Below are positions 1 to 64,000 of a stretch of 64,000 nucleotides of DNA, in pieces; within the stretch, counting starts at the first letter, position 1, and each line of letters begins with the position of its first letter. Origin of the DNA: Spirosoma sp. SC4-14 (lineage in GTDB: Bacteria; Bacteroidota; Bacteroidia; Cytophagales; Spirosomataceae); NCBI RefSeq assembly GCF_037201965.1, contig NZ_CP147518.1, positions 2,541,001 through 2,605,000 of the forward strand, in the 5' to 3' direction. The position numbers and the translations under genes are program-made. The notes under the pieces are model-generated. The model worked only from the letters and a program-made list of their open reading frames with translations. It was not told the origin of the DNA and ran no database searches.

Positions 1-488
1 CGGCTCTTAAAGATTTCCCTGCCGTTAATGCTCAGATCGATGGCGACAGCATTGTCTACAATGATTTCTGCGATATTTCGATTGCTGTTTCAACCGAGCG
101 CGGCCTTGTAGTGCCAGTTATTCGCAATGCCGAGCAGATGAGTTTTGCCCAGATCGAAAAAGAAATTGTACGCCTGGCTGGTCTGGCCCGCGATAATAAG
201 CTGACCATTGATCAAATGACTGGGGGTACTTTCACCATTACGAATGGTGGTACGTTTGGTTCTATGCTCTCAACACCGATAATCAATGCACCTCAGTCGG
301 CCATTCTGGGTATGCATAATATCGTTGAGCGTCCGGTTGTGGTAAACGGCGAGATTGTTGTTCGTCCCGTTATGTACGTTGCGTTATCGTATGATCACCG
401 TATCATTGATGGTAAAGAATCGGTTAGCTTCCTTGTTCGTGTAAAACAAATTCTGGAAGATCCAGCCCGTCTGTTACTGGAAATGTAA
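1..488 (+). CDS. odhB: 2-oxo acid dehydrogenase E2 (dihydrolipoamide succinyltransferase type), 3' part
   Basis: The 5' end lies outside the window; the frame opens at base 3 and gives about 161 residues of the C-terminal catalytic domain. E2 moves the succinyl (or acyl) group from the lipoyl arm to coenzyme A in the cytoplasmic 2-oxo acid dehydrogenase complex. Seen: [36 protein letters not shown] and the active-site block [16 protein letters not shown], where the HxxxDG histidine and aspartate are intact. The [17 protein letters not shown] stretch and the ending LLLEM are typical of the succinyltransferase branch, but the lipoyl domain is not in the window, so a pyruvate or branched-chain E2 is not fully excluded. 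A matching E3 (lpdA) lies far away at 35828. The gene ends just before a strong terminator. Confidence 0.93.
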
Positions 489-504
489 TTTGATATTTTT
501 TAAT

Positions 505-540
505 ACAAAAAAGCCCCGCAGTGCTGCGGGGCTTTTTTGT
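505..540 (+). terminator. Rho-independent terminator after odhB
   Basis: A GC-rich stem (GCCCCGCA / TGCGGGGC) with a 4-nt loop is flanked by an A run on the left and TTTTTT on the right, 16 bases after the odhB stop. The A and T tails extend the stem, so it could also work in the other direction for the minus-strand genes that end at 549 and 749. Confidence 0.92.
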
Positions 541-548
541 ATTAAGAG

Positions 549-743
549 CTAGGATATTGCCACAGGGGAATTGCTTCTTATGTGCTCCGAAAGAAAGGCA
601 AGAAGGATGTCTTTTTCAGGAATACCCGCATCAACTAAATCAACACTGTTAGATTGATACGATGCATATCGTTTAACTAGCTCCTGAACGGTTTGCCTAT
701 ATTGGTTGATCGGACTATGATGCTACTAATCTTTGGTTGCCAT
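549..743 (-). pseudogene. XisI-family (fdxN element excision controlling factor) remnant
   Basis: Read on the minus strand from the ATG at 743, one frame gives MATKD, two stops, then about 57 residues to a TAG at 549. The first half (INQYRQTVQELVKRYASYQ) resembles the N-terminus of XisI proteins. The second half (DAGIPEKDILLAFLSEHIRS, ending SPVAIS) resembles the XisI C-terminus, where a G-[VI]-P-x-[ED]-D-I-[VL]-L-x-F block is characteristic. Full XisI proteins are about 110 residues; here the middle (about 50 residues) is missing and the ends are joined in frame. With the two stops this marks a dead gene. It starts 5 bases after the gpmI stop. No XisH partner is visible. Family assignment is from memory of the motif, not from a search. 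Confidence 0.55.
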
Positions 744-748
744 TCTCT

Positions 749-2320
749 TTACTCATTAATCAAACTCACGCCCGTCATTTCTGGCGGTTGCGGAATGCCC
801 ATAAGCTGAAGAATCGTAGGAGCAATGTCGGCAAGCTTTCCGTCGTTGAGCGTCGGGTGGTAATCGTTATCGACCAGTATACAGGGAACCAGATTCGTTG
901 TGTGTGCCGTGTTGGGCGTACCATCGTCGTTCATCATATATTCTGCATTTCCATGGTCGGCGATAATAATTGCAGAATAGCCGTTCGCCAGAGCAGCTTC
1001 CGTTACGGCCTGAGCACAGGCGTCGGCGGTTTCGGCTGCTTTAACAACTGCTTCAAATACGCCCGTGTGCCCTACCATATCGGTATTGGCAAAATTCAGA
1101 CAGATAAAATCAGTTTCAGCTTTCTGAAGCTCAGGAATGATGGCATCACGAATGTCGAAAGCCGCCATTTCGGGCTTCTGATCGTAGGTTTTAACGGGAA
1201 TTGTTGTCGGATTGCCTTGCTCATCGTAGATAGTCATTTCTTTCGGTGAAGGACATAAAAGGCGTTTTTCACCCGCAAATGGCTCTTCGCGACCTCCCGA
1301 AAAGAAGAACGTAACGTGCGGATATTTTTCCGTTTCGGCAATGCGAATCTGCGTACGACCCGCTCCGGCAATGACTTCGCCCAGCGTTTTTTCCAGGTTG
1401 TCTTTGTCAAAAATGACCTTTACGCCCGTAAATTCACTGTCGTAGTTAGTCATGGTGATGTAATCCAGCGACAGTTTCTTCATGCCCTGATCAGGGAAAT
1501 CTTTCTGAGTCAGCGCCTGGGTTATTTCGCGGCCACGGTCGGTGCGGAAGTTAAAACAAAGCACTACGTCGCCCTCTTCAATAACGGCCACTGGCGAGCC
1601 ATCGGCTTTTGTCAGAATGATTGGCTTTACAAACTCATCGGTCACGCCAGCGTCGTAGGAAGCCTGCAATGCTCCAATCGCATCGAGAGTTGGCTGCCCA
1701 ACGCCATTGACCATGGCATCGTAAGCAACTTTTACGCGCTCCCAGCGGTTGTCGCGGTCCATGGCATAGTAGCGGCCTACTACACTGGCTAGTTGCCCCG
1801 TTGTGCTGGCCATATGAGCCTGCAGATCGGTCAGGTAACCAACGCCACCTTTGGGGTCTGTGTCGCGTCCGTCGGTAAAGGCATGCACAAACACGTTGGT
1901 TAGGCCATGGGCATTGGCTATTGATAGCAAGCCTTTCAAATGATCGATATGAGCATGAACACCACCATCTGAAACAAGACCGATGAAATGGACTTTTTTA
2001 CCCTGCTCTTTCGCATAATTGAGAGCATCGACCAGCACCGGTTCGTTGTCGAGCGTATGCTCTTCAACAGCTTTGTTGATTTTTACCAGGTCCTGATACA
2101 CGATCCGACCCGCTCCCAGATTCATGTGGCCTACTTCTGAATTACCCATTTGACCAGCGGGCAGACCAACTGCCAGACCTGATGCTTCCAGTGTGCTGTG
2201 AGCATAGTTCGGGTATAGCGAGTTTATAAACGGTGTATTCGCTGCTTCGATAGCCGACACGTCGGGCTTTAAGGGAATTCCCCAACCGTCGAGGATGATA
2301 AGGATGACTTTTTTGTTCAT
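749..2320 (-). CDS. gpmI: 2,3-bisphosphoglycerate-independent phosphoglycerate mutase
   Basis: Interconverts 3- and 2-phosphoglycerate in glycolysis using two Mn ions and a phosphoserine intermediate; cytoplasmic. The 523 residues match the family length (about 510-525). Seen: N-terminal metal site in ILIILDGWGIP, catalytic serine in AGQMGNSEVGHMNLG, the transferase insert with FTDGRDTDP and GRYYAMDRDNRWERV, FNFRTDRGREI, and the C-terminal metal sites in NFANTDMVGHTG and IIADHGNAEYM. The start ATG at 2320 sits directly upstream of MNKKVILII, and the 5' flank is a hairpin repeat. Enolase, the next enzyme of the pathway, is encoded upstream on the same strand at 3369-4649, so the run may be partly co-transcribed, though two hairpin-bearing gaps intervene. 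Confidence 0.97.
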   Translation of the reverse strand: MNKKVILIILDGWGIPLKPDVSAIEAANTPFINSLYPNYAHSTLEASGLAVGLPAGQMGNSEVGHMNLGAGRIVYQDLVKINKAVEEHTLDNEPVLVDALNYAKEQGKKVHFIGLVSDGGVHAHIDHLKGLLSIANAHGLTNVFVHAFTDGRDTDPKGGVGYLTDLQAHMASTTGQLASVVGRYYAMDRDNRWERVKVAYDAMVNGVGQPTLDAIGALQASYDAGVTDEFVKPIILTKADGSPVAVIEEGDVVLCFNFRTDRGREITQALTQKDFPDQGMKKLSLDYITMTNYDSEFTGVKVIFDKDNLEKTLGEVIAGAGRTQIRIAETEKYPHVTFFFSGGREEPFAGEKRLLCPSPKEMTIYDEQGNPTTIPVKTYDQKPEMAAFDIRDAIIPELQKAETDFICLNFANTDMVGHTGVFEAVVKAAETADACAQAVTEAALANGYSAIIIADHGNAEYMMNDDGTPNTAHTTNLVPCILVDNDYHPTLNDGKLADIAPTILQLMGIPQPPEMTGVSLINE

Positions 2321-2337
2321 AATATGTTGAATTATTG

Positions 2338-2400
2338 AATGATTGAGTTGTTGAATGATTGAATAGAACTACAATTCAATCATTTAACAATTCAATCATT
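2338..2400. repeat. 27-bp AT-rich inverted repeat between gpmI and the phosphatase gene
   Basis: The arms 2338-2364 and 2374-2400 pair over 27 positions with two mismatches, which become G-U pairs if the plus strand is transcribed; the loop is 9 nt. Each arm is made of repeats of the word TTGAATGA/ATTGAAT. The right arm runs into the 3' end of the phosphatase gene, so that gene's stop codon (2392-2394) and last codons are part of the repeat. Confidence 0.8.
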
Positions 2401-2898
2401 CGATAAAGACTTAAACTGATGTTGCTGATCCAGATAGGTAAGAAGCTGGCGGCAGCAACGTGAAACGATTTGATAGACTTCTTCAAAAACTTCGGGGCCT
2501 TCATAGTATGGATCAGGCACATTGGGCTCGTCGCTAACGTCGGGGTCAAATTCGCGAAGCAGAAAGATGGTATCGTTGGTATATAATCCAGTGCTACGGT
2601 AGTTTAACTTCTCGATAGCTTCCAGATTTTGCTCATCCATCGCTACGAAATAGTCGAACTGAGCCAGATCGTCGCCTGTCATACGGCGGGCGCGGTGTGT
2701 GAGTGTCAGGCCGTGTTCGAGGGCATTGGCGCGGGTGCGGTGGTCGGGGAGCTGGCCAATATGATAAGATGCGGTTCCGGCCGAGTCGCAGGAAACAAAA
2801 TTACTCAGCCCTGCTTCTTCAACCTGCGTCCGAAAAACTCCTTCGGCTACTGGCGACCGACAAATATTGCCGTAACAGACGAAGAGTACGTTTATCAT
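2392..2898 (-). CDS. Low-molecular-weight protein-tyrosine phosphatase
   Basis: Hydrolyses phosphotyrosine (arsenate-reductase/LMW-PTP fold); in bacteria it often counteracts tyrosine kinases in envelope or exopolysaccharide control, but the target here is unknown. Seen: the P-loop VCYGNICRSPVAEG, which is the CX5R(S/T) signature right at the N-terminus, and the general-acid aspartate in the DPYYEG block. Length is about 168 residues, normal for the family. I place the start at the ATG at 2898 (MINVLFVC) rather than a TTG two codons upstream. The last codons (SND-stop) fall in the arm of a hairpin repeat, so the C-terminus has probably been rewritten by the repeat. Upstream is the FtsB-like gene, with a hairpin between. 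Confidence 0.93.
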   Translation of the reverse strand: MINVLFVCYGNICRSPVAEGVFRTQVEEAGLSNFVSCDSAGTASYHIGQLPDHRTRANALEHGLTLTHRARRMTGDDLAQFDYFVAMDEQNLEAIEKLNYRSTGLYTNDTIFLLREFDPDVSDEPNVPDPYYEGPEVFEEVYQIVSRCCRQLLTYLDQQHQFKSLSND

Positions 2899-2913
2899 GG
2901 GCAAAGGGCAGAA

Positions 2914-2964
2914 GGCCTGGAGCTTAGGGCAGGGAGGGATACTCTATGCCCTAAGCTCCAGGCC
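2914..2964. repeat. 18-bp perfect inverted repeat (intergenic hairpin)
   Basis: Arms 2914-2931 and 2947-2964 are exact complements around a 15-nt loop. It fills the gap between the FtsB-like stop (2970) and the phosphatase start (2898), both minus strand. The loop-side word GGGCAGGGAGGG (2927-2938) recurs exactly at 3288-3299 in the next intergenic repeat. Confidence 0.85.
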
Positions 2965-2969
2965 CTTCG

Positions 2970-3281
2970 CTATTTCTCAATGGGATTATTATTTTCGTCG
3001 ACAATAACGAAAATATCTTCGGTTGGCTTTTTCATCAGGTACTTCTCCCTGGCGAATTTTTCGCGCAGCCGATCGTTGCCTAATACTTCTTTCCGCTCAG
3101 TTTGTATTTGCCTGATTTGAGTTTGATAGAACTCCGCTTCGTTTTCCAGTTCATGAAGTTTCCACCAGTTACTGATTTGGGTTGGAAGATCATTTGCATC
3201 AAAAAAAGTCATCCAAACCAGTAGCCCCAGGCCAGTGGCAACATAAAAATTGCGGAAGTATGAGAGCAAACGGCTGAACAT
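2970..3281 (-). CDS. FtsB/DivIC-like septum formation initiator
   Basis: A small single-pass membrane protein of about 103 residues. Seen: a short N-terminal tail, one transmembrane segment around residues 11-28 (NFYVATGLGLLVWMTFFDAN), then a charged helix likely to form a coiled coil (LENEAEFYQTQIRQIQTERK) and the block REKFAREKYLMKKPTEDIFV, which fits the conserved end of the FtsB/DivIC family. In the divisome this protein pairs with FtsL and bridges to FtsQ and FtsWI. The start is set at the ATG at 3281 (MFSRLL). A reading that starts 7 codons further up is encoded inside a G-rich repeat and is unlikely. It lies directly downstream of eno, the same eno-ftsB order as in enterobacteria. Confidence 0.85.
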   Translation of the reverse strand: MFSRLLSYFRNFYVATGLGLLVWMTFFDANDLPTQISNWWKLHELENEAEFYQTQIRQIQTERKEVLGNDRLREKFAREKYLMKKPTEDIFVIVDENNNPIEK

Positions 3282-3282
3282 G

Positions 3283-3360
3283 GCTTGGGGCAGGGAGGGC
3301 ATGGAGCGGGGAGGGCTTGGGGTAGGGTGCGTTTGTTACCCCATGCCCCAAGCCCTTCGC
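3283..3360. repeat. G-rich imperfect inverted repeat between eno and the FtsB-like gene
   Basis: The left part contains two copies of GGCTTGGGG (3282-3290 and 3314-3322) and the words CAGGGAGGG and GGGGAGGG. The right part, CCCCATGCCCCAAGCCC (3339-3355), is complementary to the left words with small gaps. It shares the exact 12-mer GGGCAGGGAGGG with the hairpin at 2914-2964. Confidence 0.7.
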
Positions 3361-3368
3361 CCAGCGCA

Positions 3369-4667
<1,299 letters not shown>

Positions 4668-4874
4668 TTAACAACGAAAAAGCCAATTTTTTCGGCCATG
4701 ACTACCAAGTCATTAGGCTGATTGGCAAAACCGCAGCAAAGTAACAAAATACGGGGCAAAAGTTTTAGTATAGCTATGGATTTAGGACATTGGATGCTGG
4801 AAATTGGACATTAGTAAAGTCAGTGCGGGTTAATTTATTCAACAAGCCAGGTCTCGTAGCCAGTAGTTAGCTTC

Positions 4875-6461
4875 CTACTTCCCATAACCCGGCCCCATCA
4901 GTAGCTGGCCAGGACGTTGGCCGGTATGTTTGCTGTTTTCGACTACGGGGGTGCCATTGACCAGCACCCATGAGATACCGGTCGTGTAGGCATGAGGCTG
5001 TTCGTAAGTGGCACGATCAGAAACGGTTTTTTCGTCGAACAGAACAATGTCGGCCGCATAACCCGGGCGCAATAACCCTCGATCGGCCAGCCGAAAGCGC
5101 TGGGCAGGCAGCGAGGTCATGCGCCGGACCGCTTCTTCGAGCGGAAGCACGTGGCGCTCGCGTACATAACGCCCCAATACCCGCGCATTGGTACCGTAGG
5201 CGCGTGGATGTGGCATTCCCGAACCTAGTTTGGCAACACCCGCGTCGGAGGCTACCATTGTGTTAGGATAGCGCAGAATGTTTTCAATGTCCGTTTCCGA
5301 CATGGTGTGATAGACCATCTGAATACGTTTCAGTTTAGCTTGCTCCATCAGGTCCATGATCAGATCGGCTTCCGTTTCGGCAGAGTTTTTTCGCCCCAGT
5401 TTCTGATTGATTTTGCTTATGCTTAAGCCATTGAATGTCGTATCGGGTTTGAAGCTGGAAACGACCGCGTATTCATAATTTGGGCGCAGGTTCTTCGTTA
5501 GGCCATCCAGCATTTCGCCCCGAATTTTGGTACGGGCAGCCGGATCATGGAAGCGGGCCAGCACAGCCGAATCACCATCGGCCAACGCCCACGACGGTAT
5601 GATGCTTTCGAGCGATGTGCTGGAAGCAGTGTAGGGATATTGATCGACCGTTACGTCGAGCCCTTCGCGACGGGCCGCTTCGACCAGCTCTACTGTTTCG
5701 GTACTTTTTCCCCAAAGCGGTTTGCTGGCTACTTTGAAATGCGAAATCTCGACGGGTATTTTGGCCTCCCGACTAATAAGAATAGCTTCTTCTATGGCCT
5801 GTTTCACATTTTGGCCTTCGTTTCGGATGTGCGAAGCGTAGAGCCCTCCATAGCGCGATGCTTTTTTTGCCAGATTGACCACTTCGGGCGTTCGGGCATA
5901 AGTGCCGGGTGTGTAGATAAGCCCCGTCGACAGGCCAACGGCCCCATCTTTCATCGCTTGTTCGATCAGGGCTTCCATTTCGGCCTGTTCGCGGGGGGTG
6001 GGCTCGCGGAATGCCATTTTCATGACTTTCATTCGAACCGTATTGTGGCCAATCAATGACCCAACATTAATGGAAATTCCCTGTAAACGAAGCGAATCGA
6101 AGTAAGTACGCAGATTAGGACTTGAACCACCACAGTTGCCGGTGATTACTGTGGTGACACCATCATAAATGAAATTAGGGGCTTCGGGCTGAGCTTCCAG
6201 GCTGCCTTCTACGTGTGCATGTACGTCGATGAAACCGGGAGCTACAATAAGTCCACTAGCGTCGATGATGCGTTTGGCTTGTGACGGGTCGATGGTGCCA
6301 ACCTGTACAATCCGGCCATTTTGCACCGCAATATCGGCATACATCCAGGGGTTACCCGTACCATCGACAACCCGCCCGTTTTTAATGACAAGGTCATACG
6401 ATTGGGCACCGACAAAATGGGACAGAAAAAGAAATAGACTAAGAAAGAAATAATGGTGCTG
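4875..6461 (-). CDS. D-aminoacylase / N-acyl-D-amino-acid deacylase (exported amidohydrolase)
   Basis: Amidohydrolase-superfamily enzyme that removes the acyl group from N-acyl-D-amino acids, Zn-dependent. From the ATG at 6461 the product is 528 residues with a signal peptide (MQHHYFFLSLFLFLSHFVGA, then Q), so a periplasmic location is expected. Seen: NGRVVDGTGNPW, the metal pair in FIDVHAHVEG, the cysteine ligand in VITGNCGGSS typical of D-aminoacylases, GLSTGLIYTPGTYA, YASHIRNEG, EISHFKVASK, DQYPYTASST and the late aspartate in MVASDAGVAKLG. An ATG 11 codons further up would only lengthen the tail before the signal peptide. Likely roles are scavenging of D-amino-acid derivatives or peptide stems; the true substrate cannot be read from sequence. 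Confidence 0.92.
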   Translation of the reverse strand, partial: QHHYFFLSLFLFLSHFVGAQSYDLVIKNGRVVDGTGNPWMYADIAVQNGRIVQVGTIDPSQAKRIIDASGLIVAPGFIDVHAHVEGSLEAQPEAPNFIYDGVTTVITGNCGGSSPNLRTYFDSLRLQGISINVGSLIGHNTVRMKVMKMAFREPTPREQAEMEALIEQAMKDGAVGLSTGLIYTPGTYARTPEVVNLAKKASRYGGLYASHIRNEGQNVKQAIEEAILISREAKIPVEISHFKVASKPLWGKSTETVELVEAARREGLDVTVDQYPYTASSTSLESIIPSWALADGDSAVLARFHDPAARTKIRGEMLDGLTKNLRPNYEYAVVSSFKPDTTFNGLSISKINQKLGRKNSAETEADLIMDLMEQAKLKRIQMVYHTMSETDIENILRYPNTMVASDAGVAKLGSGMPHPRAYGTNARVLGRYVRERHVLPLEEAVRRMTSLPAQRFRLADRGLLRPGYAADIVLFDEKTVSDRATYEQPHAYTTGISWVLVNGTPVVENSKHTGQRPGQLLMGPGYGK

Positions 6462-6576
6462 CATCAGCTTGTAGAGGAAGTTAAGAAACGGCAATTGGTT
6501 ATCAATATGGCCGTTTTTTTGCTTAAAATCAAATTCTCTACAAAGCCATGATTGTTGTTATGAACGAACATGGACA

Positions 6577-6630
6577 AGTCGATAACCCGGCCCCAGCGAT
6601 GGCTGGTCAACTGGGGTACGGTTATCGACT
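6577..6630. terminator. Two-part hairpin downstream of the DinB gene
   Basis: An 11-bp outer stem (AGTCGATAACC 6577-6587 with its complement 6620-6630) encloses a 6-bp inner stem (CCCCAG 6591-6596 / CTGGGG 6611-6616). It begins 9 bases past the DinB stop on the minus strand. There is no T run, so it may be a repeat element or a factor-assisted terminator. Confidence 0.6.
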
Positions 6631-6639
6631 CGTATCATT

Positions 6640-7152
6640 TTAGTTAAACGATGGTTCGTCGGCACTTGGGCCATAGCTGCCCGGAATTGGAACATTGAGC
6701 AGCCGTAGAAAAACGCCTAACTGGGCACGGTGATGTACAATCTGGCAGAGCGCCATACGGATTACTTCGTGCCTGGGCGATACGCTATAGACCTGATCGC
6801 CATTGCGGAGTGTCCAGGGTTTGTTAAGGACCGCTTCATTGTCGGCTACTAACTGCGATTTGCCATTTTCAAGGCAAGTCTCAAAATACGACAACAATTC
6901 GTCCGTGTTGTTAATAAGCGGTTCCTGATACGGGTTTTTCGCAAAATCGAGTTCGTCGGTTGTTAAGGCTATGGTTGCCCAGGTAGGCAAATCGGCAATG
7001 TGCGTTGCCAGCCGCCGAATGGTCATGCTTTTTTCGTGCGGTTGGAAGTCGTACTTGTCGTTGGGAATACGCTGTAGCATTTTGCGGGTTGTTTGTGCTT
7101 CCTGCTCCATTTCCTTCAAAAACATGGGGATCAGTTCCATAGGATTGTTCAT
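6640..7152 (-). CDS. DinB-family protein
   Basis: 170 residues with the DinB four-helix fold pattern, a family of putative metal-dependent enzymes that includes thiol transferases. The three-histidine site is suggested by LATHIADLPTWA near residue 50 and by IVHHRAQLGVFLRLLNVPIP near residue 145. The SYGPSADEP ending is common in this family. No signal peptide, so cytoplasmic. A second, shorter DinB gene lies at 41572-42027; the two are only distantly alike. An exact Bacteroidota -7 box lies 16 bases upstream. Function and substrate unknown. Confidence 0.88.
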   Translation of the reverse strand: MNNPMELIPMFLKEMEQEAQTTRKMLQRIPNDKYDFQPHEKSMTIRRLATHIADLPTWATIALTTDELDFAKNPYQEPLINNTDELLSYFETCLENGKSQLVADNEAVLNKPWTLRNGDQVYSVSPRHEVIRMALCQIVHHRAQLGVFLRLLNVPIPGSYGPSADEPSFN

Positions 7153-7168
7153 TCGTTTATTGATGAAA

Positions 7169-7176
7169 CAAAGGTA
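7169..7176 (-). promoter_or_regulatory. Bacteroidota -7 box for the DinB gene
   Basis: On the minus strand 7176-7169 reads TACCTTTG, an exact match to TAnnTTTG, 16 bases before the DinB ATG. I find no good -33 TTG at the usual spacing, so only the -7 element is supported. Confidence 0.4.
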
Positions 7177-7293
7177 GAACCAGCCTATGACAGCCCTATG
7201 TCAGTAGCTTTTGCGACTTGCCCACAGAATCAACCAAAAATTTCATTTACCTTGCACTAGCGCCTGTTGTTGCCCGGAAATTACCTCTGATCT

Positions 7294-9240
7294 ATGAAGC
7301 AATTGCTGTTTCTTGCCCTAATCTCTACTGCAATTACGGGTTTTGTCCGAGCGGCTACCCCTATTTTCTCAACACCCCTGAGCCCTCGATTAGCCAACTA
7401 TCAGATCGATGTAAAACTAGATCCGATCTCCAAAAAACTCGATGGCCGCGAAACGCTGACGTGGCGAAATCCATCGGATGAGGTGATTCGGGAGTTGCGG
7501 TTTCATTTATATCTGAATGCATTTCGGAATGATCAGTCGACGTTTATGCGCGAATCGGGCGGGCAGTTGCGAGGTGACCAGATCGATCGAAATTCGAAGG
7601 ATGATCCGTATGGGTATATGGAGGTGGTGTCGATAAAAACCAATGGGGAAGCACTAGCCTATGAATACGTTCAGCCCGACGATCAGAATAAAGACGATCA
7701 TACGGTAATTCGTGTTCCACTGAGTAAACCCGTGGCACCGGGCGAAACCATCAGACTCGCTATTAATTTCCGGGCTAAGCTGCCCAAAATTTTTGCCCGA
7801 ACGGGCTTTAGCCGCGACTTTTTTCTGGTTGGCCAGTGGTTTCCTAAAATTGGAGTGTATGAACCTGCCGGAACCCGGTATGCCAAACAGGGCCAATGGA
7901 ATTGCCATCAGTTTCATGCACACTCCGAATTCTACGCCGACTATGGTGTTTACGACGTCAATATCACGACGCCTAAAGACTACTGGGTGAGTGCCACGGG
8001 ACTGTTCCAATCGGAAAAAATGCATGCTAACGGCACCAAAACCATTCTGTATCACGCCGAAGATGTGGTTGATTTTGCCTGGACGGCGTCACCGCATTTT
8101 CAGGTCGTAAACGACACCTGGAAACGCCCCTCGGGTGGAACCGTAGCTATCGAACTAGTCATGCAGCCGGAGCATCTGCATCAGGCGCAGCGACATCTGG
8201 ATGCCGCTAAAGCTGCACTGGCGTATTTCGATAAACACATGGGCAAATATCCGTTTCCAAACCTGACCATTGTTGACCCACCCTTGCACGCCAGCGGATC
8301 GTTTGGTATGGAATACCCAACCTTCATCACGGCCGGAACGGCCTGGTTTTTACCCGCCGGTGCCCGGTTCCCCGAACTGGTAACGATCCATGAATTTGGC
8401 CATCAGTATTTTATGCAACTGATTGCCTCCAACGAATTCGAAGAGGCCTGGCTCGACGAAGGGTTCAACCAGTATTACGAAGGTCGGATTATGGACGAAA
8501 CCTATGGCATACGGTCGTCGCAAATTGATCTGTTTGGCTTTAAGATGGGCGATATGGAAAGCTCCCGCGATAGTTACGTACATCAGGACAATCCGGCCAT
8601 TGGATCGTCGTTTGGCAATACCTGGCAATTGCCCGATGGTCAATATGGTGTGTTGACCTATTCCAAAACGGCAACCTGGCTCAAAACACTCGAAGGGCTG
8701 GTTGGTCGCCCTGTACTGGATGAGATCATGCAGACATACTTTATCCGCTGGAAATTCAAACATCCTGATGCCGACAATTTTATTGCGATTGTGAACGAAG
8801 TTGTGGGCAGGCGGCTCGGTACCAAATATGGCCCGAACATGAACTGGTTTTTTGAAGAAGCACTATATGGCGACCAGGTTGTTGACTATGAATTGATCTC
8901 GATTAAAAACCGCAGACAGAATGGTGTTCTGCAGGGCGTCGTAACGGTTCAGCGAAATGAAGATGGCAAAATGCCGGTCGATGTGCTGGTGCATTTCGAT
9001 AATGGCAAAGAACTGATGCTGTTCTGGGATGGCAAAGCCCGGCAGCGTCAGTTTGTGCTGACCGAAAATGCAAAAGTGCTATGGGCCGCCGTTGATCCGA
9101 AGCAGAAGATTTATATGGATACCAACCTCAACAATAATAGCCTGACGCTTGAACCATCGTCGGCTCCGGCTGCTAAATTTGCAGCTAAGTTTCTGTTCTG
9201 GATCGAAAACTGGATGCAGTGGCTGGCCTGGCTGGCATAA
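7294..9240 (+). CDS. M1-family (gluzincin) metallopeptidase, exported
   Basis: Zinc aminopeptidase of family M1. The 648 residues start with a signal peptide (MKQLLFLALISTAITGFVRA). The N-terminal beta domain begins LANYQIDVKLDPISKKLDGR. The exopeptidase-like GxMEN position reads GSFGMEYP (about residue 337), so the final N is replaced by Y, as in several non-classical M1 members. The zinc site is H366-EFG-H370 followed by 18 residues and E389 in AWLDEGFNQYYEG, which is intact. The late tyrosine may lie in the PDGQYGVLTYSKTATWL segment. Expected to act in the periplasm on peptides. The next gene, nuoC, begins 58 bases downstream but looks unrelated. Confidence 0.93.
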   Translation: MKQLLFLALISTAITGFVRAATPIFSTPLSPRLANYQIDVKLDPISKKLDGRETLTWRNPSDEVIRELRFHLYLNAFRNDQSTFMRESGGQLRGDQIDRNSKDDPYGYMEVVSIKTNGEALAYEYVQPDDQNKDDHTVIRVPLSKPVAPGETIRLAINFRAKLPKIFARTGFSRDFFLVGQWFPKIGVYEPAGTRYAKQGQWNCHQFHAHSEFYADYGVYDVNITTPKDYWVSATGLFQSEKMHANGTKTILYHAEDVVDFAWTASPHFQVVNDTWKRPSGGTVAIELVMQPEHLHQAQRHLDAAKAALAYFDKHMGKYPFPNLTIVDPPLHASGSFGMEYPTFITAGTAWFLPAGARFPELVTIHEFGHQYFMQLIASNEFEEAWLDEGFNQYYEGRIMDETYGIRSSQIDLFGFKMGDMESSRDSYVHQDNPAIGSSFGNTWQLPDGQYGVLTYSKTATWLKTLEGLVGRPVLDEIMQTYFIRWKFKHPDADNFIAIVNEVVGRRLGTKYGPNMNWFFEEALYGDQVVDYELISIKNRRQNGVLQGVVTVQRNEDGKMPVDVLVHFDNGKELMLFWDGKARQRQFVLTENAKVLWAAVDPKQKIYMDTNLNNNSLTLEPSSAPAAKFAAKFLFWIENWMQWLAWLA

Positions 9241-9298
9241 GTGGGGTTGAAACCTAAAAGTGAACCATGTTGAGGCCGTTTAGCCTCAGTTCTGAACT

Positions 9299-9790
9299 AT
9301 GACGTTTAGCGAAATTGCCGATATTCTTACAGCAGAGTTCGGTCCTGACATTCAGTATAATGCGCAGGCGATTCAGCCTTTTCTGACAGTGCCTGCTTCA
9401 ATGGTGGCCGATGTTTGCCTGTTTCTGCGCGACGACGAACGCCTGTTCTTCGATTTGCTGGCTTGCATTACGGCCATCGACAATGGACCTAAGGCCGATA
9501 CAATGGAGGTGATCTATAACCTCACATCGATTCCTTATGAGCACAATCTGATGATGAAAATAACTGTGTCGCGAAAGACGGGTGCGAAGCAGTTACCCTC
9601 TGTGCCGAGTGTGGCCCATTTGTGGCGCACCGCCGACTGGCACGAGCGCGAAGCATTTGACCTGGTTGGTATCTCGTTTGGGAATCATCCCGATCTGCGC
9701 CGAATTTTGTTACCTACCGATTGGGTTGGTCATCCGCTTCGGACCGATTACCGCGAAGAAGACCAGTATCATGGTATAAAGACAAAATGA
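9299..9790 (+). CDS. nuoC: NADH-quinone oxidoreductase subunit C
   Basis: Peripheral-arm subunit of respiratory complex I (30-kDa subunit family). The 163 residues contain the family signature as DWHEREAFDLVGISFGNHP followed by DLRRILLPTDW and GHPLRTDY. Earlier, YNLTSIPYEHNLMMKI matches the core fold. Length is normal for a NuoC without a NuoD fusion. What is odd is the setting: the flanking genes are an M1 peptidase and an ECF sigma factor, with no other nuo gene nearby, so the rest of complex I must be elsewhere. A hairpin with a T run follows. Confidence 0.95.
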   Translation: MTFSEIADILTAEFGPDIQYNAQAIQPFLTVPASMVADVCLFLRDDERLFFDLLACITAIDNGPKADTMEVIYNLTSIPYEHNLMMKITVSRKTGAKQLPSVPSVAHLWRTADWHEREAFDLVGISFGNHPDLRRILLPTDWVGHPLRTDYREEDQYHGIKTK

Positions 9791-9820
9791 AACTTCGTTA
9801 AAAGTAGCGTAGCATTAGCT

Positions 9821-9850
9821 GCTTACAGGTAACGTAAGCGAGGTTTTTTT
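9821..9850 (+). terminator. Probable intrinsic terminator after nuoC
   Basis: A 6-bp stem GCTTAC / GTAAGC (9821-9826, 9834-9839) is followed within a few bases by a run of seven T at 9844-9850. The stem is short, so strength is uncertain. Confidence 0.6.
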
Positions 9851-9955
9851 GTGCGTTTTTTGCTGTAATTGAATTATTTGCAGATTATTTATTCGATATT
9901 TGCTACTGTGCAAGCTAGTAAGTTGACAGAATTGGTTTAGATCGACAGTCAAACA

Positions 9956-10546
9956 ATGGGTGTTATACGGAAAATGCATTCGGCGGAAGGCAGTTCAGTT
10001 GACGGCCTGAACCACCCGGAACTGGATTCGCTGTTCCGGGAATTTTATAACCGCCTGGTGTACTTTTCGTTTCAAATAATTCGGGATCAGGCGCAGGCGC
10101 AGGATATTGTGCAGGATGCTTTCATAAAATACTGGCAGGAGCGGGATTCGGTTGTACCTAATAAAGTGGCCATAAAAAATTACCTCTATAGCTCGGTGCG
10201 TAATGCCAGTCTGAACAGCATTCGGCACAATAGAGTGGTCGATGATTACATACAGCAGCAGGGACAGACCGAACCTGAAGAACTTCCCGTTATCGAATCA
10301 ATCATTTCATCGGAGGTGATCGCCGAAATTCATTCGGCGATCGAAGCCCTGCCCGAACATTATCGGATCATCTCCGAAATGAGCTATCTGGAAGGTAAAA
10401 AAAATCAGGAAATAGCCGATGAACTGGGTATGTCGGTCAATACCGTTAAAAAACAGAAATATCGGGCGCTGGAATTGCTTCGATTGCGGCTTACACCCGA
10501 ATTGTTAGGGATTTTGATTCTGCTTGACTCTATTGATATTTTTTGA
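9956..10546 (+). CDS. ECF RNA polymerase sigma factor (FecI-like, Bacteroidota type)
   Basis: Extracytoplasmic-function sigma-70 factor of 196 residues. Region 2 is seen as LFREFYNRLVYFSFQIIRDQ with AQDIVQDAFIKYWQ; region 4 is a helix-turn-helix, EMSYLEGKKNQEIADELGMS then VNTVKKQKYRALELLRLRL. It precedes a FecR anti-sigma gene and an STN-type SusC gene, the arrangement of trans-envelope regulation in this phylum: substrate binding at SusC is passed through FecR, which frees the sigma factor. It should therefore control the SusC/SusD operon at 12112, and perhaps more. ATG 9956 is used; the ATG at 9974 (MHSAEGSS) is possible. Codon use is like the neighbours. Confidence 0.93.
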   Translation: MGVIRKMHSAEGSSVDGLNHPELDSLFREFYNRLVYFSFQIIRDQAQAQDIVQDAFIKYWQERDSVVPNKVAIKNYLYSSVRNASLNSIRHNRVVDDYIQQQGQTEPEELPVIESIISSEVIAEIHSAIEALPEHYRIISEMSYLEGKKNQEIADELGMSVNTVKKQKYRALELLRLRLTPELLGILILLDSIDIF

Positions 10547-10680
10547 TTCTGTTGGCTATAAGGGTATTATAAGTCCCAATTAGTCGCCTTGCCTTCTTTT
10601 CGGAGAAAAAAATCTTAAAAAGTTCTAGTCTCTTTATCCCGTTTTACCTCTCAGGTGTCTCTATAGTGTAAAGCAGCAGT

Positions 10681-11934
10681 ATGGAGGATTATAGCAGCTA
10701 TTTTGAGCAGGCCGAACTGATCGTAGGCTATCTGAAAGGAGAACTAACCGATCAGCAAAAAGCGGAACTGAACGACTGGATTGCTCAGAGCGATCGAAAT
10801 AAGGCGTTGTTCGAAAAATTGACGAGCGAAGATGCTGTTCAGCGTGAGCTTGAGCTACTGGCATCGTTCGACAAAGAGGCTGCCTGGGAACGAATTGTTG
10901 CCGCAACGGATTATGATAAACCAGTATACACTACGTATATAGGTTACCGTTGGATTAAATATGCTGCTGCTGCACTGGTTTTGGTTGTATCGGGCCTGCT
11001 AGGCTACCGATTTCTGTATAAATCAGAACCCGTTAAACAGGTTGCTCAACAGCCCGCGGACGTTTCGCCTGGAAGCGACAAGGCTATTTTGACACTGGCC
11101 GATGCCTCACAGATTATCCTCGATGATGCTACCAATGGCGAAATTGCCCGACAGGGCGGAATAACCATTACTAAAACAGCAGATGGACAACTGGTTTACG
11201 ATGCTTCGAGGCTGGCACCATCAGGCACCACTGAAAATGCATCGAAACTGGTTTATAACACCATAACCACGCCACGGGGCGGCAAATTCCGGATTGTTTT
11301 GCCCGATGGGAGCAGGGTTTGGTTAAATGCGGCTTCATCACTTACTTATCCAACAGCGTTCCTGGAAAATACGCGTAAAGTGGAGTTGAAAGGTGAGGCT
11401 TATTTCGAAATTGCCCATGCCAACGATGTCCACCGAAAAGCCATGCCATTTCTGGTCGTAACGGTTGGGCAGGTTGTCGAAGTGCTGGGCACACACTTCA
11501 ACATTAATAGCTATTCCGATGAGAATAGTGTGAAAACTACCCTGCTCGAAGGGAAAGTAAAGGTTACCCGGACGCATACGAAATCGATCGAACATAAAGC
11601 AGAGCAGGCGGCTTTGGTGCTTAAACCGGGGCAGCAGGCACAACTGGATCTGAATAGTCGGGCGAAGCTGAATTTAGTGGCGAAAGTCGATCTGGAAGAA
11701 GCTGTGGCCTGGAAAAATGGACAGTTTCAGTTTAAAGATACCGACCTGCCCACCATTATGCGCCAGATTTCACGCTGGTATGATGTTGAAGTCGATTTTC
11801 AGGGGAAAATTCCCGAAACCAAGTTCAGAGGAAAGATTTCGAGGGATGTGCCCCTGTCACAATTTTTTCAAATTCTTCAGTTAAGTGGTGTGAACTTTAA
11901 AATAGAAGGACGAAAAATTATCGTTAAAGCCTGA
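10681..11934 (+). CDS. FecR-family anti-sigma factor
   Basis: Inner-membrane regulator of 417 residues that holds the sigma factor and signals from the periplasm. Seen in order: N-terminal cytoplasmic anti-sigma part (residues 1-95, including LIVGYLKGELTDQQKAELND), one transmembrane segment at about 99-115 (YAAAALVLVVSGLLGYRF), the periplasmic FecR domain (NTITTPRGGKFRIVLPDGSR, VWLNAASSLTYPTAF, VELKGEAYFEIAH, VLGTHFNINSYSDE) and a C-terminal DUF4974-like domain (TDLPTIMRQISRWYDVEV, then GKISRDVPLSQFFQILQ). This C-terminal part resembles a secretin/TonB N-terminal fold and is thought to contact the STN domain of SusC. It follows the sigma gene by 134 bases and precedes the SusC gene. Confidence 0.95.
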   Translation: MEDYSSYFEQAELIVGYLKGELTDQQKAELNDWIAQSDRNKALFEKLTSEDAVQRELELLASFDKEAAWERIVAATDYDKPVYTTYIGYRWIKYAAAALVLVVSGLLGYRFLYKSEPVKQVAQQPADVSPGSDKAILTLADASQIILDDATNGEIARQGGITITKTADGQLVYDASRLAPSGTTENASKLVYNTITTPRGGKFRIVLPDGSRVWLNAASSLTYPTAFLENTRKVELKGEAYFEIAHANDVHRKAMPFLVVTVGQVVEVLGTHFNINSYSDENSVKTTLLEGKVKVTRTHTKSIEHKAEQAALVLKPGQQAQLDLNSRAKLNLVAKVDLEEAVAWKNGQFQFKDTDLPTIMRQISRWYDVEVDFQGKIPETKFRGKISRDVPLSQFFQILQLSGVNFKIEGRKIIVKA

Positions 11935-11943
11935 TCGAACCGG

Positions 11944-12021
11944 TCGGGCTGGGCAAGGCCCGGTCCGACTCCAGGGTGTTCAGACATAAAAAAGCCGGAA
12001 TGTGTTGCGAGCACTTCCGGC
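11944..12021 (+). terminator. Tandem hairpins between fecR and susC
   Basis: Two stems in a row. The first is imperfect, GTCGGGCTGGGC against GGCCCGGTCCGAC (about 11944-11970). The second is GCCGGAA / TTCCGGC (11994-12000, 12015-12021) extended by GTG/CAC with a one-base bulge. They suggest that the regulator transcript ends here and the SusC operon is started separately, as expected if it is the sigma factor's target. Confidence 0.6.
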
Positions 12022-12111
12022 ATAAAGTCTGAGACAGTCTGTCTGCTAACGCAGAGAAGAAAAAACTGTTGACGTACAAGTTTTTATCAAATCCCAAACC
12101 CTTACAAAAGT

Positions 12112-15100
12112 ATGAACTATTCTACTTTTAACCTACGACTATGCCTGGCAAAGTCGTGGGGGCAGTTGAGTAATCGGGCAATGTCCTGGTTAACGGGCAT
12201 CAGTCCCGGACTGAAACGAAAATGGATTATGCGGCTTAATTTTATCAGCATACTCTTATTGGCTTCCTGTCTGCATATTTATGCGGCTGGCTATAGTCAG
12301 CGCATAACGATAAATGAACGAAATGCTCCTCTCGAAAAAGTACTGGATAAGATTGAAAAGCAGAGTGGTTATTCGTTCTTTTTTCAGACCGATTTGCTGA
12401 CAAAAAGCAACAAGGTGTCGTTGCATATTAAAAATGCGACCATCGAAACGGCACTGAACGAATTGTTCAAAAACCAACCGTTAAGCTATTCTATTGTTAG
12501 TAAGACAATTGTTATTAAACGAAAAGAAGACGCTGGTTCAGCCAGAACTATTTATTCGACAACGCCCGCGGCTACTGAGCCCCGGTCTGGTTTGAGAGCC
12601 GATTCGCGGTCGGAGTTCGATAAGCGAATTGCCGAAATTCTGATCGATAAAGTGCCTCATTTCAAGCATGTGTTTGTGCCTATTACGGGTAGAGTCGTAG
12701 ATGAAAAAGGGGAAGGACTTCCGGGAGTGAGCATTGTGATAAAAGGAACTCAGAAGGGGACAACGTCTGACCCGACTGGCCAATTCCGACTGGATGTACC
12801 CGACAAAAATGCAACGCTGGTATTTAGCTTTGTCGGCTACGAAAGCCAGGAAGTACCCATTGGCAACCAGTCTACCCTGAATGTCACCATGAAAGTGAGC
12901 GAGAAAGGCCTGCAGGAAGTGGTGGTAGTGGGCTATGGCGAACAGCGCAAAAGCGATGTTACGGGCGCAACCAGCACTGTATCGGCCAAAGAAATTGCCA
13001 AACGACCGCTGGTGCGCGTAGAACAGGCTTTGCAAGGTACCACATCTGGGGTTGTGGTAGCTAGTAGCAGTGGTCAGCCGGGGAAAGGGCTGAGCGTGCG
13101 CATTAGAGGATCGAACTCAATTACAGGCTCAAATGAACCGCTATATGTAATCGACGGCTTTATCAATGGCAATATCGAATCGCTGAACCCGAACGACATC
13201 GAATCACTGGAAATCCTGAAAGATGCTTCGGCAACGGCTATTTATGGGTCCAGAGGCTCGAATGGGGTCGTGTTGATCACAACCAAATCGGGGCAGGAAG
13301 GGAAGGCAAAAGTAAACTTCAGTACCTGGTTCAGCCGGGCCAGTGTTCCCCGCGAACTGTCGCTGATGAATGCCTATGATTTTGCCCGTACGGTTAACAC
13401 GCAGTTTGCATCGACGGGGAATGCCCCCGCTTTTTCGGACGATCGGCTACAGGCACTCAGAGCCAGTGGTGGCACCGACTGGCAGCGCGAACTGCATCAG
13501 GAGCCTATCATTCAGAATTATCAACTCGATGTGTCGGGCGGTTCTTCGGCGTTTAAATATTTAATATCGGCCAATTATCTCGATCAGCCCGGTTTAATTC
13601 TGAATCAGTATTACAAGCGGGCTACGCTGCGGGCCAATATCGACGCCAAAATCAATAACAAGATCAATCTGAAGTTTAATCTGGCTACCGTGTTGCCCCA
13701 GAGCCGCAACAACAACTACGCCGGTGATTTGACAGACCCCTTCACGCAGGCTACCGAATGGGACCCTACGTCGCCGGTTCGTGACCCCGCAACGGGTGCG
13801 TTTATCCTGACGGCTCCGTATGCGTCGATCCAGTACAATCCGGTTGCAAGGGCTTCGAGTCAGTACGACGATAGCCGGAATACAAATATTGCCGGAACGG
13901 GCATTCTGACTTATCAGATTCTGAAAGGATTGACGTTTACGACCAATACGACGTATCAGGTGTCGTCGCCGTTTAACCAGACTCTTTTCGGGCCCGGCAC
14001 TGGCAACGGGGTGTTGTATGCCCAGGTGAATGCGTCGCGCAACTGGAATTTTCAGAACAGTAACTTCCTGACCTACAAAGGCGATTTTGGCGATCATGCC
14101 GTAACCGTAACGGCTTTGTACGAACAGCAGCAGGGGCAGGGTATGTCGGTAAATGCCCGCGCCAACAGCCTGTCGACCTATGCGCTGGGTTATTACAATT
14201 TAAGTTTAGGAACGTCGCAGCAAACCTCGTCGGGTTATTCGGCCGATGCGTTGCAGTCGTACATGGGTCGGGTCAACTACGCCTATAAAGACAAATATTT
14301 GTTAACAGCCAGTGTCCGGACTGATGGCTCGTCGCACCTGACACAGAAATACAGCACCTTCCCGTCGCTGGCCTTGGGCTGGAATCTGGCCCGAGAGTCG
14401 TTTATGCAGAATTCAAGACTGTTTAATGACCTGAAATTACGGACTAGTTATGGTCAGACAGGTAATCAGGCGGTAGGGGCTTATGCCACCATTGCACAGA
14501 TCACCACTGGGGGCACCCAGCCAGCCTACTATTACGATGGGTCAACGCCAAGTGTAGCGACGCCTTTAGGGGCACCGGTGTCGAGCAGCCTGAAATGGGA
14601 AACCACTTCGCAGTACGACGCTGGTATCGATGCCGCCATGCTGAACGGACGGTTACGGCTAACGATTGATGCCTACTACAAAAAGATTTCGAACCTATTG
14701 TATAGCTATCAGGCACCCTTTTACCTGGGTGGTGGCAACTACCTGCGGAACATTGGTAGTGTCGAAAACAAAGGGCTTGAATTTTTGCTGACGGGAACCC
14801 CTATCGCTACGGGTAAACTGCGCTGGACCAGCAATTTCAACATCTCGTTCAACCGCAACAAGGTTCTTGATCTGGGTGGTCTCGACAATGTAATCGTCAA
14901 TGGGGTTGGATCGGCATTGAGCAACGCGTCGATTTTGCGGGTAGGCCGTCCGCTAGGTGAATTTTATGGTTATAAATTCCTGGGCACCTGGAAAACCAGC
15001 GAAGCTGATCAGGCAGCACAGTATGGCATGAAACCTGGTGATGCCAAATACGTAGATGTGAATGGTGATCATGCCTATACAGCCGACGACCGGATGGCAA

Positions 15101-15609
15101 TCGGCAACGGTACACCGAAGTATTCGTTTGGGTTTATCAATGATTTCAGCTACGGCAACTTTACGCTGAGCTTCATGTTTCAGGGCACCCACGGCAACCA
15201 GATTTATTCGCAGACGCTGGCCTATCTGTGGGGCGGCCTGGGCGATCAGCGGAACGCTACCACTACCGAAGCACTGAACATCTGGACTCCGCAGAATCAG
15301 ACCGACAATCCGGCTTTCAGCAACACCAGCAAGAACTTTAACAACAGCAGCCGGTACGTCTATAATGGTAGTTATACCAAGCTAAAAAACCTGTCGCTTA
15401 CCTACCGTTTGCCTGAAACACTCCTGAACAAAGCCAAAGCGCGTAGCCTGGAAGTGTATGTGAGTGGTCAGAACCTGTTCATGATCACCAAATATCCGGG
15501 ATACGATCCCGAAGTGTCGAACGGCACGAATGCGATTACGCAGGGACTTGAAATGGGCGTTATTCCGAACCCAAGAACCTATACGCTGGGCCTACGCCTG
15601 GGGCTGTAA
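12112..15609 (+). CDS. SusC/RagA-family TonB-dependent outer-membrane transporter with STN domain
   Basis: Large outer-membrane barrel (1165 residues) that imports oligosaccharides with its SusD lid, powered by TonB. Order: an N-terminal tail of about 42 residues before the signal segment (RLNFISILLLASCLHIYAAG); STN signalling domain at about 63-137 (LEKVLDKIEKQSGYSFFFQT); carboxypeptidase-D-like domain at about 190-270 (ITGRVVDEKGEGLPGVSIVI); TonB-box-like LQEVVVVGYGEQRKSDVTGA; plug (RVEQALQGTTSGVVVASSSG, PLYVIDGF, NDIESLEILKDASATAIYGS); then the barrel to the C-terminal YTLGLRLGL. The STN domain is the part that talks to FecR, matching the adjacent sigma/FecR pair. Starts at codons 24 (MSW) or 43 (MRLNF) are also possible. 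Confidence 0.96.
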   Translation: MNYSTFNLRLCLAKSWGQLSNRAMSWLTGISPGLKRKWIMRLNFISILLLASCLHIYAAGYSQRITINERNAPLEKVLDKIEKQSGYSFFFQTDLLTKSNKVSLHIKNATIETALNELFKNQPLSYSIVSKTIVIKRKEDAGSARTIYSTTPAATEPRSGLRADSRSEFDKRIAEILIDKVPHFKHVFVPITGRVVDEKGEGLPGVSIVIKGTQKGTTSDPTGQFRLDVPDKNATLVFSFVGYESQEVPIGNQSTLNVTMKVSEKGLQEVVVVGYGEQRKSDVTGATSTVSAKEIAKRPLVRVEQALQGTTSGVVVASSSGQPGKGLSVRIRGSNSITGSNEPLYVIDGFINGNIESLNPNDIESLEILKDASATAIYGSRGSNGVVLITTKSGQEGKAKVNFSTWFSRASVPRELSLMNAYDFARTVNTQFASTGNAPAFSDDRLQALRASGGTDWQRELHQEPIIQNYQLDVSGGSSAFKYLISANYLDQPGLILNQYYKRATLRANIDAKINNKINLKFNLATVLPQSRNNNYAGDLTDPFTQATEWDPTSPVRDPATGAFILTAPYASIQYNPVARASSQYDDSRNTNIAGTGILTYQILKGLTFTTNTTYQVSSPFNQTLFGPGTGNGVLYAQVNASRNWNFQNSNFLTYKGDFGDHAVTVTALYEQQQGQGMSVNARANSLSTYALGYYNLSLGTSQQTSSGYSADALQSYMGRVNYAYKDKYLLTASVRTDGSSHLTQKYSTFPSLALGWNLARESFMQNSRLFNDLKLRTSYGQTGNQAVGAYATIAQITTGGTQPAYYYDGSTPSVATPLGAPVSSSLKWETTSQYDAGIDAAMLNGRLRLTIDAYYKKISNLLYSYQAPFYLGGGNYLRNIGSVENKGLEFLLTGTPIATGKLRWTSNFNISFNRNKVLDLGGLDNVIVNGVGSALSNASILRVGRPLGEFYGYKFLGTWKTSEADQAAQYGMKPGDAKYVDVNGDHAYTADDRMAIGNGTPKYSFGFINDFSYGNFTLSFMFQGTHGNQIYSQTLAYLWGGLGDQRNATTTEALNIWTPQNQTDNPAFSNTSKNFNNSSRYVYNGSYTKLKNLSLTYRLPETLLNKAKARSLEVYVSGQNLFMITKYPGYDPEVSNGTNAITQGLEMGVIPNPRTYTLGLRLGL

Positions 15610-15655
15610 TCCGTGACCTGTTTGTACGATTTAGACTTCTTTAAGAAACAGAATC

Positions 15656-17188
15656 ATGAACACTACCTATTTGCTATCACTCGCATTCCTCATTATGATT
15701 CTGGCCGGTGGATGCCAGAGCCTTAAGGAGGACCCGAAAGCTAGTCTGACCCCAATTACCTATTTTAAAACCCAATCGGATCTGGATGCGTCCGTATCCG
15801 CTATCTACATTCAGTTTGCCCGCGATGGGGCCTGGGGTTTTACCAATCGAAGTACGTCATATTTCGGCTCCGACGATTTTACTACCGATCCGGGTCTGAA
15901 CAAAGAAGATTTTCGACTGTTCGACCGGTTGAGTGGCGGCAGCGGAAACGCCAGTCTGGTGGCGCAATGGCAAGGGCCGTGGCAGGGAATTTATCAGGCC
16001 AATAACGTGATTGCCAACTATGCCAAGGTAAATTCGACCGATGAACTGAAAAACCAGGCGGCCGGGCAGGCCTATTTTCTGCGAGCGCTTGGCTACTACT
16101 ATCTGGTTCGGACGTTTGGCCCGGTGCCCATCATTCTGACCCAGATCGACGTGAACGATCGACCGCCAAGAGACCCAGTCGATAAGGTGTATGCAGCCAT
16201 TATCAGCGACTTACAAAAAGCAAAGGCAATGTTGCCAACATCGTTTCCGGGGCAACCAGGTAAAGCAAACCAGATGGCGGCCCGGTCGTTGCTGGCCGAT
16301 GTGTACTTAACCATGACCGGCTGGCCAATGAATCAGGATAGTTATTATAAACTGGCGGCTACGGAAGCTGATTCGGTGATGAAATCGGGCCAGTATAATC
16401 TGAATACGCCTTATGCTACCGTATTTACGACCAATAACAGCACGGAGTCGATCTTTGGGTTTCAGTATAACGTAAGCGGTGGGTTGCCCCTGCGGAGCTC
16501 GGGGTCGTCGTCGGTTCCCCTCGATGAGATTGCTACCAATGGGTCGAGCGGCTGGGACGATTATTATCCGGAAATTAACTTCTACAAGGCGGCACCTAAC
16601 TGTACGCGTACCGATGCTACGTTCTACACGACCCTCAAACTGCGGCAGCCCGATGGCAAAACATTTAAGCTCGTACCCTGGGATTCGCCCGAGACGCATG
16701 CTGGTCATCCGTACTACAAAAAATTCCGGGCCGGTCTGAATGGCGATGGTGTGTCGGAAACCGAAACGGTTATTAATTCGATCAATCCAAGTACCAATAA
16801 GGTATACGATGTTATTCGGTATCCGCAGGTGTTGCTGGCTTATGCCGAAGCTTCAGCAATGGCAAACGGCGGCCCAACAACGGCCAGCTACGATGCCATC
16901 AACCAGGTTCGGAAACGGGCCGGTTTGCCTAATCTGACCGCTGGATTATCGGCAACTGCGTTCCGCGATTCGGTTGTATACGAACGGGCCTATGAGTTTG
17001 CGGGCGAGTTCGGCGTGCGCTGGTTCGATATTGTTCGGCTCCAGTTGCTTCCGCAGATCATCGCTAAACGGAGTCCGCTGGAAAATCCGATTCCGGCCAA
17101 TGTGAATGTCAATCAGAAATATCTGGCCCCAATTCCGGTGAACGAAATGGCCCGGAATCCCGACTGGAAACAGAATGATGGATACTAA
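15656..17188 (+). CDS. SusD/RagB-family outer-membrane nutrient-binding lipoprotein
   Basis: Surface lipoprotein of 510 residues that forms the lid of the SusC channel and binds glycan. Seen: signal with lipobox (LAFLIMILAGGCQSL, lipid cysteine about residue 21), TPR-like helices (YFLRALGYYYLVRTFGPVPI with AAGQA before it), MAARSLLADVYLTMTGWPMN, and the conserved ending IRYPQVLLAYAEASAMAN, NQVRKRAGLPNLT, ERAYEFAGEFGVRWFDIVRL and NPDWKQNDGY. It follows susC by 46 bases and closes the operon before two hairpins. Confidence 0.96.
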   Translation: MNTTYLLSLAFLIMILAGGCQSLKEDPKASLTPITYFKTQSDLDASVSAIYIQFARDGAWGFTNRSTSYFGSDDFTTDPGLNKEDFRLFDRLSGGSGNASLVAQWQGPWQGIYQANNVIANYAKVNSTDELKNQAAGQAYFLRALGYYYLVRTFGPVPIILTQIDVNDRPPRDPVDKVYAAIISDLQKAKAMLPTSFPGQPGKANQMAARSLLADVYLTMTGWPMNQDSYYKLAATEADSVMKSGQYNLNTPYATVFTTNNSTESIFGFQYNVSGGLPLRSSGSSSVPLDEIATNGSSGWDDYYPEINFYKAAPNCTRTDATFYTTLKLRQPDGKTFKLVPWDSPETHAGHPYYKKFRAGLNGDGVSETETVINSINPSTNKVYDVIRYPQVLLAYAEASAMANGGPTTASYDAINQVRKRAGLPNLTAGLSATAFRDSVVYERAYEFAGEFGVRWFDIVRLQLLPQIIAKRSPLENPIPANVNVNQKYLAPIPVNEMARNPDWKQNDGY

Positions 17189-17212
17189 GCTATTCTAAAC
17201 CTCTTTAACCAG

Positions 17213-17243
17213 CCTTCCCGGAAGCTTCCTGCTCTCGGGAAGG
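17213..17243 (+). terminator. Hairpin after susD
   Basis: CCTTCCCG (17213-17220) pairs with CGGGAAGG (17236-17243), with the palindrome GAAGCTTC inside the loop. It lies 25 bases past the SusD stop. No direct T run. Confidence 0.6.
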
Positions 17244-17276
17244 CACAAGATAATTTTTATTCATAGGTTAGGTAGG

Positions 17277-17307
17277 AAAGCATGGTAGAGCTTCTACTAT
17301 GCTTTTT
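17277..17307 (+). terminator. Second terminator-like hairpin before the SGNH gene
   Basis: AGCATGGTAG (17279-17288) pairs with CTACTATGCT (17294-17303; one G-U) and is followed by TTTT. This is a convincing intrinsic terminator shape and separates the SusCD operon from the next gene. Confidence 0.7.
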
Positions 17308-17357
17308 ATAAGCCTGAGTCATAATTTGTGCGAAGAAGAATTGTTAAGCCAGCAAAA

Positions 17358-19397
17358 ATGAATACTATAGAAGAGTATAATCCGCCCGTCAGAAAAACCT
17401 CCCGAAGGATCATACTCTTCAAACTAATCAGTATTCTCTTCTCGCTGCTGATCCTGTGTTTTTTGGAAGTGCTATTGCGGGTAGTTGGCTATGGCTATGA
17501 CATGAGTCTGTTTGTCGATTATCCTGAAAATGGCGAGTTTCTCGTTCTGAACCCAAATGCGTCGAAGAACTATTTCCTGAATCAGAAAATTGCCACAACG
17601 GGTAATATAGAACCCTTTAAAAAGAAAAAAGACCCGAATACCTGCCGCATTTTCGTGCTCGGCGAATCAACCACAATTGGCTATCCTTATTTTCATAACG
17701 GGTCGTTTCATCGCTGGCTACAGTATCGGTTAACGCATACGTTTCCTGATAAAAACTTCGAAATCATTAACCTGTCTCTAACTGCGGTAAACTCGTATTG
17801 TGTACTGGGATTTGCCAGAGAGGTTGTTGAGTATGAGCCCGATGCGGTTCTGATTTATACGGGGCACAACGAATATTACGGAGCATTAGGTGTTGGCTCA
17901 ACGGAGCAGATTGGCGGAAGTCCTTCGCTCGTACATAGTATTCTGAAACTGCGTAAACTTCGGCTGGCGCAGTTGCTGGTCAACACCTATGAACACGCTC
18001 GTCATTTAATAACTCCGGATGGGCAACCGTCGGGCGGTACGCGGATGAAGCTGATGGTGGCCGAGCAGCAGATACCCTATCAGTCGGAGCTATACGAACG
18101 GGGCGTTGAGCAGTTTAGAGCCAACATGGACCAGACACTGGGTTTGCTCAATGAACATACTATTCCTGTTTTTGTCAGCAACCTGGTCAGTAATGAAAAA
18201 GATTTAAAACCGTTCGTCAGTTTTCCGGTCGATAGCCAGAAATTTCCGGGCTTTGTCCAGAATTATTCGCGCGGTGTTGCGGCCTTTAATCGACACGATT
18301 ATTCGTTGGCTTATACCTTTTTCAAGGCTGCCAACCAGAGCAATAATACGCACGCATTGTGTACTTTTTACCTGGGGAAAACCGCGTATGAACTGGGTAA
18401 CTTTGGCTATGCCAAAGCCTATTTTGCCCGAGCCCGCGATCTGGACGGATTGCGTTTCCGGGCACCGGGTTCGCTAAACGGCATTATCGAGCAATTGTGT
18501 AGTACCTACAAGACCGCGCATTTGGTTGATACTAAAGAGGTTTTTGAAGCCCATTCAACCAATAAATTAATTGGCGATGAGCTGATTCTGGAGCATGTTC
18601 ATCCCGATTTGATGGGGTATGCGTTGCTGTCAGAAGCGTTTTATACGAGCCTGAAAGCCGAAAATTTTATTTCGCCCGATCCTGAAAAGGAAATGAGTTT
18701 CGAACAACTGTTGCACAATATGCCCATTACAAAAGTCGATTCGCTTGCTGGTATCTATAAAGTGGCAAACCTGAAACGGAACTGGCCATTTAAGGAGGTC
18801 ATGAAAGCCGATTCGTTTTCGGTCACAACGGTAGAGGAAAAGCTGGCATACGATCTTACATTTCGGCAACTGCCCTGGCTGGATGCGCTCAGCGATTTGT
18901 ATGACCACTACATGCGCAGTCGGCAACTGGCCAATGCGCGAAAAGTGCTGGAAACCTTAGTGCTGGAATACCCGACCGATGCGCGCTATGCCGAAAAAGC
19001 GGCTATGCTCAGTGGTGAACTGAAAGACGAAGAAACGGCTGTTTTCTACTTCAAAAAGGCGTTTGCGCTGGCTCCATCGTTCGATAGGGCAAGGTACCTG
19101 ATTGCGCTTACGCTCCAACTCGACCGACCGCAGGAAGCAATGCCCTATCTCGATTATGCCATTCAGCATAACACGACGCAGTTTAATCTGGGCTTAGTTC
19201 GCGGGTACGCCGAGCGGGTTATTGAGCTTAAACGGGCTTACCAGCGCGACTCAGCTAATTTAACCATTCTCAATCAAATTGCCGACGCTTACTTCCGGAT
19301 GGATAATAAAAGCGTAGCAACCCGATATGTTCAGAAAGTTCTGAAAGTAGATGCTGATAATCAGGGTGCTTTATCGCTGATGGCGCATCTTCGCTAA
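17358..19397 (+). CDS. Membrane-anchored SGNH/GDSL-hydrolase-like protein with C-terminal TPR repeats
   Basis: About 679 residues from the ATG at 17358 (a GTG ten codons earlier is less likely). One transmembrane segment lies near residues 18-40 (LISILFSLLILCFLEVLLRV). Then comes an SGNH-like domain: block I with the serine as FVLGESTTIGYPY, block III as YTGHNEYYG (GHNE in place of GxND), and a late HVHPDLMGYALLSEAF segment that could carry the Asp/His pair. A helical stretch follows (FFKAANQSNNTHALCTFYLG), and near the C-terminus are TPR units (YFKKAFALAPSFDRARYLIA, PYLDYAIQHN). SGNH enzymes cleave esters such as acetyl groups on glycans; that would fit the neighbouring locus, but the substrate is not readable. 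Hairpins isolate it from SusCD; the PQQ gene follows after 13 bases. Confidence 0.8.
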   Translation: MNTIEEYNPPVRKTSRRIILFKLISILFSLLILCFLEVLLRVVGYGYDMSLFVDYPENGEFLVLNPNASKNYFLNQKIATTGNIEPFKKKKDPNTCRIFVLGESTTIGYPYFHNGSFHRWLQYRLTHTFPDKNFEIINLSLTAVNSYCVLGFAREVVEYEPDAVLIYTGHNEYYGALGVGSTEQIGGSPSLVHSILKLRKLRLAQLLVNTYEHARHLITPDGQPSGGTRMKLMVAEQQIPYQSELYERGVEQFRANMDQTLGLLNEHTIPVFVSNLVSNEKDLKPFVSFPVDSQKFPGFVQNYSRGVAAFNRHDYSLAYTFFKAANQSNNTHALCTFYLGKTAYELGNFGYAKAYFARARDLDGLRFRAPGSLNGIIEQLCSTYKTAHLVDTKEVFEAHSTNKLIGDELILEHVHPDLMGYALLSEAFYTSLKAENFISPDPEKEMSFEQLLHNMPITKVDSLAGIYKVANLKRNWPFKEVMKADSFSVTTVEEKLAYDLTFRQLPWLDALSDLYDHYMRSRQLANARKVLETLVLEYPTDARYAEKAAMLSGELKDEETAVFYFKKAFALAPSFDRARYLIALTLQLDRPQEAMPYLDYAIQHNTTQFNLGLVRGYAERVIELKRAYQRDSANLTILNQIADAYFRMDNKSVATRYVQKVLKVDADNQGALSLMAHLR

Positions 19398-19410
19398 CTG
19401 TCAGTGTACA

Positions 19411-21672
19411 ATGAGCACACGCAACAAACAAACTATTTTTCGGCGCTGCTTGCGCTCAATGAATGCTATGATCCCCATACCCCGAATTGCCATTGCTACC
19501 CTACTGGCTGGGAGTTGTTTTATGTTCGGTACCCAGAAGTGGGAGGGCGAGTTGCCAACTGGGCAGGATTGGCCCTACTATGGTGGTAACAAAGCTGGTA
19601 ACCGCTATTCGCCACTGACCCAGATCAATACCAGTAACGTAAAAAAATTAGCGGTGGCCTGGATGTATGATGCGTCCGAAAAACCCGACCCGAACAATCC
19701 GGGACGAAGACGGGAGCGCGCCATTCAGTGCCAGCCAATTGTTGTTCATGGCGTTCTGTACGGTACCACACCTGAGCTTAAACTTTTTGCGCTGAAAGCC
19801 GACACGGGCGAACAAATCTGGAAATTTGAACCCTCAAAATCAGACCGGCTAAACTCAAATCGGGGCGTAGTATACTGGGAGTCGGGTAGCGATAGACGTA
19901 TATTGTATACCGTTGGGTCGAGTCTGTATGCAGTAAATGCCGAAACCGGTGAGGGAATTGCCAGTTTTGGTACAAATGGCAAAGCTGATCTGCACGAAGG
20001 CTTGCAAACCAATCTGGATCATGACGTAAGTAAACTGTCGGTTACGGCTACTTCGCCGGGTATTGTTTATCGCAATACGTTCGTCATTGGATCGAGCGTT
20101 TCGGAATCGGGCGATGCCGCTCCCGGCCACATACGGGCGTTCGATGTGCTGACGGGAAAACTGAAATGGGTGTTTCATACCATTCCGCAACCGGGCGAAC
20201 TGGGCTACGACACCTGGCCTGCTGATGCCTATAAGAAAATTGGGGCTGTCAATAACTGGAGTGGTATGTCGCTTGATGAGAAGCGGGGTATGGTTTTTTT
20301 CGGTACGGGCTCTCCGGCATCGGACTTCTATGGGGGCGACAGAAAAGGAAAAAACCTGTTTGCCAACTGTATTATGGCATTGGATGCCGAAACGGGAAAG
20401 CTGAAGTGGTATTATCAGACCATCCACCACGATCTCTGGGACCGCGATCATCCATCTCCGCCAAATTTGATTACGCTGAAACGGAAAGGCTCCGACGGGC
20501 GACTCCGGCGGATCGATGCGGTGGTGCAGGCCACAAAAGACGGCCTGGTGTATGTGCTGGATCGGGATAAAGGGACCTCGCTGTTTCCGGTTGAGGAACG
20601 GAAAGTGCCCGTAAACGGATTGCCGGGCGAACACCCCTGGCCAACGCAGAAATACCCACTGAAACCGTTGCCGCTGTCGCGCCAGATCTATACCGAAGCC
20701 GATCTTACCGATTTATCACCAGAAGCTCATGCGTATGTAAAAGAACGATTTGAAAAGATTAGGACTCCGAACAAATTTACACCACCGAGCACGAATGGAA
20801 CATTGCTGTTTGGTTATAGCGGTGGAGCCGAATGGGGAGGCAATTCTATTGACCCCGACGGTATTCTTTACCAGAACGTCAATGAAGAACCCTGGGAGCT
20901 AATCATGACCGAGCGGGCTAGTCTGAGCAAACAGGATAAACCCCTCACCATTGGGAACGCTCTCTATGTAGCTAACTGCGCAGCCTGTCATGGGCAGGAT
21001 CGGCGGGGGAGTGGTCCGGAACTGCCGTCGCTGATCGACATTGGTAAAAAGCGATCGGCCGACGAAATTAAAGCCATTCTAAAAACGGGCAGTGGTCGTA
21101 TGCCTTCGTTTCAGCACCTTTCCGATAAGGAACGTGATGCGTTGGTTAATTTCCTGCTCAACAAAGATTCGGGTTCGGCTACGGTTGCCAGTGCAGCTAC
21201 CACAAAATCGAGTGATTCTAAAAACAGCGGTTTCCCCTACGTTCCGGCCTATGTGAGCAAAGTCTGGCAGCGGTTTACGGATCAGAATGGGTATCCGGGC
21301 ATCAAACCGCCCTGGGGAACGCTGAACGCCATTGACCTGAACACGGGCGACTATCTGTGGCGGGTGCCGCTGGGTGAGTATCCCGAACTGGCGAAGAAAG
21401 GCGTCCCCACCACCGGAACCGATAGCTACGGCGGGCCACTCGCAACCGCAGGCGGACTGGTGTTCATTTCTGGTACGAAAGATGAGAAAATTCGCGCTTT
21501 CGATAAGAAGACGGGTAAGGTGGTCTGGGAGTATCAGCTTCCAGCGGGGGGCTTTGCTACGCCAATTGCTTATGAAGTTGCCGGAACCCAGTATATCGTC
21601 ATTGCGGCTGGCGGTGGGCGTGGCCAGAAGATTGGAGGAAATTATGTTGCTTTTGCGCTTAAACGCTACTAG
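19411..21672 (+). CDS. PQQ-dependent dehydrogenase with inserted cytochrome c domain
   Basis: Quinoprotein beta-propeller of 753 residues, most like glucose/aldose dehydrogenases. Seen: the opening W-motif blade DWPYYGGNKAGNRYSPLTQI, further blades (LKADTGEQIWKFEP, FDVLTGKLKWVFHT), the segment HHDLWDRDHPSPPNLITL, VVQATKDGLVYVLDRDKGTS, and a late blade (GTKDEKIRAFDKKTGKVVWE). A heme c domain is inserted at about 510-590 with CAACH at 523-527 and a likely Met ligand in GSGRMPSFQHLSD. This predicts periplasmic oxidation of a sugar to a lactone or acid with electrons passed to the respiratory chain. The export signal is clearest if translation starts at residue 17 or 20 (MIPIPRIAIATLLAGS). The next gene starts 9 bases downstream. 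Confidence 0.92.
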   Translation: MSTRNKQTIFRRCLRSMNAMIPIPRIAIATLLAGSCFMFGTQKWEGELPTGQDWPYYGGNKAGNRYSPLTQINTSNVKKLAVAWMYDASEKPDPNNPGRRRERAIQCQPIVVHGVLYGTTPELKLFALKADTGEQIWKFEPSKSDRLNSNRGVVYWESGSDRRILYTVGSSLYAVNAETGEGIASFGTNGKADLHEGLQTNLDHDVSKLSVTATSPGIVYRNTFVIGSSVSESGDAAPGHIRAFDVLTGKLKWVFHTIPQPGELGYDTWPADAYKKIGAVNNWSGMSLDEKRGMVFFGTGSPASDFYGGDRKGKNLFANCIMALDAETGKLKWYYQTIHHDLWDRDHPSPPNLITLKRKGSDGRLRRIDAVVQATKDGLVYVLDRDKGTSLFPVEERKVPVNGLPGEHPWPTQKYPLKPLPLSRQIYTEADLTDLSPEAHAYVKERFEKIRTPNKFTPPSTNGTLLFGYSGGAEWGGNSIDPDGILYQNVNEEPWELIMTERASLSKQDKPLTIGNALYVANCAACHGQDRRGSGPELPSLIDIGKKRSADEIKAILKTGSGRMPSFQHLSDKERDALVNFLLNKDSGSATVASAATTKSSDSKNSGFPYVPAYVSKVWQRFTDQNGYPGIKPPWGTLNAIDLNTGDYLWRVPLGEYPELAKKGVPTTGTDSYGGPLATAGGLVFISGTKDEKIRAFDKKTGKVVWEYQLPAGGFATPIAYEVAGTQYIVIAAGGGRGQKIGGNYVAFALKRY

Positions 21673-21680
21673 GTCGGCTT

Positions 21681-22676
21681 ATGAAAAACAGGCAGTCAGC
21701 ATACGTTTCCTTGCTCATTGGCTTTTGCGGTATTGGTCTGGCCAGTCTGCTGCTCAGCCTGAAACCAGCGCTGGATGTTCCGCAGGCCGACATCACCAAT
21801 GGGTTGGTGCAGGCGAAACTGTACCTGCCCGATGCCAGCAAGGGATATTATCGGGGCACACGCTTCGACTGGTCGGGTGTGGTGGCCAGTCTCGAATACA
21901 ATGGGCATACGTATCATGGTCAGTGGTTCGACAGCTACAGCCCAACCCTGCACGATGCCGTGATGGGGCCGGTCGAAGAATTTGGCCCACTGGGCTATGC
22001 CGATGCCAAAGCAGGGGAGTCGTTTGTTAAGATTGGTATTGGTAGCCTGACCAAACCCGACGATAAACCCTACAGCCCATTCCGACTTTATCCGAGGGTC
22101 GATCTGGGGCATTGGATCGTGAAGAAAAAGGACAACCAGGTGCTCTTCAGGCATACGTTCAAAGGCAGCCAGTATGCCTATGACTATCAGAAAATACTGA
22201 AGCTGACAAAAGGAAAGCCTGAACTGGTCATAACGCACACGCTGAAGAATACCGGTACGCGGTTGATTTCAACAATGGCCTATGATCATAACTTTTTTGT
22301 GATCGATCAGCAACCAACTGGCCCGACCTATTCCGTAACGTTTCCAATTGCCGATCTATCGGCCGAAGGTGGTAAAGGACTTGGCGAAGTAGCCAGGCTT
22401 CAGGGAAACCAACTGATCTATCTGCGCAATCTGAATAAGGGCGAACAGGCATATTTTCCCGATTTGTCGGCCGGGAAACCAGTTCCCTATGCCATTGGGG
22501 TCGAGAATACCAAAACGGGTGCTGGTGTGAAGGTCACGGGCGACCGGGCAATTGCCCGACTTGTGTATTGGTCGTCGCCAACCACAGTATGCCCCGAACC
22601 CTACATCGACATTAAAGTAGAGCCGGGCAAAACCTTTAGCTGGCAGATTGCCTATCAGTATTACACTAAACCGTAG
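21681..22676 (+). CDS. Exported protein of aldose-1-epimerase-like fold (putative)
   Basis: 331 residues with a single N-terminal membrane or signal segment (AYVSLLIGFCGIGLASLLLS). The body reads as beta-rich: LVQAKLYLPDASKGYYRGTR, FDWSGVVASLEYNGHTYHGQ, then LVITHTLKNTGTRLISTMAY followed by DHNFFVID and, near the end, CPEPYIDIKVEPGKTFSWQI. The pattern of a His within an N-[HY]-x-F-F-like motif followed by beta strands suggests the galactose-mutarotase fold, but I cannot confirm catalytic residues. It sits 9 bases after the PQQ dehydrogenase and 52 before the dehydratase gene, so it is very probably co-transcribed. A role in presenting the right sugar anomer to the dehydrogenase is a guess from context. 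Confidence 0.6.
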   Translation: MKNRQSAYVSLLIGFCGIGLASLLLSLKPALDVPQADITNGLVQAKLYLPDASKGYYRGTRFDWSGVVASLEYNGHTYHGQWFDSYSPTLHDAVMGPVEEFGPLGYADAKAGESFVKIGIGSLTKPDDKPYSPFRLYPRVDLGHWIVKKKDNQVLFRHTFKGSQYAYDYQKILKLTKGKPELVITHTLKNTGTRLISTMAYDHNFFVIDQQPTGPTYSVTFPIADLSAEGGKGLGEVARLQGNQLIYLRNLNKGEQAYFPDLSAGKPVPYAIGVENTKTGAGVKVTGDRAIARLVYWSSPTTVCPEPYIDIKVEPGKTFSWQIAYQYYTKP

Positions 22677-22728
22677 TGAAATAACGCAACAGCCTGAACT
22701 TTTGATTCTATAACTCAATAAACCCGCA

Positions 22729-24093
22729 ATGAACAAGCCAGAAATTCAATCAGAAACCAGCCGTCGGAATGCGCTGAAACTATTAGGGATGGGATCGTCA
22801 GCCGGAATTTTAGGATTGTTCGGTAGCCCGCAAGCACGTGCCGAAACCTATCAAACGCCTGCCTATGCCAAAGGAGCGGCCCCTGTGACCATCAAAAGTG
22901 TACGAGCCATAACCACTGCGCCAGGAGGTTCCAATCTGGTAATTGTGAAAGTTGAAACATCCGAGCCTGGTTTATATGGAATCGGCTGTGCAACCTTCAC
23001 CCAGCGGGCGCTGGTTGTGGTGCCAGCCATTAACACCTACCTGAACGAATTTTGTGTGGGCAAGGATGTCGACAATATCGAAGATATGTGGCAGTCGGCT
23101 TATGTAAGTTCGTACTGGCGGAACGGTCCGGTGTTGAACAATGCGCTGTCGGGGCTGGATCAGGCGTTGTGGGACATTAAAGGCAAGCGGGCCAATATGC
23201 CGGTTTATCAGTTACTGGGTGGCAAAGCCCGGTTTGCGGTCGATACCTATACGCACGCTAGTGGCCCAACACCCGAGGCTATTGCCGATCGGGTACAGCA
23301 GTTTATGGAAATGGGTTTCCGGCACGTACGGATTCAGCAGGGCGGTTACGGTGGCGTAGGGGCTATGAACGACATTAAGCCCGATTTTAAAACGGCTGGT
23401 TTTGCTAAAGATACCGACGATTTTTCGGATCAGAAAACTTACCTGAAGCGCGTTCCGAAGATGTTCGATGTGGTTCGTAAACGCTGCGGTGAAGACGTTC
23501 AGTTATTACACGATATGCACGAGCTGGTAGAGCCCATCGATGCGATCAACATGATCAAGAGATTGGAAGAATACCGTCCATTTTTCGTCGAAGACCCATT
23601 CTCGCCCGAAAATATGAAGTGGTTTAAGACACTACGCGAATCGACCTCGGTGCCCATTGCCATGGGCGAACTCTTCAACAATACTAATGAGTTTAAAGAG
23701 CCGATGGTGAATCAGTGGTTCGATTTTATTCGGATTCATATTTCGCAGATTGGCGGCATTACACCCGCAATGAAAGTGGCGCGTCTGGGCGAGTGGTTCA
23801 ATGTTCGGACGGCCTGGCATGGCCCCGGCGATACGTCGCCGGTTGGACATGCAGCCAACAACAGTATCGATATTGCCGTCTGGAACTTCGGTATTCAGGA
23901 ATCGCAGATGTTCAACGATAAGGTGAAAGAAGTGTTCCCCGGCTGCCCGACCATCAAAAATGGTTACTATGAAGTAAGCGATGCACCCGGACTAGGTGTC
24001 GATATCAACGAGAAAGAAGCCGCTAAATATCCCATCGGAACCAAATCGCGCTGGACCGTTCGGAAAAGCGACGGCACGATTTTGAAGCCATAA
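22729..24093 (+). CDS. Enolase-superfamily sugar-acid dehydratase, mannonate-dehydratase-like, with Tat signal
   Basis: 454 residues. The N-terminus carries a twin-arginine signal (TSRRNALKLLGMGSSAGIL, cleavage near AQA-like QARA-E), so a periplasmic location is predicted. The body matches the mannonate dehydratase (ManD/RspA) branch: LSGLDQALWDIKGKRANMPV, FRHVRIQQGGYGG, LLHDMHELVEPIDAI (D262, H264), FFVEDPFSPEN (E288), PIAMGELFNN (E314), and TAWHGPGDTSPVGHAA (H364, D368) with NFGIQESQ. The three acidic Mg ligands and the two histidines are all present. This family dehydrates D-mannonate or D-gluconate to 2-keto-3-deoxygluconate. Family members normally work in the cytoplasm, so the Tat signal is unusual. 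A BASS-family carrier follows immediately. Confidence 0.88.
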   Translation: MNKPEIQSETSRRNALKLLGMGSSAGILGLFGSPQARAETYQTPAYAKGAAPVTIKSVRAITTAPGGSNLVIVKVETSEPGLYGIGCATFTQRALVVVPAINTYLNEFCVGKDVDNIEDMWQSAYVSSYWRNGPVLNNALSGLDQALWDIKGKRANMPVYQLLGGKARFAVDTYTHASGPTPEAIADRVQQFMEMGFRHVRIQQGGYGGVGAMNDIKPDFKTAGFAKDTDDFSDQKTYLKRVPKMFDVVRKRCGEDVQLLHDMHELVEPIDAINMIKRLEEYRPFFVEDPFSPENMKWFKTLRESTSVPIAMGELFNNTNEFKEPMVNQWFDFIRIHISQIGGITPAMKVARLGEWFNVRTAWHGPGDTSPVGHAANNSIDIAVWNFGIQESQMFNDKVKEVFPGCPTIKNGYYEVSDAPGLGVDINEKEAAKYPIGTKSRWTVRKSDGTILKP

Positions 24094-24101
24094 TTCTACC
24101 T

Positions 24102-24136
24102 GCAACTCCCGAAAACAGCAAGTTTTTGGGAGTTGC
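24102..24136 (+). terminator. Hairpin between the dehydratase and transporter genes
   Basis: A 15-bp stem (24102-24116 with 24122-24136) has one mismatch and a 5-nt loop. It starts 9 bases after the dehydratase stop. It could attenuate transcription into the transporter gene, whose ATG is at 24157. Confidence 0.6.
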
Positions 24137-24156
24137 CTAGCTTATTTTCTGTATCT

Positions 24157-25227
24157 ATGAATGTGTATAAATTCGTGCTGGGCCTGGGCGCAGTGTGTCT
24201 GTTTATTGCCCTCTATCTGGTGTCAAAAGACGCTTTGCCGCAGGCCGGACCGTACCTGATTGCTTTTTTCATTACGCTGGCTGTTGGTTTTAGAGGATAC
24301 GAGCATCTGAAAGGATTTTCGTATACCGTTATCATTTTTGCCTCAGTAACAACCGCCCTGTATTACCCGAATTATTTCATTGAAGTAAATGGATTTAACC
24401 TGTCGGGGCTAATTACGCCACTCATTCAGTTGATTATGTTTGGTATGGGAACGTCGATGAGTCTGGAGGATTTTGTGGGGGTGGTTAAAATGCCCAAAGG
24501 CGTCTTTATCGGTGTGGTTAGTCATTTCGCGATTATGCCGATGCTGGGTTTTACGATTGCGAATTTCAGCGGACTCGATCCCGAAATTGCGGCTGGTATT
24601 ATTCTGATTGGTTGCTCGCCCAACGGCATGGCATCGAACGTAATTTCGTATCTGGCCAAGGCCAATCTGGCGCTCTCGATTACCATAACGGCCATTTCGA
24701 CCACCATTTCTCCCTTCGTAACGCCTTTGCTAATGAAATTGCTGGCGGGCGCTTTTGTCGAAATTGATGTGCTGCACATGATGTGGGATATTATTAAGAT
24801 GGTGATTTTGCCGATTGGGGCCGGGCTGCTTTTTAACAAATTTCTGAGCGGAAAAGCTAAATGGCTCGATGAGGCCATGCCACTGGTGTCGATGTTCGGG
24901 ATTGCCTTCATCATTGTTGTAATCACCGCTGCCGGGCGCAACAGTTTATTGTCGATTGGGCCGATTTTGATTGGGCTGGTCCTGATCCATAACCTCTGCG
25001 GTTATCTGCTGGGCTATTGGTCGGCCCGGTTATTCAGAATGAACGAACGCGACTGCCGAACCATCGCCATCGAAGTTGGTATGCAGAACGGTGGGCTGGC
25101 TTCGGGCATTGCCAAAGAAATGGGGAAGATGGCTACGGTTGGACTGGCCCCGGCTATATTCGGCCCGCTGATGAACATTACGGGTTCTATGCTGGCTTCG
25201 TGGTGGCATCGGAGTGTTCGGGAATGA
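24157..25227 (+). CDS. BASS-family (bile acid:sodium symporter-like) transporter
   Basis: About 356 residues, strongly hydrophobic with about nine to ten membrane helices; inner membrane. Seen: FNLSGLITPLIQLIMFGMGT with MSLEDF, typical of the family's start of the core; IILIGCSPNGMASNVISYLA, the crossing-helix motif (GCCPGG-like) with serine/asparagine ligands; AISTTISPFVTPLLMKLLAG; and EVGMQNGGLASGIA, the second conserved crossover motif. These carriers move organic anions with sodium. Between a periplasmic sugar-acid dehydratase and oxidoreductases, the likely cargo is a sugar acid or 2-keto-3-deoxy acid; this is inference. I use the ATG at 24157; a TTG 8 codons earlier lies inside the hairpin. 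Confidence 0.9.
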   Translation: MNVYKFVLGLGAVCLFIALYLVSKDALPQAGPYLIAFFITLAVGFRGYEHLKGFSYTVIIFASVTTALYYPNYFIEVNGFNLSGLITPLIQLIMFGMGTSMSLEDFVGVVKMPKGVFIGVVSHFAIMPMLGFTIANFSGLDPEIAAGIILIGCSPNGMASNVISYLAKANLALSITITAISTTISPFVTPLLMKLLAGAFVEIDVLHMMWDIIKMVILPIGAGLLFNKFLSGKAKWLDEAMPLVSMFGIAFIIVVITAAGRNSLLSIGPILIGLVLIHNLCGYLLGYWSARLFRMNERDCRTIAIEVGMQNGGLASGIAKEMGKMATVGLAPAIFGPLMNITGSMLASWWHRSVRE

Positions 25228-25344
25228 GTAAAAAGAGGTAAGTATAAAGTTTTCAGAAATATAAATTTTTCAGAAAACCCAACTGGCCTAAAGTGGCAAC
25301 TGTGTCGTACTTGCTGTAGCGTACTGCACATTCAAGAAAAACGT

Positions 25345-27597
25345 ATGAAAAAGAAAATCTGGTTTGCTGGCCTTATGGCTGCCTCAGCTCTGGTAGTTAC
25401 CTGTCAGGTATCGCGTAATTCGTCGATGGGAACAACGCAGCAATCGACGAAGGCTACCACTACCGACGTTGCCGACACCGTTCCTGCATTCACGGCCAAT
25501 CCGTCGCCCGCCTATTTAACGCCCGAGCAGAGCTTAAAAACCTTTCGGTTGCCTGAGGGCTATCATCTGGAACTGGTTGCCAGCGAACCCATGATTCATG
25601 AGCCCGTTGCCGTTGCCTGGGATGGTAATGCCCGGATGTACGTAGCCGAAATGGATACCTACATGCAGGACATTGACGGCTCAAACGAGCATGCGCCCAT
25701 CAGCCGGGTAAAGTTGCTGGAAGATACAGATGGCGACGGCAAAATGGACAAAAGTTCGGTGTTTATCGATAAACTGCTGTTGCCCCGTATGCTGATGTGT
25801 GTCGGACACGAATTACTGGTCAACGAAACCGATACCTACGATATTTATAGCTATAAAGATACCAACGGCGATGGAGTTGCCGATCAAAAAAGACCCGTAT
25901 TTGAACTGGGCCGAAAAGCACCCGGTAATCTGGAGCACCAGCGTAGCGGCCTCGACTGGAATCTCGACAACTGGATTTATGTGACCGTCGACCCGATCCG
26001 GTTCCGGTATAGCAATGGCGTGTTGAAAGCTGACTCAATTCCCAGCGGATCGGGTGGGCAGTGGGGGCTCACGCACGATAATTACGGCCGCTTGTATTTT
26101 TCATCGGCGGGTGGCGAAGTGCCAGCGCTGGGTTTTCAAATTAACCCCATTTATGGCCGCATGGAATTTTCCGATCAGTATACGCAGGAGTTCAACGCTG
26201 TTTGGCCAATCATCAAAACACCCGATATTCAGGGGGGCGTGCCCCGCATTCGTACGACCGATACGACCCTCAATCACTTTACCGCCAGTTGCGGCCAGGT
26301 CGTTTTTCGGGGCGATCGGTTACCTGCCGATCTATCGGGCGATTTGCTGATTAGCGAACCCGTTGGCCGCCTGATTCGGCGGGCAAAAGTCATCAATAAA
26401 GATGGAAAGACAACGCTCGAAAACGCCTATGACAAGCAGGAATTTATAGCCTCAACGGACATGAATTTCCGGGTCGTAAATATGTATACTGGTCCTGATG
26501 GTTGCCTCTATCTGGTCGATATGAACCGGGGAATTATTCAGGAAGGCAACTGGACCCGCCCCGGAAGTTACCTGCGCCCGCAGATTCAGCGGCTTGGTCT
26601 GGATAAAAACATTCAGCACGGTCGTATTTATCGACTGGTACACGACGGCATGAAGCCGGGACAGGCTCCGCATATGCTCGATGAACCGGGCAGTAAACTG
26701 GTTACCTACCTGGATCATCCGAACGGCTGGTGGCGCGACAACGCCCAGAAAGAACTCATCGTGCGCAACGACCGGTCGGTGGTGCCAACGCTGAAAGCAA
26801 TGGCCAATCGCCAGCAAAATGCCACAGCTCTGGGCCGGATTCATGCCCTCTGGACACTAGAAGGACTCAATGTACTGGATAAAGCAACCATTCAGAAAGC
26901 CCTTGAAGACGATGATGCGCAGGTGCGCCGTACGGCTGTTCGACTAACGGAACCCTATCTGAAACAAAACGATGAGCAATGGCTGACACAATTGAGCCAC
27001 TTGAAAAACGACCCCAGCTTCGACGTTCGGACACAGGTAATTCTGTCGGCTTCCTACAGTTCGTTGCCTGCTGCCAGAGCCTTGTCGCAGGAAATGCGGG
27101 CGGCAGCACCAGCCAATGAAATGCTGGCCCGAGCCCAAGTGAGCCTCGACAAAAACGAAGATGTGAAAAAGTTTGGGTTGAAACTGGGGCGGTTGGACGA
27201 AGCCGACCGGAAACTGGTGCTCAACGGGGCTACGATCTATAAATCGCTCTGCGCAACCTGCCATGGTATCGACGGAAAAGGCTTGCCCAGCAAGGTAGCT
27301 CCTTCGCTGGTGGGCTCGCAACGCCTACGTAATCAGGACAAAAACATTCCGATTCAGATTTTGCTGCATGGGCTGTCAGGTCCCATTGATGAGCAAACCT
27401 ATCCCGATATGATGCCGCCTATGGGTGCTAATGACGACGAGTGGATTGCTTCCGTTCTGAGCTATGTTCGGAATGAGTTTGCTCCAGCAGTTCCGATTCG
27501 TCCAACTGATGTAAAAGCGGCTCGGGCAAAAACCGCAGGCCGGGATAAAACCTGGACACTAGCTGAACTCATCAAGCCAAAAGAGGGTGAAAAATAG
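25345..27597 (+). CDS. PVC-type/sorbosone-dehydrogenase-like propeller protein with HEAT-like region and cytochrome c
   Basis: 750 residues. The N-terminus (MKKKIWFAGLMAASALVVTC) ends in a possible lipobox cysteine at about 20. A glucose/sorbosone-dehydrogenase-like beta-propeller follows (FRLPEGYHLELVASEPMIHE, PVAVAWDGNARMYVAEMDTY, LLEDTDGDGKMDKSSVF, NTGPDG-like MYTGPDGCLYLVDMNRG). Next is a helical repeat region (VTYLDHPNGWWRDNAQKEL, DDDAQVRRTAVRLTEPYL), then a heme c domain near the end with CATCH at about 636-640 and a likely Met ligand in YPDMMPPMGAND. This layout is known from membrane-bound dehydrogenase-like proteins of Planctomycetes and Bacteroidota, whose substrates are mostly unknown. 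A second cytochrome-bearing sugar oxidoreductase in one locus points to stepwise periplasmic oxidation. Confidence 0.88.
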   Translation: MKKKIWFAGLMAASALVVTCQVSRNSSMGTTQQSTKATTTDVADTVPAFTANPSPAYLTPEQSLKTFRLPEGYHLELVASEPMIHEPVAVAWDGNARMYVAEMDTYMQDIDGSNEHAPISRVKLLEDTDGDGKMDKSSVFIDKLLLPRMLMCVGHELLVNETDTYDIYSYKDTNGDGVADQKRPVFELGRKAPGNLEHQRSGLDWNLDNWIYVTVDPIRFRYSNGVLKADSIPSGSGGQWGLTHDNYGRLYFSSAGGEVPALGFQINPIYGRMEFSDQYTQEFNAVWPIIKTPDIQGGVPRIRTTDTTLNHFTASCGQVVFRGDRLPADLSGDLLISEPVGRLIRRAKVINKDGKTTLENAYDKQEFIASTDMNFRVVNMYTGPDGCLYLVDMNRGIIQEGNWTRPGSYLRPQIQRLGLDKNIQHGRIYRLVHDGMKPGQAPHMLDEPGSKLVTYLDHPNGWWRDNAQKELIVRNDRSVVPTLKAMANRQQNATALGRIHALWTLEGLNVLDKATIQKALEDDDAQVRRTAVRLTEPYLKQNDEQWLTQLSHLKNDPSFDVRTQVILSASYSSLPAARALSQEMRAAAPANEMLARAQVSLDKNEDVKKFGLKLGRLDEADRKLVLNGATIYKSLCATCHGIDGKGLPSKVAPSLVGSQRLRNQDKNIPIQILLHGLSGPIDEQTYPDMMPPMGANDDEWIASVLSYVRNEFAPAVPIRPTDVKAARAKTAGRDKTWTLAELIKPKEGEK

Positions 27598-28531
27598 CAT
27601 TCTTGTACTGATTGTCATTGCTTTCGGACCAGCTATCGTTGCGGGGGCTGGTGTTCCGGCACCCGCTTACCGAAGTGAACTGAGAATACCTTATTGTACG
27701 GTTGATGGCAATGTGTTAACCCTCAATGCGTTTTTGCCCATCGATGCGAAGAAGCCAACCCCCGTTATGGTCGATATTCATGGTGGTTGGTGGAGTGGGG
27801 GGGAGCCGGTAACGGGTATTCCCGATTATCTGGCAAAAAAAGGCATTGCCCTATTTTCGATTTCGTATCGGCTGGGTGAACGGGGCGGTTTTCCACAAAA
27901 CATCCGCGACTGTCGCAATGCCATTCGGTTTATTAGAAAAAATGCTGCCCGGTTTAACATCGATCCCGATCGGATCGACTGTATGGGTGGGTCGGCTGGG
28001 GGGCATCTGAGCCTGATGGTGGCTATGGTCCCCGACGATTTCGACGATGGTGGACCCACCGATGAGCTGGAAGGGTACAGTGCCCGTGTTGCCGGTTGTT
28101 TTGGATTCATTGCCCCTACCGATTTTATCCGATTCTGGAATCAGGGCCCCGACGATGCCGTGACGAGTGCATATGGTGGCATAACGTTTCGCGTGCCTGA
28201 TCCTAAGATTCCCTATGACTCAAGGCCCCGCTTACGCATGTTGTTTCATGGTATTACACCGGATTCGCCGGAGCACATGGCTTTATACCGGCGGATGTGC
28301 CCAATGGGACAAGTGCGGAAAGATGTGCCGCCATTGCTCATTTGCGATGGCGATATTGATCCTATTGTGCCGGGGTTGCATGGGAAGTTGCTGCACGAAA
28401 AACTGCAAAACCTTGGGGCTGATACCACGTATTGGATGAGTGTCAATGGTGGACACGCATTCCCATCTGGCGATGGATTTATGGATTTGCTGGATGCTTT
28501 CCTGATTCGAACGCTGAAATTGACGGAGTAA
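27587..28531 (+). CDS. Exported alpha/beta hydrolase (acetyl-esterase/BD-FAE-like)
   Basis: 314 residues starting at a GTG that overlaps the end of the previous gene by 11 bases, so translation is probably coupled. The N-terminus is a signal peptide (LVLIVIAFGPAIVAGAG). Seen: oxyanion-hole motif MVDIHGGWWSGGEPV, the nucleophile elbow RIDCMGGSAGGHLSLM (G-x-S-A-G), an acid in LLICDGDIDPIVPGLH, and the catalytic His in VNGGHAFPSGDG. The family includes esterases that remove acetyl or feruloyl groups from plant glycans. In this setting it might also open a sugar lactone made by the PQQ enzyme, but the sequence does not decide. The next gene begins 18 bases on. Confidence 0.9.
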   Translation: MKNSILVLIVIAFGPAIVAGAGVPAPAYRSELRIPYCTVDGNVLTLNAFLPIDAKKPTPVMVDIHGGWWSGGEPVTGIPDYLAKKGIALFSISYRLGERGGFPQNIRDCRNAIRFIRKNAARFNIDPDRIDCMGGSAGGHLSLMVAMVPDDFDDGGPTDELEGYSARVAGCFGFIAPTDFIRFWNQGPDDAVTSAYGGITFRVPDPKIPYDSRPRLRMLFHGITPDSPEHMALYRRMCPMGQVRKDVPPLLICDGDIDPIVPGLHGKLLHEKLQNLGADTTYWMSVNGGHAFPSGDGFMDLLDAFLIRTLKLTE

Positions 28532-28549
28532 CTCTAGGGCGCAGATCGT

Positions 28550-29833
28550 ATGCAAAGGCTTATTTTTCTGATCGTTATCCTTATTTTTTGCCAGACTCTT
28601 ACGGCCAATAGCCAGTCGAGGACGGTTGTTTATGATGAAACGGGGTGTTTGTACACCAGCTATAAAGGGCTGGTGATGGCGGGCTATCAGGGATGGTTTG
28701 CGGCTCAGGGTGATGCGTCGAATCGGGGTTGGCATCATTACCAGAAGAAAGACACATTTGAACCGGGGCATGCTTCGATCGACTTTTGGCCCGATGTGAA
28801 CGAATACCCGAAAACGTATCCGACAGCTTTTTCGTATGCCGATGGGAAACCGGCCTATGTCTACAGTCCCTACGATGAGTCTAGTGTTGATCTGCATTTT
28901 AAGTGGATGAAAGAATACGGAATCGATGGCGTATTCATGCAGCGATTTCTGGTCGAAGTGAAATCCGAAAAAGGCAAACGACATTTTAATCAGGTGCTGG
29001 CCAATGCCCTGAAAGCGGCCCGAAAATACAAGCGGGCGCTCTGCATTATGTATGACTTGAGTGGCGCAACGTCGGCCGATATGGATTTACTGATCGACGA
29101 TTGGAACGAGCTTCAGCGGCAGTTCGATCTATTTAGTAATAAGGCAAATCCTACGTATCTGCGCCATAATGGTAAACCGTTGCTGGCGATCTGGGGTGTT
29201 GGCTTTAACGATGGGCGTAACTATACAGTTGCCGATGTGCAAACGGTGGTAGGGAAACTAAAGAGCTCAACCAATAAAACGTCGATTCTACTGGGCGTAC
29301 CCTACTACTGGCGAACGATGACGAAGGATACGGAACCATCGAATTTGTTACATCCGCTTATCAAAAGTGTCGACATCATTATGCCCTGGGCCGTTGGACG
29401 GTATACCGCTCAGACCTACGCATCAGTAGCCGATGCGACCTTGCCCGGCGATATAGCCTGGTGCGCAGCCAATCAGGTGGATTATGTGCCGTTGGTATTT
29501 CCAGGGTTTAGCTGGGGAAATCTAAAAAATAGCCCAGCGGTTTATAATCAGATTCCACGGCTAAAGGGCAACTTCCTCTGGCAACAGGTGGCAGGCGCCA
29601 AACAGGCAGGCGTAACGAGTTTATATGTGGCCATGTTTGATGAGGTTGACGAAGGAACCGCTATCTTTAAAACCCAAAAAGAAGGCCATCTGCCACTCAA
29701 TGCCGACGGAAAGTTTGTTGGAATCGAGGCTGATCTGGATTCGGACTACTATCTGTGGCTTACGGGGCAGGCTGCCAATTGGTTTCATGGCAGGAAGGGG
29801 TATAGCGCCGAAAAACCTTCCCGAAAAAAGTAG
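28550..29833 (+). CDS. Exported GH99/GH71-like glycoside hydrolase
   Basis: 427 residues with a signal peptide (RLIFLIVILIFCQTLTANSQ). The body resembles the TIM-barrel GH99-like/GH71-like proteins common in Bacteroidota: GLVMAGYQGWFAAQGDASNR, PYDESSVDLHFKWMKEYGID with GVFMQRFL, LCIMYDLSGATSADMDLLID, KPLLAIWGVGFNDG, DIIMPWAVGRYT, VPLVFPGFSWGNL and a late TSLYVAMFDEVDEGTAIFK, in which Asp/Glu residues are placed like a catalytic pair. GH99 enzymes cut mannans at internal sites and GH71 enzymes cut alpha-1,3-glucans; which activity this has is open. It ends 3 bases before a 24-bp inverted repeat. Confidence 0.8.
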   Translation: MQRLIFLIVILIFCQTLTANSQSRTVVYDETGCLYTSYKGLVMAGYQGWFAAQGDASNRGWHHYQKKDTFEPGHASIDFWPDVNEYPKTYPTAFSYADGKPAYVYSPYDESSVDLHFKWMKEYGIDGVFMQRFLVEVKSEKGKRHFNQVLANALKAARKYKRALCIMYDLSGATSADMDLLIDDWNELQRQFDLFSNKANPTYLRHNGKPLLAIWGVGFNDGRNYTVADVQTVVGKLKSSTNKTSILLGVPYYWRTMTKDTEPSNLLHPLIKSVDIIMPWAVGRYTAQTYASVADATLPGDIAWCAANQVDYVPLVFPGFSWGNLKNSPAVYNQIPRLKGNFLWQQVAGAKQAGVTSLYVAMFDEVDEGTAIFKTQKEGHLPLNADGKFVGIEADLDSDYYLWLTGQAANWFHGRKGYSAEKPSRKK

Positions 29834-29836
29834 GAT

Positions 29837-29912
29837 ATTAGCAGAACTGTGGCACGGTTATAACAGACCCAAGGGCATCTGGCCCACTTAACCGTACCAC
29901 AGTTCTGCTAAT
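29837..29912. repeat. 24-bp inverted repeat between GH99-like and GH43 genes
   Basis: Arms 29837-29860 and 29889-29912 pair with a single mismatch. The right-arm word CCGTACCACAGTTCTG is almost the same as CCGTGCCACGGTTCTG in the palindrome at 35786-35816, so this belongs to a dispersed family. An ATG at 29911 in the arm is open into the GH43 frame but is not the likely start. Confidence 0.85.
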
Positions 29913-29931
29913 GTCCTCTAAAAAAGAACCT

Positions 29932-31497
29932 ATGCTTCGCTTTATTCCGTCTGCTCTTCTGTGTCTATCCGTTGCCATTTCCAGTATAGCTCAGTCTGTT
30001 TCGCAACCTAAGCCGGTTATTACCTACCGAAATCCGGTTATTGCGGGCGATTTTGCCGATCCATCCGTTATTCGGGTTGGTGATATCTACTATGCTGCCG
30101 GAACATCGTCGGAGTGGGGGCCTGCCTATCCTGTCTATACCTCGAAAGATCTGGTAAACTGGGCATATGTAGGACCGGTTTTTCAGAATCTGCCCGACTG
30201 GACAATGGGAAGCTACTGGGCTCCGGAATTGTTTTATCGGAACGGGACTTTTTATGTATACTACACCGCACGCCGTAAGTCCGATAAGCATTCGTATATC
30301 GGTGTGGCTTCTACCCGCGATCTTCGAAAAGGGTTTACCGATCATGGCCTTTTACTGGAATGGACTTCGGAGGCAATCGACGCTTTTGTGGTTGAAGACG
30401 CCGGAAAACTGTACATTAGCTGGAAAGCCTACGGGCTCGATAAAGGCAAAGACATCGAAATTCTGGGAGCCGAACTATCGGCAGATGGACTCAAAGTTGT
30501 TGGGAAAGCGTTTCCGATGCTGAAAGCCGATGGCAACAACTGGGAATCGGGAGGAGCCGAAGGGCAGGCTATTTTTAAACACGGCCGCTATTATTACATG
30601 ACTTATTCGGGCAATACCTGTTGCGGAGCCCAGTGTAACTATCAGGTAGGTCTAGCCCGCGCCGAAAAATTGCAGGGGCCGTGGGAGAAATATGCCGGTA
30701 ATCCGGTGCTGGTTAGCGACGAAAGCTGGAAATGCCCCGGCCATGGAACGGTCGTAACAACGCCCGATAATCGGTTCTTTTATCTGCATCATGCGTATAG
30801 CGCTGTCGATTTTACCCAGGTCGGCCGTCAGGGTGTGCTGAGCGAGCTGGTCTGGAACGAAAAAACACAATGGCCTGTCTTTCGCTACGGTACAACACCA
30901 CCCGCTCAGGCCGAAAGTCCACTACCAGCCTGGCAGAAAAATATACCTGATCGGGCTATCGATTTCAGTGAAAATGTAACCGATATACCCTGGGTTTGGG
31001 ATGTGAGTTTGCCAAAACCCATCTTTACTATTGAGAATAGAGCTTTGCAATTGGCTAATACTACCATCAATACAACCGGTACCTTTCTGGGATTGGTGAT
31101 TAAAAAAGGCTCCTATACGTTTACGACCGAAATCAATCCCGTACAAAATTCGCTTCAAAGCATTTGTCTCTATGGCGATGCCAGCAATGCGTTGGGGCTG
31201 GGTGTTCGTAACAATCAGGTAGAGTTGTGGCAAGTGAAAGACGGGCAGCGTAGGGTGCTCAGAACAGCGCCGATTGCCGATGTATCAGCACCTGTTCGGC
31301 TTCAGCTTCGCAGTCGTTTCGGGCAGTTTTACGAATTTAGCTGGCAGACAACCAATGGAAAAACGCAGTTAATGACCGATGCCTGGCTCGATGGTTCGTT
31401 CTTGCCACGCTGGGATCGGGCTCCACGAGTTGGGTTGAGCGTTGCCGGAGATAAGGCAGTGGGTTCGGTACGGTCAGTACGGATAACGTATGAATAA
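29932..31497 (+). CDS. Exported glycoside hydrolase family 43 enzyme
   Basis: About 521 residues from the ATG at 29932, with a signal peptide (IPSALLCLSVAISSIAQS). GH43 members are five-bladed propellers, mostly arabinosidases, xylosidases and galactosidases. Seen: the catalytic-base block GDFADPSVIRVGDIYYAAGT, YPVYTSKDLVNWAYVGPVF, DWTMGSYWAPELFYRNGTF, the pKa-modulating Asp in SEAIDAFVVEDAGKLYISWK, the likely acid Glu in NWESGGAEGQAIFKHG, and CPGHGTVVTTPDNRFFYLHH. After residue about 350 a separate beta domain follows (PIFTIENRALQLANTT; WQTTNGKTQLMTDAWLDGSF), like the C-terminal concanavalin-type domain of GH43. It is the last gene of the locus on this strand with a clear glycan role. Confidence 0.92.
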   Translation: MLRFIPSALLCLSVAISSIAQSVSQPKPVITYRNPVIAGDFADPSVIRVGDIYYAAGTSSEWGPAYPVYTSKDLVNWAYVGPVFQNLPDWTMGSYWAPELFYRNGTFYVYYTARRKSDKHSYIGVASTRDLRKGFTDHGLLLEWTSEAIDAFVVEDAGKLYISWKAYGLDKGKDIEILGAELSADGLKVVGKAFPMLKADGNNWESGGAEGQAIFKHGRYYYMTYSGNTCCGAQCNYQVGLARAEKLQGPWEKYAGNPVLVSDESWKCPGHGTVVTTPDNRFFYLHHAYSAVDFTQVGRQGVLSELVWNEKTQWPVFRYGTTPPAQAESPLPAWQKNIPDRAIDFSENVTDIPWVWDVSLPKPIFTIENRALQLANTTINTTGTFLGLVIKKGSYTFTTEINPVQNSLQSICLYGDASNALGLGVRNNQVELWQVKDGQRRVLRTAPIADVSAPVRLQLRSRFGQFYEFSWQTTNGKTQLMTDAWLDGSFLPRWDRAPRVGLSVAGDKAVGSVRSVRITYE

Positions 31498-31654
31498 AAG
31501 GGTGTAATTCAGGAAGCGAAAATGGATTCTTCTTCGTCGGAACAGACAGAAAATAGCCAGCGAATCGACAACAGTGTTTAGTAGGATGCAATCCAGTCTT
31601 ATCTTTACCCAATTGTCTAAACACCCTGGTGTTTTATCTTGTTCTCGTTAAAGA

Positions 31655-33319
31655 ATGAAAAACCCTTGTCGACTTTATTGTAACCTGCTCCTAATTGTCT
31701 GTTGTGCATTACCGCTGGCTGGGTATGCCCAACGCGATTCGGTGATCGTAACCGGACGAATTCGCCATTTGTCGGCTCAGTTATATCGCGAAGCCTCCTC
31801 GGTTCAGATTAGCCGGAATAATATTCTTCAATCCAGTCGTGAACTGGCCCGGCAGGCTCCTTTGAATGTGGATGGTTCGTTTCGCGTGTCGATGCCGCTA
31901 ATTTATCCGCAGGAGGAAATGTATTTCACCTATGGGCGGATTTCTACCGCTTTTCTGGCTTCGGCCGGAACGCTCAGTATTGAACTGGATGCCGATTCAT
32001 TGTTTACGGTGGCGGTTCCGTTTCAGTTTGGGGGCGTCAATGCACAGGTGAACCAGCAGTTTGCTCGTTACAAAGCCTTCGAGGCTACTTACCCCAACAA
32101 ACCCGATGCCCGAAAGCTGTCGGATCGGGTAAGCTCTATGAGCGACCCGTCGACCTACCGGGTTGTTTATGGCGAATATCTGGCCCCATTGCAGGCATTT
32201 TCGGCTAAGGAACAGCCGTTTCCGCTGCTCACCCGTTGGGTTGGCTCCGCCGATCGCTACAATGCTGCCGCCTTTGTGTACGATAAGGCGGCTTACCAGA
32301 ACGATGAAATCGACAAGTCGCTGGCAGATTCGCTCCGGCCATCCAATGATCAATTGTTGACGGGGGCTCGTGCTCTTGCGATGAATCGCTTTGGTAATTA
32401 CGTTACACAGCGCGTTTCGGCACAGGTTAGCCGGTCGAATGGAATCTCAGTTCGGGCGTTGTCGCTGTTGCTGGAGCGGTACGGTAAAAACCTTACAGCC
32501 GACGAACGGTTGCGGCTGAACGATTATGCCATTAAAAATTCGGCCCGTCCGGCCGAACTTCGGTTTTTCGACGGAATCGTTCGGCGAAATCCAGATACAC
32601 TGCAACGGCTGGTTACTTACGAAACCATGATTCAACGGAGTCGCCAGCAGTACGACAGTCTTTCGGTTAATTATCTGGCCGCCTACTGGCTGGCGAATTC
32701 ATTGCCTGCGCTGACGCTTAATTATGCCCGTTTATTATATAGCTATGCCCGGCCCCAGGTTAAGGAAACCGAACTGGCCGAATCGCTCGATGAATTATAT
32801 AGCCTTGAAGTGAAAGATAGTACCCGCATTCGGGCGGCTATCGAAACTCTGCGAAAAGCTGGACCACAGGCCAGTAGTCTGGAAATTTCGCCGGGCGTAT
32901 TTATTACGCGCAATGACCTGACGAGTGGATCATCGTTATTTAATCAGGTTATCAATGCCAACCGGGGCAAGGTTATTTATGTGCTGCTGGCATCGCCGTC
33001 GGATGAAGCTGGTCGGCAGGCGGCTCTCGATGCACAGCGTTTGCGCAACGCCTACAGCCCCCGCGATTTTGCGTTGATTTATGTGCCGATGCCCGGCAAC
33101 GATAAAGCCTTATGGCCTGAGCTGGCAACCCGCTATAATCTTTCCGGCGACCATCTGTTGCTGACAGATTCGCAGTTATATGATGCTGTCGAACGGATGC
33201 GGCCCGACGGCGATTTATCGGCAATGGTAATCAGCCGAACCGGTAAGATCGAAAAACGAAACGCACCCCTTCCCGCCGATTTCGACGAAGCCAGAAAGGT
33301 GATAAATAAAAGTTTATAG
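31655..33319 (+). CDS. Secreted protein, TlpA-like layout but without the CXXC redox site
   Basis: 554 residues with a signal peptide (LLLIVCCALPLAGYAQ). An N-terminal beta domain resembles the DUF4369-type region that precedes TlpA-family thioredoxins (DSVIVTGRIRHLSAQLYRE), followed by a long helical middle (LTADERLRLNDYAIKNSARP). The C-terminal part is thioredoxin-like: GKVIYVLLASPSDEAGRQAA, then FALIYVPMPGNDKALWPELA, HLLLTDSQLYDAVERMRPDG and AMVISRTGKIEKRNAPLPAD. Where TlpA proteins have WASWCGPC, this one has LASPSDEAG, so it cannot do thiol-disulfide exchange at that site. I have no function to offer; it may be a structural or binding relative. Its stop codon is part of a hairpin shared with the convergent M28 gene. 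Confidence 0.65.
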   Translation: MKNPCRLYCNLLLIVCCALPLAGYAQRDSVIVTGRIRHLSAQLYREASSVQISRNNILQSSRELARQAPLNVDGSFRVSMPLIYPQEEMYFTYGRISTAFLASAGTLSIELDADSLFTVAVPFQFGGVNAQVNQQFARYKAFEATYPNKPDARKLSDRVSSMSDPSTYRVVYGEYLAPLQAFSAKEQPFPLLTRWVGSADRYNAAAFVYDKAAYQNDEIDKSLADSLRPSNDQLLTGARALAMNRFGNYVTQRVSAQVSRSNGISVRALSLLLERYGKNLTADERLRLNDYAIKNSARPAELRFFDGIVRRNPDTLQRLVTYETMIQRSRQQYDSLSVNYLAAYWLANSLPALTLNYARLLYSYARPQVKETELAESLDELYSLEVKDSTRIRAAIETLRKAGPQASSLEISPGVFITRNDLTSGSSLFNQVINANRGKVIYVLLASPSDEAGRQAALDAQRLRNAYSPRDFALIYVPMPGNDKALWPELATRYNLSGDHLLLTDSQLYDAVERMRPDGDLSAMVISRTGKIEKRNAPLPADFDEARKVINKSL

Positions 33320-33372
33320 TTTACGGTTGCTCCGCAGAAGAGGAACTAATTGGCGGAGCAACCGTAAACTAT
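33316..33372. terminator. 20-bp perfect hairpin carrying the stop codons of both convergent genes
   Basis: Arms 33316-33335 and 33353-33372 are exact complements with a 17-nt loop. Both arms begin ATAG on their own strand, so the TAG at 33317-33319 ends the secreted protein gene and the mirror TAG at 33371-33369 ends the M28 gene. The inner word TTACGGTTGCTCCGC recurs exactly at 37290-37304. Confidence 0.88.
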
Positions 33373-34733
33373 AACCCATGCTGATCGAGTAGATACACCA
33401 GCGATGCCATTGAGGCCGCACCTAATTCAAGCTCCCGCTGACTGACGGTTTCGAAACGGTCGGCCGATGTATGGTGGTAGTCGAAATACCGTTGCGAATC
33501 GGGTTTGAAACCGAACAGAACTGTACCCAACTGCGCCAGGGGACCAATGTCGGCACCACCGCCACCGGCACCAATTTCGTGCAGACCATAGATGGCCAGC
33601 AGCGGTTTCCAGGGTTCTACTTTGGCGCGCTGGGCGGGTGTTCCAACAATACCGAAGCCACGTGGTGTAAACCCACCGTTGTCCGATTCTACGGCCGCAA
33701 TGTGTTTCTCATTGTTTTTCTTCGCCAGATCGGCATATTGGACTCCACCCCGCAAGCCATTCTCTTCGTTCATGAACATAACGGCCCGAATCGTGCGTTT
33801 CGGTTTGATGCCCAACGCTTTCAGGATGCGCAGCACTTCGATAGATTGAACGCAACCGGCACCGTCGTCGTGAGCCCCTTCGGCCAGATCCCAGGAGTCG
33901 AGGTGACCACCGACTACAATAATTTCGTCGGGTTTTTCACTGCCTTTGATTTCGCCTACCACATTATACGATTTGGCATCGGGCAGGGTTTCGCAGTTCT
34001 GTTTGAAATAGAAGGTCAGCTTTGGGTTTTCGGCCAGAAGGTTGCTAAGCTGATCGGCTCCATTGGTACTGATGGCTGCTGTCGGAATCAGGGGTACCCC
34101 CGTTGCGTAGCGCATACTACCCACGTGTGGCAGATCGTCGTGGATGTTGGTCATTGAGCGAACAATAGCGCCAACGGCACCAAGCTTTGCCGCTTCAGAA
34201 GCACCATTGGCCCGCTGGTCTACGGCCCCGCCGTAGGCTTCGAAGGTGTTGATTTTGGTGGGGTCCATAGGGCGGTTAAAAAACACAATTTTCCCTTTTA
34301 CCTGATCGGGACTCATAGCCCTCAATTCAGGGAAATTCTTAACCTCAATAACTTCGGCCTCAACACCTTTTGGCCCTGTTGCTACCGAACCGCCCAAAGC
34401 GGCTATAGGTACGGTAATTTTTTGCTTGCCATTTTTGATATAGGCTTCTTCTTTGGCTCCCCGCACCCAGTGCGGCACCATTACGTCCTGAAGAAAAACC
34501 CGGTCGAACCCTTCTTTCTCCATGACCTGCTTAGTCCAGTCGACGGCTTTTTGGGCACCATCGGAACCGCTAAGGCGTGGCCCGATCTGTTTGGTCAGAT
34601 ACCGAAGCCATTCGTAGGATTTACCGTTGGCAAGGGCTTCGTTGTAGATTTTTCGGATTGTTACCGAGTCGGTATTTTGAGCGTGGGCATAGGAAACGCA
34701 CAAGCCCAAAAGAAGGGTATATAGTTTGTTCAT
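33369..34733 (-). CDS. M28-family zinc peptidase with PA domain (carboxypeptidase-Q-like)
   Basis: 454 residues with a signal peptide (LYTLLLGLCVSYAHAQ). A PA-type insert lies in the first half (VKGKIVFFNRPMDPTKINTF, ASEAAKLGAVGAIVRSMTNI). The M28 catalytic domain shows the zinc ligands in VVGGHLDSWDLAEGAHDDGA, the catalytic Glu in FMNEENGLRGGVQYA, a ligand in VESDNGGFTPRG and the last His in YHHTSADRFETVSQREL. All metal-binding positions appear intact. It is expected to trim peptides or dipeptides outside the inner membrane. It converges with the secreted TlpA-like gene across a shared hairpin. Confidence 0.93.
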   Translation of the reverse strand: MNKLYTLLLGLCVSYAHAQNTDSVTIRKIYNEALANGKSYEWLRYLTKQIGPRLSGSDGAQKAVDWTKQVMEKEGFDRVFLQDVMVPHWVRGAKEEAYIKNGKQKITVPIAALGGSVATGPKGVEAEVIEVKNFPELRAMSPDQVKGKIVFFNRPMDPTKINTFEAYGGAVDQRANGASEAAKLGAVGAIVRSMTNIHDDLPHVGSMRYATGVPLIPTAAISTNGADQLSNLLAENPKLTFYFKQNCETLPDAKSYNVVGEIKGSEKPDEIIVVGGHLDSWDLAEGAHDDGAGCVQSIEVLRILKALGIKPKRTIRAVMFMNEENGLRGGVQYADLAKKNNEKHIAAVESDNGGFTPRGFGIVGTPAQRAKVEPWKPLLAIYGLHEIGAGGGGADIGPLAQLGTVLFGFKPDSQRYFDYHHTSADRFETVSQRELELGAASMASLVYLLDQHGL

Positions 34734-34856
34734 GATTGGCGGTTGTATTCGTTAAAAAGGCAAGATACAGAAAAGCCCGGCTGTAGGAAAACGGGCCGTA
34801 GGATTTCCCGTTTCCTGATTTTAGTTTTTATACTTTTATGGTATTTTGGTTTCTTT

Positions 34857-35767
34857 GTGGCTATTCAACGAGACGATACGCTCTGGAAAGCAATTCTGGA
34901 GGATATTTTTGACGACTTTCTGCGGTATTTTATCCCCGACGCCGATACTTACTTTGTAATGGAGCGGGGGTTAGAGTTTCTGGATAAAGAGCTGGAGCAG
35001 CTATTCCCGCCCGAAAACGACGAGTTTCATCTGCGTTATTTAAGGTCTATACGTGCCAGGGCGATGAGCAATGGGTGTTGATTCATATAGAAGTTCAAGG
35101 GTATCCAGACCCAGATTTTGAGTATCGAATGTTTACCTACTACTATCGAATACTGGATAAATATCAGCGTCCTATTGCTGCCTTTGCTATTTTAACCGAT
35201 TCAAACCCAAAATTTCGCCCAGATGCCTACGAACATACTTTTCTGGGAACAAAACTACATTATGGTTTCAACGCCTATAAAATTGCCGATCAGTCCGATG
35301 AATTACTAAACCAAAGCAATAACCCATTTGCTACGGTTGTGCAAACCGTAAAAGTAGCCTTGTTAGGAAAAAAGAAGTCTATAAGTGCTGAAAAGCTACT
35401 TTCGTTGAAAATCGATCTGGCAAAACGCCTGTTAAACCGACAAATTTCGAAGAACAAAATCCGCGTTCTAATGGATTTTTTGAGGTATTATGTGCGTTTT
35501 GAGGATGCTGAACTTTACACTAAATTTGAAGAACGGGTAGGATTATTGACAAATCGAACAACAACAATGGGCCTCGAAGAATTTTTGTTACAACGTGCCG
35601 AAAAACAGGGAGAAGAGAAGGGAGAGCAGAAGGGGATTGTTATGGCACAACGGGCGTTTGTCCAGAATCTTCTTGACAAAACGGATTATTCCGATGAGGT
35701 AATTGCCGACCTGGTAGGAGTGACCGTTGCGTTTGTGGCCAGTCTTCGTAAAGAATATGGGCATTAA
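34857..35767 (+). pseudogene. Rpn-family recombination-promoting nuclease/putative transposase, frameshifted
   Basis: Two overlapping open frames together match one protein of the Rpn (PD-(D/E)XK, formerly transposase_31) family. The first gives QRDDTLWKAILEDIFDDFLR ... LEFLDKELEQLFPPENDEFH and then runs to a TGA at 35079-35081. The second, read one base out of phase, supplies KVYTCQGDEQWVLIHIEVQG and continues to RKEYGH at 35767. The break is near 35030-35045, where a few residues usually found between FH and KVYT are also missing. The nuclease core ([D]...[EVQ]) is thus split between frames. The C-terminal part (KFEERVGLLTNRTTTMGLEE; EKQGEEKGEQKGIVMAQRAF) is typical. The GTG at 34857 is the likely original start. 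A natural frameshift in translation is less likely than decay. Confidence 0.75.
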
Positions 35768-35785
35768 ATCTGTATAGGCGAAATA

Positions 35786-35816
35786 GCCGTGCCACGGTTC
35801 TGAACCGTGGCACGGC
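35786..35816. terminator. 31-bp near-perfect palindrome downstream of lpdA
   Basis: 15-bp arms (35786-35800 and 35802-35816) are exact complements around one base. It lies between two convergent genes, the Rpn remnant and lpdA, and begins 12 bases past the lpdA stop. It shares a CCGTGCCACGGTTCTG-like word with the repeat at 29837-29912. Confidence 0.8.
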
Positions 35817-35827
35817 AACACCGGCAA

Positions 35828-37228
35828 CTACATATTGATGGCCCGGTTGTCGGTAGCGGCCAGACAGGCTTCTTTGAAGGCTTCCGTATAGGTCGGGTGC
35901 GCGTGCGACATCCGCGACACATCTTCGGCCGAGGCCCGGAACTCCATCGCCGTAACGGCTTCGGCAATCATGTCGGCCGCACGAGCGCCAATCATGTGAA
36001 CGCCCAGAATTTCGTCGGTTTCTTTATTGGCCAGCACTTTTACCAATCCGTCGACATCCATACTGGCCCGCGCCCGACCCAGCGCTTTGAACGGGAAAGA
36101 ACCCACTTTGTAGGGAATGCCCTGTTGCTTCACTTCTTCTTCCGTTAAACCAACCGATGCCACTTCAGGCCAGGTATACACCACGCCCGGAATCAGGTGA
36201 TAATGGATATGCGGTTTCTGACCCACAATGGTTTCGGCAATGAACGTACCTTCTTCTTCGGCTTTGTGTGCCAGCATAGCCCCGCGAATCACGTCGCCGA
36301 GTGCATAGATGTGTGGAACGTTGGTGCGTAGATGATCGTCGACTTCAACCCGGCCCCGGTTGTCGACTTTCACGCCAGCAGCTTCCAGATTCAGGCCGTC
36401 GGTATAGGCACGCCGACCCACCGACACCAGGCAGTAGTCGCCAGTGATGGTGATCTGTTCCCCTTTGGGCGTGTCGGCCGTAACGATAACTTCGTCGCCC
36501 GTGTTTTCTACCTTCGTCACCTTATGGCTGAAATAGAAATCGGCACCGAGTTTTTTAACGACTTTTTGCAACTCCTTACCGAGCGTCTTGTCCATCGTCG
36601 GAATCATTGAATCGGCAAATTCAACGAACGATACTTTGGCGCCAAGCCGGGCATACACCGAACCCAATTCGGCACCGATTACGCCCGCACCGATTACAAT
36701 CAGGTGTTTTGGGACTTCGGTAAGTTTGAGGGCTTCAGTCGACGTAATGACCCGTTTTTTATCAATAGGCATCGATGGAAACGACATCGGTTTCGAGCCC
36801 GTAGCAATGATGATATTCTTTCCGGTGATGGTTTGCTCAGAACCGTCGGCTTTGGTAATCTTAATCGTATGCGGATCGACAAACGAACCAACGCCGTGAA
36901 TTTCGTCGATCTTGTTTTTCTTCATCAGAAAATTGATTCCCTTGGTCGTTACGTCGACAACTTCCTGTTTTCGCTTGATCATCTGGGCCAGATCGACCTG
37001 TAAGTCGTTCAGTTTGATGCCATGTTCCGCAAAGGTATGAGCCGCATTATAGTAATGTTCCGACGAGTCGAGCAGGGCTTTCGACGGAATACAACCGACG
37101 TTGAGGCAGGTACCGCCCAAAGATGGGTATTTTTCGATAATGGCTGTTTTGAGTCCGAGTTGAGCGCAGCGAATCGCACCGGTATAGCCGCCCGGTCCCG
37201 AACCGATCATAATAACATCGTATTCCAT
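35828..37228 (-). CDS. lpdA: Dihydrolipoyl dehydrogenase (E3)
   Basis: Flavoprotein that re-oxidises dihydrolipoamide in the pyruvate, 2-oxoglutarate and glycine-cleavage complexes, giving NADH. 466 residues, normal length. Seen: FAD-binding VIMIGSGPGGYTGAIRCAQL, the redox disulfide in SLGGTCLNVGCIPSKALL, the NAD-binding IVIGAGVIGAELGSVYARLG, FAD-binding HIYALGDVIRGAMLAHKAEE, and the C-terminal dimer His-Glu pair in MSHAHPTYTEAFKEACLA. The start MEYDVIMIGSG is unambiguous. It stands alone, away from the E2 gene at the window start, as usual for an E3 shared between complexes. The upstream gap holds a striking inverted repeat of 7-nt words. Confidence 0.97.
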   Translation of the reverse strand: MEYDVIMIGSGPGGYTGAIRCAQLGLKTAIIEKYPSLGGTCLNVGCIPSKALLDSSEHYYNAAHTFAEHGIKLNDLQVDLAQMIKRKQEVVDVTTKGINFLMKKNKIDEIHGVGSFVDPHTIKITKADGSEQTITGKNIIIATGSKPMSFPSMPIDKKRVITSTEALKLTEVPKHLIVIGAGVIGAELGSVYARLGAKVSFVEFADSMIPTMDKTLGKELQKVVKKLGADFYFSHKVTKVENTGDEVIVTADTPKGEQITITGDYCLVSVGRRAYTDGLNLEAAGVKVDNRGRVEVDDHLRTNVPHIYALGDVIRGAMLAHKAEEEGTFIAETIVGQKPHIHYHLIPGVVYTWPEVASVGLTEEEVKQQGIPYKVGSFPFKALGRARASMDVDGLVKVLANKETDEILGVHMIGARAADMIAEAVTAMEFRASAEDVSRMSHAHPTYTEAFKEACLAATDNRAINM

Positions 37229-37244
37229 GAAGCAGTTGTTCTTA

Positions 37245-37382
37245 GGTTTACGGTTTACGGCTCATGGGTTACGGTTCATGGTTTACGGCTTACGGTTGCT
37301 CCGCCTTTTAGCATACATCTCATTGAGGCAGCGCAACCATAAACCGTAAACCATATACCATAAACCATGAACCGTAACCCAT
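37245..37382. repeat. Large inverted repeat built from 7-nt words
   Basis: The left side (37245-37305) is a run of variants of GTTTACG, GTTCATG and GCTTACG ending in GGTTGCTCCGCC. The right side (37327-37382) is its inverse, with GTTTATG and GTATATG variants. The outer 22 bases of the right arm match 37264-37285 almost exactly, and the inner words differ in number between arms. The word TTACGGTTGCTCCGC is shared with the hairpin at 33316. It lies just upstream of lpdA. Confidence 0.85.
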
Positions 37383-37501
37383 CTAAATAGCATTGTGACT
37401 GCAAATTTGGTTCAGAAATCGATTACCCAAACTGATTTCTTAAAAATCATGTTGGTGGTACTATACGGTACGCTCCATCCGGTGCCGTATTTTACTGATT
37501 T

Positions 37502-38071
37502 ATGCGCTTTGTTTATTCTGTTTGCCTGCTTTTTGTTCTCACCACCAGCAGTTGTACCGATTCTGCCCAGCAGAACCAACCCAATGTGTATTACGACGTT
37601 CTGAGTTTCGTAAAACGCCAGATCGACGAGCTTTCGGCTCAAAAGCCGCTCGTTGCGAAGACAATTTCAATTAATCAGAAACAGTCTGAGCAAAAGACGA
37701 ACGAAGTGAACTGGAGTCGCGAACTTGAATTGTTCACGCAGGTCGATATTAACAAACCTGCACTTCGGAACAGCTACCAGATTACCCGGCCTGATTCGCT
37801 GACGTATCGGTATACACTAAAAAAATCGGAAGAACGGCTAACCGTTCGATCATTATTTGTTCAGCTTGATTCGGCCACTCGCCAACCCCGATTGATTGAA
37901 GCCGTTTTGCAGACCAGCAACCCACTCTATTCGTCAGAACGCCATTTATTACTGGAAAGTGGCCTGGCCGGAAATCAGCAATGGCGTGTGAAACGGTATA
38001 GGTTAACTGGCTATCAAAAGCTGTCTTATTTCGATAAAAACGAGTTTTTGGTTGAAGGGCAGCTTCACTAA
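37502..38071 (+). CDS. Small lipoprotein of unknown function
   Basis: 189 residues. The N-terminus MRFVYSVCLLFVLTTSSCTD is a lipoprotein signal with a lipobox ending at Cys18. The rest is mostly beta-type: NEVNWSRELELFTQVDINKP, PDSLTYRYTLKKSEERLTVR, LQTSNPLYSSERHLLLESG and YRLTGYQKLSYFDKNEFLVE. I do not recognise a named family. The pattern (helical start, then a beta sheet with a final FLVEG) resembles small outer-membrane lipoproteins found beside purF or other housekeeping genes in related genomes, but that is only an impression. It ends 168 bases before purF on the same strand. Confidence 0.75.
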   Translation: MRFVYSVCLLFVLTTSSCTDSAQQNQPNVYYDVLSFVKRQIDELSAQKPLVAKTISINQKQSEQKTNEVNWSRELELFTQVDINKPALRNSYQITRPDSLTYRYTLKKSEERLTVRSLFVQLDSATRQPRLIEAVLQTSNPLYSSERHLLLESGLAGNQQWRVKRYRLTGYQKLSYFDKNEFLVEGQLH

Positions 38072-38128
38072 CGCTAAGTTTCTTTGGGAGGTGAGTTGTT
38101 TTAAGGATGGTAGTCCTGTAACTTTTTC

Positions 38129-38136
38129 TATATTTG
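38129..38136 (+). promoter_or_regulatory. Possible -7 box upstream of purF
   Basis: TATATTTG matches TAnnTTTG exactly, 103 bases upstream of the purF ATG at 38240. There is no clear -33 TTG at 17-23 bases. If real, it gives a leader of nearly 100 nt. I see no known riboswitch fold in that leader, only a short stem (ACGGC / GCCGT) close to the start. Confidence 0.3.
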
Positions 38137-38239
38137 TTCAGGGCTATTGTCGAACGAAATGGGGCATTAGTCCGTTACCTTTTCATCAACCAAATACTCG
38201 ATTGCCACGGCGATTTTTTGCCGTTACATGGTCCTTGTT

Positions 38240-40132
38240 ATGAGCGACGCTATTAAACACGAATGTGGGATTGCCCTCATTCGGCTCCGCAAACCGTATC
38301 AGTATTATATCGACAAATACGGTACGGCCCTCTACGGCGCAAACAAACTGTATCTGCTGATGGAAAAGCAGGTCAACCGGGGCCAGGATGGAGCCGGTAT
38401 TGCTAACATCAAAATTGATGTTCCTCCTGGGCACCGCTACATCAGCCGCTACCGATCCGTTGATCAACGCCCTGTAACAGACATTTTCGAAAAGGTTAAC
38501 AAGAAGTTTCGTAAGGCCATAAAAGGCAATAAAGAAAAAGCAAAAGACGCAAAATGGCTCCAGGAAAATATCGCATTTACGGGCGAAGTCTGGATGGGCC
38601 ACCTCCGATATGGCACGCACGGAGCCAATGAAATAGAAAACTGCCATCCCATGCTTCGGCAAAGCAACTGGCGCAGTCGGAATCTGGTCGTTGCCGGGAA
38701 TTTTAACATGACCAACGTCGATAGCCTGTTCGATAAACTCGTCTCGCTAGGTCAGCACCCAAAAGATAAGGTCGATACTGTTACGGTGATGGAAAAAATC
38801 GGCCACTTCCTCGACGAAGAAAACCAGCGCGTATTTGACCGGTTCAAAGGAATTTACGAAAACCCCGACCTGTCGGATATTATTGAAGATAACCTCGATC
38901 TTCAGCGCGTATTACACCGATCCTGCCGCGATTTTGATGGGGGCTATGCCATGGTTGGAATGACAGGATTTGGAGCCGCTTTTGTGGCCCGCGATCCGGC
39001 CGGAATTCGCCCCGCTTATTACTATGCCGATGATGAGGTGGTTGTGGTAGCTTCCGAAAAACCAGCCATTAAAACAGCATTCAATGCCGAATACAGCGAA
39101 ATTAAAGAAGTGCAGCCGGGTCATGCGCTGATCATCGACAAATACGGCGAATACAACGAACTCCAGTTCGTGAAGCCTATTGAAAAACGTTCGTGCAGCT
39201 TCGAACGAATCTACTTCTCCCGCGCTACCGATCCCGATATCTACAATGAGCGCAAAACCCTCGGTAAACTGCTGGTTCCGCAGATCCTGAAAGAAATCGA
39301 CTACGATCTCGAAAATACGGTTTTCTCCTACATCCCGAATACGGCCGAAACGGCATTCTTTGGCATGGTCGAAGGGTTGGAAGAATATCTGTACAAACAA
39401 CGGAAGAAAGCCATTATGGAAGGCATTTTGTTCGAGGAAGAACTCGACCGGGTGCTTTCATTCCGGCCGCGTGTTGAGAAACTGGTGTCGAAGGACGTAA
39501 AAATGAGAACGTTCATTGCCGATGATACCCAGCGCGACGATATGGTTTCGCACGTATACGACACCACGTTTGAGGTGATTCGGAAGGGCGTTGACAACGT
39601 GGTTGTGGTCGATGACTCCATTGTTCGGGGAACTACGCTGGAGAAGAGTATTCTGCGAATGCTCGACCGGCTGGGACCGAAGAAGATCGTTATCGTTTCG
39701 TCGGCACCGCAGATCCGGTTTCCCGATTGCTATGGCATCGATATGTCGAAGTTTAAGGAGTTTGTTGCCTTCCGGGCCGCTCTCGAACTGCTTCGCGACC
39801 GCGGACAGGATTATCTGGTCGATGAGGTGTATGCACAGAGCGTAGTAGCTATTGAATCGGGGAATTCGTCGCAGCAGAACTACGTAAAAGCGATTTTCGA
39901 TCCGTTCACCCACGAAGAACTCTCGCAGAAAGTAGCGCAGATTGTGACACCTGCTGATCTGAACGCCGAAGTAGCCGTGGTTTACCAAACTGTTGAAAAC
40001 TTACATCGAGCCTGCCCAAATCACTCTGGCGACTGGTATTTTACCGGAAACTACCCAACCCCCGGTGGAAACAGTGTGGTTAATAAGGCATTCGTGAATT
40101 TCATGGAAGGCCGTCTGGTACGAGCTTACTAA
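38240..40132 (+). CDS. purF: Amidophosphoribosyltransferase (long Bacteroidota form)
   Basis: First step of de novo purine synthesis: PRPP plus glutamine gives phosphoribosylamine. About 630 residues, longer than the roughly 470-510 of E. coli and B. subtilis PurF. Seen: a short tail then the nucleophile cysteine in AIKHECGIALIRL (Cys9 from this start, so a propeptide of 8 residues would be removed), VNRGQDGAGIANIKI, the glutaminase loop GHLRYGTHGANEIENCHPML, NFNMTNVDSLFDKL, the PRPP loop VVVVDDSIVRGTTLEK, and a C-terminal ACPNHSGDWYFTGNYPTPGG segment found in this long form. An ATG four codons earlier (38228) is equally open. A clear terminator follows. Confidence 0.93.
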   Translation: MSDAIKHECGIALIRLRKPYQYYIDKYGTALYGANKLYLLMEKQVNRGQDGAGIANIKIDVPPGHRYISRYRSVDQRPVTDIFEKVNKKFRKAIKGNKEKAKDAKWLQENIAFTGEVWMGHLRYGTHGANEIENCHPMLRQSNWRSRNLVVAGNFNMTNVDSLFDKLVSLGQHPKDKVDTVTVMEKIGHFLDEENQRVFDRFKGIYENPDLSDIIEDNLDLQRVLHRSCRDFDGGYAMVGMTGFGAAFVARDPAGIRPAYYYADDEVVVVASEKPAIKTAFNAEYSEIKEVQPGHALIIDKYGEYNELQFVKPIEKRSCSFERIYFSRATDPDIYNERKTLGKLLVPQILKEIDYDLENTVFSYIPNTAETAFFGMVEGLEEYLYKQRKKAIMEGILFEEELDRVLSFRPRVEKLVSKDVKMRTFIADDTQRDDMVSHVYDTTFEVIRKGVDNVVVVDDSIVRGTTLEKSILRMLDRLGPKKIVIVSSAPQIRFPDCYGIDMSKFKEFVAFRAALELLRDRGQDYLVDEVYAQSVVAIESGNSSQQNYVKAIFDPFTHEELSQKVAQIVTPADLNAEVAVVYQTVENLHRACPNHSGDWYFTGNYPTPGGNSVVNKAFVNFMEGRLVRAY

Positions 40133-40154
40133 TTGTAACTGATAAAGTTCTGAG

Positions 40155-40186
40155 AAGAGACGCAATTGAGTTTGCGTCTCTTTTGG
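40155..40186 (+). terminator. Intrinsic terminator after purF
   Basis: AAGAGACGCAA (40155-40165) pairs exactly with TTGCGTCTCTT (40172-40182), loop of 6, then a TT(T) tail. It begins 22 bases past the purF stop. Confidence 0.88.
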
Positions 40187-40216
40187 TATTACAGGACGTT
40201 CTTATAAAAAGAGGGG

Positions 40217-40305
40217 GAACACAAATTGGACGGATTTTTACGGATAAATAGGCCGAATGTAGCTTTTAGCAATAAAAATCCGTCCAATCCGCGTCATCTG
40301 TGTTC
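40217..40305. repeat. Imperfect inverted repeat of the 'AATCCGTCC...TGTGTTC' type
   Basis: Left arm GAACACA + AATTGGACGGATTTTTA (40217-40240) pairs with the right arm TAAAAATCCGTCCAAT + CC...TGTGTTC (40273-40305). The right arm has about ten extra bases (GCGTCATC region) that are missing on the left. The words resemble intergenic repeats seen in many Bacteroidota and other genomes; that likeness is from memory. It lies between purF (plus) and the methyltransferase gene (minus); the rest of the gap, 40306-40415, shows nothing clear. Confidence 0.65.
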
Positions 40306-40415
40306 TAATTGTATTCATTACTGGGGGAATACGCCCGGTTTTGTATTATTACAGAACATTGCTTGATGAAACGCTTACGGGTATGCGTAAAGCAGCATGA
40401 TAAGAGCAGGTTTCT

Positions 40416-41030
40416 TTACTTCTTCAGTAAAAACAATGTGTGTCCCGACTCGCCTTCTGGTATGAAAGCGGTTTTGATGATCGTAAAACCTGTTTCGGCA
40501 AACCAATTGGCGTAGGTAGTAGCATCGGCATGGCTCCAGTACATGGTGGTGCCGGGTGTCAACCAGTTGTTGTCAGTACCGGTCCATTCGCCTGCACCCA
40601 CCACACATAGCAAATACCCTGGCGACTGAAGCCAGCGATACATGGCCCGAAACAGATCGGGCTGCTCGGCCAGCGGAACGTGGATGATCGAATAAAGCGC
40701 CACAATACCACCGAACGATTCGTCGGGAAACAATAGCGTTGTCATATCACCGACTTCGAATTGAGCGACTGGTACGTTTTTTCTGGCGTGTTCGATCTGT
40801 ACCGGCGACAGGTCGATACCGAGGTAGTTAAAACGCTGGCTTAGATACTCAGCCGTAGGAATACCGTCGGCACAGCCTAATTCGAGAATAGAGGTATTGA
40901 CCAAAAGCCGTTTGCTAAATTCGGTCAGCCAGCTTTCGTAGCGAATTTTATGATCATTCTGATAGTGTTTGCGGTAAACACCCGCCAAACGATCATATCC
41001 GTCGCGAACAATGTCTTTTGGTGTTTTCAT
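40416..41030 (-). CDS. Class I SAM-dependent methyltransferase
   Basis: 204 residues with the Rossmann methyltransferase motifs: motif I NTSILELGCADGIPTAEYLS, motif II NYLGIDLSPVQIEHARKN, motif III VAQFEVGDMTTLLFPDES and motif IV-V GIVALYSIIHVPLAEQPDLF. The end (GESGHTLFLLKK) suggests a small-molecule methylase of the Methyltransf_11/25 type. The substrate is not readable. Its ATG overlaps the stop of the P-loop gene by 4 bases (ATGA), so it is translationally coupled as the last gene of a four-gene operon. Confidence 0.92.
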   Translation of the reverse strand: MKTPKDIVRDGYDRLAGVYRKHYQNDHKIRYESWLTEFSKRLLVNTSILELGCADGIPTAEYLSQRFNYLGIDLSPVQIEHARKNVPVAQFEVGDMTTLLFPDESFGGIVALYSIIHVPLAEQPDLFRAMYRWLQSPGYLLCVVGAGEWTGTDNNWLTPGTTMYWSHADATTYANWFAETGFTIIKTAFIPEGESGHTLFLLKK

Positions 41031-41566
41031 GGCTGATCAATAGCTCCCAACACAGCCGTTATTCGCTCTTCGACGGTCAGATCGCCTTCAAGACGAAGTA
41101 CGGGGCAGGAGAGTTGTTGCAGCCAGCTTTCGTGTCGGGGTTTACTACGCCCTTGCTGCAAGCCCGAATCATAGCCAGCGGCCCACTCAATGAATGCTTC
41201 GGAACGTTGACGTTGTTCGGCATTTTGTTGGGCTCCGAAGCCATAACGATCAATTTCCCGTTGCCATAGCCGTTGAATACGAATATCAGCAGGAATCCAA
41301 AGGTATACAACCAAATCAAATAGCGTTTCCCAGTAGCTGCCCCAACTATCCAGCGAGCCACCTACAATCCAGTTCGGATGCTGGTTGAGATCTGTTTTCA
41401 ATAACTGATTGCGCACTGTTGGATCGTGCCGAACCTGAAAAGGCGGTTGGGTCGGGAGCCAATAATAGGCATCGGCATCGAAATAGGGAATCGACAAGCG
41501 CGCGGCCAGTGCTTCGCCTAATGTGGTAACCCCTGAACCCGATGCGCCTACAAGATGAATACGCAT
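41027..41566 (-). CDS. P-loop nucleotide kinase-like protein (adenylate kinase-related)
   Basis: 179 residues. The Walker A motif is right at the start (IHLVGASGSGVTTLGEALA), followed by IPYFDADAYYWLPTQPPFQV, the arrangement seen in small kinases and topology-modulation (FlaR-like) proteins. A possible Walker B or lid lies in TLFDLVVYLWIPADIRIQRL with the basic stretch WQREIDRYG. The C-terminus has LEGDLTVEERITAVLGAI. Function unknown; such proteins phosphorylate small metabolites or nucleotides. It starts 5 bases after the DinB stop and overlaps the methyltransferase start. Confidence 0.85.
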   Translation of the reverse strand: MRIHLVGASGSGVTTLGEALAARLSIPYFDADAYYWLPTQPPFQVRHDPTVRNQLLKTDLNQHPNWIVGGSLDSWGSYWETLFDLVVYLWIPADIRIQRLWQREIDRYGFGAQQNAEQRQRSEAFIEWAAGYDSGLQQGRSKPRHESWLQQLSCPVLRLEGDLTVEERITAVLGAIDQP

Positions 41567-41571
41567 GGCGG

Positions 41572-42027
41572 TTATGCTTCTCTTGTCCAGACAATGAAAT
41601 CGGTTACGGGGGCTTCTGTCAGAAGCGGCCGAATCAGTTGAACGACCTGCCCCCGATGGTAAGCCGCATGATGGCTCATGTGGGTTAGCATATCGAGCAG
41701 CGTACTTTGGTAGGGAACCCCTTTCGAGGTAGCATAGTCGAAGGATTGCAGTAGTTCGGGTTCGGCCAGTGTAGTGATGTAGCTGACTATTTTGCGGTGC
41801 TGTCGTTCGGCCGTCTCGGCCATCCAGCTAATAGGAATGTCTTCCCAGATGGCTACATAGGCTGTTTCTTTCATGATTCGGTTAAGCCACACATGCTGAG
41901 CCGACAGAATGTGCCCCATCACGGCAATAGCGCGTGACGGGGGATTTTCCAGCGTTTCGAGTGCGTCAATAACCCGGAGGTTGGCCCAGAGTTCGTAATT
42001 TAGTAAATGGACAAGGTAGTTTTTCAT
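41572..42027 (-). CDS. DinB-family protein (second copy)
   Basis: 151 residues with the DinB helical pattern: YELWANLRVIDALETLENPP, the first metal-site histidine in VMGHILSAQHVWLNRIM, and the late pair in MLTHMSHHAAYHRGQVVQLI. The three histidines of the family site (GH, HH/H) are present. Start and the GH3-fusion stop overlap by 4 bases (ATGA). It differs from the DinB protein at 6640-7152 in length and ending, so the two are not recent duplicates. Function unknown; the family includes metal-dependent S-transferases. Confidence 0.9.
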   Translation of the reverse strand: MKNYLVHLLNYELWANLRVIDALETLENPPSRAIAVMGHILSAQHVWLNRIMKETAYVAIWEDIPISWMAETAERQHRKIVSYITTLAEPELLQSFDYATSKGVPYQSTLLDMLTHMSHHAAYHRGQVVQLIRPLLTEAPVTDFIVWTREA

Positions 42028-45020
42028 TGAATCCCGCGTTTCACTGCCTGATACAACGCTTCAACAACGTTGGTTCGCGTATTCAACTCGCTAATTCGGT
42101 TATTGTTCCGGGTTGGATACACGCGGTTCGACAGAAAGACATAGGCCAGATTATAGGCAGGTTCAATCCAGATGAAGGTACCCGTAAAGCCCGAATGGCC
42201 AAAACTGGCTTCTGTAGCCGATTTTGGAGCATTGCCTGAGTATTTGAACGAGGGTTTATCGAAGCCCAGTCCGCGCCGGTTGCCCAGTTCAGGAAACTGA
42301 TAGCGCGTAAACTCGTTCATGGTTTTGGTCGAAATAAACTGCTGGCCACCATAGTACCCTTTCTGCAAATACATCTGAACCATCTTGAGCAGATCGTTCG
42401 AGGTGCCGAACAGACCCGCGTGGCCCGACAACCCATCGAGCATGGCCGCTCCCTCGTCGTGAACCCGGCCCCAGATGAGCGTATTGCGGAACAACGAATC
42501 GTATTCGGTGGGTGCAATGCGGTTGAGCGAGTAGAACCGACGTGGTTTATAGGTTAGCGTTGAGGCACCGATTGGTCGATAAAACGTTGATTTCAGATAA
42601 TCTTCAAAATCGATTTTGGTAAGTCGTTTTATGACCAGTGGGTACATAATAAACGATAAATCCGAATAGACATACTCTTTCTTTTCGTTCAGGGGTGAGT
42701 CCTTGATTTGCTGATAGATAACTTTCGGATAACCCTTAAACTCAAACAGGCTATCGGTCACCTCAATTGGAAAACGGGCCGAACGTGCGGGCTTAAACGT
42801 GCGCGGTTTCCAGGTACCATCTTCATTCTTGGTATCTTTCCAGAAGGCAATCCAGGCTTTCAGCCGGGCCTGGTGGGTAAGCACATCGCGCCAGACCAGA
42901 TCGGCTTTGTTCGATTTTTTCAGAAACGGCAGGTAATCGACCATTTTGCCGTCCAGATTGAATTTGCCTTCATCAACGAGCTTCATCAGTGCTGGCGTGG
43001 AGGTGCTCACCTTCGTCACCGACGCCATGTCGAACAGATCGTCTAGTTGAGTCGGTTTGGGCTCGGCTCCCAGCGATGCATCGTAGGTGTGATTTCCGTA
43101 AGCCTTATGGAAAATTACTTTGCCATCTTTGGCCATCTGCACCACACAGCCCGGAAAGGCTTTTTGGGTTAGCCCAACGTTGACCAGCGAATCGACCTGT
43201 TGGGTCAGGAAACGGCTGTCGATGCCCACTTCTTCGGGAATGGTGTATTTCAGACGACCAATCGGATTGATGGCCAGTCCGTCGCCCGTACGGAAGCGTT
43301 GGTTTACGGTAACTGGCAGTTTTCCATTAGCACCGATAGCTCCAAAAATCAATTGAGCCGATAGTTCTTCTGTGTAGTTGGTTAGCTGATAGGGCATTAC
43401 AATGGCCCGCGCCTGCTCTATATTTCGGTTGGTCTGTACTGTATCGGCCGGGAAAGTCAGTTTGTCGAGCACATAGACATTCCCAAATACGGTAACAATG
43501 GCCTTGCCGGTAGCTACCAGTTCGCTGACAAGGCCGGCGGTTTTGGCTTGCAGACCGTATTTAGCACCCGGGCGAATATTATTCAGATGCACATCTACCA
43601 GGAGCAGATTGTAGTTCTGAAGCGAATCGCGAACGGCCGCCAGCGTTGAATCGGGTGTTTTGGAGGTGATGTTAAAATGCTTGACCTCGGTATAGTTGGC
43701 AGCCATTTTCTGAAAAGCGGTTAGTTTGTCGCTTTCGACCGATACCGTAGCGATGCGCAGAGTGTCGAGCCGCTGTAGAGGCAGGACGCTATTATCGTTT
43801 TTCAGTACCGTCAGACTGGCTTCGGTGAGTTTGCGATTCAGCAGGTCGTCGCTCACCCGGTTAAGGTCGTTCACCAGATTGTCGAGCACAACGGGCTTGT
43901 AGTTGTTGAGGCCAGCCCAGGCTTTGGCGCGGAGCACTTTCAGGCAGCGGGCATCCAGCGACTCCTGCGAAATACGCCCATCGGCAACGGCTTGTTTGAT
44001 TTGAGCCAGTGCTGCCGGAACATCTTCCGTAAACTCCAGCACATCCATACCCGCTTCGAGGCCAAGTTCGTCGGCCTGCCCCGACGGAAAATATTTTGTG
44101 ACGCCTTTCATATTCATGGCATCCGAAAAAATCAGTCCCTGAAAGCCGAGTTCGTTTTTAAGCAGGTTCGTAACAATGGCGGGCGAAAGCGTCGAGGGGC
44201 GGTTGCGGGTCGTGTCGAGGGCCGGAATGCTCAGGTGAGCGATCATAACACCAGCGGCACCGGATTTGATCAACTGCCGGAATGGGTATAGTTCGAGCGA
44301 GTCGAGTTGCGAACGACTTTTGTTAATGAGCGGTAAATCGTAATGCGAGTCGGTGCCGGTGTCGCCATGACCAGGAAAATGTTTAAGACTGGTCAGGAGC
44401 CCATTGTCCTGCATGCCACGCATATAGGCCAGTGCCTTACGCGTAACCGCATATTTGTCTTCGCCAAAGGACCGAAAGTTAATGACCGGGTTATTGGGAT
44501 TGTTGTTGACATCGACCGATGGGGCAAAATTGACATGAACGCCCAGCCGATGGGCCTGACGGGCCAGACTGGCCCCCATGTTATAAATCAGCGAATCGTT
44601 GCCCTGAATGGCACCGAGCGTCATCTGATACGGATACCGAACGGTGCTATCCAGCCGCATGGCCAGACCCCACTCGGCATCCATGGCAATAAGCAGGGGA
44701 ACGGCCGAGAGTGCCTGTAGCCGGTTGGTGAGTTTGGCCTGCCGCATAGGACCGCCCTGAAACATGACTACCCCGCCTAGTTTGTAGCTATGGACCAGAT
44801 TCACGAGCGAGTCTTCGTAGGCGGGTTTGCGGTTCGAATAGCCAGCCACCATAATCAACTGCGCAATTCGCTCGTCGGGTGTTAGGCAGGCATAAACAGA
44901 GTCGGCCCATCGGTTCTGGGCCTGACTGAGTGTTAAAAAAGGAGGAGATGCTTGGGAAAAAGCCGTTATGGCAAAAAGTACATTGATGAAAGTAATAAGC
45001 AGGAGCCGATACGAAGGCAT
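42024..45020 (-). CDS. GH3 beta-N-acetylhexosaminidase (NagZ-type) fused to a serine beta-lactamase-like domain
   Basis: 998 residues, exported (LLLITFINVLFAITAFSQA). The first half is GH3 of the NagZ type: LIAMDAEWGLAMRLDSTVRY, then SLKHFPGHGDTGTDSHYDLP (residues 211-230), with the Asp-Ser-His dyad (224-226) that is special to NagZ, and the nucleophile Asp in GLIFSDAMNMKGV. A GH3 C-terminal domain follows. From about residue 600 there is a penicillin-binding/class-C-beta-lactamase fold: DMASVTKVSTSTPALMKL (SxxK), YVYSDLSFIMYPLVIKRL (YxN position as YSD) and SFGHSGFTGTFIWIEP (HSG in place of KTG). NagZ cuts N-acetylglucosamine from cell-wall fragments; the fused domain may be an esterase or peptidase for the same fragments. 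A good promoter lies upstream. Confidence 0.93.
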   Translation of the reverse strand: MPSYRLLLITFINVLFAITAFSQASPPFLTLSQAQNRWADSVYACLTPDERIAQLIMVAGYSNRKPAYEDSLVNLVHSYKLGGVVMFQGGPMRQAKLTNRLQALSAVPLLIAMDAEWGLAMRLDSTVRYPYQMTLGAIQGNDSLIYNMGASLARQAHRLGVHVNFAPSVDVNNNPNNPVINFRSFGEDKYAVTRKALAYMRGMQDNGLLTSLKHFPGHGDTGTDSHYDLPLINKSRSQLDSLELYPFRQLIKSGAAGVMIAHLSIPALDTTRNRPSTLSPAIVTNLLKNELGFQGLIFSDAMNMKGVTKYFPSGQADELGLEAGMDVLEFTEDVPAALAQIKQAVADGRISQESLDARCLKVLRAKAWAGLNNYKPVVLDNLVNDLNRVSDDLLNRKLTEASLTVLKNDNSVLPLQRLDTLRIATVSVESDKLTAFQKMAANYTEVKHFNITSKTPDSTLAAVRDSLQNYNLLLVDVHLNNIRPGAKYGLQAKTAGLVSELVATGKAIVTVFGNVYVLDKLTFPADTVQTNRNIEQARAIVMPYQLTNYTEELSAQLIFGAIGANGKLPVTVNQRFRTGDGLAINPIGRLKYTIPEEVGIDSRFLTQQVDSLVNVGLTQKAFPGCVVQMAKDGKVIFHKAYGNHTYDASLGAEPKPTQLDDLFDMASVTKVSTSTPALMKLVDEGKFNLDGKMVDYLPFLKKSNKADLVWRDVLTHQARLKAWIAFWKDTKNEDGTWKPRTFKPARSARFPIEVTDSLFEFKGYPKVIYQQIKDSPLNEKKEYVYSDLSFIMYPLVIKRLTKIDFEDYLKSTFYRPIGASTLTYKPRRFYSLNRIAPTEYDSLFRNTLIWGRVHDEGAAMLDGLSGHAGLFGTSNDLLKMVQMYLQKGYYGGQQFISTKTMNEFTRYQFPELGNRRGLGFDKPSFKYSGNAPKSATEASFGHSGFTGTFIWIEPAYNLAYVFLSNRVYPTRNNNRISELNTRTNVVEALYQAVKRGIQ

Positions 45021-45047
45021 GAGCGAAGAAATTGGGTCTTAAAATAC

Positions 45048-45077
45048 CAAAAGTACAAAAAGCTAAGCTACCACAAA
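45048..45077 (-). promoter_or_regulatory. Bacteroidota promoter for the GH3-fusion operon
   Basis: On the minus strand, TTTG (45077-45074), an 18-base spacer, then TACTTTTG (45055-45048), an exact TAnnTTTG. The -7 box ends 27 bases before the ATG at 45020. Spacing is within the range reported for this phylum. Confidence 0.65.
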
Positions 45078-45153
45078 CCCGTATGTTCTTCTCTTAATCG
45101 ATGTTTAAGCATCCCGACACTATAAAGAGTCGTTTGTATACTGTATATAAACA

Positions 45154-45194
45154 AAATCGGGGGAGTTGAGCACATGGGCCAACTCCCCCGATTT
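45154..45194 (-). terminator. Intrinsic terminator after the second susD
   Basis: A 15-bp perfect stem (45154-45168 with 45180-45194) with CGGGGGAGTTG in the arm and an 11-nt loop. On the minus strand it is followed by TTTTGTTTA. It starts 12 bases past the SusD stop and separates the SusCD pair from the GH3-fusion operon. Confidence 0.88.
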
Positions 45195-45206
45195 ATTCAG
45201 CGGTAC

Positions 45207-46610
45207 TTAATAACCCGGATTTTGCTGGCTTCTGATAACCGCATTCGCATTCAGTTCGTCCTGTGGAATGGGAGCAACCCGCCGATAATCGGTGAATGGG
45301 ATGTTTTGAGCCGCCGATGGATATTGTGTACTTCGTGTAATATCGCGGCCCAGGCGGTTGAGGTCGTCGAAGCGGTCGCCTTCGAAGGCCAGTTCCTTCC
45401 GGCGTTCGGTAATGATGGCATCCAGTAATGCCGCTCCCGTGAAGGTATAGGCTTTTAGCGATGGTTCTCGTTTCTGAGCAACCATATTCAGGTATTTCAG
45501 CGCATTGGTTTCGTCACCCGTCCGATAGTAAGATTCGGCCAGAATTAGCAGCACATCGGCGTACCGAATGATTTTGAAATCATCTTTATCATTGTTGTTC
45601 GATACGTTCTGATATTTGTTCACAATGAGCGCGTCGTTGCCCGAACGTTTGCCCGCAATGATCAGTTTTTTCCGAACGTCGCGGTCGCTATACAGATTAT
45701 ACAAATCTGTTGCCGCCAGCCCGTCGCCATAACCCGCCTGGCTGTACATATTGGCCAGCGCATCGGAACCGGCGTTGTTTACGTTATCGGCCGATATTTC
45801 GAAGATCGTTTCCAGCTTGTCGGTGCGGGGAGCCGGGTTGTTCCAGTATGCGACATAGCTTGCCGAATCGGCCAGCGAATACCCTCCCTTACTGACAACA
45901 TCCAGAGCAGCCGCTTTAGCCTTTTCGTATTGACCTTTGTAAAGATACACTTTGGCAAGCATGGCCTGGGCAACGTATTTCGACACATAGGACGAGTTTT
46001 TGTTGGTAACCGTCATCAGGCTGAACCCCTGCGTCAGATCGCTCACAATCTGGGCATAGGTTTGCGCTACCGTGTTTCGGCCGGGTTTGGCCATAGGATC
46101 ATAGGCCAGCACAATCGGAACGCCCATTCCGGTAGAGTCGGATGTATAAGGGCGGGCAAACAACCGAACTAGATCGAAGTACATAATAGCCCGTGTGGTC
46201 AGCGCTTCGCCTTTATACTGATCGGTGTTGGTTGTGGTGGTAACGTTCGCATTGACAACGTTGTTAGCCCGAAGAATAACCTGATAACCACTCGCCCAGA
46301 GGTTCGTAAAATACGTATCCTGCGAGTTGATGCCGTAGGTATTCTGGGCCAGATAGCGACCCGAGTTTGCCGTTGAAATGTAAACGTTATCGGCCATCAC
46401 GTCGTTGACAAACGGGATCGTGCGACCGTAGAGGTTCGAACTCCGCATTCCTGAATAGATACCGTTTACGGCGTTCGACATATCATTTTCGTTCTGGATG
46501 GCGATGTCGCTGTTTACGCTATCGTAAGGAACCTGGTCGAGGAATTTTTCGCCACAGGACCATAGTCCCAGGGTGCTGATGAGTAAGCTACTATAAATTA
46601 CTTTTTTCAT
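45207..46610 (-). CDS. SusD/RagB-family outer-membrane lipoprotein (second locus)
   Basis: 467 residues. Lipoprotein signal with lipid Cys19 (SSLLISTLGLWSCGEKFL) followed by DQVPYDSVNSDIAIQNENDM, the usual start of the mature lid protein. TPR-type helices follow (ALTTRAIMYFDLVRLFARPY, VAQAMLAKVYLYKGQYEKAK). The C-terminus has IIRYADVLLILAESYYRTGD, AIITERRKELAFEGDRFDDL and the ending NAVIRSQQNPGY. It is shorter than the first SusD (510) and not closely alike. It lies 28 bases after its SusC partner. Confidence 0.95.
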   Translation of the reverse strand: MKKVIYSSLLISTLGLWSCGEKFLDQVPYDSVNSDIAIQNENDMSNAVNGIYSGMRSSNLYGRTIPFVNDVMADNVYISTANSGRYLAQNTYGINSQDTYFTNLWASGYQVILRANNVVNANVTTTTNTDQYKGEALTTRAIMYFDLVRLFARPYTSDSTGMGVPIVLAYDPMAKPGRNTVAQTYAQIVSDLTQGFSLMTVTNKNSSYVSKYVAQAMLAKVYLYKGQYEKAKAAALDVVSKGGYSLADSASYVAYWNNPAPRTDKLETIFEISADNVNNAGSDALANMYSQAGYGDGLAATDLYNLYSDRDVRKKLIIAGKRSGNDALIVNKYQNVSNNNDKDDFKIIRYADVLLILAESYYRTGDETNALKYLNMVAQKREPSLKAYTFTGAALLDAIITERRKELAFEGDRFDDLNRLGRDITRSTQYPSAAQNIPFTDYRRVAPIPQDELNANAVIRSQQNPGY

Positions 46611-46638
46611 GATAGTTGAATTGGGTCGTTAGCAGTGG

Positions 46639-49600
46639 TTAGAACGTGAGGTTTAAGCCAGCCGAAACGACTTTGCTGATGAAGACGTTATTGTTGGTTT
46701 CGCCCGATATGCCTTGCTCTGGGTCGAAATAGAGCTTCTTGTCGAATTTCAGCGTCCAGAGGTTGGTGCCTCTCAGATACACATTTACATTGCTCAGCTT
46801 GGCTTTCCGAACTAGGGCCGCAGGCAGTGCATACGACAGGGTGATGTTCCGCAGGCGAATATAGTCGCCTTTGTAGAGGAAGCGGGTTGAGGACGAATAC
46901 GACTGATTGGAGTTGTTATACACAAACTTCGGATTTTCGCTGACGTCGCCCGGTTGCCGCCAGTGATCTAATTGCTGTACGATTTTATTTCGCGAAGGAT
47001 TGTAGCCATCGCCCATGTAGTACTGAGCCCAGGTATCACGAATGTAGTTTCCGTAGGTATACACGAGCTGCGCATCCAGCGTCAGACCTTTCCACGATAG
47101 CGTATTGCTGAAACCACCAAACGCTTTGGGGCTGGCGCTACCGGCCAGAACTTGCTGGGCCTGGTTATAGCTGGTTGTTGTGCTGTGGTCAATTGTGCCG
47201 TCGGCATTGGTGGTGTTTTTGTACCAGAGCGGGCTACCCGTTTGCGGATCGACTCCCGCCCATTCGCGCAGGTAGAACGTCTGAAAATTTTCGCCAACCC
47301 GACGAATAAAGCTCCCTGAGATGATGTCCTGGTTATTGTCGAGGGCCGTAATCGTATTTTTGTTGAAGGCAATGTTGAACGACACATCCCAGCGAAGTGC
47401 TTTGCGAATAGGGCTGCCACTCACGGTAAGTTCGAGGCCACTGTTTTTCATGGCTCCAACGTTGTCGAAATACGTAGAGAAGCCACTGGTCCGCGAAAGT
47501 GGTACTTCCAGAATCAGATCGCTGGTTTTGCGGACATAGTAATCGGCATTGATATTCAGCCGGTCGTTGAAGAGGCCAATTTCTACCCCTACATCGAAGG
47601 GTTTGTTCAACTCCCAGGTCAGGTCGGGGTTACCAACGTTGTTGGGCGCGCTACCGGGGTTCTGGTTGTAGTTATAGCCATATCCATAGGTCGAACGCCA
47701 GAGGTAGTTACCGGGCCCTCCCGACGAGGTAAGCAGATTACCGTTACCGTTTACGCCATACGATGCACGGAGTTTTAAGGAACTGATCTTTTCATTGTTC
47801 CGTAAAAATTCTTCCTGATCGATGTTCCAGGCCGCGCCAATCGAATAGAAGTTACCATAGCGGTTATTGAAGCCAAAGCGCGACGACCCATCCCGGCGGA
47901 AACTTCCCGATAAAACATATTTATCGTGGTAGCTGATGTTCACGTTTGAATACAGGCTGGAGAATGTGTAATCGCTGCCCGTAGCCTGCGCAGTGGTTGG
48001 CGTTGCGGCCACCACCGGCAGAATCAGATCGAGATTGGCCGGATAGTTTGTACCCGATGCACTAATCTGATAAGTCGATGACTTTTGGGCTTCGTAGCCC
48101 ACTTTCACATCGGCATAGAACTCGCGGTCGGCCGAAAGGTGTAACCGATAGTCGGCCTGGTTGGTCCATACCCAGTTGAACAACCGGGTGTAGTACGAAA
48201 AGCCCTGCCCATTGCTGTTTCGACCGTCGCCCATGAATGGGTTGTTGTAGCGGTTTTCTTCAAGACCATTGTAGTCGATACCATAGCGTGTGCTGATGTT
48301 CAGATCTGGAATCGGGTTGTAGTTTAAACTAACACTTCCCAGCCCTTTCAGCGTGTTCAGCGTCCGCTTATCGTACGTAGCAATAACAATCGGGTTGTAA
48401 ATGTTAGGATAGTCGGTTCGGGATGTATTCAGTGTGCCATCGGCGGCATACGGTGTCATGGTTGGGCGCAGGCCATAGGCACCCCAAACCGGGTTGGCAT
48501 AGGTACTACCATTGGAAGGGCCTTTCTGCGATGTATTCGAAATGGTTGTGTTGATACCCAGGCTCAGTTTGTCCAGAAAATTGTGTTTCAGATTGATTTT
48601 ACCCGAAATCCGTTCCATATCGGAGGCAATAACCGTGGCTTCCTGCTTATAATAACCGGCTGACGCAAATACCGTCGTTTTTTCATTTCCGCCCGATACC
48701 GACAGGTTGTATTGATTGGTTTTGCCCTGCCGGGTTACCAGACCGAGCCAGTCGGTGTCGTAGGTATTATCGGCTCCTAAGGAGTTAAGTGTTGTCGTAA
48801 TCTGCGCGTCGCTATAGCCAGCATTGACTAGTCCTTCGCGGGTCAAATCCAGATACTGCTGGCGGTTCAAAGGCTTGGCCTGATCAGAAATAGCCAGGCT
48901 GTTGACACCATATTCGGCATCCATCCGAACCTGGGTTTTGCCGCTTTTTCCTTTTTTGGTCGTAATCAGAATAACACCGTTGGCCGCCCGCGACCCATAA
49001 ATGGATGTCGACGCGGCATCTTTCAGCACCGTTACATTTTCAATGTCGTTTGGGTTCAGACCCGCCAGTGTGTTTGCGCTGGTGGTTAAGCGTGATACGT
49101 CGCCCGAGTTTACGGGTACTCCATCGATAACGTAGAGCGGATCGGCACTGGCATTGATTGAACCGATTCCCCGAATCCGCACCTGCTGATTGGCGCCCGG
49201 CTGGCCCGAAAAAGCGGTCGATTGCAAACCTGCCACTTTTCCCTGAAGCATCTGATCGGCCGAAGGGAGTGGATTGTTTGTGAAGTTTTTGCTGTCTAAT
49301 GATGCCTGAGAGCCGGTAATGGTTTTTTTGTCCTGCGAACCATAAGCTACAAAGACAACTTCGTCGAGCGTTTTGGCGTCTGGATCGAGTGCAACGTTTA
49401 GCACACTACGGTTCCCCACTTTTACCTCTTTTGAGGTCATTCCCACAAAACTGAACACCAGCGTCGCATTTTGGCTGGCATTGATGCTGTAGTTTCCATC
49501 ATTGTCGGTGGTCGTACCAGTGGTGGTTCCTTTAACAATGACACTAACTCCCGGAAGGGTTATACCTTCTTCGGCTGATGTGACCTTCCCTTTAACCGTG

Positions 49601-49680
49601 ACGGTCTGTGCATACAGGCTACTGCTTATACTTAGCATTAGTAACCCCCAAAAAAGCATATTTTGTACTGCTTTTTTCAT
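46639..49680 (-). CDS. SusC/RagA-family TonB-dependent outer-membrane transporter (second locus, no STN domain)
   Basis: 1013 residues. Signal peptide (MLFWGLLMLSISSSLYAQ), then a carboxypeptidase-D-like domain at about 25-105 (VTVKGKVTSAEEGITLPGVS), TonB-box-like TLDEVVFVAYGSQDKKTITG, plug (SADQMLQGKVAGLQSTAFSG, DPLYVIDGVPVNSG, NDIENVTVLKDAASTSIYGS) and barrel ending FISKVVSAGLNLTF. Unlike the first SusC it lacks the STN signalling domain, so it should not be under direct sigma/FecR control; no regulator lies nearby. Cargo unknown; the neighbouring GH3/beta-lactamase fusion hints at amino sugars or cell-wall fragments, but a terminator stands between. Confidence 0.96.
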   Translation of the reverse strand: MKKAVQNMLFWGLLMLSISSSLYAQTVTVKGKVTSAEEGITLPGVSVIVKGTTTGTTTDNDGNYSINASQNATLVFSFVGMTSKEVKVGNRSVLNVALDPDAKTLDEVVFVAYGSQDKKTITGSQASLDSKNFTNNPLPSADQMLQGKVAGLQSTAFSGQPGANQQVRIRGIGSINASADPLYVIDGVPVNSGDVSRLTTSANTLAGLNPNDIENVTVLKDAASTSIYGSRAANGVILITTKKGKSGKTQVRMDAEYGVNSLAISDQAKPLNRQQYLDLTREGLVNAGYSDAQITTTLNSLGADNTYDTDWLGLVTRQGKTNQYNLSVSGGNEKTTVFASAGYYKQEATVIASDMERISGKINLKHNFLDKLSLGINTTISNTSQKGPSNGSTYANPVWGAYGLRPTMTPYAADGTLNTSRTDYPNIYNPIVIATYDKRTLNTLKGLGSVSLNYNPIPDLNISTRYGIDYNGLEENRYNNPFMGDGRNSNGQGFSYYTRLFNWVWTNQADYRLHLSADREFYADVKVGYEAQKSSTYQISASGTNYPANLDLILPVVAATPTTAQATGSDYTFSSLYSNVNISYHDKYVLSGSFRRDGSSRFGFNNRYGNFYSIGAAWNIDQEEFLRNNEKISSLKLRASYGVNGNGNLLTSSGGPGNYLWRSTYGYGYNYNQNPGSAPNNVGNPDLTWELNKPFDVGVEIGLFNDRLNINADYYVRKTSDLILEVPLSRTSGFSTYFDNVGAMKNSGLELTVSGSPIRKALRWDVSFNIAFNKNTITALDNNQDIISGSFIRRVGENFQTFYLREWAGVDPQTGSPLWYKNTTNADGTIDHSTTTSYNQAQQVLAGSASPKAFGGFSNTLSWKGLTLDAQLVYTYGNYIRDTWAQYYMGDGYNPSRNKIVQQLDHWRQPGDVSENPKFVYNNSNQSYSSSTRFLYKGDYIRLRNITLSYALPAALVRKAKLSNVNVYLRGTNLWTLKFDKKLYFDPEQGISGETNNNVFISKVVSAGLNLTF

Positions 49681-50042
49681 GAAAGTTTGATATTTGTTAG
49701 TTTTTGTTGAAGAAGTCTCTCCTTTGTAAAATTACATATTAGCTGTATTTTTTGATTTTATATATTATAAAATTATAATACATTGGTTTTATAATTCAAT
49801 TAATAATTTTATTGCAAAATTTTATTCTGTTTAAGGTTTTTGTTTGGATTGTATTTTTTAGGATTATTTAGTTGTTAATGAATAGATGCCAAGATCTTAT
49901 TTAGTTAATATATATATTTTCCTGTTATTCGATTATGTGATTGAAATTTATGCTTTCCCATTATTTTGGCGTATCGTTATTGGCCGGTGAGGACGCTTAA
50001 ACAATAGCATTTGCTCATGTTGGACCACCTGCCTGGTATATT
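49681..50042. other. AT-rich gap between divergent susC and the DUF1345 gene
   Basis: No gene. From about 49730 to 49980 the sequence is very AT-rich, with runs such as TTATATATTATAAAATTATAA. It must hold the promoter of the second SusC (minus) and of the DUF1345 gene (plus). I find no exact TAnnTTTG box; the best on the plus strand is TTATTTTG near 49962, one mismatch. Confidence 0.6.
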
Positions 50043-50054
50043 GTGAAAACAGCT

Positions 50055-50717
50055 ATGCTAACACGTTTTTTACGCACTATCAGCCGGTTCGATACCAGCC
50101 ATCGCGTAATCATTGCGCTTATTATGGCGCTTGTTACCTATATAGGGGCGCCCGGAAATTTTCATGGATCGGCCCGCCTTGCTCTCTCCTGGGTCGTATT
50201 TGCCCTTACGAGTCTGTTGCTGATGTGGCTGGCTATTGGAATTGCGCACCCGCGCGACTTGCCGCATATTTCGCGGATCGAAGATTCTAGTCGGGTCCTG
50301 ATTTCGATTTTTGTGGTAATTGCCGCAATGGCCAGCCTGTTTGCAGTGTTCGATTTGCTCGATTCAATAACCGACGCAAACCGCACGCAGAATACGATTC
50401 TGGCGGTGTTGGCCGTGGCAAGTGCCTGGACACTGGTGCATACGCTCTTTACGCTTCGGTATGCACATTTGTTCTATGGCGATGACCAAAAACAGGCCAA
50501 ACGACCCGGCGGACTGGATTTTCCGAACGACACCGAACCTGATTATCTGGATTTTGCCTATTTCTCATTTGTGATCGGTATGACCAGTCAGGTATCCGAC
50601 GTAGCTATAACGTCGAAGCGTATACGTCGGGCAGCGCTTATTCATGGTGTGCTGTCTTTTCTGTTCAACACAATCATTATTGCGCTCACTGTGGGTGGCC
50701 TTTCCGGGAAACTCTAA
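50055..50717 (+). CDS. DUF1345 membrane protein
   Basis: About 220 residues from the ATG at 50055 (a GTG four codons earlier is also open). Five or so membrane helices: RVIIALIMALVTYIGAPG, LALSWVVFALTSLLLMWLAI, VLISIFVVIAAMASLFAVFD, TILAVLAVASAWTLVHTLFT and a last one near the end. The DUF1345 signature is clear: HTLFTLRYAHLFYG, then GGLDFPNDTEPDYLDFAYFS with FVIGMTSQVSDVAITSK. Function of the family is unknown. Its stop overlaps that of the small convergent gene at 50714. Confidence 0.88.
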   Translation: MLTRFLRTISRFDTSHRVIIALIMALVTYIGAPGNFHGSARLALSWVVFALTSLLLMWLAIGIAHPRDLPHISRIEDSSRVLISIFVVIAAMASLFAVFDLLDSITDANRTQNTILAVLAVASAWTLVHTLFTLRYAHLFYGDDQKQAKRPGGLDFPNDTEPDYLDFAYFSFVIGMTSQVSDVAITSKRIRRAALIHGVLSFLFNTIIIALTVGGLSGKL

Positions 50718-50893
50718 TTCGATCGTCCGCCCGAACGTGATTGCCGCCTGGCTCGTTCGGCCTGTTCTTTCTCATACTCATCCCGTTGCCTTTTTTCGGA
50801 AAGCAGATTACGATAGAGCCCATTCAGAACATAGATATCGTCAATTTCGTCGATGAGCCGGTGCAGATGTTCGCGTACTTGGGTAATGTTCAT
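50714..50893 (-). CDS. Small antitoxin-like protein, 59 residues
   Basis: From the ATG at 50893 (MNITQVREHLHRLIDEIDDI) the product is 59 residues: an acidic helical start followed by YVLNGLYRNLLSEKRQRDEY and a basic tail rich in Arg and Ser. The N-terminal pattern (hydrophobic residues spaced around a LIDEID core, then a Y-x-x-L-x-S helix) resembles small antitoxin-like proteins common in Bacteroidota, but no toxin gene is next to it. The ten codons before this ATG are also open, which I consider upstream. Family is uncertain. It overlaps the DUF1345 stop by 4 bases. Confidence 0.5.
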   Translation of the reverse strand: MNITQVREHLHRLIDEIDDIYVLNGLYRNLLSEKRQRDEYEKEQAERARRQSRSGGRSN

Positions 50894-50947
50894 TATAGTT
50901 CGTGTGTTGAGTCGTTTAAGCATTAATGATGACTCACCGGATTTTGT

Positions 50948-52183
50948 TCAGTGAAAGAAGAAATAACCGAGGGCGATACCAGCAACAACACCCACAAAAT
51001 CGGCAAAGAGCCCATAGGGAATGGCGTGTCGGGAGTTTCGAATACCAACGGAGCCAAAGTAAAGCGCAACGATGTAGAAGGTGGTATCGGCCGAACCCTG
51101 AAAAATACAGACCAGACGACCAACAAATGAATCCGGCCCGAATTGTTTCATGGCATCGATCATCAACGCCCGCGCACCAGAACCGCTCAGAGGCTTCATC
51201 AGGGCAACCGGTAGCGCGTCGGTAAAATCGGTATTGATGCCGGTTTGTGAGAACAGATACCGAAGGCTATCGACGAGGTAATCCATTGCTCCCGAATTTC
51301 TGAAAGCGCCAATAGCCACGAGCATACCAACCAGATAAGGGATAATTTTGACGGTAGTTTCGAAGCCTCCTTTGGCTCCTTCGATGAACGTTTCAAAAAT
51401 CGGGACTTTTTTGCGGATGGCACCCAGCAGAAATGCAACAACAATAGTTAACAGAACCACATTACCAAAGACCTTCGAGAAAGTTTCAATTTCATCTTTA
51501 GGCCGACCTGCCAGCAACCACAATGCCACGCCAATAAAGGCTGTAATGCCGCCCAGCCAACCCATTACGGTACTATTGAGGAGGTTAATACGTTGCTTGA
51601 TCGCTACGGCTATCAATGCCACCACTGTGGTAACATACGTGCCAACTACGCACGGAATAAACACATCGGAAGGGTCCTGGGCTCCCAGAATAGCCCGTTG
51701 CGCCATAATGCTGAGCGGAATGATCTGGAGCCCCGACGTATGTAGCACCAGAAACATGATCTGAGCATTGGAGGCTGTGTCTTTGCTGGGGTTCAGTTCC
51801 TGCAAACTCGCCATTGCTTTCAGGCCGAAGGGGGTGGCTGCATTGTCGAGACCGAGCATATTAGCCGAAAAGTTCATGATCATCTGGCCGTTGGCCGGGT
51901 GGTCTTTCGGGACTTCGGGAAAGAGTTTATGGAAAAACGGCCCGATGATACGAGCCAGCAGGTTGATAGCACCGGCCTTTTCGCCAATGTTGAGTAACCC
52001 CAGAAAAAACGTCATGACACCCGCCAGCGGTAGCGCAATGTCCATAACGGCAACTTTAGAGGAGTCGAATAAGCCTTCGACAATAATTTTGAAAATTTCG
52101 GTGTCGCCCAGAAAAATCAGTTTGGCCAGCGCTACCAGAAAGGCAATTACAAAAAAAGCAACCCAGATATAGTTTAATGCCAT
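50948..52183 (-). CDS. SpmA/SpmB fusion, nucleoside-recognition (Gate) domain membrane protein
   Basis: 411 residues with two Gate domains in one chain. The first half is SpmA-like (MALNYIWVAFFVIAFLVALA, VMDIALPLAGVMTFFLGLLN, NFSANMLGLDNAATPFGLKA). The second half is SpmB-like (TTVKIIPYLVGMLVAIGAFR, VALMKPLSGSGARALMIDAM, VCIFQGSADTTFYIVALYFG). In Bacillus the two are separate and act in spore-core dehydration; Bacteroidota do not form spores, so here it is a membrane protein of unknown role, perhaps transport. The ending ADFVGVVAGIALGYFFFH is in the membrane. It is divergent from the VanX-type gene. Confidence 0.9.
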   Translation of the reverse strand: MALNYIWVAFFVIAFLVALAKLIFLGDTEIFKIIVEGLFDSSKVAVMDIALPLAGVMTFFLGLLNIGEKAGAINLLARIIGPFFHKLFPEVPKDHPANGQMIMNFSANMLGLDNAATPFGLKAMASLQELNPSKDTASNAQIMFLVLHTSGLQIIPLSIMAQRAILGAQDPSDVFIPCVVGTYVTTVVALIAVAIKQRINLLNSTVMGWLGGITAFIGVALWLLAGRPKDEIETFSKVFGNVVLLTIVVAFLLGAIRKKVPIFETFIEGAKGGFETTVKIIPYLVGMLVAIGAFRNSGAMDYLVDSLRYLFSQTGINTDFTDALPVALMKPLSGSGARALMIDAMKQFGPDSFVGRLVCIFQGSADTTFYIVALYFGSVGIRNSRHAIPYGLFADFVGVVAGIALGYFFFH

Positions 52184-52327
52184 CGTTCTATAATGAGCGA
52201 AAGGGTGAAACAGTGTCGCAACGGACGTTGAAAGAGTGATTTGGTTTTGGGACGGTGTTTAACTGAGAAATCCTGTAAGTTTACGCTATTGTCGGCCACA
52301 AATCAATTTTACACCCCTTACAATAGC

Positions 52328-53020
52328 ATGAATCGGTCTTCTTTGTCTTTTCTTTTTGTTTATTCACTTATTCACTCTTTCGCTCATTCACTCATTGCTA
52401 CCGCTCAGCCCGAGTCTGAGAAAGCGATGATTAAGCAGGGACTGGTCAATATTCAGAAGGTTGATCCGTCCATTCTGGTAGAACTCAAATATTCGACTAC
52501 CGATAACTTTGTTGGGAAAGATGTATATGGCGACCTTACCCGCGCCTATATGCAACCAATGGCTGCCCAGAAACTGGCCAGTGCCAGCAAGGCACTTCAG
52601 GCTGCTCACCCTGATTTACGATTACTGGTCTATGATGCAGCCCGACCCCGGTCGGCGCAGTGGAATTTGTGGAATGCCCTGCCCGACTTGCCAGAAAATG
52701 AACGCCAGAAATACGTAGCCGATCCACGCAAGGGGTCTATTCATAACTACGGTTGCGCGGTCGATCTGACGGTAGCCACCAAAGATGGCAAGCCGCTCGA
52801 TATGGGTACTAAATACGACTTCTTTGGCGAACTGGCTTACCCCTCGCGCGAAGACGAACTACTGAAAGCCGGTAAACTGACGCAGCAGCAAATCGACAAT
52901 CGGCATATTCTGCGGACGGCTATGCGACAGGGCGGCTTTAGCCCCATCGAATACGAGTGGTGGCATTTCAATGCATTATCCCGCGAGAAAGCTAAAATGA
53001 TGTTTCGGATCGTGGATTAA
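52328..53020 (+). CDS. D-alanyl-D-alanine dipeptidase (VanX/DdpX type, M15D)
   Basis: About 230 residues from the ATG at 52328, which opens a signal peptide (LSFLFVYSLIHSFAHSLIAT). The catalytic domain has YSTTDNFVGKDVYGDLTRAY, the substrate-binding Arg in VYDAARPRSAQWNLW, the zinc motif KGSIHNYGCAVDLTVA (SxHxxGxAxD) and the last ligand with its Glu in YEWWHFNALS. All metal-site residues are present. It hydrolyses D-Ala-D-Ala; with an export signal it should act on released cell-wall dipeptide as a nutrient rather than give vancomycin resistance, and no vanH or vanA-like gene is nearby. An upstream reading beginning at 52241 adds a non-signal stretch and is unlikely. Confidence 0.93.
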   Translation: MNRSSLSFLFVYSLIHSFAHSLIATAQPESEKAMIKQGLVNIQKVDPSILVELKYSTTDNFVGKDVYGDLTRAYMQPMAAQKLASASKALQAAHPDLRLLVYDAARPRSAQWNLWNALPDLPENERQKYVADPRKGSIHNYGCAVDLTVATKDGKPLDMGTKYDFFGELAYPSREDELLKAGKLTQQQIDNRHILRTAMRQGGFSPIEYEWWHFNALSREKAKMMFRIVD

Positions 53021-53078
53021 TTACTTATCTGCTATTATCGGGAACAATAAGCCTGAATTGTATCTGTAATAAATGGTT

Positions 53079-53106
53079 AGGTTGCTTACGTTAATGTAAG
53101 CGACCT
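53079..53106 (+). terminator. Hairpin after the dipeptidase gene
   Basis: AGGTTGCTTAC (53079-53089) pairs with GTAAGCGACCT (53096-53106) with one G-U. The T run after it is weak. Confidence 0.6.
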
Positions 53107-53320
53107 GTTATGGTTTATTGAAAATATAGGAAGGTAGAAAATGCAGCAGTATTGCTAATAAATATTGTATTAATATAGTTATAAGTAAACTATAAATAAT
53201 TAAAAGTAGTATTGATTTGGATTAAAATGATCGTAGAAACCTATTATTTAATAATCAGGAAAAACTAGGGGCCTATCTTTAACGTAGTTTTACATAAACT
53301 TAACTAATCCAATTTCCTGT
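53107..53320. other. AT-rich leader before the nuclease gene
   Basis: No gene. AT-rich, with several TATTAATA-like runs and the element TATCTTTA near 53274, one mismatch from TAnnTTTG and about 47 bases before the start. It probably carries the promoter of the 1622-residue protein. Confidence 0.4.
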
Positions 53321-56300
53321 ATGTTTCGACGTTTACGTTCGGTAAGCCAGCTATGGCTATGGCTTATGGTATTGCTGATTGCTCCGGTTGCCAGAGGGCA
53401 GGTTGTTATTAGCCAGGTGTATGGCGGTGGTGGCAACTCAAATGCTACTTATAAAAATGATTTTATTGAGTTATTTAACAGGGGTAACACTCCCGTAGTG
53501 ATTGACGGCTGGAGCGTACAGTACGCTAGTGCTACTGGCAGTAGCTGGTCTAATACAACACCCTTGAGTGGTACAATAGCGGCTGGCGGATACTTTTTAA
53601 TAAAAGAAAGTTCTGGCGGATCTAATGGGGTCGATTTGCCCACCAGTGATTTGTCAGGGAGTATCAATTTGAGTGCCTCCGCCGGGAAAGTAGCGTTGGT
53701 AAATGTTACAACGGCATTGAGTGGTACTTGTCCGACGGGAGCATCAATCATTGACTTTGTAGGATTTGGTACAACGGCTAATTGTTACGAAGGAAGCGGC
53801 TCAACGCCCGCGCCAAGTAATACAAATGCTGTTTTGCGGGCAGGCAATGGATGTACGGATACAAATGATAACTCGTCGGATTTTAGTGCAGGAACGCCTA
53901 ATCCGAGAAACTCCGCTACGGCGCTCAGCCCATGTGGCGGTAGTGTTTTAACGGCAATACCAACTTCATTAACAGGACTTACAACTACAGAGGGAACGGC
54001 TTCGGCATCACTGTCCTATACGCTGACGGGAGCCAACCTGGAGGCAAATCCGGTTTCGGTTTCGGCAACGGCTGGTATCGAATTAAGTACCGATAATGGT
54101 ACATTCCAGCCAACACTGTCCATTACGCCCTCGTCGGGGAGTGTTTCTCAGGTTATTTATGCGCGATTGAGTAGTACGGCAACGGCCGGAGTGTTTAGTG
54201 GAACAATCACTCATACGGCAAGTAGCACGCTGACAGCTTCAGTTACCGTTAGCGGGCAGGTGAACGCACCGAGCGCTCCGCTCTTATCGGCATCGCCTAC
54301 TACACTGTCGGGTTTTACGGCTACGCAGGGAACCGCTTCGGCTGAACAATCGTATACGCTGACAACGGCTAATCTTTCAGAAGATATCACTATAACCGCT
54401 CCGGCTGGTGTTGAGGTTAGCTCAACCTCGGGAAGCGGGTTTGCTTCATCAATCCTGATCCCATCAGCAACCGCATTGCCAGTTGTGTATGTTCGCCTGA
54501 CAGCAGCTACGGCTGGCATTGTCAGTGGCACTATTACCAATACATCGACGAGCCTCACGGCAACGGTGACGGTAAATGGTACTGTCAATTCGAATTCGCC
54601 TTATACGCCGATCTCCATTGCGCGGGCGGGCGTAGGAAATACCTATACGATTCAGGGGCGCGTAACGGTGACCAATCAGCTTGGCGCCCGCCAGATTTAC
54701 ATTCAGGATCAAACAGGAGGCATTGCCGTTTACAGTGGCTCGACGGGCGATGATCTGGCATCGCTGGTGCAACTGGGTGATTCGGTGCTGGCTCGTGGCC
54801 CGGTTACGGTGTACAATGGCTATCTGGAAATTACGTCGCCAGCCGCCACCAGCTTTACGGTTATTTCTGGTGTTGGTACCGTGATTCCTACGCCTATGAC
54901 GATTACACCCGATCAACTGGCCAATTATCAAGGCCAACTAGTGGCTATTGATAATGCAACGATTAGCGGATCAGACCCAACATTTTCGGGAGGGACCAGC
55001 TATACAGTAACGGCTTCTGGGCAGTCGGGTACGTTGCGCATCAGTGCCAACTCACCACTGGCAGGCGCAGGTCGTCCGAGCAATCCGGTGAGCGTAACGG
55101 GTATTTCAGACCGCTTTGTGTCGGGTGCGACCACTACAGGTACGAACGGTATGCAGCTTCAGCCCCGGATTCTGGCCGATATTCCTGGTAGTACGGCCGC
55201 GCAGGATTCATATTGCGGAGGTACAGAGTCGACAACGCTGACCCGCGGACAGACGCTCGATATTGCAGCCTGGAATATGGAGTTCTTTGGGGCCGATGGT
55301 GGGTCGATCGTTTGCCCGAACGGTACCTATACCTATGACGATATGGGCCCAACGAACGAAGATCTGCAACAGACCAATGCCACAACGGTATTGACCAAAC
55401 TGGACGCCGACATTATCTCAGTCGAAGAGGTGAGCGATATCAATCGATTCAGTGCAGCCGTAGCTGCTATTCCTGGTAGCTATAGCTATGTATGTTCCGA
55501 TAAGTTTTCGTATTTCTTTCAGGATCAGTGCGATCAGCAGGTAACGGGTGGTAAGGTGTTTGGCCCTACGTCACTGGCTCAGAAAGTTTGTGTGATCTAC
55601 AATACAGCTACCGTTACGCCGGATCTGGCCGAAACAAAAGCGCTGTTGTACAACTCGTCTGCTCTCTACACTTATCCGGGAGGCAATGGCTGGTCGTCGG
55701 GACGGTTGCCATTCATGTTCGTGGCCGATGCAACAATCAATGGGGTTACGCGTCGCATCCATGTAGTGGCGCTTCATGCCAAATCGGGGAGTGCATCGGC
55801 CGACTTCAATCGTCGGAAGCAGGATTTTGCCGATCTCAAAACCTTACTCGATACGGACTATCCGAATGCAAACATTGTTATGCTGGGCGATTACAACGAT
55901 GAGTCGACAACATCAATCTACACTGGCTCACCGGTTTCATCGTTCGATAATTTCGTGACCGATGCCACTAATTACGACGTACTGACAAAGCCGCTGGAAC
56001 AGCAGAATTGCTCGACCTTTAACTCATCGGCCAGCTTCATCGACCACATGATTGTGTCAAATGACCTACAGGCCGGTTATATCGACAACTCAGTTTCGGT
56101 TCTGCAACCGTTCAGTATTCCGAACTACGGCAACACGACATCTGACCACAATCCGATTTCGGCTCGTTTCGACCTGACGAAACTGACGGCTCCGAATACG
56201 GCTCCAACAGTTGCCAATGCCATTGCTCCCCAGTCGGCAACGGTCAATCAGGCGTTTAGCTTCACGATTCCTTCGAACACCTTTACCGATGCCGAAACAC

Positions 56301-58189
56301 CGGGTAGCCTGACCCTGACCGTAAGTAGCCTGCCTGCCGGACTGAGCTTCACGGCTCCGGCTACCATTTCGGGTACTCCCTCGACAACGGTAGGTTCGCC
56401 GTTCACGATCATGGTCACAGCGACAGATCCGGGGAGTTTATCGGTCAGCACCAGCTTCCCGTTGACGGTGAATGCCGAAGGGGTGAGCAATCCGGGCAGT
56501 TTCACCATTGCCAGCGTGACCACGGTTAACTGTGCAACCATTTCGGCGGGTGAGCGTAGCGTGACCTTTACACCAGTCTACAGCAATAGCGACAACAGTA
56601 CGATTACGTTCTCGGTCGTGAATGAGACGCTGCCCACGACCAATGCCGGACCTTACACGCTGCAACTCTACACTGATAATCCAATTATTACATTGAAAGC
56701 GGAGCAGTCGGGTACGGTAGCTATGTTCAGCTATAGTTGGCTGGCGGCTTGTAATAATCCGGGCGGAAACACGGCTCCAACGGTTGCCAATGCCATTGCT
56801 CCCCAGTCGGCAACGGTCAATCAGGCGTTTAGCTTCACGATTCCTTCGAACACCTTTACCGATGCCGAAACACCGGGTAGCCTGACCCTGACCGTAAGTA
56901 GCCTGCCTGCCGGACTGAGCTTCACGGCTCCGGCTACCATTTCGGGTACTCCCTCGACAACGGTAGGTTCGCCGTTCACGATCATGGTCACAGCGACAGA
57001 TCCGGGGAGTTTATCGGTCAGCACCAGCTTCCCGTTGACGGTGAATGCCGAAGGGGTGAGCGATCCGGGCAGTTTCACCATTGCCAGCGTGACCACGGTT
57101 AACTGTGCAACCATTTCGGCGGGTGAGCGTAGCGTGACCTTTACGCCGGTCTACAGTGGGACAACAACCTCGCCGATTACGTTCTCGGTGGTGAACGAAA
57201 TGGCGGCTACAACCAATTCTGGTCCGTATACCTTGTCGTTATACACCGATAATCCGATCATTACGCTGTGGGCCTCTCAGGATGGCAATCCGGCCATGTT
57301 CAGCTATAGTTGGCTGGCGGCTTGTAATAATCCGGGCGGAAACACGGCTCCAACGGTTGCCAATGCCATTGCTCCCCAGTCGGCAACGGTCAATCAGGCG
57401 TTTAGCTTCACGATTCCTTCGAACACCTTTACCGATGCCGAAACACCGGGTAGCCTGACCCTGGCCGTAAGTAGCCTGCCTGCTGGCCTGAGCTTTACGG
57501 CTCCGGCTACCATTTCGGGTACTCCCTCGACAACGGTAGGTTCGCCGTTCACGATCATGGTCACAGCGACAGATCCGGGGAGTTTATCGGTCAGCACCAG
57601 CTTCCCGTTGACGGTGAATGCCGAAGGGGTGAGCAATCCGGGCAGTTTCACCATTGCCAGTGTCAACACGATTTATTGTGAAACGATTTCGGCCTCTGAA
57701 CGGAACGTGACCTTTACACCGGTCTACAGCAATAGCGACAACAGTACGATTACGTTCTCGGTGGTAAATGAACGTGTGCCAACAACCGCATCGGGTCCTT
57801 ATACCCTGCGTTTGTACACCGACAATCCGACCATCACGCTGAAGGCAGAACAGTCGGGAGTAGTGGCTACGTTTAGCTACAACTGGCTGGCGGCCTGTAC
57901 GATGCCAGTGCGTCTGGGTGCGAGCGAAACTACTGAAACGTTATCGGTCGTAATACTAGGAAACCCGGTTGTAAACGAATCGGTCGACATTGAAGTACGG
58001 GGCGCAACCGGACAGACACTTCGCCTACAGGCCATCGATAGCCGGGGCCGTAGCATCAGCGAAACGTCGATTGAGCGGCCCACACTGGTCGAACGGGCTA
58101 CATTACCGTTGGGTCGGTCGAGTGGTATTTACTTCCTGCAAATCATGACCGATACCCAAAACAAAGTCATGAAGTTGATTAAGGAGTAA
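53321..58189 (+). CDS. ExeM/NucH-like extracellular nuclease with lamin-tail, Ig-like repeats and type IX sorting domain
   Basis: 1622 residues. Signal peptide (LWLWLMVLLIAPVARG); lamin-tail domain at about 27-205 (VVISQVYGGGGNSNATYKND, FIELFNRGNTPVVIDGWSVQ); two Ig-like repeats at about 210-425 (LTGLTTTEGTASASLSYTLT and its match LSGFTATQGTASAEQSYTLT); an OB-type domain at about 430-640 (TYTIQGRVTVTNQLGARQIY); endonuclease/exonuclease/phosphatase domain at about 655-955 (DIAAWNMEFFGADG, ADIISVEEVSD, VVALHAKSG, VMLGDYNDES, FIDHMIVSND, TSDHNPISARFD), all catalytic motifs present. Then three 191-residue repeats (960-1532) and a type A sorting domain that ends VMKLIKE. The LTD-OB-EEP order matches the ExeM/NucH extracellular DNases. 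Predicted to be secreted by the type IX system and to degrade extracellular DNA, e.g. for biofilm release or phosphate. Confidence 0.92.
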   Translation: MFRRLRSVSQLWLWLMVLLIAPVARGQVVISQVYGGGGNSNATYKNDFIELFNRGNTPVVIDGWSVQYASATGSSWSNTTPLSGTIAAGGYFLIKESSGGSNGVDLPTSDLSGSINLSASAGKVALVNVTTALSGTCPTGASIIDFVGFGTTANCYEGSGSTPAPSNTNAVLRAGNGCTDTNDNSSDFSAGTPNPRNSATALSPCGGSVLTAIPTSLTGLTTTEGTASASLSYTLTGANLEANPVSVSATAGIELSTDNGTFQPTLSITPSSGSVSQVIYARLSSTATAGVFSGTITHTASSTLTASVTVSGQVNAPSAPLLSASPTTLSGFTATQGTASAEQSYTLTTANLSEDITITAPAGVEVSSTSGSGFASSILIPSATALPVVYVRLTAATAGIVSGTITNTSTSLTATVTVNGTVNSNSPYTPISIARAGVGNTYTIQGRVTVTNQLGARQIYIQDQTGGIAVYSGSTGDDLASLVQLGDSVLARGPVTVYNGYLEITSPAATSFTVISGVGTVIPTPMTITPDQLANYQGQLVAIDNATISGSDPTFSGGTSYTVTASGQSGTLRISANSPLAGAGRPSNPVSVTGISDRFVSGATTTGTNGMQLQPRILADIPGSTAAQDSYCGGTESTTLTRGQTLDIAAWNMEFFGADGGSIVCPNGTYTYDDMGPTNEDLQQTNATTVLTKLDADIISVEEVSDINRFSAAVAAIPGSYSYVCSDKFSYFFQDQCDQQVTGGKVFGPTSLAQKVCVIYNTATVTPDLAETKALLYNSSALYTYPGGNGWSSGRLPFMFVADATINGVTRRIHVVALHAKSGSASADFNRRKQDFADLKTLLDTDYPNANIVMLGDYNDESTTSIYTGSPVSSFDNFVTDATNYDVLTKPLEQQNCSTFNSSASFIDHMIVSNDLQAGYIDNSVSVLQPFSIPNYGNTTSDHNPISARFDLTKLTAPNTAPTVANAIAPQSATVNQAFSFTIPSNTFTDAETPGSLTLTVSSLPAGLSFTAPATISGTPSTTVGSPFTIMVTATDPGSLSVSTSFPLTVNAEGVSNPGSFTIASVTTVNCATISAGERSVTFTPVYSNSDNSTITFSVVNETLPTTNAGPYTLQLYTDNPIITLKAEQSGTVAMFSYSWLAACNNPGGNTAPTVANAIAPQSATVNQAFSFTIPSNTFTDAETPGSLTLTVSSLPAGLSFTAPATISGTPSTTVGSPFTIMVTATDPGSLSVSTSFPLTVNAEGVSDPGSFTIASVTTVNCATISAGERSVTFTPVYSGTTTSPITFSVVNEMAATTNSGPYTLSLYTDNPIITLWASQDGNPAMFSYSWLAACNNPGGNTAPTVANAIAPQSATVNQAFSFTIPSNTFTDAETPGSLTLAVSSLPAGLSFTAPATISGTPSTTVGSPFTIMVTATDPGSLSVSTSFPLTVNAEGVSNPGSFTIASVNTIYCETISASERNVTFTPVYSNSDNSTITFSVVNERVPTTASGPYTLRLYTDNPTITLKAEQSGVVATFSYNWLAACTMPVRLGASETTETLSVVILGNPVVNESVDIEVRGATGQTLRLQAIDSRGRSISETSIERPTLVERATLPLGRSSGIYFLQIMTDTQNKVMKLIKE
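56198..57916 (+). repeat. Three 573-bp in-frame tandem repeats
   Basis: Units begin at 56198, 56771 and 57344, exactly 573 bases (191 codons) apart. In each, the first 330-370 bases are nearly identical at the DNA level, including silent positions; the third unit differs at a few. The last 200 bases of each unit have drifted: compare the part after EGVS(N/D)PGSFTIAS. Each unit encodes a putative Ig/cadherin-like domain (NTFTDAETPGSLTL, FTIMVTATDPGSLS) plus a second beta domain. Confidence 0.95.
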
Positions 58190-58197
58190 AATCTCTT

Positions 58198-58250
58198 CTT
58201 TCATAAGTCAAAAAGGTCGCTCACAAGGCGGCCTTTTTGACTTATGAAAG
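58198..58250. terminator. 23-bp hairpin between convergent nuclease and panC genes
   Basis: Arms 58198-58220 and 58228-58250 pair with one mismatch. AAAAAGG and CCTTTTT inside give T runs in both directions, so it should work as a two-way terminator. Confidence 0.88.
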
Positions 58251-58262
58251 TTTGTTGTACTA

Positions 58263-59102
58263 TCAGAACACCAGATTGTCGATCAGGCGGACCTTGCCTA
58301 AATGAGCAGCCAGGCAAATAGCGGTTTGACCCGGAGCCAGCACTTCGTCGACGGGCTGCATGGTATCGGCATTGGCGATTTCAAGATACTCTAACCGGAA
58401 ATGTGGACGGCTGTTGAAAAAGCTGTCAACGGCGGCTTTTACCTGAACTATACTTTCCCCTTCCCGAAGCAGGTCGTGAGCCATATTCAGGGCTTCGAAC
58501 AAGGCAGGAGCCTGATTGCGTTCATCGGCCGTGAGGTTACGATTTCGTGACGACATGGCCAGGCCGGCGGTTTCGCGGATAATAGGGCAACGGACAAGCT
58601 CGACGGGGAAACTCAGGTCGCGAATCAGCCGCCGGACAACCGCTACCTGTTGTAAGTCTTTCTGCCCAAAATAAGCACGATTGGGCTGGACAATGTTGAA
58701 TAGTTTGGCCACCACAAGGCCGACTCCATTAAAGTGACCTGGCCGGAAAGCGCCTTCCATCACGGTTTCCAGCTCACCAAAGTTGAGTCGAAGCGTTGGC
58801 TGTTCTGGATACATTTCGTCGACAGATGGAGCAAAAACGGCATCACAACCAACGCTTTCCAGTTGTTGACAATCGTCTTCCAGCGTACGCGGATAGCGGG
58901 CCAGATCGTCGGGATTATTGAACTGTACGGGGTTTACGAAGATGCTGGCTATAACGAGGTCATTTTCCTGCCTGGCATTTTCAACAAGTTGAAGATGACC
59001 TTTATGCAGGGCTCCCATAGTAGGCACTAACCCAATGGTATGCGTTGAACGAAGGGGCAAAAAGTACTGGCGAAGGTCGGTAATTGTAGTAAAGCGATTC
59101 AT
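58263..59102 (-). CDS. panC: Pantothenate synthetase
   Basis: Joins pantoate and beta-alanine with ATP in coenzyme A biosynthesis; cytoplasmic. 279 residues from the ATG at 59102, the normal length (about 280). Seen: the nucleotide-binding HIGH-type block LVPTMGALHKGHLQLV, ASIFVNPVQFNNPDDLARYP, the metal/pantoate region GHFNGVGLVVAKLFNIVQPN, AYFGQKDLQQ and MSSRNRNLT. A 51-codon upstream extension is open but has no family likeness and overlaps the divergent gene, so I reject it. It is divergent from the GT5-like gene, an arrangement I recall from other Bacteroidota. Confidence 0.96.
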   Translation of the reverse strand: MNRFTTITDLRQYFLPLRSTHTIGLVPTMGALHKGHLQLVENARQENDLVIASIFVNPVQFNNPDDLARYPRTLEDDCQQLESVGCDAVFAPSVDEMYPEQPTLRLNFGELETVMEGAFRPGHFNGVGLVVAKLFNIVQPNRAYFGQKDLQQVAVVRRLIRDLSFPVELVRCPIIRETAGLAMSSRNRNLTADERNQAPALFEALNMAHDLLREGESIVQVKAAVDSFFNSRPHFRLEYLEIANADTMQPVDEVLAPGQTAICLAAHLGKVRLIDNLVF

Positions 59103-59165
59103 AACTAGCGGAGGATTTTCCGGCTGCAATGATACAGGTTTGGTATCTTTTTTGGGTAAAATGTA

Positions 59166-59196
59166 TTGAAATACGGGAAAAAATTGTATAATTTTG
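59166..59196 (+). promoter_or_regulatory. Bacteroidota promoter for the GT5-like gene
   Basis: TTG at 59166-59168, a 20-base spacer, then TAATTTTG at 59189-59196, an exact TAnnTTTG. The box ends 42 bases before the ATG at 59239. Spacing and both elements fit the phylum consensus. Confidence 0.72.
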
Positions 59197-59238
59197 CAAG
59201 TTTTTTCGGAGTTTAAACAACACACCCCGCCCGTTTTT

Positions 59239-60045
59239 ATGAGCAAATTACGCATCCTTTACGTGGCCAGTGAAATCAATCCTTTCCTGAAAACGTCTGA
59301 CGTCGCCGATTTTGTCCGCAAACTGCCCCAGGCTATGCAGGAGCGAGGAATGGAGATTCGAATTTTAGTGCCACGCTTCGGGCTTATTAATGAACGCAAG
59401 AATCGGTTGCATGAAGTTGTGCGGCTATCGGGTATCAACATCGCCGTTGGTGATGAAGAAAAACCGCTGATTATTAAAGTTGCGTCGATCCCAACGGCCA
59501 AGTTGCAGGTCTATTTTATTGATAACGAGGATTATTTTCAGCGTAAGTACGTCTTCCACGATAAGGAAAACCGATTCTACGATGATAATGATGAACGGGC
59601 TATCTTCTTCTGCAAAGGAGTGCTGGAAACCGTTAAGAAATTAGGCTGGGCGCCCGATATTGTTCATTGCAACGACTGGATGACTGCCCTGATTCCATTG
59701 TACCTGAAAACGACCTATAAAAACGACCCGATGTTTAAGGACACCAAATCGGTTTTTACGGTCTATAATAACGCATTTGAGCACCGGTTTGAAGGCGACA
59801 TCATCGAAAAAGCCCGAATGATGGATATTGATGATTCGATGTTGGAAGCGCTTAAAACGGCTGATTTTCAGGGATTTATTCGAATTGGTTGCTCCTATGC
59901 CGATGCCGTCGTACGGGCAGAAGAAGAAACAAGCGATAGCCTCAATGCCATTCTGGATAATATGCCCGAGCACAAGTTCGATAGCACTGAAGATGAAGAT
60001 GTAACGGAGCGTTATTACAATCTGTACACGCAACTGGCTGGTTAA
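59239..60045 (+). CDS. Half-length glycogen/starch-synthase-like protein (GT5 N-terminal domain only)
   Basis: 268 residues from the ATG at 59239. It matches the first Rossmann domain of GT5 glycogen synthases: KLRILYVASEINPFLKTSDV, LPQAMQERGMEIRILVPRFG, YFIDNEDYFQRKYVF, ERAIFFCKGVLETVKKLGW with APDIVHCNDWMTALIPLYL, and FTVYNNAFEHRFEGD. It stops there: the C-terminal GT-B domain that binds ADP-glucose is missing. The conserved K-x-G-G-L loop is KTSDVA, so both glycines are gone while the lysine remains. It is thus unlikely to make glycogen as a classical enzyme. A good promoter and a terminator frame it as a single gene. Related short proteins beside panC are known in this phylum from memory. 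Confidence 0.9.
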   Translation: MSKLRILYVASEINPFLKTSDVADFVRKLPQAMQERGMEIRILVPRFGLINERKNRLHEVVRLSGINIAVGDEEKPLIIKVASIPTAKLQVYFIDNEDYFQRKYVFHDKENRFYDDNDERAIFFCKGVLETVKKLGWAPDIVHCNDWMTALIPLYLKTTYKNDPMFKDTKSVFTVYNNAFEHRFEGDIIEKARMMDIDDSMLEALKTADFQGFIRIGCSYADAVVRAEEETSDSLNAILDNMPEHKFDSTEDEDVTERYYNLYTQLAG

Positions 60046-60085
60046 TGAACTAGTTATACGGGTAATAAAATAAATCTCATGCCAT

Positions 60086-60115
60086 CAAAAGCCGGACATT
60101 CCGGCTTTTGGCTTT
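60086..60115 (+). terminator. Intrinsic terminator after the GT5-like gene
   Basis: CAAAAGCCGG (60086-60095) pairs exactly with CCGGCTTTTG (60101-60110), loop of 5 bases. The arm itself gives the T run. Confidence 0.88.
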
Positions 60116-60183
60116 ACTTTGCCCCTGTTCATTACTCACCGACAGTCGGAATAACACCAAAATTGTAAACAGAGAACGGAATT

Positions 60184-62022
60184 ATGTGTGGCATTGTAGC
60201 ATACGTTGGGTATCGGGAAGCATGCCCATTAGTGATAAAAGGACTTAAACGGCTCGAATACCGGGGCTATGATAGCGCGGGTGTTGCCCTTATGAACGGG
60301 CAGGGGTTGCGGATATACAAGAAAAAGGGAAAAGTTGCGGCATTAGAACAGGAGTTATCAGGCAAAGACGTTCATGCAACAATTGGTATGGGGCATACCC
60401 GATGGGCCACGCACGGCGAGCCCAACGACGTAAATGCTCACCCGCATTATTCGTTTCACCGCAAACTGGCCATCATTCATAACGGTATCATTGAAAACTA
60501 TGCAGCCATTAAGCAGACACTGCTGAAAAAAGGCCACACATTTTCCAGCGAAACCGATACTGAAGTGCTGGGTCAGTTCATCGAAGACATCTGGGAGAAC
60601 CAGGGCGGAACGCTCGAAGAGGCCGTTCGGCTGGCCTTGCAGGAGGTGGTTGGAGCCTATGCTATTGTGGTCATGAGCGAAACAGACCCAACTCAGCTAA
60701 TTGCGGCCCGGAAAGGCTCGCCATTGGTTATTGGCGTAGGCGAAAACGAGTTTTTCCTGGCTTCGGATGCCACCCCCATTGTTGAGTATACCAAAGATGT
60801 TATTTACCTGAACGATTACGAAGTTGCAGTCATTCGCGATGGTGCCATCAAGGTTGTAACGCTCGATAATACGACGACAACGCCCTATGTTCAGAAGGTG
60901 GAACTGGAACTGGAAGCTATTGAAAAAGGAGGCTTCGATCACTTCATGCTCAAGGAAATTTTTGAGCAGCCGCGTTCTATTGCCGATTCCATGCGCGGCC
61001 GTGTGCAGGCCGACGAGGGAATGGTTCAACTCGGTGGTTTGCGCGACTACCTGGATAAACTGGCAAAATCGAAACGGATCGTTATTGTTGGTTGTGGTAC
61101 GTCGTGGCATGCCGGGCTGGTTGCCGAGTATATTTTTGAAGAGCTGGCCCGAATTCCGGTTGAAGTGGAATATGCATCGGAGTTTCGCTACCGAAACCCG
61201 ATCATTAAAGAAGGTGATATTGTGATTGCCATTTCGCAATCGGGCGAAACAGCCGATACGCTGGCGGCTATTGAGCTGGCAAAATCGAAAGGGGCCACCA
61301 TTTTCGGGGTCTGCAACGTAGTTGGGTCGTCCATCGCACGGGCAACCGATGCGGGTGCCTATACGCACGCCGGACCCGAAATTGGCGTAGCCAGTACGAA
61401 AGCTTTTACGGCACAGGTAACGGTGTTGACCCTGATGGCGCTGGCGGCTGCTAAGCGGAAAGGTACCATTTCTGACTCGCTGTTTCGGCTGCTACTGGCC
61501 GAAATGGAAAGCATTCCGGCGAAGGTGGAGAAAGTATTGCAGGCAGCCGATAAGATTAAGGAAATCGCTTACATTTTCACCTATGCCCGTAATTTTATCT
61601 ACCTCGGCCGTGGTCTTAACTTTCCGGTAGCTCTGGAAGGAGCGCTGAAGCTGAAAGAGATCAGCTACATTCATGCCGAAGGCTATCCGGCCGCCGAAAT
61701 GAAACATGGCCCGATTGCGCTGATCGACGAAGATATGCCCGTAGTGGTGATTGCTACCAACGACAGTTCCTACGAGAAAGTTGTTTCAAACATTCAGGAA
61801 GTTAAAGCCCGCAAAGGACGGGTCATTGCCATAACTACCGAGGGCGACACACATCTGCCATCGATGGTTGATTTTACGATCGAAATTCCGAAAGTTCATG
61901 AAGTTTTGATGCCCTTGGTTTCGGTTGTCCCACTACAGTTACTGGCCTACGACATTGCCGTTATGCGTGGTCGAAATGTCGATCAGCCGCGAAATCTGGC
62001 CAAGTCAGTGACCGTGGAGTAG
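60184..62022 (+). CDS. glmS: Glutamine-fructose-6-phosphate aminotransferase (isomerizing)
   Basis: First step of UDP-N-acetylglucosamine synthesis for the cell wall. 612 residues, the usual length. Seen: the N-terminal Cys2 nucleophile (MCGIVAYVGYREACPLVIKG), EYRGYDSAGVAL, GHTRWATHGEPNDVNAHPH, NGIIENYAAIKQTL, then two SIS domains (VIVGCGTSWHAGLVAEYIFE, IAISQSGETADTLAAIELAK, NFIYLGRGLNFPVALEGALK, EGYPAAEMKHGPIALIDED) and the C-terminal DQPRNLAKSVTVE. The 5' leader (60116-60183) has no glmS ribozyme that I can see, in line with its restriction mainly to Firmicutes. It ends 9 bases before a 24-bp perfect palindrome. Confidence 0.98.
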   Translation: MCGIVAYVGYREACPLVIKGLKRLEYRGYDSAGVALMNGQGLRIYKKKGKVAALEQELSGKDVHATIGMGHTRWATHGEPNDVNAHPHYSFHRKLAIIHNGIIENYAAIKQTLLKKGHTFSSETDTEVLGQFIEDIWENQGGTLEEAVRLALQEVVGAYAIVVMSETDPTQLIAARKGSPLVIGVGENEFFLASDATPIVEYTKDVIYLNDYEVAVIRDGAIKVVTLDNTTTTPYVQKVELELEAIEKGGFDHFMLKEIFEQPRSIADSMRGRVQADEGMVQLGGLRDYLDKLAKSKRIVIVGCGTSWHAGLVAEYIFEELARIPVEVEYASEFRYRNPIIKEGDIVIAISQSGETADTLAAIELAKSKGATIFGVCNVVGSSIARATDAGAYTHAGPEIGVASTKAFTAQVTVLTLMALAAAKRKGTISDSLFRLLLAEMESIPAKVEKVLQAADKIKEIAYIFTYARNFIYLGRGLNFPVALEGALKLKEISYIHAEGYPAAEMKHGPIALIDEDMPVVVIATNDSSYEKVVSNIQEVKARKGRVIAITTEGDTHLPSMVDFTIEIPKVHEVLMPLVSVVPLQLLAYDIAVMRGRNVDQPRNLAKSVTVE

Positions 62023-62030
62023 GTATCGGT

Positions 62031-62087
62031 CAGGTATACTAAAAGGTGCGATGATAGTCTCTTTCATCGCACCTTTTAGTATACCTG
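62031..62087. terminator. 24-bp perfect hairpin after glmS
   Basis: Arms 62031-62054 and 62064-62087 are exact complements with a 9-nt loop. CTTTT in the right arm supplies a weak T tract. Unusually long for a plain terminator, it may be one of the intergenic palindromes. Confidence 0.85.
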
Positions 62088-62228
62088 GCATCTCCGGCAA
62101 GGGCTAACAGAGCAATAAATGGCAGATTTTTGAGTATTGTATTTCCTGTAGTGTCCAGAAAACGTATGGGTGAAGTATATTGCAAGGATACGTTATTCAC
62201 CTGGATTGACTTTGCATTGATGAGCATG

Positions 62229-62801
62229 ATGAAAAAAACTAGTCTTTTGTTCGGATTACTGTGTTTTACGGTTCTTGCGGCTTCGGCTCAAACCTTTCGG
62301 GGACTCGATAAATCGCCGATGGATATGGCCTATTATCCCGACGATTATGCGCACGACCGTAAATTTGCGCCTGCCAAAATTGGTACTGACAAGGCTATGG
62401 TTCGGATCACCTATACCCGACCGGCTAAAAACGGACGGGAAGTTTTTGGGAAACTGGTACCTTATGGAAAAGTCTGGCGGGTTGGGGCGAATGAAGCGCC
62501 TGAGGTAAAATTTTATCAGGACGTTACCATCGGTGGTAAAAAAATACCGGCCGGTAACTATGCCTTGCTGGCTATCCCGAACGAAAAGGAGTGGACAATC
62601 ATCCTGAGTTCTGATCTGGATCAGTGGGGCGCTTATAGCTATAATGAAGCACTGGATGTGGCCCGGGTGAACGTACCGGTTCAGAAAGCCGATAGCGAGA
62701 TTGAAAATTTCTCGATTCAGTTTGCGAAAAAGGACGCCAAAAACGCAGTTATGTATATGGGCTGGGACACAACCGTGGTTGTCGTTCCAATTGCGTTATA
62801 A
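62229..62801 (+). CDS. DUF2911 protein, exported
   Basis: About 190 residues with a signal peptide (TSLLFGLLCFTVLAASAQ). The body has the DUF2911 pattern: ARITYTRPAKNGR-like VRITYTRPAKNGREVFGKLV, VPYGKVWRVGANEAPEVKF as PYGKVWRVGANEA, the block GKKIPAGNYALLAIPNEKEW with TIILSSDLDQWGAYSY, and FSIQFAKKDAKNAVMYMGWD near the end. Family function unknown; members are common in Bacteroidota, often as secreted proteins of 170-290 residues. Upstream ATGs at 62220 and 62226 only add 1-3 residues; the reading from 62130 adds 33 residues with no likeness. It converges on the DoxX gene. Confidence 0.88.
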   Translation: MKKTSLLFGLLCFTVLAASAQTFRGLDKSPMDMAYYPDDYAHDRKFAPAKIGTDKAMVRITYTRPAKNGREVFGKLVPYGKVWRVGANEAPEVKFYQDVTIGGKKIPAGNYALLAIPNEKEWTIILSSDLDQWGAYSYNEALDVARVNVPVQKADSEIENFSIQFAKKDAKNAVMYMGWDTTVVVVPIAL

Positions 62802-62815
62802 TGAATTGATTAGCT

Positions 62816-62869
62816 CACAGAGTGGCCGTTCTGACTTTTTTGCCGAAAAGTCAGAACGGCCACTCTGTG
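62816..62869. terminator. 24-bp perfect hairpin between convergent DUF2911 and DoxX genes
   Basis: Arms 62816-62839 and 62846-62869 are exact complements with a 6-nt loop; each arm ends in TTTT or AAAA next to the loop. It lies 12-15 bases from each stop codon and should terminate both genes. Confidence 0.88.
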
Positions 62870-62880
62870 GTTTCGTTACA

Positions 62881-63297
62881 TCAACGGTTGTTTTTCCAAA
62901 ACAGAGCATCGAGGCTCCAGGGGCCTGGTCCGTAGAAGAAGAAGACCAGGGCCAGCAATGCAAACAGAAATGGGTGCTGATCTTCGTAGAAAATTTTTCC
63001 ATGCCCAATGAAAAAGACAATGTAGAGCATGGTTCCGATAACAATGAGGCAACCAATTCGGGTTAGAAACCCCACCAGAAGCAATAGGCCCGACACAAAT
63101 TCGGACCCTTTGCCGAGATAAACCATAAACAAAGGTGAAGCCGATTGCCGGAAGGTGTCCCAGGCTGCATATTCTTTCATCTGGGCCGGGTCGAACACTT
63201 CCCAGCCATGATAGATCAGAAATATTCCAAGAACGATTCGAATGAGAGTCAGGCCACTTTCCCGGAAAAGGCCTGCTGCAGTAAAGAAGTTCATCAT
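62881..63297 (-). CDS. DoxX-family membrane protein
   Basis: 138 residues with four membrane helices: SGLTLIRIVLGIFLIYHGWE, GKGSEFVSGLLLLVGFLTRI, GCLIVIGTMLYIVFFIGHGK and PFLFALLALVFFFYGPGPWS. The pattern G-x-E-x-x-x-G-x-L-L-x-x-G-x-x-T-R in the second helix is typical of DoxX/SURF4-like proteins, which may take part in electron transfer or quinone-related chemistry; the role here is unknown. It lies 21 bases before the ABC ATPase stop... on the same strand, so it may be read in one transcript with the upstream ATPase gene. Confidence 0.9.
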   Translation of the reverse strand: MMNFFTAAGLFRESGLTLIRIVLGIFLIYHGWEVFDPAQMKEYAAWDTFRQSASPLFMVYLGKGSEFVSGLLLLVGFLTRIGCLIVIGTMLYIVFFIGHGKIFYEDQHPFLFALLALVFFFYGPGPWSLDALFWKNNR

Positions 63298-63318
63298 AAA
63301 GTACGGAGGGAATTCTGT

Positions 63319-64000
63319 TTAAAACAAGCGCTGCTCGGTTTGCGGATCAAAGAAATAGAGCCGGTCGCTATCAAAACCAACCTCAATACCTTCGCCAGGA
63401 GCGTACCCAATATCCGACGATACACGCATGCAGGCGGTTTGGTCGGTATGCGTGAAATAAACAAAGGTTTCGCTACCAATTGGTTCGGTTACGTCGACTG
63501 TAATTCGTTGCGGTTCGGTTAGTACTTTCTCATTGGCGAATCGAACGTCGCAGATGCTTTCGGGCCGGAAGCCTAAAATTACCTCATTGCCGCTATGAGT
63601 TTTCAGCGCATCGGCCTTATCCGTCGGAAGCTGGAAATTAAAGGCGGAGTTAACGAACCGTAAGCCACCCCTTTCGCCGACCAGCCTGCCTCTACTAAAG
63701 TTCATGGATGGGCTCCCAATAAAGCCTGCAACGAACAAATTAGCCGGTTGGTGATAGAGGTTCATGGGCGAATCGACCTGCTGAATGACGCCTGCCTTCA
63801 TGACTACAATTTTGTCGCCCATTGTCATGGCTTCGATCTGGTCGTGGGTAACATAGACCATTGTAGCCTTGAGTCGCTGGTGAAGCCGTTTAATTTCGAC
63901 CCGCATCTGTACCCGCAGTTTGGCATCGAGGTTCGACAACGGTTCATCGAACAGAAATACCTTTGGTTCGCGAACGATGGCCCGACCAATGGCCACTCGT
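63319..64000 (-). CDS. ABC transporter ATPase, MalK/UgpC-like (5' part outside the window)
   Basis: The last 227 or so residues of a sugar-type ABC ATPase; the Walker A part lies beyond 64000. Seen: the end of the signature region RVAIGRAIVREPKVFLFDEP with Walker B and LSNLDAKLRVQMRVEIKRLH (D-loop), the switch His in TMVYVTHDQIEAMTMGDKIV, VDSPMNLYHQPANLFVAGFI and the family block GSPSMNFSRGRL. A TOBE/OB regulatory domain follows (VILGFRPESI, VTEPIGSETFVYFTH, GIEVGFDSDRLYFFDPQTEQ). The family normally drives maltose, glycerol-phosphate or other sugar importers with separate membrane and binding subunits, which may be further along outside the window. Confidence 0.93.
   Translation of the reverse strand, partial: RVAIGRAIVREPKVFLFDEPLSNLDAKLRVQMRVEIKRLHQRLKATMVYVTHDQIEAMTMGDKIVVMKAGVIQQVDSPMNLYHQPANLFVAGFIGSPSMNFSRGRLVGERGGLRFVNSAFNFQLPTDKADALKTHSGNEVILGFRPESICDVRFANEKVLTEPQRITVDVTEPIGSETFVYFTHTDQTACMRVSSDIGYAPGEGIEVGFDSDRLYFFDPQTEQRLF

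Follow-up and report, generated by a model that had tools for sequence, protein, structure and literature searches.

The De Ley-Doudoroff pathway of galactose (galactose dehydrogenase, a lactonase, DgoD, DgoK and DgoA) proceeds by C1 oxidation, dehydration to a 2-keto-3-deoxy acid, and kinase and aldolase steps. In the periplasmic oxidation of glucose by Gcd, as seen in Pseudomonas and the acetic acid bacteria ('periplasmic trapping'), PQQ-dependent oxidation of the aldose takes place outside the cytoplasm and the aldonate or ketoaldonate is then imported. The polysaccharide utilization loci of Bacteroidota have an ECF/FecR-SusCD-glycosidase organization. Here we describe a locus of Spirosoma sp. 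SC4-14, a soil-type member of the Bacteroidota, contained in a stretch of 64,000 nucleotides (the window), that shares features with each of these systems. It follows the logic of the De Ley-Doudoroff pathway, but a PQQ/cytochrome c enzyme would perform the first oxidation, and Tat-type signals on the dehydratases would place dehydration before import. With the Gcd scheme it would share PQQ-dependent oxidation of an aldose outside the cytoplasm and uptake of an acid; here, however, an exported dehydratase would act before import, and the oxidizing enzyme has a cytochrome c insert and lacks the membrane domain of Gcd. To the usual organization of a polysaccharide utilization locus, this one adds a respiratory sugar-oxidizing module and a sugar-acid dehydratase predicted to be exported. 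On balance, we favor the reading that this is a SusCD-linked operon for extracytoplasmic sugar oxidation and dehydration.

The original prediction described seven consecutive plus-strand genes, from the PQQ dehydrogenase gene to the GH99-like gene, and all seven open reading frames are present (Table 1). They are closely packed: the first four gaps measure 8, 52, 39 and 117 bases, the fifth and sixth genes overlap by 11 bases, and 18 bases separate the last two. The unit exceeds these seven genes, with ECF/FecR, SusC, SusD and GDSL/TPR genes upstream (the last ending 13 bases before the PQQ dehydrogenase gene) and a GH43 gene downstream. For the carrier, the most likely start is the ATG at 24157 rather than 24133, as modeled on the homolog at locus L117. 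Promoter and terminator scans gave results scarcely above those for shuffled sequence. Most of the predicted family assignments held, with Pfam or other profile matches for the PQQ/cytochrome c enzyme, the mannonate-dehydratase-like enzyme, the BASS carrier and the esterase, and predicted folds for the mutarotase-like and GH99-like proteins. The label 'sorbosone-dehydrogenase-like' had to be replaced: the protein is a member of the DUF7133 propeller family, and no GSDH Pfam match was obtained at E 1e-3. Export had been proposed for all products except the carrier. Using simple rules, without SignalP, we likewise predict a Tat signal on the dehydratase and find hydrophobic N-termini on the other soluble enzymes.

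Table 1. Predicted products of the operon and its flanking genes (window coordinates)
Product	Coordinates	Strand	Matches
ECF sigma factor, probable regulator of the unit	9956..10546	+	PF08281, PF04542
FecR-type anti-sigma factor	10681..11934	+	PF04773, PF16344
SusC-type TonB-dependent receptor with STN domain	12112..15609	+	PF07715, PF13715, PF07660
SusD-type lipoprotein	15656..17188	+	PF07980, PF14322
Membrane-anchored GDSL(SGNH)-hydrolase-like/TPR protein, candidate lactonase/esterase	17328..19397	+	PF13472 (sub-cut-off), TPR
Gcd-kind PQQ dehydrogenase, predicted exported, cytochrome c domain inserted between propeller segments	19411..21672	+	PF01011, PF13442
Galactose-mutarotase-fold protein, predicted exported	21681..22676	+	predicted structure
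Enolase-superfamily sugar-acid dehydratase with predicted Tat signal, ManD subgroup	22729..24093	+	PF13378, PF02746, NF043051
BASS-family inner-membrane carrier, proposed importer of keto-deoxy or other organic acid	24157..25227	+	PF01758
DUF7133 beta-propeller, HEAT repeats and cytochrome c (CxxCH), putative accessory oxidoreductase	25345..27597	+	PF23500, TIGR02604, PF00034
BD-FAE type alpha/beta-hydrolase esterase, predicted exported	27587..28531	+	PF20434
GH99-like glycoside hydrolase, predicted exported	28550..29833	+	Foldseek
GH43 glycoside hydrolase, predicted exported	29911..31497	+	PF04616 (E 4e-68)

The PQQ dehydrogenase matches PF01011 with an E value of 4e-182 and scores 454 bits against TIGR03074 (Gcd), under the cut-off of 832.65. 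Residues D466, K493, W404, R266 and D730 of Gcd, which we take to be the catalytic Asp and the PQQ-contacting residues, are all kept (5/5), as D344, K376, W283, R151 and D691. By contrast, H262 and R201 of Gcd are not conserved, and the alignment to Gcd revealed no counterpart of its N-terminal membrane domain. By these residues the protein is probably a PQQ-dependent dehydrogenase, one that differs from Gcd proper in score and in the membrane domain. Assignment to the 'empty' quinoprotein class (TIGR04528) is disfavored, the score being 250 bits against a cut-off of 650 and the PQQ-site residues being conserved. The host genome encodes six PQQ paralogs in 8.1 Mb, and PqqE was found over cut-off in none of 36 genomes of the genus; PQQ must therefore be scavenged, a point we count against our preferred explanation. 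The absence of PqqE agrees with that of PQQ biosynthesis from PqqU-bearing Bacteroidota (PMC12124388).

The dehydratase has 3t6c, 3tw9 and 4ihc as its closest PDB matches. Compared with the ManD subgroup of D-mannonate/D-gluconate dehydratases (these three and 3ow1), it has the same metal ligands and catalytic histidines with identical spacing: D262, H264, E288, E314 and H364 lie at a constant offset of 52 from NaManD positions 210, 212, 236, 262 and 312, which we take to be the D/E/E metal ligands and the catalytic H pair. It is 40% identical to E. coli RspA across its whole mature length, with a shorter active-site loop, and its score against the ManD equivalog (NF043051), 388 bits, is under the curated cut-off of 550. 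The ManD subgroup includes enzymes described as low-efficiency. Given this and the low equivalog score, the true substrate of the dehydratase may differ. The protein is distinct from its ManD relatives in its added N-terminal signal (SRRNALKLLGMGSSAGILGLFGSPQARA; SRRNALK...PQARA), in which an RR motif, a hydrophobic core and an A-x-A site can be read. This twin-arginine signal is convincing, TatC is encoded in the genome, and the protein is a predicted Tat substrate. The enzyme is not a classical UxuA; both UxuA genes of the host lie elsewhere. In a class-level search at E 1e-120, the dehydratase was found in only 5 of 395 genomes, indicating a patchy rather than class-wide trait.

Neither the mutarotase-like nor the GH99-like protein has a Pfam match. 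The AlphaFold2 model of the former (pLDDT 91) gave a Foldseek E value of 6e-11 and aligned to GalM/aldose 1-epimerase chains with VIA-align 2 Z 15-19 over about 230-250 residues, pointing to a GALM-type fold. For the latter, the top 33 Foldseek rows are all GH99, which suggests a GH99 fold, albeit from a weak model (pLDDT 64). The carrier matches PF01758 (SBF; E 3e-40, 138 bits) above the gathering cut-off and falls below the cut-offs of the equivalogs TIGR00841 (239 versus 326 bits) and PanS (235 versus 400 bits). The BASS family is known for the transport of bile acids and (keto)pantoate. The DUF7133 protein scores 174 bits against TIGR02604 ('PVC-type heme-binding CxxCH'; cut-off 122), and its PDB matches are confined to the cytochrome c domain. 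Among the PDB matches of the esterase are the acetyl xylan esterase 6xyc and the carbohydrate esterase 6tkx. In the GDSL/TPR protein, an N-terminal hydrophobic segment and GES/GHNE/EHVHP motifs can be read from the sequence; its match to PF13472 (E 1.7e-6) is under the gathering cut-off, and the PDB search returned TPR matches only.

In the pathway that we propose, sugar would be brought in and released by SusCD and the exported glycosidases, and the mutarotase-like protein would supply the right anomer. The PQQ dehydrogenase would oxidize the sugar at C1 to a lactone, passing electrons to the respiratory chain via its cytochrome c domain. The lactone may open on its own or be assisted by the GDSL/TPR protein or the esterase, and in the periplasm the Tat-exported ManD-type dehydratase would then convert the aldonate to a 2-keto-3-deoxy acid. 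This acid would be imported by an inner-membrane carrier (BASS here, a DgoT-like MFS protein at other loci) and passed to kinases and KDPG/KDPGal aldolases of the cytoplasm, whose genes lie elsewhere in the genome. Neither a kinase nor an aldolase gene is present in the window, a point against the scheme; PfkB-type kinase genes beside KDPG aldolase genes do occur in the host genome. The ManD/GlucD-like character of the enzyme and the presence of a GH99-like protein lead us to a weak best guess for the substrate at the window locus: D-mannose and/or D-glucose, yielding KDG. The scheme is built on gene content, homology, catalytic residues, Tat-type signals, linkage, and a paralogous locus with kinase, aldolase and carrier; we infer the substrate, the order of reactions, the lactonase, the cargo of the carrier and the actual localization.

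We then considered 80 homologous loci, a set selected on similarity to the query and lacking phylogenetic independence. A PQQ dehydrogenase gene lies near the dehydratase gene in 56 of them, always on the same strand, to be set against the six PQQ paralogs in the 8.1 Mb of the host genome, and this linkage is seen in Spirosoma, Larkinella, Dyadobacter, Fibrisoma, Parapedobacter and Flavobacterium. SusC is encoded in 52/80 loci, a mutarotase-like homolog in 32, a GDSL/TPR homolog together with the dehydratase in 23, and a DUF7133 homolog in 14 (in Dyadobacter and Parapedobacter); no locus of the 80 has an esterase homolog. The syntenic Spirosoma loci L034 and L117 lack the DUF7133 cytochrome gene; the GH99-like gene is retained at syntenic Spirosoma loci. 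As both the esterase and the DUF7133 gene are missing at syntenic loci, we rejected them as core parts of the pathway. Spirosoma and Bacteroidales-type MAGs have BASS homologs next to the dehydratase, but BASS is missing or replaced in many loci, with a DgoT-like MFS carrier in others, making the carrier only partly a conserved core component. At L062, a locus from a MAG, an exported PF10282 lactonase is also encoded. With regard to the original prediction, the exact seven-gene order was found in this genome only; nonetheless, the pairing of PQQ and Tat-dehydratase genes, usually beside SusCD, recurs across genera of Bacteroidota. The route once proposed, from sugar to lactone, acid and keto-deoxy acid outside the cytoplasm followed by import, is largely supported by the conserved linkage and the paralogous locus but loses the esterase and the cytochrome gene from its core.

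The paralogous locus, at C1:4.26-4.29 Mb of the same genome, encodes three dehydratases with Tat-type signals. Its gene order is LacI, Tat-MR_MLE, SusCD, Tat-ManD, Tat-DgoD, SusCD, mutarotase-like, PQQ dehydrogenase, KDGal kinase (PF05035), KDPGal aldolase and DgoT-like MFS. The DgoD-like protein is 45% identical to its E. coli counterpart, the aldolase 35% to DgoA and the MFS protein 27% to DgoT, and the DgoD homolog of L073 scores 432 bits against the galactonate dehydratase equivalog, over the cut-off of 311. Since the dehydratase, KDGal kinase and KDPGal aldolase are encoded together, this locus, unlike that of the window, can be filed as De Ley-Doudoroff, apparently with dehydration moved to the periplasm. 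We regard it as the strongest support for the exported-dehydration reading.

A Pseudomonas-like arrangement, in which only oxidation is periplasmic and the aldonate is imported for cytoplasmic dehydration, would require that the twin-arginine N-termini be non-functional or the exported pool minor. Periplasmic conversion of sugar to acid before transport is indeed established (PMC12076931), and E. coli DgoT carries the annotation of galactonate symporter. Moreover, the PQQ gene at another host locus (L149) is paired with IlvD/EDD dehydratase and amidohydrolase genes whose products have no evident export signal, and a DgoD-like protein at L087 lacks a Tat signal. However, an RR signal with hydrophobic core, called by simple rules, is present in 131 of the 133 MR_MLE proteins of the 80 loci. 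These fall in at least three subfamilies (ManD-like, DgoD-like and a third), and their tree requires at least three gains or losses of the signal. E. coli RspA and DgoD have no signal and begin directly at the mature domain. Signals are also missing from the neighboring kinases and nearly all aldolases, suggesting that they are specific to the dehydratases. These data make the oxidation-only arrangement unlikely.

Less probable still is a reading in which the window MR_MLE enzyme is no aldonate dehydratase but has a different acid sugar derivative as its substrate. It might then be an epimerase, a cycloisomerase or a lyase, working for instance on uronates, on aldobionic acids or on a 3-keto sugar product. 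The enolase superfamily is functionally diverse, and the equivalog scores are under their cut-offs. At L065, another PQQ protein and a 3-keto-disaccharide hydrolase domain are encoded nearby; at L150, a Tat MR_MLE protein has UxuA, an RraA-like protein and a glucuronoyl-esterase-like one as neighbors. Conservation of the ManD catalytic residues and their spacing in the window enzyme argues otherwise, as does the DgoD-like paralog, which has the same kind of signal, exceeds the galactonate dehydratase cut-off and sits with KDGal kinase and KDPGal aldolase. Finally, that the redox genes and dehydratase are unrelated neighbors in an ordinary glycan-utilization locus is most improbable: SusCD, GH43 and GH99-like genes would by themselves form a normal locus, and the esterase and DUF7133 genes lack conservation at syntenic positions, but PQQ and dehydratase genes remain linked, always on one strand, through differing gene orders and genera.

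A broader version of extracytoplasmic oxidation and dehydration is possible, although we hold it only tentatively. Several Bacteroidota may run most of an Entner-Doudoroff/De Ley-Doudoroff-type pathway outside the cytoplasm, with oxidation dependent on scavenged PQQ and Tat export of dehydratases gained repeatedly. Bacteroidales-type relatives may also export the lactonase (PF10282) and an RraA-like pyruvate-type aldolase (signal peptide), in which case only keto-deoxy acids, or pyruvate and aldehydes, would cross the inner membrane via BASS/MFS carriers. The open-licence literature yielded no account of an exported sugar-acid dehydratase or an extracytoplasmic dehydration step, in line with the initial remark that its author knew of no such system; given this scope, it is weak evidence of novelty. 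If the proposed pathway is correct, a shared diffusible sugar would be turned into a compound that few neighbors can use, and electrons would be drawn from it before import, bypassing sugar transport and hexokinase. A central-carbon step would join the short list of extracytoplasmic catabolism, and there would be one reason for PQQ scavenging by Bacteroidota unable to make it. The pathway also yields a clear prediction for the many database proteins in which a Tat signal and a mandelate-racemase-type fold occur together. Spirosoma and Dyadobacter are culturable genera.

Within the window, the seven genes that the original prediction had assigned to a periplasmic route (sugar to lactone, acid and 2-keto-3-deoxy acid, followed by import) are in place, all on the plus strand and with intergenic gaps of at most 117 bases. 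The unit extends beyond them, with ECF sigma and FecR genes followed by SusC and SusD directly upstream of a GDSL/TPR gene, and a GH43 gene downstream. A second SusCD pair, accompanied by a 998-residue secreted protein that is GH3-like by eye, lies elsewhere in the window. The closest homologues of the window occur in Spirosoma and Larkinella, with ∼90% identity for the dehydratase.

Coordinates of genes and loci (window positions unless an L-numbered comparison stretch or a host contig, C1 or C2, is named)
Feature	Position	Strand	Remark
GDSL/TPR	17328-19397		3' end 13 bases upstream of PQQ gene
PQQ dehydrogenase	19411-21672	+	
Mutarotase-like	21681-22676	+	
Dehydratase (ManD subgroup)	22729-24093	+	
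BASS carrier	24133-25227	+	
DUF7133 propeller/cytochrome c	25345-27597	+	
BD-FAE type esterase	27587-28531	+	
GH99-like	28550-29833	+	
Second SusCD pair with secreted protein	42027-49680	-	
dgo-like locus	L113:1-19901 + L114:7096-9999		host genome, C1:4.265-4.287 Mb
IlvD/EDD locus	L149:1297-11956		host genome, C2
UxuA/RraA-like locus	L150:9727-14906		host genome, C1:6.90-6.91 Mb
Second PQQ gene and following genes	L065:16305-21370		Parapedobacter
DgoD-like gene	L087:2317-3462		Segetibacter MAG
MAG loci	L062:2466-12398; L061:1209-10053		Bacteroidales-type

We scanned genome contigs for loci homologous to that of the dehydratase and clustered all genes within the 80 found. Within the stretches retrieved, a PQQ dehydrogenase gene accompanies the dehydratase gene in 56/80 loci (57/81 including the window), in every case on the same strand and at most 2.5 kb from the dehydratase gene in 43/57; these loci were picked by similarity to the query and are mutually related, so the counts are not independent. 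Because the 8.1-Mb host genome holds six PQQ paralogues, our own arithmetic puts the chance of finding one within 10 kb of a given gene at roughly 1.5%. Co-occurrence in other Bacteroidota was borne out across six genera (Larkinella 10/10, Dyadobacter 22/23, Spirosoma 13/15, Parapedobacter 4/5, Fibrisoma 2/2, Flavobacterium 1/1). Mutarotase-like genes were found in 32/80 loci and SusC in 52/80. The exact seven-gene order is not conserved, being unique to this genome: L034 and L117 lack the DUF7133 and esterase genes, and no esterase homologue was seen in any of the 80 loci.

Gene orders among the loci
Layout	Genes
A, window type (L033, L034, L117)	SusCD, GDSL/TPR, PQQ, mutarotase-like, dehydratase, optional BASS, GH99-like, GH43
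B, Dyadobacter	GH95, DUF7133, PQQ, dehydratase, ECF/FecR, SusCD, GDSL/TPR
C	SusCD, mutarotase-like, PQQ, dehydratase, GDSL/TPR
D, dgo type	as host L113, L114 and Fibrisoma L073
E, Parapedobacter	DUF7133, dehydratase, PQQ, mutarotase-like, MFS, second PQQ
F, Bacteroidales-type MAGs	PQQ absent; BASS in some

In Dyadobacter (L041-L052), a GH95-type glycosidase and a DUF7133 cytochrome protein lie directly upstream of the PQQ and dehydratase genes, which suggests substrates containing L-fucose or L-galactose. Beside one Parapedobacter dehydratase locus, the gene for a second PQQ protein precedes those for a TIM-barrel protein and for a 3-keto-disaccharide hydrolase/FG-GAP protein, a possible connection to 3-keto-glycoside chemistry.

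Over 404 aligned columns, the window dehydratase shares 40% identity with E. coli RspA, and its closest solved structures are 'ManD family' dehydratases. Residues D262, H264, E288, E314 and H364 are spaced exactly as 210, 212, 236, 262 and 312, which we take to be the NaManD site. Sequence evidence supports membership in the ManD subgroup; the substrate is not fixed, because the score of 388 bits falls below the equivalog cut-off of 550.

Its N-terminus, MNKPEIQSETSRRNALKLLGMGSSAGILGLFGSPQARA, is predicted to be a textbook twin-arginine (Tat) signal. By a simple rule, 131/133 MR_MLE proteins of the loci carry Tat-type N-termini; aligned on RR, their commonest residues are S-R-R-x-A-L-K, with the last-place Lys in 101/132 and otherwise variable flanks. 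In an alignment with these proteins, both RspA and DgoD of E. coli start at the mature domain. In a 59-member tree, in which some branches are long, the Tat label requires at least three gains or losses (starred branches); Tat-bearing enzymes include ManD-like, DgoD-like and third clades, with RspA and DgoD among them. Hydrophobic N-termini were seen in 1/8 KDPG aldolases and 0/12 KDGal kinases, and the host encodes TatC. One Segetibacter DgoD-like protein lacks a Tat signal; its locus also encodes Tat-signal MR_MLE proteins, KDGal kinase and KDPG aldolase.

A complete dgo-like locus in the host genome (L113/L114) contains three Tat-signal dehydratases and two SusCD pairs, in the order LacI, Tat MR_MLE, SusC, SusD, Tat ManD (76% to the window dehydratase), Tat DgoD-like, SusC, SusD, mutarotase-like, PQQ, KDGal kinase, KDPGal aldolase, MFS. 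Identity to the E. coli counterparts is 45% for the DgoD-like enzyme (DgoD, 386 columns), 35% for the aldolase (DgoA) and 27% for the carrier (DgoT). At the corresponding locus of Fibrisoma (L073), the DgoD-like protein scores 432 bits, above the curated cut-off of 311 bits for galactonate dehydratase, and the kinase is PF05035. The gene set is that of E. coli dgo with a PQQ dehydrogenase added, and the dehydratases carry predicted export signals, with none on kinase or aldolase. This locus links Tat-signal dehydratases to sugar-acid catabolism, independently of the original reasoning.

The window PQQ protein is a Gcd-kind propeller (34% to E. coli Gcd over 453 columns) whose segments are separated by an inserted cytochrome c domain. 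It retains Asp466, presumably the catalytic Asp, along with Lys493, Trp404, Arg266 and Asp730. His262 and Arg201 are not retained which, on the residue roles we assume for Gcd, suggests a different substrate pocket. Because PqqE was not found over cut-off in any of 36 genus genomes searched, PQQ must be supplied from outside, in agreement with reports of PqqU-bearing Bacteroidota without PQQ biosynthesis (PMC12124388).

The mutarotase-like protein gave no match in the family search, and its predicted structure (pLDDT 91) has a galactose-mutarotase fold. The GH99-like assignment is by fold, from a weak underlying model. Besides its propeller and cytochrome c, the DUF7133 protein contains HEAT repeats. 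The GDSL(SGNH)/TPR protein, membrane-anchored and encoded next to the PQQ and dehydratase genes in 23/80 loci with varying gene order, is a candidate lactonase or deacylase.

Most likely, oxidation and dehydration are periplasmic: the PQQ enzyme would oxidize the sugar at C1, the lactone would be opened by the GDSL/TPR protein (the most consistent candidate) or the esterase (a local one), and the Tat enzyme would dehydrate the aldonate to a 2-keto-3-deoxy acid. BASS or MFS carriers would import this product for phosphorylation and cleavage by cytoplasmic enzymes. PfkB-type kinase genes adjoin KDPG aldolase genes in the host genome (L144, L145), which has one KDGal kinase. The rival, cytoplasmic dehydration, may hold for some loci, because L149 in the same genome pairs a PQQ dehydrogenase with an IlvD/EDD dehydratase on which no export signal was seen, beside a lactonase-like amidohydrolase, a Gfo/Idh protein and rhamnosidase-type hydrolases. 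Dehydration there is presumably cytoplasmic, and both designs may coexist in one cell.

It is known that sugars can be oxidized in the periplasm and the acid taken up afterwards (PMC12076931). The De Ley-Doudoroff pathway is known too, and its accounts in PMC6927180 and PMC5507952 mention no exported dehydratase. Since we found no description of an exported sugar-acid dehydratase in the open-licence literature, exported dehydration would be the new part of a variant of these pathways.

One MAG locus (L062) may point to an extracytoplasmic pathway that is more complete still, combining an exported PF10282 lactonase and an RraA-like aldolase with signal peptide (both predicted), two Tat dehydratases and a BASS carrier. 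A sulfatase adjoins these genes, and L061 encodes a UxuA-like protein with an RR signal; in these MAGs, an aldonate pathway that runs wholly outside the cytoplasm and yields pyruvate as its end product is possible. In the host genome, L150 consecutively encodes UxuA, a glucuronoyl-esterase-like protein, a Tat-signal MR_MLE enzyme and an RraA-like protein with signal peptide. From about position 7000 of L057, a Bacteroidetes MAG stretch, six MR_MLE-family genes, most with RR signals, are almost consecutive, with one BASS carrier between them.
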